This document shows positions 1 through 33,707 of a stretch of DNA of 33,707 bases, piece by piece. This stretch comes from Thermodesulfovibrionia bacterium (GTDB lineage: Bacteria; Nitrospirota; Thermodesulfovibrionia; UBA6902): positions 1 to 33,707 of the forward strand of contig CAMYND010000028.1 in assembly GCA_947259645.1 (NCBI GenBank), given 5' to 3'. A model generated the notes under the pieces. That model saw only the letters and a list, made by a program, of their open reading frames with translations, was not told the origin of the DNA and did no database searches. How positions within the stretch are numbered: position 1 is the stretch's first letter; each line of letters opens with the position of its first letter. The position numbers and the translations under genes were made by a program.

Positions 1-61
1 AAGATTCAAGATTACAGAGAAAAAGAAAATAAAAAAAGAAATCCTTCAAGATTTACACCGT

Positions 62-259
62 ATGAATATGAATAATTCTGTGTTTTTCCCCGGATTAAGT
101 GGGTTCGCTGAGTCATTAAATACTTTATTAGCCTTTCCCTATGAGAAAAAACGCCCCGGAATTTTCACAAGTGATTCTGAATACGTCATGGAGCATTCGT
201 TTAACATGAATAAGTCTGAGCTTGCATATAAAGTAGATAAAAATGAGAAGAAAAAGTAG
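62..259 (+). CDS. Possible small hypothetical protein (weak)
   Basis: A 65-codon frame with a Lys-rich C-terminus (ends DKNEKKK). It has no recognisable domain, signal peptide or membrane segment, and I see no convincing ribosome binding site ahead of the ATG. It converges on the LysE-family gene and lies close to the window edge, so its upstream context is missing. It could be a chance ORF in AT-rich DNA; an opposite-strand frame in the same place is equally unconvincing. Confidence 0.18.
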   Translation: MNMNNSVFFPGLSGFAESLNTLLAFPYEKKRPGIFTSDSEYVMEHSFNMNKSELAYKVDKNEKKK

Positions 260-335
260 TTGCAATTTGATCTTCCCCCGCATTTACGGACACTGAAATA
301 AGCTAGGCTGCTAAAGTTTCTTTTTTTACTTGCTA

Positions 336-962
336 TCAACGAACATCTTTGATGTCCTTTAAGCCTAGTAATATCGCCGAGCCAACAAGTAGTGATCCTG
401 ATACCTTGTTTAAATATTTGTCTATATGTTTTTCAAAGCGATTTGATCGCCAGTCAGCAAAATGACCATAGAACATCAAAAAACACCCATCAATAACTAG
501 ATAAGTCAGCCCTAAAATAGTAAATTGATGAGCAGTCGGTTCTGCTGTATTAATAAACTGAGGGAATAATGCAGCAAAAAATACAACTGCTTTCGGATTG
601 GCGGAAGACGTAACAAACCCTCTCCAGAAAAATGACATAATGCTTTGTCCATTGCCTTTTGATCGATTGATTGCGGTACTCTTTTTCTTGAATTGAATGA
701 TACCTAAATATATTAAGAATGCAACACCAGCCCATTTTATGATCACGAATAAACTCTGGAATGCATAAATAAAGCTCACCAGTCCAATTGAAGCAACGGT
801 AATTTGCCAAAGGTGGGCTGATAAATCCCCGGCTCCTGTAGCCCATGATTTATTGAAACCGTGAGATAAACTTGTTGATAACATGAAAAGGTGACTTGGG
901 CCAGGAGATAATAAAAATATAAATACAGTGGCTACATATGTAATCCAGTTCTCGAATGTCAT
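336..962 (-). CDS. LysE/RhtB family amino acid exporter
   Basis: The 208-residue protein matches the usual length of the LysE/RhtB translocator family, inner-membrane exporters of amino acids or homoserine lactone-like solutes. The N-terminal helix carries the family PGP signature (LLSPGPSHLFMLS, about residues 18-30). It is followed by five or so further hydrophobic segments, and the motif SSANPKAVVFFAALFPQF (about 119-136) is characteristic of the family. A purine-rich AAGGGAAG lies just upstream of the ATG. It is probably monocistronic: the next minus-strand gene upstream (SulP) ends 124 bp away. The substrate cannot be read from the sequence. Confidence 0.9.
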   Translation of the reverse strand: MTFENWITYVATVFIFLLSPGPSHLFMLSTSLSHGFNKSWATGAGDLSAHLWQITVASIGLVSFIYAFQSLFVIIKWAGVAFLIYLGIIQFKKKSTAINRSKGNGQSIMSFFWRGFVTSSANPKAVVFFAALFPQFINTAEPTAHQFTILGLTYLVIDGCFLMFYGHFADWRSNRFEKHIDKYLNKVSGSLLVGSAILLGLKDIKDVR

Positions 963-1086
963 ATTATGCTTCCCTTTATTTATATCTTATAATAGATATT
1001 ATCTTGCAGTCACGAATATTCTGTGGGGTCAAATCTTTACAGGCTGTTTAGAACTGACACCACCAGTTAACGGCCAGAGTTTCTGC

Positions 1087-2697
1087 TCAATGGACTTGAC
1101 CAGTCCCTGGCAGGCTTTCCTGGTATTTACGGTAGTTATCAATGCTCACAAAATAGTCCGGATCTTGCAGGACATTGACGTCGCAGATCTTTTCCGCTTT
1201 TTTGATCAGGCGGATGCAGTCTTTGCTGAGATGGCGCAGGTGAATGGTCTTCCCTGCCAGCTGATAGATCTCGGCAAGCTTGTTGATGGCCTCAATGGCT
1301 GACTGGTCCATGATCCGGGACTCCTTGAAATCAACGATAACTTCCTGCGGATCATTGCTGACGCTGAATTTGGTCAGGAATAAAGTTGTAGAAGCAAAGA
1401 AGAGGGGGCCGTAGATCTGATAGTGTTTGATGCCGTGTTCATCCACCATCTTACGTGCGCGGATACGCAGGGCGTTTTCCCAGGAGAAGATCAGTGCTGA
1501 AAGAATGACCCCGCAGAGTACGGCGACGGCCAGATCATACATTACAGTGAGCACGGTTACCAGCACGATCACAGCCACATCCCATTTTGGGATCTTGTTT
1601 AAGATATTGAATGTGCTCCAGGCAAAGGTCTTTATAACTACGATAAACATGACCCCGACCAAAGCGGCTATGGGTACTGTCTCGATGTAATGAGAGGTGA
1701 ACAGGATAAAGAATAACAGGGCGATAGCTGCTGTGATCCCTGATAGACGCCCGCGTCCCCCGGATGTGATATTAATAATACTCTGTCCGATCATGGCGCA
1801 TCCTCCCATACCGCCGAACAGACCGTTAGCGAAGTTGGCAACGCCCTGGGCGACACATTCCCGGTTTCCGTGTCCGTGTGAGTCGGTAAGTTCATCGATC
1901 AGGGTCAGGGTCATTAACGATTCAATGAGCCCGATGGCGGATAAGATAAGGGCGTATGGTGCGATAAAAAAGAGTGTTTCCCCTGTGAGAGGGACCTTAG
2001 GCAAAGCAAATGAGGGAAGACCTGCTTTAATTCCCGAGCCCCCATTGGCCTGAATGAATGATAGGACTGTTGCTGTATCAATTTTCATAAAAATGACCAA
2101 TAAAGAAACAGCAATGATGGCGATAAGTGCAGCCGGGGCCTTTTTGTGGATCATGGGGATAAAGAAAAGCATTCCCATGGTCAGGGCCACAAGACCGGAC
2201 ATTGTCCAGAGGGGTTCTCCCTGTATCCAGTTTCCTCCTGACTGGAACATGCTTAACTGGGACAGGAAGATGACAATAGCCAGACCGTTTACAAATCCCA
2301 TCATGACAGACCGCGGGACCATTCTGATAAACTTTCCTAATTTAAAAATCCCGGCAAGGCTTTGAAACACACCTACAAGTAAAAGCGTGACAAACAAATA
2401 CTGAAGGCCGGTATGAGCGCCTGGCGCACCCATGGCATTCCCTTCGCTGACAAGGCTGACCATCACGACAGCCATGGCGCCTGTGGCACCGGAGATCATG
2501 CCGGGTCTCCCCCCTGCAATGGAGGTGATAAGACACATAATGAAGGCGCCGTAAAGGCCGACAATTGGAGAAACACCCGCTACAAACGCGAATGCGACCG
2601 CTTCGGGGACGAGCGCCAGTGCGACTGTAAGTCCCGAAAAAATATCACTTTGAATACTGCCTTCGGATTTCGATACTAATAAACTCTTTGGTTCCAT
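1087..2697 (-). CDS. SulP family inorganic anion transporter with C-terminal STAS domain
   Basis: A 536-residue inner-membrane permease. The N-terminal 400 or so residues hold the SulP transmembrane domain, with the family-typical start DIFSGLTVALALVPEAVAFAF (about residues 18-38) and the GGRPGMISGATGAMAVV stretch (about 62-78). The last 110 residues form a STAS domain containing the DQSAIEAI helix start. SulP proteins move sulfate, bicarbonate, chloride or related anions, usually with Na+ or H+. The substrate here is unknown; bicarbonate is common for this short subclass. No strong Shine-Dalgarno precedes the ATG. No partner gene is adjacent. Confidence 0.93.
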   Translation of the reverse strand: MEPKSLLVSKSEGSIQSDIFSGLTVALALVPEAVAFAFVAGVSPIVGLYGAFIMCLITSIAGGRPGMISGATGAMAVVMVSLVSEGNAMGAPGAHTGLQYLFVTLLLVGVFQSLAGIFKLGKFIRMVPRSVMMGFVNGLAIVIFLSQLSMFQSGGNWIQGEPLWTMSGLVALTMGMLFFIPMIHKKAPAALIAIIAVSLLVIFMKIDTATVLSFIQANGGSGIKAGLPSFALPKVPLTGETLFFIAPYALILSAIGLIESLMTLTLIDELTDSHGHGNRECVAQGVANFANGLFGGMGGCAMIGQSIINITSGGRGRLSGITAAIALLFFILFTSHYIETVPIAALVGVMFIVVIKTFAWSTFNILNKIPKWDVAVIVLVTVLTVMYDLAVAVLCGVILSALIFSWENALRIRARKMVDEHGIKHYQIYGPLFFASTTLFLTKFSVSNDPQEVIVDFKESRIMDQSAIEAINKLAEIYQLAGKTIHLRHLSKDCIRLIKKAEKICDVNVLQDPDYFVSIDNYRKYQESLPGTGQVH

Positions 2698-3101
2698 AAA
2701 AATTTGTTTGCCGCTATGTATATTTATTGCCCTGAGAATTGAACTTACAGTTTCTGCAGAATGCTTCTTTGTAAATACCGCTTCTGTGAGGATCTGAATA
2801 GCTTTGTGGCAACAACACGTTATTGTGCTGTCAAATTTGTTTATTGAATTAGCAGGCTGCTCGATGAGGAGTTACTGATTCATTGCGCCTGAATATTTGG
2901 AAGGCGGCATATAGTATAGCTGATTGGTGTAATAAAAAGCTCGGGTGCCCGAAAAAATCATTGCACCGGGGTTTGTTGCGAAAAGAAGCGTAGCCAATTG
3001 CGTTTTGTCGCCCAATTCAGCAAAAAGTACTGTTATAAAAATAGTAAGAAAATTTTTATATTCATTATGCTTTATTTATATTCCCACATAGCGTCGTCAT
3101 G
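2698..3101. other. Intergenic region without a recognised gene
   Basis: About 400 bp between the SulP start and the small membrane protein. It should hold the SulP promoter. I see no long frame that looks coding and no RNA gene. The only structure is a short GC hairpin, TCGGGTGCCCGA, near 2941-2952 followed by a run of A; too short to call a terminator. Confidence 0.4.
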
Positions 3102-3308
3102 TCAATATCTTATGAAATATGGCAGCGCCATTACAACAATAGCGATAAGAAGCATAAGAAATACGTTGGAAACAAAATATGGGAATGCACATAAAACAGC
3201 ACCAGACAACAGAGCAATGCCTCGCCGCTGTTTTCTTCCGTATATTAAGTACCCCATACCTATTGAGCCAAATAATACTGCCCACATTATTGATGCTGTG
3301 CTATCCAT
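3102..3308 (-). CDS. Small two-to-three-helix membrane protein
   Basis: A 68-residue hydrophobic protein: one helix at about 7-22 (WAVLFGSIGMGYLIYG), a basic turn (RKQRRG), then two closely spaced helices ending ALPYFIRY. The pattern resembles a widespread small family of proteobacterial membrane proteins, often labelled amino acid transport protein or hypothetical, with conserved GYLIYGRKQ and FPYFVSN stretches. I recognise the pattern, not a proven function. The ribosome site is weak (GAGATATT before ATG). An overlapping plus-strand frame is judged a shadow because only the minus frame gives a coherent membrane protein. Confidence 0.75.
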   Translation of the reverse strand: MDSTASIMWAVLFGSIGMGYLIYGRKQRRGIALLSGAVLCAFPYFVSNVFLMLLIAIVVMALPYFIRY

Positions 3309-3435
3309 AATATCTCGATGGCTTTATCATTAATACATAACCAGGATCATCGATGCAGACCATGAAGCACTTAAGCAACGTAAACGATGATTTTCAAATC
3401 TTATACTGTTACCAACAAAAAAGGTCGCCGCTGGT

Positions 3436-3451
3436 ATGCATTCGAATGCAT
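3436..3451. repeat. Perfect 16-bp palindrome downstream of vapC
   Basis: ATGCATTCGAATGCAT reads the same on both strands and lies just past the vapC stop codon. It could be a protein-binding site, or the relic of an insertion junction. No run of T follows, so it is not a standard terminator. Confidence 0.5.
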
Positions 3452-3454
3452 CCG

Positions 3455-3832
3455 TTAGGTGCTTTTTATATTAATAGCCTTGCTCAATAGTTTGAAGTGG
3501 GTGTCCAATGAATAAATTTCACAATCATTTTGTTTTGCGTTCTGAGCTATTATTAAATCCGGGATGCCAACTCCGTTTATGCCTTTTCTCAAGCATTTGA
3601 CCTGAAACTCTATTATCTCATCCCACTTAATCTGGAGTTGTAGATTGTTAATATTCTTAAGCAGTTCAATAATACTTTTTTGTTTTCTAACTTTCAGAAA
3701 GGGAATGAGTTCTGCAAGAATTAAGTCGTTAGTAACTACAATATTTTCATCTATCAGTAAGTCAAGTCTGTGTTGGTCGTCACCGCTCCTGAAATAATCA
3801 ATCCAAATAGACGTATCAATTAGTACCGACAT
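3455..3832 (-). CDS. vapC: VapC-like PIN-domain ribonuclease toxin
   Basis: A 125-residue PIN domain, the usual size for VapC. Acidic metal-binding residues are in place: Asp6 in LIDTSIWIDYF, the Glu of LILAELIP (about 41), and the Asp of GVGIPDLIIAQNA (about 92). VapC toxins cleave RNA, commonly initiator tRNA or rRNA, and are held inactive by VapB. The start codon overlaps the end of the upstream antitoxin gene by 13 bp, the classic translationally coupled arrangement. The RNA target cannot be read from the sequence. Confidence 0.9.
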   Translation of the reverse strand: MSVLIDTSIWIDYFRSGDDQHRLDLLIDENIVVTNDLILAELIPFLKVRKQKSIIELLKNINNLQLQIKWDEIIEFQVKCLRKGINGVGIPDLIIAQNAKQNDCEIYSLDTHFKLLSKAINIKST

Positions 3833-4023
3833 TTACGGCCTCTAATTGCATCCATATCAATATTCAAATCTACTTTTCCTTTGAATTTCTTTAATCCCGA
3901 TATTTTCGATTTCCTTATTAATTCTTCAAGCGCCGTAATTATAACTTTGGTTTTTGTTGAAATCTGAGTAGTTTTCATTGCTTCATCTAGCAAGTGCTCA
4001 GGCAAATCTAATGTAGTTCTCAT
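3820..4023 (-). CDS. vapB: VapB family antitoxin
   Basis: A small basic N-terminal DNA-binding segment (MRTTLDLPEHLLDEAMK) followed by a helical region and a C-terminal tail that would wrap the toxin. The pattern matches the VapB-type antitoxin family whose members begin MRTTLxL. The ATG at 4023 is preferred to the TTG six bases upstream: an AAGGAGG at 4031-4037 sits 7 bp before the ATG but only 1 bp before the TTG. The gene lies ahead of and overlaps vapC, so both are probably autoregulated by the VapBC complex at the promoter in the AT-rich region beyond 4040. Confidence 0.88.
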   Translation of the reverse strand: MRTTLDLPEHLLDEAMKTTQISTKTKVIITALEELIRKSKISGLKKFKGKVDLNIDMDAIRGRKCRY

Positions 4024-4030
4024 AATCAAC

Positions 4031-4037
4031 CTCCTTA
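4031..4037 (-). promoter_or_regulatory. Ribosome binding site that fixes the vapB start
   Basis: On the minus strand this reads AAGGAGG, a full Shine-Dalgarno, spaced 7 nt from the ATG at 4023. The alternative TTG at 4029 would leave only 1 nt. Confidence 0.8.
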
Positions 4038-4098
4038 TGCATTAATTTAACATTCCATGCATACGATGTCAATTATTATTATTACGTCCTGCTCAGTG

Positions 4099-4187
4099 AT
4101 GCAGACCTGTAGGTTATTAACATCGCCTTAAACCGTTTTAATAATGTAAATTATCAAATGCCAAATCAACACCTGTGGTCTGCATTC
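4099..4187. repeat. Imperfect inverted repeat sharing GATGCAGACC
   Basis: GTGATGCAGACC at the left and GGTCTGCATTCAC at the right form an imperfect inverted pair upstream of vapBC. A further direct copy of GATGCAGACC occurs at about 3352-3361, downstream of vapC, so the toxin-antitoxin pair lies between copies. This could mark a mobile cassette or be chance; the repeat is only ten bases. Confidence 0.35.
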
Positions 4188-4289
4188 ACTGCAGCTGATG
4201 TTATAAGCCAGTTTTCATAATATTGTCACACTATACTTATGACTCATGCTCGAGTTGAATAATTTTCCGAATTCCGGGTGTGTAAATTC

Positions 4290-4427
4290 TTACTGTAGCA
4301 ATTTCTGGACTGCTGGACCAAAGGCATCTGCAACATTCTTACAGGCTGAATATGCGGTATAACTGGTGTTAAAATCGTACTTTGTGCTTACTTGATATCC
4401 ACTAGAGTAATTTGATTTAGTGGTCAT
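4290..4427 (-). CDS. Orphan 45-residue small ORF with good ribosome site
   Basis: Reading the minus strand from the ATG at 4427 gives 45 residues ending at TAA. The protein begins MTTKSNYSSGYQVS and ends FGPAVQKLLQ. It is rich in Ser, Tyr and Thr, has one Cys (CKNVADAF), and has no membrane segment. GGGAGA lies 5 nt before the ATG, a proper spacing, and this is the main support. I do not recognise the family. It sits downstream of the aspartoacylase gene on the same strand, 53 bp after that gene's stop codon, so it could be co-transcribed with the ATP-grasp operon. Confidence 0.42.
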   Translation of the reverse strand: MTTKSNYSSGYQVSTKYDFNTSYTAYSACKNVADAFGPAVQKLLQ

Positions 4428-4480
4428 AGTAATCTCCCAAGCAGATTCATCTCTCTTATCCAGCATTCAGAGGTTTTCAA

Positions 4481-5503
4481 TCATTTCTCTTCATAGTCAA
4501 AGCGGTCATCAAACTGTTCCATACTCTTTTTCAGAGGCTGGGTCCGCTCGAAGGTCGCAACATTGCAAATAGCGTCACCACGGTTTACGAGTGGAAGTAG
4601 TGTATGTCCTATGATAACCCCCTTCTTGTTTGCCTTTACTTCAAAATTGTCATTGCCGAGAGGATCTGAAATAACACCTAAAATATCGTTTCTTTTAATG
4701 ATACTGCCCAGTTTCTTTTTGATTATCAGGATACCGCCATGAGGCGCCCGAATCCAGGCACTTCCTTTGGCAGTAAATGACTTTACTTTTCTGTTTTTTT
4801 TGGGGCTGTTCTTTATCATTCCCAAAGCTCTCATTACCGAGAGTATGCCGGCTAGCGCGCTGCGGATTGATATCTCATTGTATCTGAGAGGTTCTCCCCC
4901 CTCAAAGACTAAAAAGGGTATTTTTTTCTCATAAGCAACTTTACGGATTGTGCCGTCAATTATATCTGCATCCAGTATGACAGGTACGTCAAATTCCCTG
5001 GCCAGTTGCCTTGTGCCTTTTACCTTGAAACATGCCCTGATCTGCGGCAGGTTTGTCCTGTGGCGGGAACCGGTATGCAAGTCTATCCCATGGGTGCATT
5101 TATCCACTATTTCCGTTACGAAGAGATGGGCCATCCTGGCTCCCAAAGAGCCCTGGGCTAACCCGGGAAAACATCTGTTCAGGTCTCTCCGGTCTGGAAG
5201 GTACCGGTCAAGGTTGTTAAACCCAAATACATTAACAATAGGAACACAAATAAGTGTCCCCTTAATATGCCGCAGTGACCTGTGTTTCAGAAGTCTCTTT
5301 ATTATCTCGACACCGTTTACCTCATCGCCATGGATCGCGGCGCTTACAAAGAGCCTCGGGCCGTCCTCTTTTCCCCGCATGACTTTTACCGGCATATTGA
5401 TCTCAGTGCAATCATAGTGCTTGCCTAAAGGTAATTCAACCTCTCTTGTTTCACCTCTGTTGATTACGGTGCTCCCGATTTGCAGCTCTCTAGTTTTTCT
5501 CAT
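4481..5503 (-). CDS. Succinylglutamate desuccinylase/aspartoacylase family zinc hydrolase
   Basis: A 340-residue protein of the AstE/AspA zinc carboxypeptidase-like family, which removes acyl groups from amino acids or trims amide bonds. Zinc ligands appear in AAIHGDEVNGVEI (His and Glu, about residues 56-68) and GIDLHTGS (His, about 139-146). The likely catalytic Glu is in VFEGGEPLR (about 199-207). The C-terminal 100 residues form a lipoyl-like beta domain (SAWIRAPHGGILI through KGVIIGHTLLPLV), as in the DUF2817-type members. It overlaps the upstream RimK-like gene by 14 bp. The pairing suggests that one enzyme adds and the other removes or processes an amino-acid modification; that is inference. 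Confidence 0.88.
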   Translation of the reverse strand: MRKTRELQIGSTVINRGETREVELPLGKHYDCTEINMPVKVMRGKEDGPRLFVSAAIHGDEVNGVEIIKRLLKHRSLRHIKGTLICVPIVNVFGFNNLDRYLPDRRDLNRCFPGLAQGSLGARMAHLFVTEIVDKCTHGIDLHTGSRHRTNLPQIRACFKVKGTRQLAREFDVPVILDADIIDGTIRKVAYEKKIPFLVFEGGEPLRYNEISIRSALAGILSVMRALGMIKNSPKKNRKVKSFTAKGSAWIRAPHGGILIIKKKLGSIIKRNDILGVISDPLGNDNFEVKANKKGVIIGHTLLPLVNRGDAICNVATFERTQPLKKSMEQFDDRFDYEEK

Positions 5504-6665
5504 TGTTCTTTGATCTTCTCCTTCTTTTCCGCGCTTTCACGACAAGGCTCTTCATGTTCTCCAGTTTCCCAAAGCAGAGGAGTGTGTCATTGACCAGTAT
5601 CTCCCGGGTGGCTTTTGGGTTTGAAATTGTCTTTCGGTCACGTTTAATGCTCAACACAATGATGTCTTTTTCTCTGAAACCGGCATTATCCACCATGCTG
5701 CCAATCAATTCAGAGTTCTTCATTATCTGGATTTCCGCAATACCATACCCTTTGTCCTGCGTCAATCGCTGCCTCAGGTCAATTTCGGGAATACTGCATT
5801 GCGCTTCAATTGATGAAACCATTGCGCCTGCCACATCGATGTCTGTTGCCGTTTCAATACCCTCGAGCCCCGGCGTTGAATTCACTTCCATGATTTTCGG
5901 GCCGCTATTGGTTTCTAACATGTCCACACCAGCAACGTTTAATCCCAATAACTGGACCGCCCGAATCGCTGTCCGTTCATACTGTTCATCCAGTTGTACC
6001 TCTTCGACCCTTCCGCCACGGTGCACATTGCTTCTGAACTCATCTCCCCGGGCAACACGGCGCATGGATGCAATGACCTGTCCCGCAACCACAATCGCCC
6101 GGATGTCCTTTCCTCTGCTCTCCTGAATAAACTTTTGGATCAGGACGTTCTGTTTTGTGCTCTGCAGGGTTTCAACAATCGCTTCCGCGACCTTGTTCGT
6201 TTCTGCAAGGATAACCCCGATACCCTGGGTCCCTTCAATCAGTTTAATCACAACAGGAGCGCCTCCAACTTTTTCAATAGCCGGAAGTATGGCCTCCCTG
6301 TTTTTCACGAAGATCGTTTGGGGGATTCCCAGGTTATGCCTCGCAAGAAGCTGTATCGAAAACAGTTTGTCTCTTGAAGTGATGATTCCCAAAGATGAAT
6401 TAAGACAGCAAACACCCATCTGTTCAAATTGCCGGACGATTGCAGTCCCAAAAAAAGTAATGGAAGCGCCGATTCTTGGAATCACAGCATCAAAGCCCGG
6501 ACATTTTTTATTTCTATAGAGAAGATCAGGATACCCTTCCTCTACATTTATTGAGAAATCCATCGAATCCAATATTTTGACTTCATGGCCACGTTCCTTG
6601 CAAGCCTCACGCAGTCTTTTTGTACTGTACAGTTTGGGGCCTCGTGAAAGTATGGCGATTTTCAC
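5490..6665 (-). CDS. RimK-like ATP-grasp ligase with C-terminal RCK_C-like domain
   Basis: A 391-residue protein. Residues 1-290 match RimK, the ATP-grasp ligase that adds glutamate to the C-terminus of ribosomal protein S6. Visible motifs are FDAVIPRIGASITFFGTAI (N-terminal domain), VVIKLIEGTQGIGVIL (ATP-grasp loop) and KIMEVNSTPGLEGIE (Mg-binding Asn/Glu). RimK normally stops near 300 residues. Here about 75 further residues (GYGIAEIQIM through LENMKSLVV) look like a TrkA-C/RCK_C ligand-binding domain, followed by a very basic tail (KARKRRRRSKNNEKN). The true substrate may therefore not be S6. First gene of a two-gene operon with the aspartoacylase. Confidence 0.87.
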   Translation of the reverse strand: MKIAILSRGPKLYSTKRLREACKERGHEVKILDSMDFSINVEEGYPDLLYRNKKCPGFDAVIPRIGASITFFGTAIVRQFEQMGVCCLNSSLGIITSRDKLFSIQLLARHNLGIPQTIFVKNREAILPAIEKVGGAPVVIKLIEGTQGIGVILAETNKVAEAIVETLQSTKQNVLIQKFIQESRGKDIRAIVVAGQVIASMRRVARGDEFRSNVHRGGRVEEVQLDEQYERTAIRAVQLLGLNVAGVDMLETNSGPKIMEVNSTPGLEGIETATDIDVAGAMVSSIEAQCSIPEIDLRQRLTQDKGYGIAEIQIMKNSELIGSMVDNAGFREKDIIVLSIKRDRKTISNPKATREILVNDTLLCFGKLENMKSLVVKARKRRRRSKNNEKN

Positions 6666-6908
6666 TATACAACTCCTTTCTTTTTCCGGCCTGGAACAAA
6701 TGACCAGAGGGATCCGCTAAATAATAGTTAACCTGCCTGTATCAGGCTGATATTGTATCCTTCTCAAAATTGATGAAATTATTCTTGTCGCTAATTATAT
6801 AATGAAATCAGGTGGGGAGTAAATCTTTTTCAGTCTTTTCACCTTAACATTCTCTGCATTTCACACAAGAGTTAGACAAGAGTTTATCGTTGATGTTATT
6901 TTAAGCAT
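6666..6908. other. Divergent intergenic region
   Basis: This 243-bp gap lies between divergent genes and should carry promoters for the ATP-grasp operon and the nitrilase. A perfect TATAAT occurs on the plus strand at 6798-6803 but has no good -35 at the usual spacing. No gene is seen. Confidence 0.3.
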
Positions 6909-7706
6909 ATGAAAGCAGGTTTTTATCAATTCAATCCCTCCTTTGGAAAGAAAGAAGAGAATATTGAAAAAGTTGTCTTAGCTGTCAGAGAGACCGATAT
7001 TGACCTTCTCGTGCTCCCGGAATTTTTTGCCACAGGCTACCAGTTTGTCTCTCATGATGAAGTAGCTGATCTCTCGGAAACCATACCACAGGGGCAGACC
7101 ACAGAAGCGTTGTTAGCACTGTCTCGGGAAAAGGGTATTTATATCGTGGCAGGTCTTCCTGAAATGGCCGGTGACAAGTTTTACAATTCCGCGGTGTTTA
7201 CAGGACCTGAAGGATTAATCGGGGTATACAGAAAGACCCATCTGTTTTTCGAAGAAACATTATTTTTTACCCCGGGAGACACAGGGTTTAAGGTCTGGGA
7301 CACAAAGATCGGGAGAATCGGCATTATGATATGCTTTGACTGGTTTTACCCTGAGTCGGCACGGACACTGGCACTCATGGGCGCAGACGTTGTTGCCCAT
7401 CCGGCAAACCTGGTGTTACCGTTCTGCCCTGACTCAATGCCGGTGAGATGTCTGGAAAATATGATATTTGCTGTGACTGCAAACAGAACCGGGACTGAGC
7501 AGAGAAAAGAAAATCAGTCTCTTACTTTTATCGGTAAAAGTGAAATTGTTTCTCCGCGAGGGGAGATACTGATCAGGGCGCCTGAGGACGAAGAAGTGAT
7601 CATGGTAATGGACATTGATCCTGCAGCTGCAAGGGACAAATCATTGAATCAGTTTAATGACATATTAAGGAACAGAAAACCCCAATTCTACGGGCCACTG
7701 TCGTAA
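6909..7706 (+). CDS. Nitrilase superfamily carbon-nitrogen hydrolase
   Basis: A 265-residue amidase of the nitrilase superfamily. The catalytic triad is complete: Glu38 in VLPEFFATGY, Lys109 in YRKTHLF and Cys142 in MICFDWFYPES. Length and motifs fit the omega-amidase/N-carbamoyl-type branches, which hydrolyse small amides; the substrate is not determined by these motifs. The Shine-Dalgarno is poor. The gene converges on the phosphopantetheinyl transferase with a 12-bp gap. The 3' end of a second, diverged copy lies at about 23.15-23.28 kb, on the far side of the NRPS operon. Confidence 0.9.
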   Translation: MKAGFYQFNPSFGKKEENIEKVVLAVRETDIDLLVLPEFFATGYQFVSHDEVADLSETIPQGQTTEALLALSREKGIYIVAGLPEMAGDKFYNSAVFTGPEGLIGVYRKTHLFFEETLFFTPGDTGFKVWDTKIGRIGIMICFDWFYPESARTLALMGADVVAHPANLVLPFCPDSMPVRCLENMIFAVTANRTGTEQRKENQSLTFIGKSEIVSPRGEILIRAPEDEEVIMVMDIDPAAARDKSLNQFNDILRNRKPQFYGPLS

Positions 7707-7718
7707 TCATCTTACGAA

Positions 7719-8489
7719 TCAGCTCCATTGCCAGCATTGAAGGTGCAAACCTTTGCCCCCCACAGCCAGCGCTCCCACATAGGCGATGCCGAGATTCAAG
7801 CCAATTAACTCCAAGTTGCCAACAGAGTACCGACGATGTTCAGTGTGACTGTCAAACTGTGGCGCCGCTGGCTCAAGTACAACATTAATATCCTTAAGAC
7901 CATTTACCAGACCCATCCCTCTTGCTTTCAGAACCGCCTCTTTTCGCGTCCAGTAGGCAAAAAAGAGACGGAACCGGTCATCTTCTGGCAATGCTCTAAG
8001 CTGTTCGCTCTCATGGGGAGAATAGAATCTTTCAGCTATCTCTTCCCATTGTAATTCCTCTCGGGGATATTCAACGTCAATCCCTATTCTTCTTTTTAAA
8101 CCAACAGCATACAACGCAAGGTCCCTGGTATGAGACAGGTTGAACGAGAGTTCGCTGTTGCTGAGAGCATTATGTAAAGAAGGTTTGCCATAAGGATTAT
8201 AGGAAAAATCAATTTTTGCCGGTCCTGTTCCTAGATAAAGGGCCAGAATATTTCTGAGAATTCCCCTCCTCGCAATAAACCGTTTCTGATCCCGCCTGAA
8301 ACGATACTTTTCAGCCCGGCTGATTTCATCAGGAGATAGAATCCCAGCGAGCACGTCAACTTGAGAATCGGGAAGGTCAAGTAATGCACGCCAGGCATGA
8401 ACCTCATCAGCTTGCAGTGACAAATCCTGAGGAGGTGCCAGCCATTCTTTCTTATGCAAGACTCCTGAATTCATGTCTTCCTCATTCAT
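7719..8489 (-). CDS. Sfp-type 4'-phosphopantetheinyl transferase
   Basis: A 256-residue enzyme that converts apo carrier proteins to holo form by moving phosphopantetheine from CoA to the carrier serine. Signatures are RRIGIDVEYP (Mg-binding Asp and Glu, about residues 131-140) and FFAYWTRKEAVLKARGMGL (the W-x-x-K-E-A motif, about 169-187). Size and motifs fit the Sfp/Gsp group that serves secondary metabolism. It is the last gene of the NRPS operon: its ATG overlaps the synthetase stop in an ATGA arrangement, so it is translationally coupled and almost certainly primes the three PCP domains upstream. Confidence 0.95.
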   Translation of the reverse strand: MNEEDMNSGVLHKKEWLAPPQDLSLQADEVHAWRALLDLPDSQVDVLAGILSPDEISRAEKYRFRRDQKRFIARRGILRNILALYLGTGPAKIDFSYNPYGKPSLHNALSNSELSFNLSHTRDLALYAVGLKRRIGIDVEYPREELQWEEIAERFYSPHESEQLRALPEDDRFRLFFAYWTRKEAVLKARGMGLVNGLKDINVVLEPAAPQFDSHTEHRRYSVGNLELIGLNLGIAYVGALAVGGKGLHLQCWQWS

Positions 8490-11400
8490 AATGCTCTGTC
8501 TGACCTTTTTTTCTGTATCTCCTTCAGATACTTACTCATCAATTTGGCCCAGATCCCCACATAAGGCTCCTTGATCATACCAAGATGATCAGCTTCCGGC
8601 ACAACATGGACCGTCACTTCCCCCTCTACCAGATCAAGCCAGTCTCGATGGCAAGACCAATCAGTTCTGTCAGAATTAAATAGAATTACTCTACCGGTAT
8701 AACCCTGATATGCATAGTTATTTGCGAGCTGGTCGGCATATAGGTTCCACACGTAGAAACTTACGAGCGGTCGTGGCACGGGGTGTCCAAAAAAGAGAAT
8801 AGTCCTGCATACAGCAATCTTGATTCTACTTATTACCCTGTCAACGGTTTTTCTTTTGATCCAACTTACTGCCGGAGGAATTTTTTTAAACATGTATGCT
8901 ATCTTCCCCGTATTTTCTAATCTATTGAGAATATCGGTATGATGGATAATTCTTGATTTAAAAGTATAGTCATTTCCCGGAGGATCATGGTTTCTGGCAG
9001 AATTCCTCAAGTATCTAAAAGACGTGTCTACAAGAAAAAGTAAGGGGACCTCATGCCCCTGCTTTTTCAACTGACGGGCCATTTCAAGCGCTATGGCGCC
9101 AAAAAAACAATATCCACCCAGCATGTAAGGGCCTTCCGGCTGTTCAGCAAGCAGCCTCTCTATGCAGTGAGTTGCTATTTCTTCAACAGTAGAGAAAACA
9201 GGAAGGAATCCATGCTCTTCCCAGCTGATTAAGATATAGGCCGGCTGGTCAGGCTCAAGATGACGCATGAAAAAAGAACCGCTTGTCCAGAATAAAGGCA
9301 TTCTTGATCCATGAGACTGAATTGGAATTACTGATGAAGAGATTTCAGGCATACCTTCTTTGAGGATAGCCCCTGCCATTTGCTCAATAGTCGGCGCTTT
9401 GAAAACAGCAATGACGGTAAGATCCTTCCCCGTTGCCTTTTTCACTTCAGCTATCAACTTTACTGTCAGCAGTGAATGCCCTCCAAGATCGAAAAAATTG
9501 TCCCTTATCCCTACCTGTTCAATTCCAAGGACTTTTTCCCAGACCCTTACTAATTGTTTCTCCAGTTCATTGCGGGGTGCCACAAATTGTTCTTCTAAAT
9601 CAGTCCGTTCCAAGCCAGGTTCGGGTAATGCCTTCCGGTCTACTTTGCCGCTGGTGGTCATGGGGAGTGAATCGAGCATAACAAAAAAGGATGGTACCAT
9701 ATAGTCAGGCAGTCTCTCCTTAAGATCACTTCTCAGTTGTTTGGTCGTGATGCCTGACATTTCGTTCGGTACGACAAAAGCGATCAGGCGCTTATCTCCA
9801 GGGTGGTCCTCCCTCGCAATAACTATCGCCTCCCCTACTCCGTCATGCTGCCCAAGCACTGCTTCGATTTCACCAGGCTCGATGCGGAATCCCCTTACCT
9901 TTAGCTGATGATCGATCCTCCCTGAAAAATCGATGTTGCCGTCGGGAAGATAACGGGCCAGATCACCGGTCCTGTATAAGCGTGCTCGGGATTTATCGCT
10001 AAAGGGGTTTGCAACAAACTTCTCGGCAGTTAACTCCGGCCGGTTGTGATAGCCGAGAGCAAGACCGTCTCCGCCTATATAAATTTCTCCGTAGACTCCG
10101 ACAGGGACAGGTCGCATATGTTTGTCGAGTAAATATACCCGTGTATTGGAAATAGGTTTTCCTATAGGTATAGATAAAACAGGCAGCTTTAAACTCCCGG
10201 ATATATCATAGCAACAGGTAAAGGTTGTACTCTCTGTAGGACCATAACCATTCACAAGGTAAACGTGAGGCAATATTTCCATTGCTTTTTGAATATGTGT
10301 AGCAGACAATGATTCACCACCGGTAATTAGTTGTTTCACTGGTGCCAGTATCTTCGGTGCTTCGTCTATGATTGTATTAAAATATGATGAGGTCAGCCAG
10401 AGTGTGCTTATAGAATGCTGCTTAATTATATCTCCGAGCAGGGCAACAGAAGGATAACGCTCAGTATACACAACGCATAGAGCACCATGCAGCAATGCTC
10501 CCCAGAGTTCGAAAGTAGAAGCGTCAAATGATATGGGAGCAAGAAGAAGAAAACGCTGCCCTGCATCGAACCGTAGATAATCCTGTCCAGTAACAAGACG
10601 CGTTATTCCACGGTGCGGGACCTCCACCCCCTTGGGCTTTCCTGTAGACCCTGATGTATACATAACATAAGCGAGGTCATCAGGTACTACATTACTTTTA
10701 ATGTTCTCGGTACTTTGTTCTGACATTATTTCCCAGTCATCGTCAAGACAAATAATACGAGTTCGGTTTTCAGGAAGGCTGTTTAGAACACTCTTCTGTG
10801 TAAGGAGCATAGGTGTCCGGCAATCTTCCATCATAAAAAACAGTCTCTCCGCAGGGTAGGACGGGTCAAGTGGAACATAGGCCGCACCTGTCTTTAGAAT
10901 GCCGAGTATGCCAACCACCATTTCAATGGACCGTTCCATACAGATGCTCACCATCGTCCCTGAACGGACGCCAAGTACCATCAAATAATGGGCAACCTGA
11001 TTGGCCCGACGGTTAAGTTCTCCATAGCTAAGATTCCGATTACCACAGATTAAAGCCACAGCATCTGGGGTACGTTCAACCTGTTCTTCAAAAAGCTGGT
11101 GAACAGATTTATCGGCAGGGTAATCTTTCCCTGTATCATTCCATTCAACGAGCAATTGATGCTGCTCAAGCTCAGTCAGCATCGGCAGCTCCGACAGTGT
11201 GCGTTCAGGGTCGGAAACAATGCCCTCAAGCATTACCCTGTAATGCTGCGACAGTCTTTCAATGGTGGCAGGTTCAAACAGGTCGGTGTTGTATACAAAT
11301 AATACCTGTACCCCATCTTCAAGCTCGTCCAGGTACACCTCAAGGTCAAACTTTACCCTTGTATATTCTATATCTATATGTTCAAGTGTTAAACCAGACA

Positions 11401-14400
11401 GCTCCGGCGTTGAATAGGGCACATTTTGCAGAGCAAAAGTTACCTGAAACAGAGGAGTCCGGCTCAAGTCACGCTCCGGCTTTATTGCCTCCACCAGTTT
11501 CTCAAAAGGTAAATCCTGATGTTCATAGGCACCAAGGAGCTTCTTTTTTACTTTTTGGAGCAGCTCCCGGAAAACAGGATTACCCGAAGTGTCAGTCCGC
11601 ATCACAAGGGTGTTTACAAACAAGCCTATCAGTCCCTCTAATTCAACATAGTTACGGTTAGAGATGGGAGAGCCGACGACAATATCATCCTGTCCGGTGT
11701 ACCGGTGAAGCAGGCACTGGAATGCTGCAAGTAATGTCATGAAGAGAGTCACTCCCTCATTTCTGCTTAGTCCCTTAAGCGACTCAACTAACTCTCCTGA
11801 CAGCTTAAACTGATGACTTCCTCCACGAAATGTCTGTACTTTAGGGCGGGGATGGTCTACTGGAAGCTCAAGTGTATTCATTCCCTTGAGTTCCTCCATC
11901 CAGTAAGTGAGTTGTTTCTCAAGAGTCTCACCGCTCATCCATTCCCTCTGCCACACCGAAAAGTCTGCATACTGAACCGGGAGTTCCTTTAGTGGTGAAA
12001 GACCGCCTTTTAAGAAAGAGTTATATAACATTGATATTTCCCGGAAAAGAATTCCCGCTGACCAACGGTCAAATATTATATGGTGTATTTTCAACAACAG
12101 GACATGCTCTTCCTTACCCTCCTTTACAAGTACGGCTTTCAGCAAAGGGCCGGATGAAAGATCAAAAGACTCTTCGCTTACAGCCCGCATTACCTCACGT
12201 TCTTTCTGCTTCCCCGCTTCTGTGCCAAGATCTATTTGCTGCAAAGTGAAAGTTGCCTCAGATACAATCTTTTGAATGGTTTGCTCATCCTGGACAGAAA
12301 ATGTTGTACGCAGTATTTCGTGACGATTTATTAATTCTTTAAAGCTCTGTTCAAGGGCTTCCTGATTCAACTCGCCAGTCAGCCTCATGGCAAGCATTTC
12401 ATCATAGGGAGAACTATCGGCCTCCATCTGATCAAGAAACCATAAACGCTGCTGGGAAAAAGAGAGGGGCAGGTCACTATCTCTGGAAACTGCCTTAATA
12501 CAGGAGCCTGTGAATCCGGAATCATCCACCCTTACTGATTCTATATACTCGGAAAGAGATCGAATAGTTGGCTTCTCAAATATAACCATCAAGGGCATTT
12601 GCACCTGAAATACACTGTTAATTCTTGAAACAAGCTGTGTAGCCATCAGGGAATGTCCTCCCAGGTGAAAAAAGTTTTCTGTAACCCCGATCTGTTTCCG
12701 GTGCAGCAAGTCCTGCCATATATGCTGCAAAGCTGTTTCTACGGAATTTTTAGGCTCCACGCGTGCGGTATTATCAGCTGCCTGCTCCTTTGAATAAAGG
12801 GACAGCTTCTGTCTGTCTACCTTCCCGTTGGGACTGAGGGGCAGTGAATCAAGAACAATAAAACTGGAAGGAATCATATATTCAGGCAGACTCTTTGAGA
12901 GTGATTCCTGCAGTGTACCCGTATTTATTGTTTGTCCCTGATTGGGCACAATAAAAGCAGTAAGTCCCTCTACAAAACCTGTCTGCTCTGTCGCTGAACT
13001 GTTTTCTACCTCTGCAATCTGCCCTGCTCTGTCATCCCCCTGAGCAAATATGTTATTGGCCATACCTTCTACATTTTGACCTTCTGGACTACTACTATTT
13101 AGCATGAGCCGGTCTGGTGCGCCAGTTACGAGGACTTCGACCTGCCGAACTTCAGGGTATGTCAAAAGTGTGTTTTGTATTTCACCGGTCTCAATACGGT
13201 ATCCCCTCACTTTTACCTGCTCATCATTACGTCCCAGAAATTCCAGATTCCCGTCATCCAGAAAACATACTATATCGCCGGTTTTATAGAGAACACCTTC
13301 TCCGTTTTTGTTGAAAGGATTCGGGATAAAGCGCTCCGCGGTCAGATCCGGCCGATTCAGGTACCCTAGAGAAATACCGGAACCACCAAGGTACAGCTCG
13401 CCGGGAATCCCCGGTGGAACCTGTCGGAGGTCCCCGTCCAGGACATAGACCTGTGTGTTCTCAATTGGCCGTCCAATTGGCACTGTAACAGTTGAATACT
13501 GTCGGCTGCAATCAAAGACAGTACTCCAGACGGTCGCTTCAGTAGGACCATACTCATTGAACAGTTGAGCTTCAGGGAGTGTATCTCGATGACATGCCAC
13601 CAGATCAGGCGTACATGCCTCACCAGCAACAACAACGGTCTGCAATGAGACAAGCATCTTCGCATGATACTGGAGCAATTGATCGTAAAGGGATGGTATG
13701 CTCAGCAGGTGCGTAATAAAATTTTCTGCAATCATGCCTGCAATATGATTAACGTCCCGAAATTGCTTCCTGTCAGGGATGAAAAGGCAGCCGCCTCTGC
13801 ACAGGGTGCCATATATTCCGGCAACCGAGCTGTCAAAGGAGATGCTCGACAGGAGCATGAAACGTTCAGGAACATTTCCATAATAACCGATTCTGGCTCC
13901 AGTAGAGTGTGCAAGATTCCCATGGCTGATCATGACGCCTTTTGGATTACCCGTTGATCCCGATGTGTAAATGATATATGCGATGCCATCAGGATTGGCA
14001 CTTTCTTCAGGGTTTGAGTCACTTAATTGACTGATCCCGTGTTTGTCATCATCTATAACGATCACCTTTAATTGAGCAGTCTGCAACTCCTGCTCAAGCT
14101 CATGATGGGTGAGAACTGTTTGAATATCAGCATCATCAATCATGTAGGCAATACGCTCCATGGGATATGACGGATCAAGAGGAACATATGCAGCTCCTGA
14201 TTTCAGTACTGCCAGTATGGCTGTTATCATCTCTATGGAGCGATCTATGTATATGCCTACTATGGTCCCCGGCCCTGCCTCGTTATCGGACAGATAGTTG
14301 GCCAGCTGATTTGCCCGGCGATTGAGTTCATCATAACTGAGACGCTCGTTCCCGTAAACAACGGCACCTTTTTCGGGTTCTTGCAAAGCCTGTTCTTCAA

Positions 14401-15793
14401 TCAGCTTGAGAACAGGCTTTGCCGGCAGGTTCTTCCCTGTGGTGCCACACCACTCAATTACAAGCTTCTGTTCCATTTCAGTTAATATGGGCAGGTCTCT
14501 AATCAATTGATCAGGCCTGGCAGCAAAAGATTGTAATAGTATCTCGACATGATTCAGCAGACGTGAGATACTTCCCTCATCAAAAAGGCTGCGATCATAA
14601 ACAGCTACAAGACGTAAACGCGGACCTGGCAGCGCCAGCAGAACCAGAGGATAGTTGCTTTGATCCCTGTAACTCACATCACTTATTTCAATTTCCGAGG
14701 GGAGACTTTCTGCTGCATTATCTACAGGCATGTTTTCAAAAACAAAAAGAGACTGGAATAACGGTACTCCAAGCGGAAGTTCGCTCCATTCATGGACTTT
14801 CAAAAGAGGAGTGTATTCAAACTCTCGTGCTTCAATCTGCTTCCCTTGCAGTTTCACAAGCCAGTTGGACAGTGAGTCTGTCGGCTCGACCGTCACCCTG
14901 ACCGGCAGGGTATTGATGAAAAGACCGACCATTCCCTCGACTCCTTCTAAAGATGCCGGCCGCCCTGATACTGTAGTACCGAACAGAATATCTTCTTCAC
15001 CCGTATACCTGTGGAGCAAAAGAGCCCATGCTCCCTGGATCATAGTATTAAGCGTCAATCGCTGTTTTTGGGCGGAACTTCTCAGTCCGGCCGTGGCCTG
15101 GCTGGAAAGTACCAGCTCTTTATGACTCTGTCCTTTGTCATCTCTCTGAAGTCGTTGGGTTACAAGAGGGGTTGGAGAAGAAATATTCTTTAGTTGTTCT
15201 TTCCAGAAATGTTCAGCCTCTGACAAGTCCTGCTTCTGAAGCCACGCAATATAATCACGAAATGGATTAGCAGCATGATCTTTGAGGTTTTCTCCCCGGC
15301 AGAGTGCATGGTAAAGTTCCCACACCTCCCGGAGAACGACTGTGGTAGACCAGCCGTCGCATAACATGTGGTGAAGGCTCCACACCCACTGATATGTATG
15401 TTCTTTGATTCGGAACAGCCTGAAGCGCATAAGAGGCGCCCTGTCCGGATCAAATCCGCATACCCGGTCATCATGCAGAAAGGTTTCCAGCCATTCAGCA
15501 AATTCACTATCTGATCTTTTCTCCAGTTGCTCTGTCTTCCAGTCGAGATCGACTTCACGGCGTACAACCTGTAGGGGTTCATCCAGTTCTTCCCAGAAAA
15601 AGGCTGTTCGTAATGACTGATGCCGCTGGACAACTGACTCCCATGAGCGCTGAAAGAGTTCAAGATCTAAGTTACCTGACAACCTGCATGTATACTGCGT
15701 GACATAAATCCCGGTTCCCGGCTCCTTGAGAGTGTGGAAAAGCATGCCTTCCTGAAGAGGTGACAGCGGATATATATCTTCTACATTTTCCAT
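8486..15793 (-). CDS. NRPS, modules 2 and 3: C-A-PCP-C-A-PCP-TE
   Basis: A 2435-residue dimodular synthetase. Module 2: C domain about 1-440 with intact HHMLCDG (141-147), A domain about 460-1000 and PCP serine near 1048 (HLGGHS). Module 3: C domain about 1110-1545 with HHIIFDR at 1237-1243 (consensus Gly replaced by Arg), A domain about 1565-2060, PCP serine near 2107, then a thioesterase about 2155-2435. My reading of the A-pocket gives DSALVAEVWK for module 2 (no confident amino acid) and DAFWIGGTFK for module 3 (the classical valine code). The module 2 A domain carries an extra low-complexity stretch, about residues 893-943, between motifs A8 and A9. The TE has Cys2229 where Ser is usual (GGYCFFGA), with Asp2256 and His2403 as likely partners. 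The first C domain begins VEDIYPLSPLQEGM, as expected after an epimerising module. The ATG lacks a Shine-Dalgarno and follows the upstream synthetase by 37 bp. Confidence 0.96.
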   Translation of the reverse strand: MENVEDIYPLSPLQEGMLFHTLKEPGTGIYVTQYTCRLSGNLDLELFQRSWESVVQRHQSLRTAFFWEELDEPLQVVRREVDLDWKTEQLEKRSDSEFAEWLETFLHDDRVCGFDPDRAPLMRFRLFRIKEHTYQWVWSLHHMLCDGWSTTVVLREVWELYHALCRGENLKDHAANPFRDYIAWLQKQDLSEAEHFWKEQLKNISSPTPLVTQRLQRDDKGQSHKELVLSSQATAGLRSSAQKQRLTLNTMIQGAWALLLHRYTGEEDILFGTTVSGRPASLEGVEGMVGLFINTLPVRVTVEPTDSLSNWLVKLQGKQIEAREFEYTPLLKVHEWSELPLGVPLFQSLFVFENMPVDNAAESLPSEIEISDVSYRDQSNYPLVLLALPGPRLRLVAVYDRSLFDEGSISRLLNHVEILLQSFAARPDQLIRDLPILTEMEQKLVIEWCGTTGKNLPAKPVLKLIEEQALQEPEKGAVVYGNERLSYDELNRRANQLANYLSDNEAGPGTIVGIYIDRSIEMITAILAVLKSGAAYVPLDPSYPMERIAYMIDDADIQTVLTHHELEQELQTAQLKVIVIDDDKHGISQLSDSNPEESANPDGIAYIIYTSGSTGNPKGVMISHGNLAHSTGARIGYYGNVPERFMLLSSISFDSSVAGIYGTLCRGGCLFIPDRKQFRDVNHIAGMIAENFITHLLSIPSLYDQLLQYHAKMLVSLQTVVVAGEACTPDLVACHRDTLPEAQLFNEYGPTEATVWSTVFDCSRQYSTVTVPIGRPIENTQVYVLDGDLRQVPPGIPGELYLGGSGISLGYLNRPDLTAERFIPNPFNKNGEGVLYKTGDIVCFLDDGNLEFLGRNDEQVKVRGYRIETGEIQNTLLTYPEVRQVEVLVTGAPDRLMLNSSSPEGQNVEGMANNIFAQGDDRAGQIAEVENSSATEQTGFVEGLTAFIVPNQGQTINTGTLQESLSKSLPEYMIPSSFIVLDSLPLSPNGKVDRQKLSLYSKEQAADNTARVEPKNSVETALQHIWQDLLHRKQIGVTENFFHLGGHSLMATQLVSRINSVFQVQMPLMVIFEKPTIRSLSEYIESVRVDDSGFTGSCIKAVSRDSDLPLSFSQQRLWFLDQMEADSSPYDEMLAMRLTGELNQEALEQSFKELINRHEILRTTFSVQDEQTIQKIVSEATFTLQQIDLGTEAGKQKEREVMRAVSEESFDLSSGPLLKAVLVKEGKEEHVLLLKIHHIIFDRWSAGILFREISMLYNSFLKGGLSPLKELPVQYADFSVWQREWMSGETLEKQLTYWMEELKGMNTLELPVDHPRPKVQTFRGGSHQFKLSGELVESLKGLSRNEGVTLFMTLLAAFQCLLHRYTGQDDIVVGSPISNRNYVELEGLIGLFVNTLVMRTDTSGNPVFRELLQKVKKKLLGAYEHQDLPFEKLVEAIKPERDLSRTPLFQVTFALQNVPYSTPELSGLTLEHIDIEYTRVKFDLEVYLDELEDGVQVLFVYNTDLFEPATIERLSQHYRVMLEGIVSDPERTLSELPMLTELEQHQLLVEWNDTGKDYPADKSVHQLFEEQVERTPDAVALICGNRNLSYGELNRRANQVAHYLMVLGVRSGTMVSICMERSIEMVVGILGILKTGAAYVPLDPSYPAERLFFMMEDCRTPMLLTQKSVLNSLPENRTRIICLDDDWEIMSEQSTENIKSNVVPDDLAYVMYTSGSTGKPKGVEVPHRGITRLVTGQDYLRFDAGQRFLLLAPISFDASTFELWGALLHGALCVVYTERYPSVALLGDIIKQHSISTLWLTSSYFNTIIDEAPKILAPVKQLITGGESLSATHIQKAMEILPHVYLVNGYGPTESTTFTCCYDISGSLKLPVLSIPIGKPISNTRVYLLDKHMRPVPVGVYGEIYIGGDGLALGYHNRPELTAEKFVANPFSDKSRARLYRTGDLARYLPDGNIDFSGRIDHQLKVRGFRIEPGEIEAVLGQHDGVGEAIVIAREDHPGDKRLIAFVVPNEMSGITTKQLRSDLKERLPDYMVPSFFVMLDSLPMTTSGKVDRKALPEPGLERTDLEEQFVAPRNELEKQLVRVWEKVLGIEQVGIRDNFFDLGGHSLLTVKLIAEVKKATGKDLTVIAVFKAPTIEQMAGAILKEGMPEISSSVIPIQSHGSRMPLFWTSGSFFMRHLEPDQPAYILISWEEHGFLPVFSTVEEIATHCIERLLAEQPEGPYMLGGYCFFGAIALEMARQLKKQGHEVPLLFLVDTSFRYLRNSARNHDPPGNDYTFKSRIIHHTDILNRLENTGKIAYMFKKIPPAVSWIKRKTVDRVISRIKIAVCRTILFFGHPVPRPLVSFYVWNLYADQLANNYAYQGYTGRVILFNSDRTDWSCHRDWLDLVEGEVTVHVVPEADHLGMIKEPYVGIWAKLMSKYLKEIQKKRSDRAL

Positions 15794-15830
15794 ATAATAT
15801 CAATCAGTTTATTTTTAATAATTATTAAAT

Positions 15831-18800
15831 CTATTCATAAGCTTTATCGGACTTATCCAGTAACCGGGACAATTTTGCCAGCTTTTCAGCATTAAGATTA
15901 GCCAGCGGAAAATCTGACGCACTCGGTTCATCACCTGACGGTTTCATGCAATGGTTTATCAGCCCTTGAAGTGACTGAAGAAATTTACGGGATATCCCCT
16001 GTATGGTTTCAGGCCTGTGTCGATCTGTGCTGAATGTCCAGTACGCTTCCAACTGATCATGAATTACGCAGGAGTTTATTTCTATCAGATGCGGCCGCTG
16101 CCCTTTTAGACCGCGGACTCCCTGCAGAAAACCATTTAATCGAATTCTGGATGATTGCCCGCTTAACTCGTGCAGCGTTCCCAGGTAGTTAAATATTACC
16201 TCAGCATCAGGCACCTGCTTCATTGCATCCCTTATGGTCCTGTTCTTACTGAGATAACGCAAAGGACTATATCCAAAACCCCTATTGGGAATGGCCCGTA
16301 TCTGTTCTTTAACCGACCTTATGATCTGTCCGGGCCCATGTTCATCCGGGAGGACAAGGCTTAGTGGATACAGGGAGGTGAACCACCCCAGGGTGTGATA
16401 TAGGCTAACTTCTTTAATAACACCCTCTCTGCCGTGTCCTTCTTTATCCACCCTTAATACAGAACTGCCGCTCCAGTTGCACAGCGTTTGCATGAGAGCT
16501 GCCAGCAGCATCTCATCAACGCTAATCCGGCTGGAGAGGTTGACTTTATGAAGGAGATCATGGGTAGCCTGAGGTTCTAATTTAACAGTAATAGTCTGGG
16601 CCGAAGACTCCAGGCCATTTCCTGGATGATCAATATCCCGGGGAAGAGATGCGGTCGGCGGCCTGACCTGACCTATCCAGTAATCAGCTTCCGATTCACA
16701 GGCCTGAGAATTAGCATACTGGACAAATTTTTCCGCCCATTCATTGAAAGGTGTTGTTTTACGTGAAAGCAGCGGAGTTTTTCCTTCGGTAAGATCGCGG
16801 CAAATGGTCTCCAGATCCTCCAGAATAATATACCATGATATGCCATCCACAACTAAATGATGAATGATAATCCCAAGCTGACATGGCTGGTCCCCGCCCC
16901 GGTCAAAGTACAGTGCCCGTATAAGAGGACCCTTTTGAAGGTCCAGCGATAAATGCGCCTGTTGCATGGAGCGGTCTATAGATGTTGCTTGTTCAGGCTC
17001 CGTCTGATCTGACAGATTGTAATATTCCAGGGCAAATGAATTGTCAGCATTACTAACGGCCTGTTCCCAGCCTGAGGCCTTCCTCTGGAAACGAAGGCGC
17101 AGGGAATCATGGTGAAGTATCAGATGCTTAAATGCCTGCTCCAGGATAGCTGGGGTTATTTCCCTGCTTAGATCCAGATTCTGCGCCATATTCCAGATGT
17201 GCGGCTCCGGTAAATCAAAATCAAAGAACCACTGCTGTATGGGTGTAAGCGGTACTGATCCCTTTCCCGGCCGCTGTTCATGGCCGGCTTCGATATTCGC
17301 AATCAATTCAGCAATCGTCTGATGCTGCAAAAGCAGACCGGGCGTAAATTCCAGCCCTGCATTTACTGACCGGGCAGCAATCTGAATGCTCATGATCGAA
17401 TCTCCGCCCAAATCAAAAAAATTATCATGTATACCGACCTGATTAAGTCCAATAACGTCCGCCCAGATTCGGGCCAGAATTTTTTCATTATTTGTACGTG
17501 GTTCCTCATAAGCGTTATCGAGATCCGGCCTTGCCGAATCTGGTTCAGGAAGTGCTTTTCGATCAATCTTTCCATTGGGTGATAAGGGCAGTTCATCCAG
17601 CATCACAAATACCGACGGTATCATATAATCAGCCAGCTTCTTCTTCAACTCTTTACGTAATTCATCTATTGATGGGGCTTCTGTTTGCGTAACGAGATAT
17701 GCAACAAGATGTTTATCTCCTGAATTATCTTCTCGAGCTACAACCACACATTGTTTCACCCCTGGTTCATCTCCAAGTACGGCTTCAATCTCTCCAAGTT
17801 CAATACGTATACCGTGGATTTTTACCTGAAAGTCGTTGCGACCCAGATATTCGATATTTCCATCGGGCAAATAACGGCAGAGATCACCAGTTTTGTAAAG
17901 TCGTGCTCCCTGCCTGTCAGAAAAGGGATCAGGAATAAATCTCTCTTTGGTCAGTTCCTGCCTGTTAATATAACCAAGAGCCACCTGTACACCGCCGATA
18001 TGCAGTTCACCGGGCACTCCGACCGGAACAGGATGCATATGATGGTCCAGAATAAACATCCGGGTGTTGGCGACAGGTCTGCCAATTGGGACTATCTTAA
18101 GGTCACTCCCTGACTGACATTTCCAATAGGTTACATCTACGGCTGCTTCTGTAGGTCCATATAAATTGTGCAGCTCTGCTTTCATTTTAGAGAAGAACTG
18201 TTCCTGTAACGCATAAGGCAGGGCCTCACCGCTGCAAATTACACGTTTCAATGAGTCACAGCTGCCAGCTCCCCGGTCCTCAAGAAAATAATGAAGCATG
18301 GACGGCACGAAATGAAGAGTAGTAACTCCCTGTTCACAAATCACGTTAACAAGATAATCAGTGTCCCGGTGGCCCCCCGGACGGGCAACTACTAATCGTG
18401 CCCCGGTCAGCAGGGGCCAGAAAAACTCCCATACCGAGACATCAAAACTGAAAGGTGTTTTCTGCAGAACAACATCTTCAGAAGTCAGACTATATTCATC
18501 CTGCATCCACAACAGACGATTGCAGATTCCACGATGGCTGTTCATTACACCCTTTGGCCTGCCTGTGGAGCCTGAAGTGAAAATGACATATGCCATATTT
18601 TCAGGGGTTGTAATACACTCAGGATTATTATCTATGTTTATAGTGTTGTCACCCGGTTGAATCAAAGAGCACGAGTCAGAAAGAAGCTCATCAAGACAGA
18701 GCACCTGCAGGTTGTCCTGTGGAATAGTTCTGATCAACTTTCTTTGGACCAGAACGACAGAGACCTTTGAATCCTCCAGCATATAATCAAGCAGATCTTT

Positions 18801-20426
18801 GGGATAGTTCGGATCAAGTGGGACATAGGCCCCGCCGGCCTTGAGTATGGCGTACAGTCCAATGACCATCTCTATGGAACGGTCTGCGCAGATTCCAACC
18901 GGTACATCAGGCCCTGTCCCCAGTGTACGAAGATAATGTGCGAGTCTGTTTGCCTGAACGTTCATTTCCCTGTAAGTCAGACTCTCACCTTCAAATATTA
19001 ACGCAACCTCATCGGGTGTACGTTCTACCTGGGCTTCAAAGAGCTGATGAAGGCATACGTCTTCAGGATAATCTACCCTTGTATCATTCCATGTATCAAA
19101 CTGACGCGTCTCATTATCTGTTAATAGCGTCAATGCCGAAATCATCTGATCAGGATCGGCCAGCAGCATGTCAAGGAGGTGGAAAAAGTGTCCAACGGCT
19201 TTCCCGCGAAGATCCTGATCAAAGACCTCGCAGTTGAAATCAAAGTGAAATTGAAAACTGCCGGACGAATCGAAATCATGTACCTGGAGCTGCAGGGCAT
19301 GCCCCATATCTGTATGCCCGGGATGAAGCCATGTAGACTGCATCGGCATACCGCAAAAATCCGGAAATGCAACATTGATATAGTTAAGAACCACTGAATA
19401 GGACTTGTGGGTCACGGCATTGCTGCAGCCCGGATGTGCGTAGCGAAAAAAATCATAGGTTTCTGAAGTAATGGATTTAACCAAACTGCGAAAAGTCTCC
19501 CCAGGCTCAATGTTGATTCCCAGCGGAAACATTTCAATGAACAGCCCGACAGTTTCCTGAAAAGTTGCAGTTGGACGGTTGTGGGAAGGTGTGCCTATAA
19601 CTAATTCTGAATTGCCGCTTATACGATACAGGTACGCAAATAGCAAGGCTGAAAGGATATTAAAAAGCGAAAGGTGCGGGCTAAAAGAACGAAAATCTTT
19701 TTCTGTTGCCAATCCGCGCAGTTTCTCCGATCGTTCCCGGCCAAGATCGTAATATACCCTTTCAGTGAGTGTTGAATGAGCTGACGGAGTGTTGCCATAC
19801 AATTCAAGAGGTGCTGGAGCAGAACCATTCCTCCCCTGCCAGTAGGCTAGAGCTTTTCTGTGCTCAGTTGATTCCTGAAATTTGACCTCATAGTTCTGGT
19901 ACTCAAGATATGATGGTAACTCAGGAGCATCTGCCAGACGGCCATTAAGCGCTAATTGATAGAACTCGGCCATTCGTCTGTAAATGACAGCGCAGGACCA
20001 CCCATCAGTAATCAATTGGTGCTGATTGATATACCAGACATATTCACCTTCTCTAAGCTTGATTAGCACACTGTCAAACAACCGCTCTTTAAGATCAAAG
20101 TTCAGGATAGAACGCGACTTCAACCAGGATTTAATGTTACCATGATGAGCAGAATCCTTTGAGAAGTCTATGAACTCCAAATCAAATGTTAATGTTTCCC
20201 TGAAATTTTGCAGGGGAACATCATCCTTGTCATTAATGACAGTTCGAAGGGAATCGCTCCTGTCAATGAGAGTTTGAAAGGCGTCACGGAATGCTTCCGG
20301 CTCTATATTGCCCTGGATAAAAAAGGCGAGGGCCATATTATAAAGCGGTAGATGAGGATTAAGCTTCTGTCCGGTCCAGATGTGAAATTGACTGTTTGTG
20401 AGATTAGATAATTTAAGTTTGTTCAA
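15831..20426 (-). CDS. NRPS, module 1: C-A-PCP-E
   Basis: A 1531-residue monomodular synthetase, first gene of the operon. Domains: C about 1-435, A about 455-965, PCP with serine 1010 (FFDLGGDS), and an epimerisation domain about 1055-1490. The E domain shows PLTPIQQWFF, HHLVVDG (1189-1195), TLGWFTSLYPL and the diagnostic FNYLG. The A-pocket reads DVWHISLVDK, one change from the EntF serine code, so it should load L-Ser and pass on D-Ser. The starting C domain has HQLITDG at 136-142, with Gln137 in place of the second, catalytic His. Being a starter C domain, it might acylate the serine or be inactive. The only in-frame start is a TTG at 20426, since an in-frame stop lies just upstream. The short helical C-terminus (EKLAKLSRLLDK) could dock the next synthetase. 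Confidence 0.95.
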   Translation of the reverse strand: MNKLKLSNLTNSQFHIWTGQKLNPHLPLYNMALAFFIQGNIEPEAFRDAFQTLIDRSDSLRTVINDKDDVPLQNFRETLTFDLEFIDFSKDSAHHGNIKSWLKSRSILNFDLKERLFDSVLIKLREGEYVWYINQHQLITDGWSCAVIYRRMAEFYQLALNGRLADAPELPSYLEYQNYEVKFQESTEHRKALAYWQGRNGSAPAPLELYGNTPSAHSTLTERVYYDLGRERSEKLRGLATEKDFRSFSPHLSLFNILSALLFAYLYRISGNSELVIGTPSHNRPTATFQETVGLFIEMFPLGINIEPGETFRSLVKSITSETYDFFRYAHPGCSNAVTHKSYSVVLNYINVAFPDFCGMPMQSTWLHPGHTDMGHALQLQVHDFDSSGSFQFHFDFNCEVFDQDLRGKAVGHFFHLLDMLLADPDQMISALTLLTDNETRQFDTWNDTRVDYPEDVCLHQLFEAQVERTPDEVALIFEGESLTYREMNVQANRLAHYLRTLGTGPDVPVGICADRSIEMVIGLYAILKAGGAYVPLDPNYPKDLLDYMLEDSKVSVVLVQRKLIRTIPQDNLQVLCLDELLSDSCSLIQPGDNTINIDNNPECITTPENMAYVIFTSGSTGRPKGVMNSHRGICNRLLWMQDEYSLTSEDVVLQKTPFSFDVSVWEFFWPLLTGARLVVARPGGHRDTDYLVNVICEQGVTTLHFVPSMLHYFLEDRGAGSCDSLKRVICSGEALPYALQEQFFSKMKAELHNLYGPTEAAVDVTYWKCQSGSDLKIVPIGRPVANTRMFILDHHMHPVPVGVPGELHIGGVQVALGYINRQELTKERFIPDPFSDRQGARLYKTGDLCRYLPDGNIEYLGRNDFQVKIHGIRIELGEIEAVLGDEPGVKQCVVVAREDNSGDKHLVAYLVTQTEAPSIDELRKELKKKLADYMIPSVFVMLDELPLSPNGKIDRKALPEPDSARPDLDNAYEEPRTNNEKILARIWADVIGLNQVGIHDNFFDLGGDSIMSIQIAARSVNAGLEFTPGLLLQHQTIAELIANIEAGHEQRPGKGSVPLTPIQQWFFDFDLPEPHIWNMAQNLDLSREITPAILEQAFKHLILHHDSLRLRFQRKASGWEQAVSNADNSFALEYYNLSDQTEPEQATSIDRSMQQAHLSLDLQKGPLIRALYFDRGGDQPCQLGIIIHHLVVDGISWYIILEDLETICRDLTEGKTPLLSRKTTPFNEWAEKFVQYANSQACESEADYWIGQVRPPTASLPRDIDHPGNGLESSAQTITVKLEPQATHDLLHKVNLSSRISVDEMLLAALMQTLCNWSGSSVLRVDKEGHGREGVIKEVSLYHTLGWFTSLYPLSLVLPDEHGPGQIIRSVKEQIRAIPNRGFGYSPLRYLSKNRTIRDAMKQVPDAEVIFNYLGTLHELSGQSSRIRLNGFLQGVRGLKGQRPHLIEINSCVIHDQLEAYWTFSTDRHRPETIQGISRKFLQSLQGLINHCMKPSGDEPSASDFPLANLNAEKLAKLSRLLDKSDKAYE

Positions 20427-20772
20427 TATATTGACCCATATTCATCATGTGATTATTACGTTTAGCCTATAAAAATTGACGGTAATGTTTTCAGTACTTT
20501 TGCAAAGGGTTCGTCTAAAAATGCCCTTTTCACAAACCAAACCGCTGCCACATTAATGATGACAACAAGCCTCTTCTCCCAAAATTAATTGATTTAGTAA
20601 TTTATAAACTAATAAGAAATCGTCTTGAAATCGTTATATATATTTTAGCGCATAATCGGGCTGTATGCAATTTTTGGTAGTGTCCTAATTTGAAATAGTT
20701 AGCTTAGCAAAATCCCGAACCTCCAGGTGCCATAGTTTCTGGGGGGCGGTCACTTACTGGAAAACTCTAACT

Positions 20773-20787
20773 TATAGTGGCACTATA
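20773..20787. promoter_or_regulatory. 15-bp palindrome, possible operator
   Basis: TATAGTGGCACTATA is a perfect palindrome around a central G, about 115 bp before the hupE-like ATG. The symmetry suits a dimeric repressor site. It contains TGGCAC but lacks the downstream TTGC needed for a sigma-54 promoter. Confidence 0.4.
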
Positions 20788-20796
20788 GATGGGGGG

Positions 20797-20822
20797 TAGT
20801 CCACCCATGTAGTCCACCCATG
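20797..20822 (+). repeat. Tandem 13-bp direct repeat
   Basis: TAGTCCACCCATG occurs twice with no gap, just downstream of the palindrome and upstream of the hupE-like gene. It may be a duplicated binding site or slippage product. Confidence 0.7.
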
Positions 20823-20900
20823 TTGTTGTGTTTTCTAACCCTTTTAAATTAAAATTAGTGCTGATTATTTGCGAAGATTCATCATAACAAGGGGATTGAA

Positions 20901-22076
20901 ATGAAATACTGCAATCATTCTCGTTTCACCAAATGTTTATTCCTGTTTAGTTTTTTATTAGTAGTTATCTCCGTATTTACGGCCAAACCGGTTAATGCCC
21001 ATAAATTAGGGGAAAGTTATATCTATCTTAGAGTATACGAAGATAAGCTAACCGGTACTTTTCACATAACGCTTCGTGATGTAAACAATGCGCTCGGGCT
21101 TCAAGCGTCCGATGTTCAGATCACAGAGGATAATTGGGCGGATCGAATAGGTGAAGTTCACAGCCTATATAAGGAGAAGGTTCAATTCTTTGTTGGCGAT
21201 AACGAGTTACCCATTCGTTTCACTGGCTCAGATAGGTTGTTGGGGAAAGATCGTTGGTTATTCATGAAATTTGTCATCATTGAAGACTCTAACACGCCAG
21301 ATGTCATAGAAATTGATTATAAAGTACTGTTCGACAGAGACCCAGACCATGTAGCCCTTGTGGCGATCGAACATTTCTGGGAGGCAAGTATCTTTGATAA
21401 CAAAGGTCAAATATCCCTAATTTTCAGTCCTGACAATCATCGTCAACAACTCTCTTTTTCCGGTCACTCTGTATTTCAAGGTTTTATGGGCATTGTCAAA
21501 TTAGGAATTAAACATATATGGAATGGTACCGATCACGTCCTCTTCATAATTGCACTTATATTGCCAGCAGCAATGCTCAGAAAAAAAACCGATTGGCAGC
21601 CAGTGAGAGAATTTCGGCCAGCAATTTTATACGTGATAAAAATCATTACCTTGTTCACTATTGCACATAGTGTAACACTGAGTGTCGCCGCATTAGGTCT
21701 TTTCAGGTTACCATCCCGCATCGTTGAATCAGTAATTGCCATTTCTATTGCTGTTGCTGCATTGGACATCATTTTTCCAATTTTTAAGCGTAAAATCGGT
21801 TGGGTTGTATTTATTTTCGGCCTATTCCATGGCTTTGGTTTCGCAAGTGTACTAAAACGTCTTGGGGTGCTAGGTGAACATGCGGCACTATCGCTTTTTG
21901 GGTTTAACCTGGGTGTGGAAATCGGACAGGTAGTGATTATATGTATAATATTTCCAGTTATTTACCTGATTCGACATAGCGCTTTTTATCCAAAAATCAT
22001 CATGCGTTATGGTGCAGCAGCTATGATTATGCTAGCTATTTATTGGTTTGTAGATCGCGCATTTCTTGCACGTTGA
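20901..22076 (+). CDS. HupE/UreJ family membrane protein with exported N-terminal domain
   Basis: A 391-residue protein. An N-terminal signal segment (LFLFSFLLVVISVFTAKPVNA, about residues 13-33) is followed by a roughly 160-residue periplasmic domain. The C-terminal half has about seven membrane helices typical of the HupE/UreJ_2 family: GIKHIWNGTDHVLFIIALILP (about 203-223), FTIAHSVTLSVAALGL (about 252-267) and VFIFGLFHGFGFASVLKRLG (about 303-322). His-rich intramembrane motifs in this family are linked to nickel or cobalt uptake for hydrogenase or urease, but this long form occurs without either. AAGGGG lies 7 nt before the ATG. No hydrogenase or urease gene is nearby. Confidence 0.88.
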   Translation: MKYCNHSRFTKCLFLFSFLLVVISVFTAKPVNAHKLGESYIYLRVYEDKLTGTFHITLRDVNNALGLQASDVQITEDNWADRIGEVHSLYKEKVQFFVGDNELPIRFTGSDRLLGKDRWLFMKFVIIEDSNTPDVIEIDYKVLFDRDPDHVALVAIEHFWEASIFDNKGQISLIFSPDNHRQQLSFSGHSVFQGFMGIVKLGIKHIWNGTDHVLFIIALILPAAMLRKKTDWQPVREFRPAILYVIKIITLFTIAHSVTLSVAALGLFRLPSRIVESVIAISIAVAALDIIFPIFKRKIGWVVFIFGLFHGFGFASVLKRLGVLGEHAALSLFGFNLGVEIGQVVIICIIFPVIYLIRHSAFYPKIIMRYGAAAMIMLAIYWFVDRAFLAR

Positions 22077-22328
22077 TAGGAAATTCGCTTTTTAAGCCTG
22101 TTCTAATTTAAGCAGAAAAAACACCGATCCGACAAGATGTTATTCTACTTTTCGACTTAAAAGAAAATTCCCGGCACTGATACTACGAAAATTTGCAGTT
22201 CGGCCTAGCTGCGGAGCAGTCAGGAAGTAATTTTTGTGGAAACTTCATCTTTTGGCTATGATCCGTGCCCTTACGCAGACACACCTCCCCCTCTCACTTA
22301 AAAAAGAGAACGCAACTCTGCATCCTGA

Positions 22329-22570
22329 TCATGCTATGTAAGAAGAGGGACTGTATTCATTATATTTACCCCACCCATCATCAAACGGCTCTCGCACTAC
22401 TCCGTCATCTTCATTTAACAGTCCCCACTCACGCGGGTCCAACGATAACCTCTGCGCCCAGATATTGAGATGCTCAAGTATCAACAGGATTACTGCCTCC
22501 TCGGTAATAAAACTGATTATCTTTCCAGAATCGAGGTAACTCTCAAAAACAAGATAAGAGGGGAGTAGTG
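22329..22570 (-). pseudogene. C-terminal remnant of an IS91-type transposase
   Basis: The minus-strand frame reads KIISFITEEAVILLILEHL, a short linker, then EPFDDGWGKYNE before the stop. This resembles the extreme C-terminus of IS91/IS801-family transposases, whose tails follow an IxFIxxxxVIxxILxHL pattern. Only about 75 residues remain. The frame is cut at about 22570 where the group II intron sequence begins, so the formal frame extending further upstream is not transposase. Family assignment rests on recollection of the tail pattern. Confidence 0.5.
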
Positions 22571-23145
22571 TGCCACGAGCGAACGCTGGAAGGAGGTGAG
22601 AAATAAAGCGTTTGAAGCTGCACAAGAGATGAGAGTAGATCTCTCGGATTCGGTTTGCAGGAGCAGGCTTTAAACCACCTTACGCTGCATTGGTAAAGAG
22701 CCATTGTGGTGAGCGTTAAGGAAAAGGCAAGGCAGAAGATCGTGTCAGCTGTGAGTCAAAGAGACGAATGAAAATGAACCGCTTATCACGTGTCGAAATC
22801 TTAAAGGAGATGTCAAAACTGAGGGGCACTCCTGTCTCAGGATAAGTTCAGAGGATACCTGTTTACCGACTGAATGGCATCCGGTATGGAGGCGGCGTGA
22901 ACTTAATTCAGGCTTTCGTGTGGAACGTGGGAACCTGTCGTTCCGATGATAAGGGAGAAATTCAAGTGGAGGACCCACAAGAATGAGAGTACCGCTGCGG
23001 AGCACAGGGGCGGACCATCCCGTAGTAGTTAAGAAGTTCTTGTAATGAGAATGGAGCGAAGGGGATGGATTATCCAGCTGGACTCAAAAGATCAACCAGT
23101 ACATGGGAGAAATCTGTGAAGAAGGCAAAGTCGTTTAGAATTTCC
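22571..23145 (+). mobile_element. Group II intron, 5' part only (domains I to IV start)
   Basis: The plus strand carries long stretches typical of bacterial group II intron RNA: TCGTGTGGAACGTGGGAACC near 22916, GATAAGGGAGAAATTCAAG near 22946, GTACCGCTGCGGAGCACAGG near 22989 and GGGGCGGACCATCCCGTAG near 23007. GTGCC at 22571 fits the GUGYG-like 5' end. The intron-encoded reverse transcriptase should follow, but only its first residues (about 23117 on, KKAKSFRISK) are present before the sequence switches to a nitrilase gene end. No domain V/VI hairpin is found, so the element cannot splice or move by itself. Confidence 0.78.
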
Positions 23146-23277
23146 AAAGAAGAGGACGAAAAAGTGATCATGGTCATGGACATTGATCCTGCAGCTGCAC
23201 GGGATAAGACATTGAATCCTTACAATGATGTATTAAACGACAGAAGACCTAATATCTATCGGCCACTGTCTCCATAA
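23146..23277 (+). pseudogene. 3' remnant of a second nitrilase gene
   Basis: The frame reads EKVIMVMDIDPAAARDKTLN and ends RPNIYRPLSP. It is clearly homologous to the last 40 residues of the intact nitrilase at 6.9-7.7 kb (EEVIMVMDIDPAAARDKSLN ending KPQFYGPLS). At DNA level the two stretches are similar but diverged, so this is an old copy or paralogue rather than a fresh duplication. All catalytic residues are lost. The formal 70-codon frame starting at 23065 is a chimera of intron and nitrilase sequence, not a gene. Confidence 0.85.
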
Positions 23278-23285
23278 CAAAAACG

Positions 23286-23612
23286 TTATTTCCCTTCTTC
23301 AAGCACATCATCAGCCCAGCTTATCGCAGCTGAAACTGCCGGGAACCCTATAGTGCTTGTCAGTAGTATGATTGTATGATAAATTTCTTCGGATTTTGCC
23401 CCCTCTTCACGGGCCCTTCTCACATGACTGTGCACAGCGCCCTCTGAACGAATTGCTGCTGCTGCCGCAAGCTGAATCAAGTGGGAGTTCTTGCTGCTAA
23501 TCGGGCCGAGCGTCCGTATTGTCTTCCCCAGATTATCAACTGCTGTTCCAAGTTTCTTATACCGTTTCCTGATACCTGTGTAGACTTTGGGAAGTTTCTT
23601 TTTTGTTGGCAT
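23286..23612 (-). CDS. Carboxymuconolactone decarboxylase (AhpD-like) family protein lacking the CxxC
   Basis: A 108-residue helical protein of the CMD/AhpD fold: LIQLAAAAAIRSEGAVHSHVRRAREEGAKSEEI, then a helix ending SWADDVLEE. AhpD-like members use C-x-x-C-x-x-x-H as a peroxidatic or thiol-relay site. At the matching place this protein has SEGAVHSH, so both cysteines are missing while a His remains. It is then unlikely to be a thiol reductase; a gamma-CMD-like non-redox role is possible. A GGAGGAGAG-type ribosome site precedes the ATG. Third of three minus-strand genes after the rhodanese and HMA genes. Confidence 0.85.
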   Translation of the reverse strand: MPTKKKLPKVYTGIRKRYKKLGTAVDNLGKTIRTLGPISSKNSHLIQLAAAAAIRSEGAVHSHVRRAREEGAKSEEIYHTIILLTSTIGFPAVSAAISWADDVLEEGK

Positions 23613-23750
23613 GGCTCTCCTCCTGATAATAGTTATTTACATCCACTTTTGTTCATAGTACATGAATCTGCACGTGATATCAATAACAATTTATTGCGGA
23701 ACATGAGGCGGGGATGCCTGGCAAGTAGTCAGGTTAAGTCCGCACTCAGC

Positions 23751-23984
23751 TTAATACTCGGTAAGTATTTCTGCCTTTCGTACCATTTTTCTTACAGTAA
23801 CATAGACCTGTTTTCTATCCAGTATGGAGGCATCATACTGAACGGTTATTGTGCATTCATCAAAGTCGAATGATACATTGAGAACTCCCTCTGTCTCACT
23901 GATAACTTTCTCATAGTCCTCCACACATCCTCTGCACTCAACCCCAAAAACCTTGAGCTTCATATTTTTCAGATCCTGTCCCAT
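23751..23984 (-). CDS. Heavy-metal-associated (HMA) domain protein
   Basis: A 77-residue single HMA domain with the metal-binding Cys pair in FGVECRGCVEDYEKVI and the usual beta-alpha-beta-beta-alpha-beta pattern (VLNVSFDFDECTITVQYDAS). Such proteins are soluble Cu(I), Hg(II) or Zn(II) carriers. The start may be the ATG at 23984 or the internal ATG eight codons in (MKLKVFG), which looks more like typical HMA starts; neither has a decisive ribosome site. It begins 10 bp after the rhodanese gene, so the two are in one operon, close to a copper oxidase. Confidence 0.87.
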   Translation of the reverse strand: MGQDLKNMKLKVFGVECRGCVEDYEKVISETEGVLNVSFDFDECTITVQYDASILDRKQVYVTVRKMVRKAEILTEY

Positions 23985-23994
23985 ATTCTCAATA

Positions 23995-24582
23995 TCATTC
24001 CTTTACATCGGGGAGATACATTCGTTCAGGGATCATTTTATAGGTCCATGGCAGCCCTTCCAATCGCCATCCCCCCACCATCCGCTGACCCTTGAAAGGA
24101 CTTACACCTTCGTGAACCTTGTCCCCCTCAAAACCACCGAGAACATTATATACTCTGTCCTTGCTGAAACCGCATTTAATGGCTTCTGTAACCGCGGTAG
24201 TTGAGCGCTCCCCGCTGCGGCAGATCATAAATAGCGAATCTTTGTCCGTATTAAATCGGGCTTTCAAATCCTCACAGAAATTCTCATTGGGAATCATTTT
24301 ATAACCCTTCGATCCAGTTTCTTTTGAGTAGAAGAAGACCGGGATATTATAAGCTCCGACAGGATGACCAATATCCTGATATTCATAACGGGAACGGACA
24401 TCCACTATATGCGACGCACCAGGGTTTTTCTTTTGAATTTCATCTGCTTCTCTCGGCTTGACATTCACTCCTTCATGGGGTTTCTTTACAGGGTATACGC
24501 CTTTGTGCAGGGCATACGATGGAAGAGAGAAGAGCACTATCAACATAAATATCAGCGGCTTGACTACTTTCACTAGCTTCAT
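23995..24582 (-). CDS. Exported rhodanese-domain protein
   Basis: A 195-residue protein with an N-terminal export signal (VVKPLIFMLIVLFSLPSYA, about residues 6-24) and one rhodanese domain. The active-site loop is intact: MICRSGERSTTAV, with the catalytic Cys followed by RSGERS (about residues 118-125). It should act in the periplasm on sulfane sulfur or as a thiol carrier. An unusual insert (VFFYSKETGSKGYKMIPNENFCEDL) separates the usual GAYNIP strand from the helix before the active site. First gene of a minus-strand set with HMA and CMD-like genes, divergent from the multicopper oxidase. Confidence 0.88.
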   Translation of the reverse strand: MKLVKVVKPLIFMLIVLFSLPSYALHKGVYPVKKPHEGVNVKPREADEIQKKNPGASHIVDVRSRYEYQDIGHPVGAYNIPVFFYSKETGSKGYKMIPNENFCEDLKARFNTDKDSLFMICRSGERSTTAVTEAIKCGFSKDRVYNVLGGFEGDKVHEGVSPFKGQRMVGGWRLEGLPWTYKMIPERMYLPDVKE

Positions 24583-24610
24583 TCTGTTTCCTCCCGTTGC
24601 AAACTATTAA

Positions 24611-24639
24611 TATACTTCATCAGTTATATATAGTATAAT
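24611..24639 (+). promoter_or_regulatory. Possible promoter/operator for the multicopper oxidase gene
   Basis: A perfect TATAAT (24634-24639) sits about 38 bp before the ATG. TATACT and AGTATA form an inverted pair across a 15-bp spacer overlapping it, which could be an operator. No standard -35 is seen at 16-18 bp, which would suit an activator-dependent promoter. Inference only. Confidence 0.3.
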
Positions 24640-24677
24640 TTTAACAGATTTTATATGCAGGAGCAGGAATTTTAACT

Positions 24678-26792
24678 ATGAAAACAAGGTTCGCTTTTTT
24701 ATCATTTCTGATATTACTGCTGGGTAGTACCGCATTAGCCGACATAAAAGAATACAACCTTGTTATCCGCTATGATGCGGTAAATCTCACGGGACGCAGC
24801 GTACAGGCCATGACGATTAATGGCGCTATTCCAGGCCCGTCCCTCAGGTTCCGGGAAGGCGATACAGCCAAAATCCATGTTCGCAATGAGATGGATGTCG
24901 AGACATCAATTCACTGGCACGGGATTCTTCTGCCAAATCTGCAGGATGGTGTCCCGTACGTGACTACTCCTCCGATCATGCCGGGGACGACTTTTACGTA
25001 TGAGTTTCCTTTGATACATTCAGGTACATACTGGTATCACTCTCATACAGGTCTTCAGGAGCAGCGGGGAGTATATGGTTCTATAGTCATCGAACCTCAG
25101 ATGCCATCAATAACAACGGATATTGACCATGTTGTCGTTATTTCCGACTGGACTGATGAAAATCCTGATGAAGTACTTCGGACGCTCAAAAGTGGAAATG
25201 ATTACTACTCACTGAAAAAAGGTGCCATGCAGAGCCTCTACGGGGCAATAAAAGCCGATGCTTTACCAGATGTCCTCATGCGTTCATGGGATCGCATGCC
25301 ACCCATGGACATTTCAGATATAGCCTATGATCGTTTTCTGGTAAACGGGACACAATCAGCATCACTGAACGCACATACGGGGCAGAAGTTACGACTGCGT
25401 ATTATCAACGCTTCTGCATCAACATACTTCTACCTCCAGTATTCCGGCGGGAATATGCAGGTCATTTCTGCTGACGGCGTTAATGTAAAGCCGGTTCATC
25501 TGGAACGCTTTCTGATTGCAGTAGCCGAGACATACGATGTTGTAATAACAGTGCCTGATAACAAGGCATATGAATTTCGCGCCACTGCCCAGGACGGTTC
25601 AGGGTACACATCGCTCTTTATCGGAATGGGGGAACAGGTGGCAGCACCTGATATCCCGAAACCGAATCTCTATAAAATGCACAGCGGCCACGACATGTCC
25701 GGTGCTAACATGAGCAGTATGATGAAACATAATGGCAGCATGTCCCAAAACGATATGAAAAATATGCCTCAGCAGGAAAGCAGCATGTCAGAAAGTGACA
25801 TGAAAGGCATGGTGGAGCAGGAAAGTAACATGAGCATGTCAATGACTGAACGTCCCCCGGCTCCCTATGATAACCTCAGGTCTCCTGTATCTACAGCCCT
25901 CTCGAAAGACCTTCCTCTCCGGGAAATCAGGCTTGAGCTCACAGGTGATATGGAACGGTATGTCTGGTCAATGAATGGTAAAACCCTCAACGAAGCTGAT
26001 CTGATCAGGATTAAAAAGGGAGATAATGTTCGGTTTGTTCTGGTCAACAAAACGATGATGCACCATCCCATGCACCTCCATGGACATTTTTTCAGGGTTG
26101 TTAACAAACACGGAGACTATTCTCCTCTAAAGCATACCTTTGATGTTCCTCCTCTCGGGACTCAGGTTATTGAGTTTTATGCCAATGAGGAGAAGGACTG
26201 GTTCTTTCACTGTCATGTCCTGTATCACATGAAGGCAGGCATGGCCCGTATCGTGCATTATGAGGATTCAGAACTGGATCCGCTGATAGCTCCCATCAGA
26301 AAAAATCTTTTTAAAGAGCACTGGTACTTCTGGGCTGATGCTTCGTTCCTGACTCAGATGACAGAAGGACAACTCGTCGCTGCGGATACACGCAATACAT
26401 TCAGAGGAACATGGGAGGCAGGTTGGGATGAGGACTTTGAGGCGGTGTTTACCTATGAAAGATATTTTAACCGCTTTTTTCAGGCCATTGCCGGTGGGGT
26501 ATTGACTGATGGTGAACAGGAAGACAGGGGAATCATCGGATTCAGATATCTTCTTCCTTTTTTAGTAGAAAGTTCTGTCTGGGTTGATACCGAAGGGGAC
26601 GCGCGTATCACTCTTGATAAATCGGTCCACCTTACAGACAGGCTCTATGCATTTGGTGAGTTTCAGTATGACAGCGAGTCAAAAGAAGAGTGGCTAATCG
26701 GAGCAGGCCTGAAACTGAGCAGGCACTTCTCTCTTATAGCCCAGCATCATTCAGAGTACGATGCGGGCGTAGGCATAAATATCCGGTATTAA
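24678..26792 (+). CDS. CopA-type multicopper oxidase fused to a CopB-like outer-membrane barrel
   Basis: A 704-residue exported protein (signal peptide about 1-21). Cupredoxin domains carry all four copper motifs: HWHG at 79-82, HSH at 121-123, HHPMHLHGHFF near 461 and HCHVLYHMKAGM near 511. Between the second and third cupredoxins lies a Met/His/Ser-rich stretch, about residues 333-393, typical of PcoA/CopA Cu(I) oxidases. After the last motif CopA proteins normally end near 560-600. Here about 160 more residues follow, with alternating beta strands (FRGTWEAGWDEDFEAVFTYE, FLVESSVWVDTEGDARITLD) and an aromatic C-terminus (GVGINIRY), resembling the CopB/PcoB barrel. It likely detoxifies periplasmic Cu(I) while anchored in the outer membrane. 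GGAGCAGGA precedes the ATG. Confidence 0.92.
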   Translation: MKTRFAFLSFLILLLGSTALADIKEYNLVIRYDAVNLTGRSVQAMTINGAIPGPSLRFREGDTAKIHVRNEMDVETSIHWHGILLPNLQDGVPYVTTPPIMPGTTFTYEFPLIHSGTYWYHSHTGLQEQRGVYGSIVIEPQMPSITTDIDHVVVISDWTDENPDEVLRTLKSGNDYYSLKKGAMQSLYGAIKADALPDVLMRSWDRMPPMDISDIAYDRFLVNGTQSASLNAHTGQKLRLRIINASASTYFYLQYSGGNMQVISADGVNVKPVHLERFLIAVAETYDVVITVPDNKAYEFRATAQDGSGYTSLFIGMGEQVAAPDIPKPNLYKMHSGHDMSGANMSSMMKHNGSMSQNDMKNMPQQESSMSESDMKGMVEQESNMSMSMTERPPAPYDNLRSPVSTALSKDLPLREIRLELTGDMERYVWSMNGKTLNEADLIRIKKGDNVRFVLVNKTMMHHPMHLHGHFFRVVNKHGDYSPLKHTFDVPPLGTQVIEFYANEEKDWFFHCHVLYHMKAGMARIVHYEDSELDPLIAPIRKNLFKEHWYFWADASFLTQMTEGQLVAADTRNTFRGTWEAGWDEDFEAVFTYERYFNRFFQAIAGGVLTDGEQEDRGIIGFRYLLPFLVESSVWVDTEGDARITLDKSVHLTDRLYAFGEFQYDSESKEEWLIGAGLKLSRHFSLIAQHHSEYDAGVGINIRY
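25737..25826 (+). repeat. Tandem 45-bp repeat encoding Met-rich units in the copper oxidase
   Basis: Two adjacent 45-bp units encode SMSQNDMKNMPQQES and SMSESDMKGMVEQES. They lie in the Met-rich linker and probably expand Cu(I) binding capacity. Confidence 0.8.
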
Positions 26793-26891
26793 GTCCATCC
26801 CGACCCTCATTTTTAGTTTTAAATACATTATTAATTAGAATCAGCATTAAAGCAATATTGAAGTATCCCCCCTTATGATTTAATCTGCCTT

Positions 26892-27488
26892 TTACTTGCC
26901 CATCAAGAGCGGGTCCTGGTAAATCATCAGATGGGACCAGGGGGTTCCATCGTACATAATATATGAACCGAACTTTCCGGGATACGTTGGAAATTTAGCT
27001 GACTTTGCATCGAAGGGCCAGAAAATCAGCCAGTGGGCCGGTTCCGTGACCCTCTTTGTTCCAGGTTCATGCCAGTCCATATATGTCTTGTTATCCTTCT
27101 CCCAGCGCAGCGCACCTCGGGCCATATACGCGAATCCTGGTGCTTTATTCGTAGGGCCGGGCTTACCGGTGATAAAGTCATTCCACCACTGAAGCGCCGC
27201 CTCATCCATACATGATGGTACCGGCACATCTATCTTGTCAAGATCAGAATAACAGGTAAATCCGTTACTTCCGGTTATAACTTTCCTGTGTTTACCGTCC
27301 CAGTTCACGATTATAATGCTGGCATCATCTGAAATAGCAGGTGGGGCCGCGCTCCGGGCCAGTTTGATCTGCTCATTATCACTCATGTACAATACGGCCG
27401 GTTTAGCAGTCTCGTGCGTCGCCTCTGACTCAGTCTCAAATGCAATTAATAGAGTTATGGCAAAAAATAAAATTGCAGCTTGTTTCAT
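26892..27488 (-). CDS. Exported protein of unknown function
   Basis: A 198-residue protein with an N-terminal signal peptide (ILFFAITLLIAFETESEA, about residues 6-23). The mature part has two Cys (FTCYSDLD and PVPSCMDE), several Trp, and a central PGPTNKAPGFAYMARGALRW stretch, ending in a Trp/Tyr-rich region (HWLIFWPFDA, SHLMIYQDPLL). I do not recognise a characterised domain. It resembles uncharacterised periplasmic proteins and may bind a ligand or metal. Last of the minus-strand run after the selenoprotein fusion, cytochrome c and Met-rich protein, and convergent with the copper oxidase. Confidence 0.78.
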   Translation of the reverse strand: MKQAAILFFAITLLIAFETESEATHETAKPAVLYMSDNEQIKLARSAAPPAISDDASIIIVNWDGKHRKVITGSNGFTCYSDLDKIDVPVPSCMDEAALQWWNDFITGKPGPTNKAPGFAYMARGALRWEKDNKTYMDWHEPGTKRVTEPAHWLIFWPFDAKSAKFPTYPGKFGSYIMYDGTPWSHLMIYQDPLLMGK

Positions 27489-27591
27489 CGCACTCTCCTT
27501 TTCTCGCTATATTCAAAAGATACATCTTTAATTAAATGCATAAAGCAATTGGCACTCGTTTTATTTATCATTTCAGTATTATTATTAAAAA

Positions 27592-28002
27592 CTACCAGCG
27601 CATCATCTCATATTTTTTCTGCATCCTCATATTCTGCTGATCCAGATCCTGCATATCTTTTTGCGATGCATTGCCCTTGCTCATTACTCTTGACATGTCC
27701 ACTAAGTGCTCTGACATGTCCTCCATTAATACTGATATTTGCCTCATACTCTCCGAGTCTGTTTTCTCAGCCATCATATCTCTCATCTGCTGCATCAATC
27801 TGGTCATATGCCCCATATGGTGCATCATGTCGCCTGTTACCTCGTGACCGCTCAACATACGGTCCATCTGCTGCTGATTCATCTGACCCTCCATATGCCC
27901 CCGGTTTCCCTGACCGCTCTTCATAGCTTCGCCCATCTGGGCATAGACGCATGGCACTGCAACGATACTTATCAGCAAAAATGTTGAAATTACTTTTTTC
28001 AT
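27592..28002 (-). CDS. Met/His-rich exported protein
   Basis: A 136-residue protein: signal peptide (VISTFLLISIVAVPCVYA), then a highly Met-rich helical region (GDMMHHMGHMTRLMQQMRDMM, MRQISVLMEDMSEHLVDMSRVM). The composition suggests periplasmic Cu(I)/Ag(I) binding of the CopA-linker or SilE kind, but there is no precise family match. The start at 28002 is chosen over one six codons upstream because GGAGGGAAGA sits directly before it. Neighbours: a cytochrome c upstream and a copper oxidase downstream on the other strand. Confidence 0.82.
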   Translation of the reverse strand: MKKVISTFLLISIVAVPCVYAQMGEAMKSGQGNRGHMEGQMNQQQMDRMLSGHEVTGDMMHHMGHMTRLMQQMRDMMAEKTDSESMRQISVLMEDMSEHLVDMSRVMSKGNASQKDMQDLDQQNMRMQKKYEMMRW

Positions 28003-28064
28003 TCTTCCCTCCTTTCCCATATTATTGTCTATAGTATATTCTCATCATGAATATGTTATGAAAT

Positions 28065-28562
28065 TCAATGATTCTCACTATGTTGAACCTCACCTGAAGC
28101 TGAAAGGGATTGAATGTAGTTGACAATATCCCAAATTTCATTCTCGCTTAAAATATTTTTCCACGCTGGCATCTCTCCCTTGCCATTATCTATTTTCCAT
28201 GCAAATTCAGCATCAGAGTGCGTCCCCGCCATTTGTCTTAAGTTGGCAGGCTTGATAGTAAACGCTTTAGCAGCTGCACCGTCCCCCTCGGCATTTATCC
28301 CATGGCAAGACACACAATTTAGTAAGAAAAGGTCGTTTCCGCGCTTTATCGACTCAGCTGAAGATAGTACCGGGTTTCTTTCCTTCGCGGCATCTTTGGG
28401 GACAAGCCACTCTTTACCTGTTTCATTCTGTACTGTTCCAAGAGACTCATCTTCATCCGGCAGTTCACCTGCGGGGCTTCTTAATAAAATAAATGCAAAG
28501 GAAACAATAATAAACAGTGCCATTGCATTGACAAAGACACTTTCAAGTTTCTTTGTGTCCAC
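28065..28562 (-). CDS. Membrane-anchored c-type cytochrome
   Basis: A 165-residue protein with one N-terminal membrane anchor (SVFVNAMALFIIVSFAFILL) and a single haem c motif, CVSCH (about residues 83-87). The likely distal Met is in GKGEMPAWKN. The layout fits small cytochrome c domains of the cbb3 CcoP/nitrite reductase-accessory type. I chose the GTG at 28562: it follows the stop of the selenoprotein fusion by 1 bp and has GGAG 8 nt upstream. The ATG at 28613 would force a 50-bp overlap into the preceding gene. It probably passes electrons to or from the upstream membrane selenoprotein. Confidence 0.88.
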   Translation of the reverse strand: MDTKKLESVFVNAMALFIIVSFAFILLRSPAGELPDEDESLGTVQNETGKEWLVPKDAAKERNPVLSSAESIKRGNDLFLLNCVSCHGINAEGDGAAAKAFTIKPANLRQMAGTHSDAEFAWKIDNGKGEMPAWKNILSENEIWDIVNYIQSLSASGEVQHSENH

Positions 28563-28563
28563 C

Positions 28564-30036
28564 TTAAATGCTCCGATAGAGTGCTGCCATAAAGAGAAAA
28601 GCACAGAAAACACTCACATAGTAAAATGATTTATCCATGTTCAGCCTCATTACATAAGTAAGGGCTCTCTGTTTCTTCTCATATAACCTGTGCTTCTGTA
28701 TGATTTTTAAAATAAGACTGGTCCCAATGATATTGGAGAGAACACCTATTGTCAGAAAAAAGTCCTGAAAATGCCCGAGAAAGACAACTGTTGCCGGGAT
28801 CGCCATGAGCGGCATAACATTGGCCATATACTGCGCGCAACATGCGACGACAGAAGTCGAGGACAATCCTCCTGCTACAGCCACTGCCGAACCAGCCCTC
28901 CCTGACAGCTTCCGCACCCTCACCACTTCCCGAAGGTATGTGTACAGGCCAACCTGAATTCCAAAACCCGTGCCAAGCATCAATATCCAGTACCAGACTA
29001 GCTTGAACTGATCGATTGAGTGAGCAAATGTTGCGGTTACAGAGGATATCAGGAAATATACTGTAAAAAGTGAAACTGCTGCAGTTATGCCCCAGATTAT
29101 CGGCCTGCTGTTTAATCGCTTATTGTTGCTGTCAGCATGACTCAGGTCCCCTGATGCATTTGATCCCTGTATAATTTCGTTGCATATCGTTTCCCCCTCC
29201 ATGGACGGTTTCACTCTATTCACCTGAACTGGCGCAGAATAATTGTCATAAGTCTCTCGCTTCCATCGAAAGGGAATATCAACAATTTCACCAGGAATTT
29301 GAATCGCATAGAGAGCGTTAAAGGCCTCCATAAGTACGGCCCTCTGTTGAAGAATATGATCAGGCTCTCCAAGAGGATGACCAAATGGCCACTTCAGGAA
29401 AATAGACCTCGGTGGTTTAACCTTTTCTGTAAAGTTTCTTACAATCGATATCCCGATCGTCGAGATCCCTGCTTTTTCAATCTCCCGCTGTATCAGCCCG
29501 ACGGACTGATTGCAGATACCTCAGCCAGGTGTGAGCAATACAACATCCACATTATTTTCTTTCAGTCTTTTTGCAACTTCCCGCGATGTGTCGTGAATAA
29601 GCGTCTGAACATGGATACCTTTGATATGCCCCATAAAGCCATAATGTTTCTCTGCCAACTGCCCAATAAATCCTTCAGACGCCAACTCTCTAAGCCTTTC
29701 AATTGGGAACAAGATATTCAGATCTTTATCAGCATCTGAATGGTCATAGTAATCATGGGTTATCATAAGATCACTCAGAGGTCTTTCTGCATCTATCTCT
29801 CTGAACGTAGCATCACCCTGCGGGTCGTCCATGTCAAATGGGACCTGATCCCTTTGGTGGATTCCTCCCGTAGTGACAAGCGCGACTTTTGAGTCGGACA
29901 AAAGCTTTGTTACCGGTATCCATGGAATATCAGTTGACTCAACTGCATGGAATAACTCACTGAAAATGCCGGCGAGAGACGGATACCGTGTCAAGAATTT
30001 TGCAACTGTCCTGCGTTTTAGTCTTGCCAGATTCAT
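28564..30036 (-). CDS. Selenoprotein: GrdB-like reductase domain fused to a membrane domain, UGA-Sec at codon 172
   Basis: A single frame of 490 residues when the TGA at 29521-29523 is read as selenocysteine. Residues 1-171 match the glycine/betaine/sarcosine/D-proline reductase selenoprotein B family, ending DVVLLTPG. Next come Sec172-Gly-Ile-Cys, then QSVGLIQREIEKAGISTIGI, the family continuation. The bridge of 63 codons between the UGA and the next ATG has no stops and reads as family sequence (VKPPRSIFLKWPFGHPLGEP). Residues about 305-490 add four to six membrane helices with a Cys pair (STSVVACCAQYMANVMPL). Start: ATG at 30036 with AAGGA 8 nt before. TGA works as a true stop in other genes here, so general recoding is unlikely. 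Sec-x-x-Cys suggests thiol/selenol redox. The partner is unknown; a cytochrome c gene follows by 1 bp. Confidence 0.88.
29492..29510 (-). promoter_or_regulatory. Candidate bacterial SECIS hairpin
   Basis: On the minus strand the RNA from 10 nt past the UGA reads AUCAGUCC-GUC-GGGCUGAU, an 8-bp stem with one U-G pair and a GUC loop (or 7 bp with a five-base loop). The loop G lies 19 nt after the UGA, inside the range known for bacterial SECIS elements, and the G-U loop dinucleotide matches the SelB-binding consensus. The codons also make sense as protein, as expected for a bacterial SECIS within a coding region. Confidence 0.75.
29521..29523 (-). other. UGA codon read as selenocysteine
   Basis: In-frame TGA inside the conserved Pro-Gly-U-Gly-Ile-Cys motif. 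Family homologues carry Sec or Cys here. The frame continues for 318 codons downstream. Confidence 0.85.
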
Positions 30037-30485
30037 TTGATCATCCTTAGCTTATATTTTTTATGCCACAGATAATGTACCAATAAAAAACGAATGAAAC
30101 ATGAAGAACTTTTGAATAAATTGTGAATTCATAAGAATTGACCAGTTGCGAAGCAAATTGATTGATCATCATAATCACAAGAATTTTATTGTTCTTAATG
30201 TCGATAACCTTAATCGTCTCTGGTATTTTGACAAATAAAGCGAATCATGAGTTCATATTTTATTCATATTTATTGTTTTAAATAGAGAGTATGGAGGACC
30301 TGATCTGAAGATCTTAAAAATCATGACCTTTAGCATGGCTATATTTCTCCTCTTTGCGGTCTTTCTCTCTTCATCCACCACTATAAAATCGCCAGGAATG
30401 AGAGAACTGCTATTAGCACTGACAAATAGATCTGGAGTTGATGCTTGAGCAATAAAATTAACAGTATCAGATAAAGGAGGAGGAA
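30037..30485. other. Divergent intergenic region, selenoprotein and DsbA-like genes
   Basis: About 450 bp of AT-rich DNA. On the plus strand a perfect TTGACA at 30228-30233 precedes TATTTT/CATATT candidates at a spacing longer than ideal (20-22 bp). A GGAGGA at 30293 marks a possible small ORF, listed separately. No structured RNA gene is recognised. Confidence 0.35.
30305..30448 (+). CDS. Possible small membrane or signal-like peptide
   Basis: From a CTG placed 6 nt after GGAGGA the frame gives 47 residues: KILKIMTFSMAIFLLFAVFL, a basic N-terminus and a hydrophobic helix, then SSSTTIKSPG and a short polar tail. The first ATG in frame is at 30323 but is 24 nt from the ribosome site. It lies 37 bp before the DsbA-like gene, so it might be a leader peptide or small membrane protein. 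A CTG start makes this weak. Confidence 0.28.
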   Translation: MKILKIMTFSMAIFLLFAVFLSSSTTIKSPGMRELLLALTNRSGVDA

Positions 30486-31211
30486 ATGATCAAAAAGAAA
30501 AATTTAGTCGTTCTGGTATTACTCACAATCTCTCTATTAGTAGCAGGTTGCGCGGACAAGGAAAAGCTTGACAATATTAGTCAATCGCTCATGGATATTA
30601 ACGATACCCTGAAAAATATTGAATTAAAATTGGACAAACTCCCCAAAACTGCCGCAGCTGCACCGCAAAGGCCAACGGTAGACTACAACAAAGTACATAA
30701 CATGCCGATAGGAACTTCAGCGACAATAGGTGTTAAAAATGCTGCTGTTACTGTCGTTGAATTTTCTGATTTTCAGTGTCCCTATTGCGCACGTTTCGCG
30801 CCTACAATCAAGGAAGTGTTAAAGGCATATCCCAACGAAGTACAATTTGTATATAAGGATTTCCCGCTCTCTTTTCATAAACAGGCGAAAAACGCGGCCA
30901 AGGCAGCACGCGCGGCAGGGGAACAGGGAAAGTACTGGGAAATGCATGATCTGATCTTTGAGAAATACTCCACGGTGAACGAGGAAATGTTCAAGGAATT
31001 TGCGGCAAAACTAAGCCTGGACATGAATAAATTTAATGCCGACTTCAGCAGCAATAAATATGATGCCCTAATTCAGCAGGACATTAACCTCGGCAGGCAG
31101 GCAGGAGTTACCGGCACTCCATCTCTCTTTATGAACGGGAAGAGAATGCAAAGAAGATCTTTTGATGATTTCAAGGTAGCTATAGACGCCATATTAAAGC
31201 AGAAAAAGTAA
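30486..31211 (+). CDS. DsbA-family thiol oxidoreductase lipoprotein
   Basis: A 241-residue lipoprotein: lipobox LLVAGC with Cys22, then a short coiled coil (LDNISQSLMDINDTLKNIELKLDKL cut into heptads, about residues 28-52), then a DsbA/BdbD-like thioredoxin domain. The active site is CPYC at 98-101 (DFQCPYCARF). The cis-Pro loop is GVTGTPSLFMNGK. This is the short DsbA_4/Thioredoxin_4 type. Attached to a membrane, it would oxidise or isomerise thiols in the periplasm. AGGAGGAA lies directly upstream of the ATG. It is divergent from the selenoprotein fusion and may act in the same thiol redox circuit. A strong terminator follows. Confidence 0.93.
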   Translation: MIKKKNLVVLVLLTISLLVAGCADKEKLDNISQSLMDINDTLKNIELKLDKLPKTAAAAPQRPTVDYNKVHNMPIGTSATIGVKNAAVTVVEFSDFQCPYCARFAPTIKEVLKAYPNEVQFVYKDFPLSFHKQAKNAAKAARAAGEQGKYWEMHDLIFEKYSTVNEEMFKEFAAKLSLDMNKFNADFSSNKYDALIQQDINLGRQAGVTGTPSLFMNGKRMQRRSFDDFKVAIDAILKQKK

Positions 31212-31245
31212 ACAGAGTACACCACTAGCAAAACACCGCGTATTT

Positions 31246-31280
31246 TTCCCGGGCAAGGGTGAGAAACCTTTGCCCGGGAA
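31246..31280 (+). terminator. Hairpin terminator after the DsbA-like gene
   Basis: A 14-bp stem, TTCCCGGGCAAGGG pairing with CCTTTGCCCGGGAA (one G-U pair), encloses a 7-nt loop and is followed by TTATTATAA. It starts 34 bp past the stop. The T run is short but the stem is very strong. Confidence 0.75.
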
Positions 31281-31341
31281 TTATTATAACTTCATATTCC
31301 CTTCATCATTTAATGATAATAATTAGTCGAGGATTACCGAG

Positions 31342-31680
31342 ATGACTGATATGAATAAACCATTTACTCTGATAATAATTCTGACATTGATTTTCCTTCA
31401 TGCGGGAACATATGACTCGTCTGCTGAGCGTAAGAACAATCGAAATATTCCCTATGGCGATTACTGTTCACATGTTAGTAATTATGGAACACATCACGGC
31501 AAACTTACCAATAATCAGGTCCAGATAGCATTGAACCATTATCTCGGTAAAAAGGGGCTTGATTTTGAAATCATCAACGGCAAGGGCAGATTTGTTAAGG
31601 TACTCATTAAAGACAATAATAAAGCAGTAGACACTATTATTTTCGATCGCAACAACGGGCGTATACGATCTATTAAGTAA
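31342..31680 (+). CDS. Small exported protein of unknown function
   Basis: A 112-residue protein with an N-terminal signal peptide (FTLIIILTLIFLHAGTYDSSA, about residues 8-28). The mature region begins with basic/Asn residues and contains DYCSHVSNYGTHHGKLTNNQ, then a beta-rich end (GRFVKVLIKDNNKAVDTIIF) with a PepSY-like look. One Cys and a His pair could bind metal. AGGATTACCGAG precedes the ATG. No family is recognised with certainty; similar small exported proteins occur near metal-resistance genes. Confidence 0.75.
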   Translation: MTDMNKPFTLIIILTLIFLHAGTYDSSAERKNNRNIPYGDYCSHVSNYGTHHGKLTNNQVQIALNHYLGKKGLDFEIINGKGRFVKVLIKDNNKAVDTIIFDRNNGRIRSIK

Positions 31681-31686
31681 AAGAGA

Positions 31687-31734
31687 TTAACCCGTTTCAG
31701 GTTAATCATAGTAGTTGATCCCGAAACGGGTTAA
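31687..31734. terminator. Inverted repeat between convergent genes
   Basis: TTAACCCGTTTC and GAAACGGGTTAA are perfect 12-bp inverted arms around a 24-nt loop. They lie exactly between the stop codons of two convergent genes, and the right arm contains the histidine kinase stop codon. It may be a bidirectional terminator, though it has no T-run. Confidence 0.6.
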
Positions 31735-32741
31735 AGCGGCAACTCTAAATCTACTTCAGTCCCCTGTTTTTCACGACTTTCTACATGGATACTGCCTTTA
31801 TGCCCTTCTACTATTTTTCTAGCAATAGCCATTCCTAAACCAGTTCCATAACTCTTTTTTGTATAAAATGGAATAAAGATGTTCTCCAGCGTTTCCCTGT
31901 CCATCCCTGCACCGCGATCTCTGATTTTAATATAAATATTTCTCTCATCGCATTCTGACCGAATATCAATACTATCTCCCTCATCAGAGGCTTCTATCGC
32001 ATTGTTTATAAGATTAACCAGCGCCCTTTCAATGTGGGATCTGTCCAAAGGTATAAGCACAGAGTTAACTGCTAAATCTATAGACAGTGTTACACCTTTA
32101 TGCTCTGCTTTCTCCTTACAGTAATGATGAGCTTTCATTATGAGCGCTCCGATGTCCGTGTCTGCCAGTCTCATTTTGATTGGCCTGGCAAAGTCCAGCA
32201 CATCATGAACAATAACTTTCATGTCTTCTGCTGAATTCATGATTACTTCCGACGCAGATTCAACATTTCCTTTTCCCTCCCTGATACGTCTTGCAAATCC
32301 TGAAATTGAAATAATCGGATTTTTCAAGTCATGAACTATGGCGGCGGCAGCCTGGCCAAGCCCTGCTAGATAGCGGTCTTTTGCGGTCTTCTCCCTGAGG
32401 GTTTTTTCACGATCCACAAAATATCCTGCTAGAAGTGCTATGGAGCCCGAGAATAATGCATGCAATAGTTTATTCGCTATAAATGCCATATCATTCGTCC
32501 AGTTAATTATTATGTAAGGGACGTATAATATTGATACGAACAAATAAGTTAATACGGCCCCTCTAAACCCAAATGCCAGAGCCCCCAGGACAAGGGGCAG
32601 ATAATAAAGTTCAGTAAAGATATTATGTAGACTATGAACATTTGTATGAGTGGAGTAATGAAGGTAAGAAATCAATAAAGCTGAAACGATAATAACAATT
32701 AATATGGTCTTCTTGCGTCTATTTATTTTATCCCCGATCAT
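31731..32741 (-). CDS. Membrane sensor histidine kinase
   Basis: A 336-residue kinase. Residues 1-110 hold about four to five membrane helices with little outside the membrane. These are followed by a HisKA domain with the phospho-acceptor His137 in AIVHDLKNPIISISG, and a HATPase domain: N box LVNLINNAIEAS, G1 DRGAGMDRET, F box FIPFYTKK, G2 GTGLGMAIARKI. No response regulator is adjacent within the window. The signal is probably sensed in or near the membrane. A diguanylate cyclase gene on the same strand lies 59 bp upstream, so the two may be co-transcribed. Confidence 0.92.
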   Translation of the reverse strand: MIGDKINRRKKTILIVIIVSALLISYLHYSTHTNVHSLHNIFTELYYLPLVLGALAFGFRGAVLTYLFVSILYVPYIIINWTNDMAFIANKLLHALFSGSIALLAGYFVDREKTLREKTAKDRYLAGLGQAAAAIVHDLKNPIISISGFARRIREGKGNVESASEVIMNSAEDMKVIVHDVLDFARPIKMRLADTDIGALIMKAHHYCKEKAEHKGVTLSIDLAVNSVLIPLDRSHIERALVNLINNAIEASDEGDSIDIRSECDERNIYIKIRDRGAGMDRETLENIFIPFYTKKSYGTGLGMAIARKIVEGHKGSIHVESREKQGTEVDLELPL

Positions 32742-32800
32742 TACAACTTATGTATTAAATTCATTTCATCAGGCCTATGCAGGACTCTACTCTCAGGCAA

Positions 32801-33652
32801 TCAAACCATAACCTCTACCCGGTTTCTGCCATTTTCTTTTGCCCTGTACAATGAATCATCAGCTCTCTTGATGAATTCATCTTCTGAATCTTCTGATTTG
32901 AACTGGGTTACACCAAAACTGACGGTTACCTCTCCAACGGAATCAAACGCGAATTCACTTATTTTCCTTTTTATACGTAATGCAAGCTCCTGGGACTTTT
33001 CCAGTCCCGTCTCAGGAAGAATTAACATGAACTCCTCGCCGCCCCAGCGAATAAGGTAGTCTGTCTCTCTGATATTTGCTTTAGTAAGTCTGGCTATTGT
33101 TTTCAGAACATAATCTCCGGCAAGATGTCCATACCTGTCATTCACGTTTTTAAAGTTATCAATGTCAAACATTATTATGGAAAGCAGAGAATTATACCGC
33201 TTAGCCCTTTCAATTTCCTGTCTGATGACTTCATCAAATTTAGTCCTGTTATAGGCCTGTGTCAGACTGTCAGTTGCGGCAAGTTTTTTCAGTTCTAATT
33301 CCATAGATATAATTTTGGGGAATATCGTTTTATTGAGGTACACAATGCTCGCAACTATTAAAAGCACACCGAATGTAAACAGAATCCAACTGTAGTTGAG
33401 GTGTAATGTCTTCATAAAAGCCATTGCCTTCTCTAACGGCATAAATCTTGGCATCAAATGCATGGCTACAATATCCAGCAAATAGACTGAAGCAATCACA
33501 AAAAGTCCACCAAGAACCAGGGCCAGCCCTGAAAAGACATTTAAATGCTTTAACACCTGTCTGTCCTGATAGAAATGCCAGAAAGCAACTACGGTTAAGC
33601 AGATGATAAACATATCTACAAATGTCATTATTACTATGGAATCCCAGATCAT
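32801..33652 (-). CDS. Membrane diguanylate cyclase (GGDEF)
   Basis: A 283-residue protein with three membrane helices (about 8-26, 40-62 and 88-106) and a C-terminal GGDEF domain. The active site is GGEEF at 204-208 (RWGGEEFMLIL). The metal/substrate motifs FDIDNFKNVNDRYGH are intact, and so is the inhibitory I-site RETD five residues before GGEEF, so c-di-GMP feedback control is expected. It makes the second messenger c-di-GMP from two GTP. There is no recognised sensory domain besides the membrane helices. The histidine kinase follows on the same strand. Confidence 0.94.
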   Translation of the reverse strand: MIWDSIVIMTFVDMFIICLTVVAFWHFYQDRQVLKHLNVFSGLALVLGGLFVIASVYLLDIVAMHLMPRFMPLEKAMAFMKTLHLNYSWILFTFGVLLIVASIVYLNKTIFPKIISMELELKKLAATDSLTQAYNRTKFDEVIRQEIERAKRYNSLLSIIMFDIDNFKNVNDRYGHLAGDYVLKTIARLTKANIRETDYLIRWGGEEFMLILPETGLEKSQELALRIKRKISEFAFDSVGEVTVSFGVTQFKSEDSEDEFIKRADDSLYRAKENGRNRVEVMV

Positions 33653-33707
33653 CTCAAATTCCCTTTAAGTATCTATTCATCTCATTAATAATACGGGTTA
33701 ATTACGA

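Follow-up and report, generated by a model that had tools for sequence, protein, structure and literature searches.

The first module of the acyl-D-Asn prodrug type of assembly line (colibactin, xenocoumacin, zwittermicin) has the order C-A(Asn)-PCP-E, and these systems also use a periplasmic D-Asn-specific maturation peptidase. RzmA-Cs is a starter condensation (C) domain with acetyl-CoA as its native donor, and when the second His of its HHxxxDG motif was mutated mere traces of product were formed (PMC7804268). On the other hand, Gln can work in this position, as in the HQxxxDM motif of streptothricin ORF18 (PMC11546977). Among adenylation (A) domain codes, DSALIAEVWK is a published His code (PMC12283262). 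The anglerase domain of HupE/UreJ-2 permeases binds Cu/Ni, with Kd values of 74 and 220 nM given for RbAng-1a (PMC12537917).

The window analyzed here, i.e. the whole stretch of 33,707 nucleotides, makes up an entire contig from the 3.41 Mb genome (99.6% complete) of a Nitrospirota bacterium. From sequence comparisons we consider it probable that its NRPS makes a D-Ser–L-His–L-Val core and that the Ser A domain was swapped in.

Architecture and predicted core peptide

The operon spans 12.7 kb, and all its ORFs are intact.

15831..20426, minus strand: NRPS subunit 1, C(starter-like)-A(Ser)-PCP-E, 1531 aa, TTG start (ORF list, Pfam)
19107..20408, minus strand: C0, starter-type C domain
17502..19151, minus strand: Ser A domain (DVWHISLVDK), putatively swapped in
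17292..17495, minus strand: PCP 1, LGGDS, E-associated type
15882..17279, minus strand: epimerization (E) domain, core motifs present
8486..15793, minus strand: NRPS subunit 2, C-A(His)-PCP-C-A(Val)-PCP-TE, 2435 aa (ORF list, Pfam)
14474..15790, minus strand: C1, D-donor (DCL) type by C-domain bit-score comparison
12779..14431, minus strand: A domain, DSALVAEVWK, His, by comparison with the published and congener code
12539..12751, minus strand: PCP 2 (Pfam)
11150..12481, minus strand: C2, HHIIFDR, joining two L-residue modules
9614..11122, minus strand: A domain, Val code DAFWIGGTFK (landmark alignment)
9359..9571, minus strand: PCP 3 (Pfam)
8519..9316, minus strand: thioesterase (TE), Cys nucleophile in GYCFFG, Cys codon 9107-9109
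7719..8489, minus strand: 4'-phosphopantetheinyl transferase (PPTase), HetI/Sfp type, 256 aa (Pfam)

A previous sequence-only reading proposed three modules, C-A-PCP-E plus C-A-PCP-C-A-PCP-TE, and Pfam agrees (C-A-PCP-C(E) for the first protein, C-A-PCP-C-A-PCP-TE for the second). The four C-family domains have E-values of 1e-68 to 1e-121, which rules out chance matches. The last of them in subunit 1 is an E domain, as that reading had held, because HHLVVDG, EGHGRE, GWFTSLYPL and FNYLG are all found in it. The operon's own PPTase with an overlapping start was also recovered: Pfam assigns the family, and the ORF shares 4 nt (8486-8489) with that of subunit 2. Relatives of this PPTase sit after terminal module-TE genes in the genomes G014, G015 and G032. 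The operon has the A, PCP and C core motifs, the specificity codes and the release domain of a canonical modular NRPS, and the PCP serines, the TE Cys, the E motifs and the PPTase are all retained. MbtH had been reported missing from the neighborhood, and a search of the entire genome found none.

Pocket codes extracted by landmark alignment (DVWHISLVDK, DSALVAEVWK and DAFWIGGTFK) were identical to those read initially, including the Ser and Val assignments. The second code had been left unassigned, and in this the reading was incomplete. It differs by one residue from DSALIAEVWK, which occurs exactly in the orthologous module of a congener and in the closest plasmid-borne relatives, and is a His code. 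Two of the plasmid relatives with DSALIAEVWK, in Trichormus and Methylocystis, adjoin TonB-dependent siderophore receptors. The expectation that the C domain after E is D-accepting agrees with the scores of C1, which reach 400-238 bits with C domains of McyB, PvdL, SrfA-C, BacC and TycB, as against at most 140 bits with any of the remaining C domains compared in the table, a gap of more than 95 bits.

According to these assignments, Ser would be loaded and then epimerized by the E domain, and D-Ser would be handed to C1 and joined to His and then to Val, after which the tripeptide would be released by the TE with its Cys nucleophile. No known cluster with the same architecture was found among the systems compared, and the product is plausibly undescribed.

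Probable exchange of the Ser adenylation domain and the proposed ancestral pathway

The congener (G001) is the MAG PIVU01000013.1 (Nitrospirae bacterium Glo_13; loci L021/L027). Its orthologous parts are 65% (starter C), 68% (PCP-E), 65% (C1) and 66% (His A domain) identical to those of the window. The Ser A domain, in contrast, is only 35% identical to the congener but 82% identical to an A domain on contig C73 of the window's own genome (G000:C73:13101-14714; 81% in DNA), whereas the flanking regions are 65-68% identical to the congener and about 23% to C73. Breakpoints lie within the two linkers, at aa ~421-436 between C and A and at aa ~960-995 between A and PCP. A C73-type Ser A domain is also present, with a matching C domain, in a PKS-NRPS of genome G040 (A 62%, C 48% identical), and is therefore native to PKS-NRPSs of the C73 type. 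On these identities a whole A domain appears to have been exchanged naturally at this place. In the congener A1 is an Asn domain (DLTKIGEVGK) with an embedded WbuX-like amidotransferase; such a domain would have been replaced, together with its insert, by the Ser A domain of the PKS-NRPS type on C73.

The congener differs in further respects. Its His A domain embeds a methyltransferase, which the window lacks, the corresponding site being occupied by a short divergent stretch:

12899..13138, minus strand: linker/scar in the A8-A9 region of the His A domain, at the methyltransferase site of the congener; dN 0.53, as compared to 0.20 for the A core

Next to the congener NRPS are genes for a prolyl ligase and a prolyl-PCP dehydrogenase, for a pyrrole starter. 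In the window genome no homologue of the amidotransferase was found at E <= 1e-10, and candidates for the prolyl ligase and the prolyl-PCP dehydrogenase were confined to A domains of NRPSs, unrelated ligases and an acyl-CoA dehydrogenase of the housekeeping kind. No PPTase homologue was found in the congener, whose contig ends inside the His module, before any third module. A fragment of the same genome (C356:2-955, PCP-TE, 60% to the window TE) possibly continues the end of its contig C641, a joining weakened by the occurrence of a TE relative at 64% in another genus.

More distant relatives are plasmid NRPSs of Roseovarius pelagicus (NZ_CP106737.1) and Pseudohalocynthiibacter (NZ_CP049039.1), in which a starter-type C domain and A1 are followed by a His A domain (DSALIAEVWK). 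They share with the window the Cys-type TE and a divergent HupE/UreJ neighbor. Unlike the window, they are alphaproteobacterial, have two modules only, and combine Asn and amidotransferase with pyrrole-starter genes. Their second C domain shows no significant similarity to C1, Roseovarius C0 is merely 28% identical to that of the window, and no E domain could be assigned in the Roseovarius NRPS. Of this pyrrolyl-Asn-His type the window thus has the His module and the adjacent HupE/UreJ-2, but neither the Asn A domain with amidotransferase nor the pyrrole-starter genes. Long NRPSs elsewhere in the phylum (40% to P0001) had no readable His code; they are apparently separate long lines and were excluded.

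We infer that the NRPS of the window arose from one like those of the congener and Roseovarius. The ancestor would have made pyrrole-2-carboxyl (from Pro)–Asn(amidotransferase)–His, and the window lineage would have lost the methyltransferase of the His module and the pyrrole-starter genes, the order of losses being a parsimony estimate from two congeners and a distant outgroup. The amidotransferase built into an A domain of the relatives suggests a way by which NRPSs could form amidines; no description of A domains interrupted in this way was found in the open-access literature.

The HupE/UreJ-2 neighbor and a possible metallophore

The claim that no exporter is adjacent stands only in part, as a divergent permease-type gene, linked to the same NRPS type in two phyla, had been overlooked:

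20901..22076, plus strand: HupE/UreJ-2 permease with N-terminal anglerase-like domain (PF13795, 3.2e-44); His34 follows the predicted signal peptide (VNA/H)

The cleavage site was judged by eye, and the resulting first mature residue, His, is conserved in the HupE alignment. PF13795 combined with a His right after the signal peptide is what is expected of an anglerase. Anglerases have a beta-sandwich fold in their N-terminal domain. The window HupE had no phmmer match to 9GCE, being too distant in sequence, and an AlphaFold model from two sequences reached a pLDDT of 38. The gene adjoins all three NRPSs (window, congener, where the copy is 60% identical, and Roseovarius).

A Cu/Ni metallophore appears to be the most likely function of the window product. 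We tentatively propose a small compound that binds Cu(II)/Ni(II) and works with the adjacent anglerase-type HupE/UreJ-2, against which it speaks that neither a TonB receptor nor a metal regulator is found within the window. As a Cu/Ni ligand, neither H-Ser-His-Val nor acyl-Ser-His-Val would match the inferred pyrrolyl-X-His parent. A wider proposal, more speculative and on balance unlikely, is an undescribed metallophore family that comprises pyrrole-2-carboxyl–Asn(amidine)–His with its derivatives and is assembled by NRPSs whose Asn A domain contains an N-acetyl-sugar-amidotransferase-like domain. In these compounds the pyrrole N and two amide N, together with the imidazole of His, would hold Cu(II)/Ni(II) in a square-planar, ATCUN-like N4 site, the complex would be received by the neighboring anglerase-HupE/UreJ-2, and the window would be a descendant via one A-domain swap (Asn/amidotransferase to Ser) and loss of the starter genes. 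The open-access literature held nothing relevant on pyrrole/amidine/His metallophores or on chalkophore/ATCUN NRPSs.

The chances are nearly even that the linkage instead reflects shared ancestry of the locus and that the peptide is otherwise used, as a signal, protease inhibitor or antibiotic. In two Nitrospirota genomes the linkage could be plain inheritance, no further metal-uptake gene is adjacent, and the copper-oxidase-like gene 2.6 kb away (24678-26792) need not be related. However, the same NRPS logic and HupE adjacency recur on Rhodobacterales plasmids, whose HupEs beside the NRPS rank as the best two among 126 plasmid records matched by the HupE of the window, and an order-wide search found full-length HupE in just two genomes, both with the NRPS.

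The starter-type condensation domain and comparison with known systems

Three RzmA-Cs sequences (7c1k, 7c1p and 7c1h; E about 1e-27) head the match list of C0 in a PDB sequence comparison, and are its closest solved relatives, albeit distant in sequence. Wild-type RzmA keeps the second His of HHxxxDG, as do C0 of the congener and of Roseovarius, whereas the window has Gln:

20016..20018, minus strand: Gln codon (CAA) in HQLITDG

C0 thus has the closest relatives expected of a starter (lipoinitiation) C domain, but not the intact motif. The change from HH to HQ would leave N-acylation weak, altered or absent; in a domain of starter type, such a change at a catalytic residue makes the N-terminus of the product uncertain. 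Toward the congener dN/dS of C0 is about 0.23, similar to E and indicative of ordinary purifying selection, so that C0 is ill-suited to a reading as a simple relic. The C0 type was found in two genomes only, those of the window and the congener; this rarity rests mainly on the order-wide search, a contig scan with two peptide patterns having returned only the congener.

If C0 were active with Gln, the NRPS could be a lipopeptide synthetase that loads fatty acyl-CoA onto Ser, giving N-acyl-D-Ser–His–Val, with HupE a mere neighbor. The RzmA relationship, the purifying selection and the active HQ motif of ORF18 fit this proposal. We nevertheless regard it as doubtful, in view of the traces formed by the RzmA-Cs mutants, the His retained in both C0 homologues, the lack of a dedicated acyl ligase close to the genes, and donor genes in the homologues that indicate a pyrrole starter rather than a fatty acid. 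A decaying cluster with a dead C0 and little or no functional product, as HQ, the TTG start, the methyltransferase scar with its raised dN, and the absent pyrrole-starter genes and amidotransferase domain might indicate, is improbable given the intact ORFs, dN/dS of 0.14-0.28 toward the congener in C0, PCP, E, C1 and the His A core, and the retained E motifs, PCP serines, TE Cys and PPTase.

The predicted D-Ser–L-His–L-Val line departs from the acyl-D-Asn prodrug type in its Ser, where the congener would conform with Asn, and no D-Asn-specific maturation peptidase was found among the window ORFs scanned. With the Ang-1/HupE-UreJ-2 anglerases (PMC12537917, PDB 9GCE), the window HupE shares the PF13795 permease, the secreted N-terminal domain and the initial His; the available part of that source notes no NRPS link, whereas the window HupE adjoins an NRPS. 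This adjacency connects an NRPS predicted to incorporate His with a recently described class of Cu/Ni-binding proteins and makes the metallophore hypothesis directly testable. Sites for A-domain exchange are disputed among NRPS engineers, and the window appears to offer a natural case with readable breakpoints, within one genus, with an embedded domain lost and the predicted residue changed. Natural A-domain recombination, as far as the accessible parts of PMC8097286 and PMC7486941 describe it, is likewise an exchange within NRPS genes that drives new peptides. In the window the A domain alone has changed and its C and PCP neighbors are kept; compared with those accounts, the putative swap also removed an embedded amidotransferase and, within a genus and between two of its species, exchanged Asn for Ser as the predicted residue.

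Gene set and predicted peptide

The host is a member of the Nitrospirota, since the MAG PIVU01 'Nitrospirae bacterium Glo_13' (the congener) belongs to the same genus. Its genome is 3.41 Mb in size and 99.6% complete, and the window makes up one whole contig of it.

Genes of the window discussed here
4481-5503, minus: AstE/AspA-type deacylase, next after the RimK-type ligase
5490-6665, minus: RimK-type ATP-grasp ligase fused to a TrkA-C domain
7719-8489, minus: 4'-phosphopantetheinyl transferase, PPTase (Pfam)
8486-15793, minus: NRPS subunit 2, C-A-PCP-C-A-PCP-TE (Pfam)
15831-20426, minus: NRPS subunit 1, C-A-PCP-C(E) (Pfam)
20901-22076, plus: HupE (PF13795)
24678-26792, plus: multicopper oxidase
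29521-30036, minus: GrdB-like fragment, 171 aa

The sequence-only reading had proposed the three NRPS-related genes; ORF calls agreed with it on coordinates and order, and Pfam domains on module layout and PPTase. The claimed E domain, the last C-family domain of subunit 1, carries HHLVVDG, EGHGRE, GWFTSLYPL and FNYLG, and the claimed absence of MbtH holds for the whole genome. Product release falls to the TE, whose nucleophile elbow GYCFFG has Cys as nucleophile. In sister genera, its relatives with a GYC elbow belong to a cassette seen repeatedly, made up of a terminal module, the TE and a PPTase. Across several of the family's genera this cassette, A-PCP-TE followed by PPTase, comes with differing A codes (loci L061 5256-8668, L062 7496-14205 and L063 4344-9172; window 7719-11122). 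Subunit 1 starts with TTG, just past an in-frame stop and overlapping a short out-of-frame ATG frame (ATGATGAATATGGG...TAA; both at 20427-20460); the start may be translationally coupled, or an earlier start may have been lost.

The RimK-type ligase and the AstE/AspA-type deacylase form a ligase/hydrolase pair. The 29521-30036 product matches only the C-terminal part of GrdB (211-345 of 347); the N-terminal part of this selenoprotein is absent here, the upstream frame being closed by stops.

Extraction of the pocket codes by alignment on PheA landmarks reproduced all three codes read earlier, DVWHISLVDK, DSALVAEVWK and DAFWIGGTFK, the first and last of which we take to be Ser and Val, their standard readings. 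The Ser family code is DVWHxSLVDK, and DSALIAEVWK is assigned to His, also beta-OH-His (PMC12283262). Because exactly DSALIAEVWK is also found in the congener's orthologous module and in the nearest plasmid-borne A-domain relatives (Trichormus, Nostoc, Methylocystis), the middle code, with a conservative Ile to Val change at PheA position 299, is read as His. TonB-dependent siderophore receptors adjoin the Trichormus and Methylocystis relatives. The first C domain of subunit 2, claimed to be D-accepting, scores as expected of such a domain (400-238 bits with McyB, PvdL, SrfA-C, BacC and TycB C domains; at most 140 with all others). The core is predicted to be D-Ser–L-His–L-Val with an uncertain N-terminus: of the D-Ser–X–Val first proposed, Ser and Val stand, whereas X, left unassigned, reads as His.

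The best solved relatives of C0, the first C domain of subunit 1, are the starter-C domains of rhizomide synthetase, in which the second His of HHxxxDG positions donor and acceptor and its change to Val leaves product traces only (PMC7804268). This residue is His in the congener and Roseovarius and Gln in C0. Streptothricin ORF18 works with a Gln in the equivalent position (PMC11546977), and purifying selection on C0 is of ordinary strength (dN 0.21, dS 0.92 versus the congener; E domain 0.18 and 0.74), so the N-terminus of the product may or may not be acylated.

Probable domain swap and parts present in the congener

Compared with its congener counterpart, subunit 1 shows 65% identity in C0 and 68% in PCP-E, falling to 35% in A. 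With a PKS-NRPS on contig C73 of its own genome it shares 82% identity over A and ~23% elsewhere. The 81% DNA identity to C73 spans nt 1276 to 2889 of the subunit 1 gene, and similarity to the congener ends at nt 1281 and restarts at nt 2986, placing the breakpoints in the C-A and A-PCP linkers. Since the C73 Ser A domain also has a counterpart in a related PKS-NRPS of another family (genome G040; A 62%, C 48%), the window gene likely received its A domain from a donor of the C73 type. The swap is about as old as the species split, as dS between swapped domain and C73 copy (0.82) resembles that between the two species (0.74-0.92, subunit 1), with all values near saturation. NRPS genes are known to recombine in nature, also within their A domains (PMC8097286, PMC7486941).

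The C73 locus (L019, C73:1-19246) has Ser and DILQLGMIWK codes, and its second C domain is split across two overlapping frames (near L019 16271-16290) by a frameshift or assembly error. The same genome holds a Val NRPS accompanied by genes that resemble FkbH and dehydrogenases (L020, C47:25000-40310).

The first A domain of the congener has the Asn code DLTKIGEVGK and a ~330-aa insert with SGGKDS and two CxxC motifs, which matches TIGR03573 of the N-acetyl-sugar-amidotransferase family (E=1.4e-39, short of that family's cut-off) and PDB 8wex; the window lacks any counterpart to it. The congener's His A domain encloses a methyltransferase (PF13649, 3e-5), where the window's has only a ~80-aa linker with raised dN (0.53, against 0.20 for the A core). 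Upstream, the congener encodes a prolyl-PCP dehydrogenase (PigA and RedW are top models, 3e-135 and 1e-114, but below cut-offs) and a relative of the L-proline--[L-prolyl-carrier protein] ligase in PDB 6o6e (3e-91, nearly full-length), a pair of genes that commonly supplies a pyrrole-2-carboxyl starter. Neither is present in the window's genome, whose top dehydrogenase match adjoins etfAB- and fabH-like genes.

Plasmid relatives, HupE and a putative function

The NRPS on a plasmid of Roseovarius pelagicus is organised as C-A(Asn, DLTKVGEVGK)-(amidotransferase)-PCP-C-A(His, DSALIAEVWK)-PCP-TE, its amidotransferase domain being 54% identical to the congener's, and a Pseudohalocynthiibacter plasmid carries a near-identical locus. 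Both include PCP, prolyl-dehydrogenase-like, methyltransferase and adenylation genes and a divergent HupE/UreJ gene. Because congener and plasmid loci agree, a 'pyrrole–Asn(amidotransferase)–His + HupE' logic is common to two phyla, and the window NRPS would be a derived relative of this type that retains His and HupE.

Both Nitrospirota and Rhodobacterales have N-acetyl-sugar-amidotransferase-like (PP-loop, WbuX) domains built into Asn A domains; in Streptomyces sp. NBC_01216 such a domain is fused to a C/E-like domain adjoining an A-PCP gene (congener locus L021:5460-6524, minus, on contig C641; L073 11418-19466; L075 12068-16118). No description of one inside an NRPS was found in the literature searched.

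The window HupE shares 60% identity with its congener counterpart and 35% with that of Roseovarius, and in tblastn against plasmids the two NRPS plasmids were the best 2 of 126 records. Full-length relatives occur in 2 of the 47 genomes of the order, precisely both NRPS carriers. In all three proteins (window, congener, Roseovarius) a His directly follows the predicted signal peptide. This position of His characterises the 'anglerases' (PMC12537917); their Ang-1 domain binds Cu2+ at 74 nM and Ni2+ at 220 nM, copper being held via His1. From this HupE evidence, the presence of a His module and the siderophore setting in which A-domain relatives lie, a putative Cu/Ni metallophore is tentatively suggested as the most likely function. 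A CopA-like multicopper oxidase (TIGR01480, 446 bits, just below cut-off) lies 2.6 kb off HupE; this nearby copper gene could be connected with HupE or could be there by chance.

As an enzyme system it belongs to a familiar type, from which the domain swap, the lost embedded domains and the link to HupE set it apart.

Follow-up and report, generated by a model that had tools for sequence, protein, structure and literature searches.

A Thermodesulfovibrionia bacterium (G000, Nitrospirota; GCA_947259645.1; genome of 3.41 Mb, 99.55% complete) carries a PrdB-like frame which stops at a TGA and is followed by a membrane protein in the same frame, and this raises the question of whether the locus encodes one protein or two, and what for. 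The window, i.e. the whole stretch of DNA that was analysed, is the 33,707 nt of contig CAMYND010000028.1. A sequence-only reading had proposed that the two apparent frames are a single one, that the UGA is decoded as selenocysteine (Sec), and that an ordinary gene finder would separate the parts.

The frame and its UGA codon

The minus-strand frame 30036-28564 has 490 codons, from an ATG at 30036 to a TAA at 28566-28564, and its sole interruption is the TGA at codon 172 (29523-29521). The table 11 gene call does split it, into proteins of 171 and 255 aa, and the joined protein is hidden in this way: the ATG called for the membrane gene (29331, residue 236), 63 codons past the TGA as the sequence-only reading had it, lies inside the conserved selenoprotein domain. 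The features of the locus are the following.

28564..30036, minus strand: whole fused open reading frame, 490 aa with Sec172 (TGA), from the reading of the frame
30044..30048, minus strand: Shine-Dalgarno sequence AAGGA 5' of the fusion ATG (duplex of -5.8 kcal/mol)
29242..30036, minus strand: PrdB-like selenoprotein domain of the A clade, residues 1-265 (TIGR04483, Pfam GRDB, identity to G017, tree)
29521..29523, minus strand: TGA, predicted selenocysteine 172, motif UGIC (UxxC) (TGA kept in relatives, sel genes)
29492..29510, minus strand: SECIS-like hairpin, beginning 10 nt past the TGA (shuffles and covariation)
29119..29241, minus strand: linker, residues 266-306 (41 residues), which resembles no homologue (comparison with relatives)
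29212..29214, minus strand: possible internal in-frame start, GTG (V275) (Shine-Dalgarno of -6.8 kcal/mol; the product would be a separate membrane protein of 216 aa)
29183..29185, minus strand: out-of-frame ATG behind a strong Shine-Dalgarno sequence, GGAGGGGG (-11.2 kcal/mol; reading frame of only 17 aa)
28567..29118, minus strand: membrane domain, residues 307-490, predicted to form five transmembrane (TM) helices, N-in/C-out (AlphaFold2 pLDDT 85.6; 46% to G019; 32-sequence alignment)
28831..28842, minus strand: intramembrane C399-C400-A401-Q402 (alignment and homologous loci)

Five of the window's 1,524 TGA codons precede open frames of 318 codons or more, so the length of the frame past the TGA is, alone, only suggestive. 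The TGA is taken as a Sec codon because the homology to relatives runs through it: the fusion is 62% identical to the protein of G017 over residues 1-266 and 59% identical to that of G018 over residues 1-276, and homologues extend about 90-120 conserved residues beyond the TGA. In a search of 47 genomes at the level of the order, 19 matched the fusion query (one of them, G019, with the membrane half only), and the TGA is present in every match which covers codon 172. At the level of the phylum, PrdB-like genes occur in 35 of 396 genomes, all full-length ones having the TGA. In other phyla (350 and 395 genomes), most PrdB-like matches have the TGA and some are stop-free; the latter are presumably Cys forms. 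The paralogue on contig C4 of the host genome likewise carries the TGA.

The host genome contains selA, selB, selC and selD, the four genes that the sequence-only reading had proposed to look for. The tRNA-Sec (selC) scores 72.4 bits, over the gathering cut-off, SelB exceeds its own cut-off, and SelA adjoins SelB. The host SelD (L171; G000 contig C94:2026-2940) has an in-frame TGA of its own, predicted to encode Sec.

The SECIS-like hairpin of the window has a z-score of -3.1 against synonymous-codon shuffles which keep the peptide, 1% of the shuffles being equally stable. The mean z-score over 39 genes is -1.59, for genes which are related and hence non-independent. In 38 aligned genes, 91.4% of the cells of the helix pair, compared to at most 44% when the helix is slid, and compensatory changes occur at three pairs (e.g., CAG for Gln and CTG for Leu versus CAA and TTG). 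Rfam models, including SECIS, gave no match to this region.

The codon is thus almost certainly read as Sec, judging from conservation and coding signals, and the motif Sec-Gly-Ile-Cys is as first described. One opposing idea is that the TGA is a real stop, which ends a truncated PrdB-like protein upstream of an unrelated membrane gene. The standard gene call does yield two genes, but in all relatives conserved sequence runs on for more than 90 residues beyond the TGA, and this, the hairpin and the complete Sec machinery leave the idea hardly any credit. The sequence-only reading would have been contradicted by homologues for which the TGA position is a true C-terminus and the membrane part is always a separate gene; the first half of this does not hold, the homologues running some 90-120 residues further.

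The two halves and their junction

The N-terminal half matches TIGR04483 (PrdB) over residues 23-260 with an E-value of 1e-59 and 201.8 bits, below the equivalog cut-off for PrdB (at least 300 bits). It also matches Pfam GRDB (PF07355; E 1.5e-11, 44.7 bits versus a gathering cut-off of 22 bits), over the C-terminal part of the profile only (212-345). These matches bear out the kinship with GrdB and PrdB that had been proposed, and on sequence criteria the N-terminal half is assigned to the known group of UxxC PrdB-like selenoproteins rather than to true PrdB. A profile search of the host genome for PrdA (TIGR04480), run without a positive control, gave no match. The tree of 38 relatives divides into two main clades: clade A (UGICNQS) includes the window gene and those of G017, G018, G305 and G290, and clade B (TUVICNQS) includes the host's own paralogue. 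A sequence search of the PDB gave no match, and no PrdB-like proteins were found in a scan of viral contigs. Another PrdB-type selenoprotein, which has a PUPxC motif and whose C-terminal domain is soluble and some 180 residues long, was seen at L188, L194, L195, L196 and L198.

The C-terminal half is 46% identical to a standalone protein of 192 aa from G019, and the standalone proteins begin only near residue 290-310 of the fusion. The AlphaFold2 model obtained from 32 sequences (pLDDT 85.6) has five TM helices, and C399-C400 lies midway along the third (TM3), in line with the intramembrane cysteine pair first noticed; the predicted N-in/C-out topology fits the charge pattern. Pfam and NCBIfam gave no family match to this domain, nor did a fold search of the PDB with the model. 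Scanning 84,980 species genomes yielded 213 relatives from both archaea and bacteria, and the best 80 of them were retained. This half represents a separate 5-TM family without a name, CC-[A/T/S]-H, whose members are either fused to a periplasmic domain or followed by one. The cysteine pair is invariant across the 32-sequence alignment, and is a trait of the membrane family, not particular to the fusion. The fusion has the CC in TM3 and the overall homology, and differs at the His: at position 402, two residues past the second Cys, all 80 loci compared (the best 80 of 213 relatives) have His, and the fusion has Gln. The membrane site may therefore be altered or weakened. In a model of the full fusion, the PrdB part, from an alignment without relatives, has a pLDDT of 58.6, which makes it unusable for contacts between the halves.

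The proteins of G017 and G018 end with ...RWKRETYNDHLINEL... and ...RWKRETYDDHLLNEL..., respectively, and the window sequence departs from this A-clade tail directly after RWKRETYD, so that the junction falls near residue 265. Through single-base indels in the linker, the fusion would become two ordinary genes: with one such indel, PrdB would end at about 271-297 aa, like its relatives. An assembly error is nevertheless judged unlikely, since no other recognised gene of the window is broken, not even the two of 2435 and 1531 aa, so indel errors are rare here. A chimeric contig is unlikely too, because the membrane half has the same neighbours as in G019, the gene of a small periplasmic protein (p31342) and that of a histidine kinase. 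The single fused frame very probably exists in the real organism.

It is quite possible that the fusion is recent and natural, or that the gene has a double product. The locus might make a Sec protein and a separate membrane protein initiated at the internal GTG (29214), the joined frame being read-through of recent or incidental origin, or the result of an indel in the assembly. The ribosome-binding signal of GTG275, the strong one before the out-of-frame ATG at 29185 (possibly the relic of an ancestral start), the normal length that one indel would restore to PrdB, and the membrane part being unjoined to PrdB in 80 of 80 loci (best 80 of 213) and in the other genomes searched all speak for it. 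On the other side, with no stop in frame, any ribosome which inserts Sec has to translate the membrane domain as well, and the indel version has the intact neighbouring genes against it. We give the two-product idea about one chance in four.

Rarity of the fusion and metal genes

Besides the window, no sequence with both halves was found in the searches of 47, 396, 350 and 395 genomes. The halves are joined in none of 22 genomes which carry the membrane domain, and no PrdB gene lies within 5 kb of the membrane domain at any of 80 loci (best 80 of 213 relatives). The fusion, known from one assembly only, therefore stands alone in some 1,100 searched genomes and among 80 close homologues of the membrane domain (best 80 of 213). 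A conserved architecture is not supported: the fusion occurs in one genome, and in every other genome examined the membrane part is separate or fused to other metal-binding parts. Other long PrdB frames (G1029, G655, G534, G901 and others) proved to be either non-coding upstream extensions in high-GC DNA or the type with the soluble C-terminal domain of about 180 aa, and a 1002-aa frame of G964, once a candidate for the same fusion, is 307 aa on rereading.

In the window, the fusion has the following neighbours.

28065..28562, minus strand: membrane-anchored cytochrome c, with a GTG start 1 nt past the fusion stop (TAA G GTG)
26892..27488, minus strand: conserved periplasmic protein (p26892), 64% to a protein of the G019 membrane-domain locus
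24678..26792, plus strand: CopA-type multicopper oxidase (TIGR01480, E 2e-133, 446 bits versus a cut-off of 479)
31342..31680, plus strand: small periplasmic protein (p31342), conserved beside the G019 membrane-domain gene (synteny)

The position of its GTG puts the cytochrome c in the same operon as the fusion. The membrane half keeps the synteny of G019, with p31342 and the histidine kinase adjoining and p26892 nearby; the usual periplasmic partner gene of the membrane domain was not found in the window. A gene at 30486-31211, divergent from the fusion, encodes a DsbA-like lipoprotein with a CPYC motif, weakly related to the Rcas_1661 (seleno)lipoprotein family. The window also holds large NRPS genes, for products of 2435 and 1531 aa, together with a gene like those of phosphopantetheinyl transferases (7719-20426, minus strand) and a Group II intron domain (RF01999; 22631-22749, plus strand).

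In other genomes, the membrane domain keeps company with metal-binding parts. In L114 and L095 it forms the C-terminal end of a copper-type P-type ATPase that contains HMBD (and, in L114, also YHS), it is preceded by YHS and HMBD domains in L078, L106 and L110 (Gallionella-type genomes) and by a YHS domain in L070, and it adjoins CopC and a DsbD/CcdA-type protein in L045. A Desulfobacterota genome (G1143) has both proteins separately in one operon:

L192 4027-9512, minus strand: protein with HMA and the membrane domain, periplasmic partner, CopA-like ATPase, methyltransferase and A-clade PrdB selenoprotein

Its CopA-like ATPase has two HMA domains (TIGR01511, 617 bits), and the ATG of the PrdB gene overlaps the stop of the class-I methyltransferase gene (TGATG). 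The methyltransferase is 33% identical to the one which precedes PrdB-A in G017 and G018; a gene of this class stands directly 5' of PrdB-A repeatedly (L031 9397-10089, L032 4709-5389, L192 4851-5552). Because this operon holds the two proteins separately with a CopA-like pump, the fusion can be seen as a "Rosetta stone" for a pairing which other genomes encode in two genes.

Several loci which carry only one of the halves have further genes in common. The PrdB-A loci of G017 and G018 share ArsR (~71-73%) and an SQR-like protein (71%) with the membrane-domain locus of G019; G290 shares a sensor kinase, a 924-aa NapH-like protein and DsbC_N with L045/L046; and G197 shares a Met/His-rich periplasmic protein and DsbC_N with L044/L045. 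PrdB-A also adjoins CusA/CzcA RND pumps in G1052, G1092 and G1010, and CDF proteins in G197 and G199, and many loci (e.g., L160, L164-L166, L170) have no metal gene near PrdB-A. The PrdB-A loci were surveyed by sample, and the association with metal genes is a lead, not a statistic.

Function and comparison with known systems

The context (fusions to copper ATPase, YHS, HMBD and HMA parts, the CopC neighbour and the Desulfobacterota operon) supports the metal handling towards which the sequence-only reading had leaned; its other suggestion, a selenol reductase, found no such support. A copper or heavy-metal pathway is somewhat favoured for the fusion. The fuller reading has about an even chance of being right: a selenoenzyme tethered to the membrane, made by Sec insertion at UGA-172, which serves to handle copper or a similar soft metal. 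Reading of UGA-172 as Sec would give a single polypeptide made of the PrdB-like domain, the 41-residue linker and the 5-TM domain, with the Sec domain presumably in the cytoplasm, tethered beside the membrane cysteine pair. Sec172 and Cys175 might reduce a thiol-, glutathione- or metal-bound species, or set it free, for the membrane site to take up or pass on. This specific chemistry, from a cytosolic reductant to the membrane site, is tentative. The coupled cytochrome c gene and the nearby multicopper oxidase agree with a periplasmic copper and redox locus.

The main functional rival to metal handling is a thiol relay: like DsbD/CcdA, the protein would pass electrons across the membrane without transporting metal, Sec-Cys drawing on a cytosolic reductant and the TM3 cysteine pair feeding periplasmic cytochrome c, multicopper oxidase or DsbA-like proteins. 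The cytochrome c gene coupled downstream, the DsbA-like lipoprotein upstream, and the DsbC_N, DsbD/CcdA-type and TlpA-like genes near homologues would suit such a relay, but vicinal Cys-Cys-X-His in one helix resembles a metal site more than a CxxC relay, and homologues bear HMA, YHS, HMBD and Cu-ATPase parts; we consider it possible, though the less likely side of the question. It is rather unlikely that the membrane half has been degenerating since the fusion and is a mere anchor for the selenoenzyme: the loss of a His present in 80 of 80 homologues (best 80 of 213) and the usual partner gene not found in the window would fit, whereas the domain is otherwise still 46% identical to its homologue and retains the invariant residues. 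An improbable extension of the metal-handling reading is that the Sec side chain of the PrdB-like domain stands in for the missing His and itself donates Cu(I), or another soft metal, to the cysteine pair or accepts it from there, the large UxxC group outside D-proline fermentation serving soft-metal handling generally.

PrdB-like UxxC selenoproteins occur in large numbers in the sea and are frequent in several phyla, but we know of no role for them outside D-proline reductase. The fusion and the Desulfobacterota operon, which has the same two proteins and a CopA-like pump, suggest copper or soft-metal handling for this widespread family. The Sargasso Sea and GOS surveys count 42 and 235 sequences of the Sec-UxxC PrdB group, among the commonest marine selenoproteins, and, in the accessible text, label them proline reductase (PMC1088965, PMC2398784). 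A PrdB fusion is absent from the fusion list of the GOS paper as available in excerpt (PMC2398784), and neither that list nor the accessible parts of a 2026 review (PMC13188914) has a PrdB-membrane fusion or a copper link. A literature search, whose coverage mostly leaves out subscription journals, found no PrdB-membrane fusion.

Besides these marine proteins, three known systems come close. The PrdB subunit of D-proline reductase (26 kDa; TIGR04483, PF07355) has the same domain size and order, UxxC motif and TGA-encoded Sec; unlike PrdB, the fusion scores 202 bits versus a cut-off of 300, is joined to a membrane domain and has copper-type surroundings. TsoB, a rhodanese/DsbD fusion-like selenoprotein (NF045694, listed in PMC13188914), by its name also combines a selenoprotein with a DsbD-like membrane part, with other domains. 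The unnamed CC-[A/T/S]-H 5-TM proteins, standalone or fused to copper P-type ATPase, YHS, HMBD or HMA, are 30-46% identical to the membrane half and have the same invariant CC, whereas in the fusion the partner is a selenoenzyme and the His has become Gln.

Follow-up and report, generated by a model that had tools for sequence, protein, structure and literature searches.

A probable bacterial SECIS hairpin behind an in-frame UGA in a Thermodesulfovibrionia gene that joins a PrdB/GrdB-like domain to a membrane domain

The hairpin on the minus strand of the window (the whole stretch of 33,707 nucleotides that was analysed) is, with a probability of roughly 0.94, a bacterial SECIS element, with UGA-172 encoding selenocysteine (Sec) in a 490-residue protein that consists of an N-terminal PrdB/GrdB-like domain and a C-terminal membrane domain. 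We conclude that a bacterial SECIS very probably directs Sec into a UxxC motif because the hairpin itself, its pairing in homologues, silent covariation and the Sec machinery of the genome agree. The hairpin, the covariation, the machinery, the conservation of coding sequence past the UGA and the membership in a family with a conserved UGA were all computed. The features are the following:

29521-29523, minus strand: in-frame UGA codon, candidate Sec-172 of the ORF 30036-28564 (UGA in 25/25 rows of the phylum search and in 79/80 loci)
29492-29510, minus strand: putative upper stem-loop of a bacterial SECIS, AUCAGUCC GUC GGGCUGAU, loop G at 29502 (fold, homologue pairing, silent covariation)
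29510-29503, 29502-29500 and 29499-29492, minus strand: 5' arm AUCAGUCC, loop GUC and 3' arm GGGCUGAU of this stem-loop
29485-29515, minus strand: putative SECIS with the short lower helix CUGC/GCGG, 29515-29512 pairing with 29488-29485 (single-sequence fold)
29239-30036, minus strand: PrdB/GrdB-like selenoprotein domain with UxxC, here GUGIC (TIGR04483, PF07355, AlphaFold2)
28567-29145, minus strand: C-terminal membrane domain (~180 aa) that follows a short linker and has an invariant Cys-Cys (same frame, alignment)
28065-28613, minus strand: cytochrome c gene directly downstream of the ORF (PF13442 and PF00034 over cut-off)
24678-26792, plus strand: copper-resistance-type multicopper oxidase gene (TIGR01480 at 446 bits, just under the cut-off of 478.95)

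The sole interruption of the ORF at 30036-28564 (minus strand) was the UGA at 29523-29521, and the predicted product would comprise a redox selenoprotein part of about 266 residues followed by the membrane domain. The best family match of the N-terminal part was TIGR04483 (E 1e-59), yet its 201.8 bits fell short of the cut-off of 300. PF07355 was over its gathering score (44.7 versus 22 bits), which together with GUGIC places the protein in the GRDB superfamily, and TIGR01918, a model of the glycine/betaine/sarcosine reductase selenoprotein B (GrdB), was also exceeded (67.4 bits, cut-off 65.45). The protein aligned with the C-terminal part only of the GrdB models, and the other NCBIfam Grd models were far below cut-off. 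In the AlphaFold2 model the pLDDT was mostly >90 over residues 31-260 and the UxxC lay between a strand and a helix. A sequence search of the PDB returned no convincing relative, and a Foldseek search of the model against the PDB gave nothing at E <=0.001. The protein is a new member of the PrdB/GrdB-like selenoprotein family, which is already known, and it probably behaves like the redox selenoproteins with UxxC in the PrdB group. According to the accessible text of two studies (PMC1088965, PMC2398784), PrdB-type selenoproteins have been published since at least 2005, and the Sargasso Sea and GOS sets contained 42 and 235 genes, respectively, for Sec-containing PrdB with UxxC.

PrdB, the 26-kDa selenoprotein subunit of D-proline reductase, has the UxxC with Sec in common with the window protein; elsewhere it is UGA-encoded in Firmicutes plasmid copies and is reported from marine metagenomes. 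The window protein differs from it in staying below the TIGR04483 cut-off, in its fusion to a membrane domain and in the lack of a PrdA match in the source genome, where the search that found PrdA in 2/2 control records did not find it. In the absence of a PrdA match, an assignment as PrdB of D-proline reductase (equivalog) was rejected, and the protein is probably no D-proline reductase. The same genome holds a second, unfused PrdB-like UGA gene (G000:C4:76667-77332, L034), and the congeneric genome G395 carries two tandem UGA copies (L134, L135). At another locus (L050:5255-6460) a sulfide:quinone reductase-like protein, with 207.5 bits to NF049943 and thus below the cut-off of 525, was encoded between two PrdB-like UGA genes.

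The membrane domain belongs to an undescribed family; it matched no Pfam or NCBIfam model and was helical in the AlphaFold2 model, at low confidence. Its Cys-Cys (residues 399-400, nt 28842-28837, minus strand) was invariant in seven aligned members, and matches to the domain were found in 8/395 genomes of the phylum. When the HMA-type protein of locus L083 was added to an alignment, most invariant columns disappeared; this was taken as a misalignment, and the alignment was set aside. Several of the loci with this domain (L035, L127, L128, L129, L130 and L083) have a small ORF bearing the motif GHH(R/S)xG, which either comes after the domain or is joined to it. The fusion to a PrdB-like protein was seen in the window only. 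It is conceivable, although we doubt it, that the SECIS is real and the fusion stems from faulty assembly or from a recent joining of two genes that has no function, an alternative that concerns the fusion alone. It would account for the occurrence of the fusion in one assembly, for its absence from the 80 loci examined (0/80, best 80 of 186 relatives), for the length of the 30 aligned homologues (257-295 aa) and for the failure to find a fused copy in one congeneric genome searched. It is at odds with the one continuous frame over both parts, interrupted by nothing except the UGA, and with the occurrence of both parts in one same-strand run of genes at L083. The fusion is the only part of the present description that a specialist may find new, and it is not mentioned in the accessible text of PMC13188914 and PMC9312934.

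The first-pass annotation of the window had described an 8-bp stem with a GUC apical loop that starts 10 nt after the UGA and places the loop G 19 nt downstream, and these values proved exact in both coordinates and fold. All eight pairs of the stem were standard, one of them U-G, and the loop G was followed by U. The 19-nt hairpin had a minimum free energy (MFE) of -9.1 kcal/mol (z -3.8), which was equalled by 0/200 shuffles; when 50 nt were folded the MFE was -15.0 and the lower helix was added. The fit to known bacterial SECIS elements that had been claimed, a loop G followed by U at 16-37 nt, agrees with the bSECIS model as quoted in the accessible text of PMC13188914. The model describes a loop of 3-9 nt, a stem of 4-16 bp, a G as first or second base of the loop, a distance of 16-37 nt from the UGA and an MFE of at most -7.5. 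With 19 nt, 8 bp, the loop GUC and -9.1 for the hairpin alone, the element lies within these limits, and the two have in common the stem, the G-U in a small apical loop, the distance and the energy. The E. coli SECIS requires a bulged U17-like base (PMC8659212, accessible text), which is absent here; the hairpin thus conforms to bSECIS elements in general without reproducing that of E. coli. Among the relatives described below, an MFE of -7.5 was reached by 94/97 over 42 nt and by 63/97 for the 19-nt hairpin alone.

Taken alone, the hairpin is modest evidence for a SECIS. On both strands of the window, 26/1,524 UGA trinucleotides were followed at an allowed distance by a stem of at least 8 bp with a G-bearing loop, and the hairpin at 29492-29510 had the lowest energy of these 26. 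When the codons of the window gene alone were redrawn synonymously, 4.4% of 1,000 redraws also had 8/8 pairs. Rfam, searched with gathering scores and again with a relaxed E-value, gave no SECIS family at the site; within the window the search returned a group-II-D1D4-2 intron domain at 22631-22749 (plus strand, 93.4 bits). The suggestion that the hairpin is independent support for Sec insertion thus holds in combination with covariation among homologues and is overstated for the single hairpin: the evidence for a SECIS is strong because the covariation is family-wide, and one hairpin in one gene is weak.

Homologues came from two sources: 295 genomes of the phylum were searched, with matches in 23, and a scan of named genomes confirmed 186 relatives, of which the best 80 were kept. 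The titles of these 80 were mostly Nitrospirae/Nitrospirota, Deltaproteobacteria and Desulfuromonadales. UGA stood at the Sec site in all 25 rows of the phylum search that cover it, and the one locus of the best 80 of 186 without UGA (L092, PrdB-like gene at ~6508) had GGA (Gly) at this position and still 8/8 stem pairs, reflecting either a recent loss of Sec or a sequencing error. For the analysis of pairing, 97 distinct UGA sequences were used after removal of duplicates with identical 60 nt. L092 was left out, as were L032, where the match ends at the point at which the sequence becomes N, and the same-genus paralogues L134 and L135, which both have UGA and formed 7 and 6 of the 8 pairs. 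The loop-G tally and the silent-codon counts were based on 94 sequences, to which L061, L065 and L107, missed by a motif filter, were added to give the 97.

With a fixed 8-bp template the 97 sequences formed a mean of 7.59/8 pairs; at least seven pairs were present in 91/97 and all eight in 66/97. In a null model in which every amino acid was kept and the codons were redrawn from the usage of the gene (1,000 draws), at least seven pairs occurred in a mean of 14.4 sequences (maximum 26) and all eight in a mean of 2.2 (maximum 9). Silent changes in a Gln and a Leu codon were fully coupled: CAA occurred with TTG in 21/21 and CAG with CTN in 47/47 sequences (Fisher 5e-18). As TTG made up 55/424 of the other Leu codons in the 21 CAA genes, 2.8/21 would be expected by chance. 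The wobble bases of the Ser and Val codons at the tip were complementary in 74/97, against a permutation maximum of 61. A separate pair counter, applied to 95 distinct rows, found 94.7% of cells paired versus 91.6% after shuffling and 30 two-sided changes versus 6.0, with 0/500 shuffles as high in either case; slid registers were 8-53% paired. Two of its five measures were not above the shuffles, namely pairs with a two-sided change (33/500) and further pair types (500/500).

All eight pairs were present in 64/97 single-sequence folds. For the 97 sequences RNAalifold gave no consensus under its default scoring, and with RIBOSUM scoring it returned the stem at -17.98. On a protein tree built without the hairpin codons, each trait of the Gln/Leu codons changed nine times. 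In a phylogeny-aware sign test the three independent pairs on well-supported branches agreed in direction (p 0.25), a number too small to reach significance; the Asn/Ile-Val pair was not significant (p 0.625). The three Cys homologues, which are all that were found and all distant, had 4-5/8 pairs, a contrast with the UGA genes that is confounded by distance because distant UGA genes scored 4-6 as well (four of true PrdB type 4-5/8, a fifth 6/8). The poor fit of these four to the template indicates that they have a different SECIS. Among UGA homologues, then, pairing was kept by compensatory change, with default RNAalifold negative and the sign test underpowered. The covariation analysis over homologues that the first-pass annotation had proposed thus came out in favour of the hairpin, and neither of the outcomes it had named as speaking against it was encountered: pairing exceeded the level imposed by the amino acids, and 93/94 distinct sequences had a G as one of the first two loop bases.

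These results bear on a reading in which the UGA is an ordinary stop codon that split an older gene, and conservation of the peptide CNQSVGLI incidentally produces the hairpin. The peptide is indeed highly conserved and its amino acids alone yield a mean of 5.33/8 pairs in the synonymous-codon null, and hairpins of equal form follow other UGAs of the window at the frequency given above. We nevertheless regard an ordinary stop as highly improbable, as the UGA is kept at the site in nearly all relatives, identity to 30 homologues is higher after the UGA (mean 70%) than before it (53%), pairing is far above the null and the genome encodes the Sec machinery. In the source genome (3.41 Mb, completeness given as 99.55%), selA and selB adjoin on contig C11, tRNA-Sec (selC) was found with 72.4 bits and the anticodon tca, and selD is present with an in-frame UGA and a following hairpin of its own, so that all of selA, selB, selC and selD were found. 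That the hairpin has another role in the mRNA, such as translational pausing, stability or simple read-through, and that the ribosome passes the UGA without Sec, is equally hard to credit: coding-region stems can pause ribosomes, but spacing, loop GU and stem are bSECIS-like, in an alignment with known PrdB genes the UxxC falls on their Sec position, and selB was over its curated cut-off in 32/35 relative-bearing genomes (the other three, G021, G030 and G038, are in 180-430 contigs and have weaker or partial selB matches).

The hairpin is thus very probably a genuine bSECIS signal. As a ribosome arrives at the UGA, which lies ten bases 5' of the stem-loop, SelB carrying Sec-tRNA would bind the stem-loop through the G-U of the loop, and selenocysteine would be incorporated at this codon in place of termination. 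The UxxC of the product may then perform thiol/selenol redox chemistry.

The gene context offers some indications of a role. Besides the adjoining cytochrome c gene, the multicopper oxidase gene at 24678-26792 encodes Cu-oxidase Pfam domains over cut-off. At L083 (titled Desulfarculus sp. SURF_10), one strand carries a copper-export run in which a homologue of the membrane domain, fused to a copper-binding HMA domain, is followed by genes for a copper P-type ATPase and a methyltransferase and then by a PrdB-like gene with UGA. CPC-type P-ATPases occurred within ~6 kb in 15/80 loci (best 80 of 186), the one of L083 having been missed by the ORF caller, and other loci repeatedly have a cytochrome c or rhodanese gene immediately upstream. 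Standalone copies of the membrane domain lie beside what we take, from reading the ORFs, to be a ccmH-like gene (L127, L128) and a ccdA-like gene (L035, L127). Elsewhere in the window, two large ORFs of 2,435 and 1,531 aa at 8486-20426 (minus strand) are presumably non-ribosomal peptide synthetase-like, and an ORF near them at 7719-8489 looks by eye like a PPTase. From the context, the protein may have a redox role tied to cytochrome maturation or to metals; that it takes part in handling copper or heavy metals, as the neighbours suggest, is speculative. Tentatively, and with considerable doubt, the protein might be a membrane-tethered PrdB-like selenoprotein that carries out a selenol/thiol redox step with the Cys-Cys domain in copper or heavy-metal handling or in cytochrome c maturation, and no amino-acid reduction.

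Standard annotation would break this gene at the UGA; the analysis supports reading it as one gene that encodes a selenoprotein. The aligned set, with its silent two-sided codon changes that keep the stem, offers bSECIS predictors a clean test case. PrdB-like selenoproteins occur without PrdA, part of their loci lying near genes for copper P-type ATPases, cytochrome c or rhodanese, and the fusion gives a concrete lead on the role of such proteins. If the proposed redox role is true, it would be the first function for the abundant 'PrdB' selenoproteins outside D-proline reductase.
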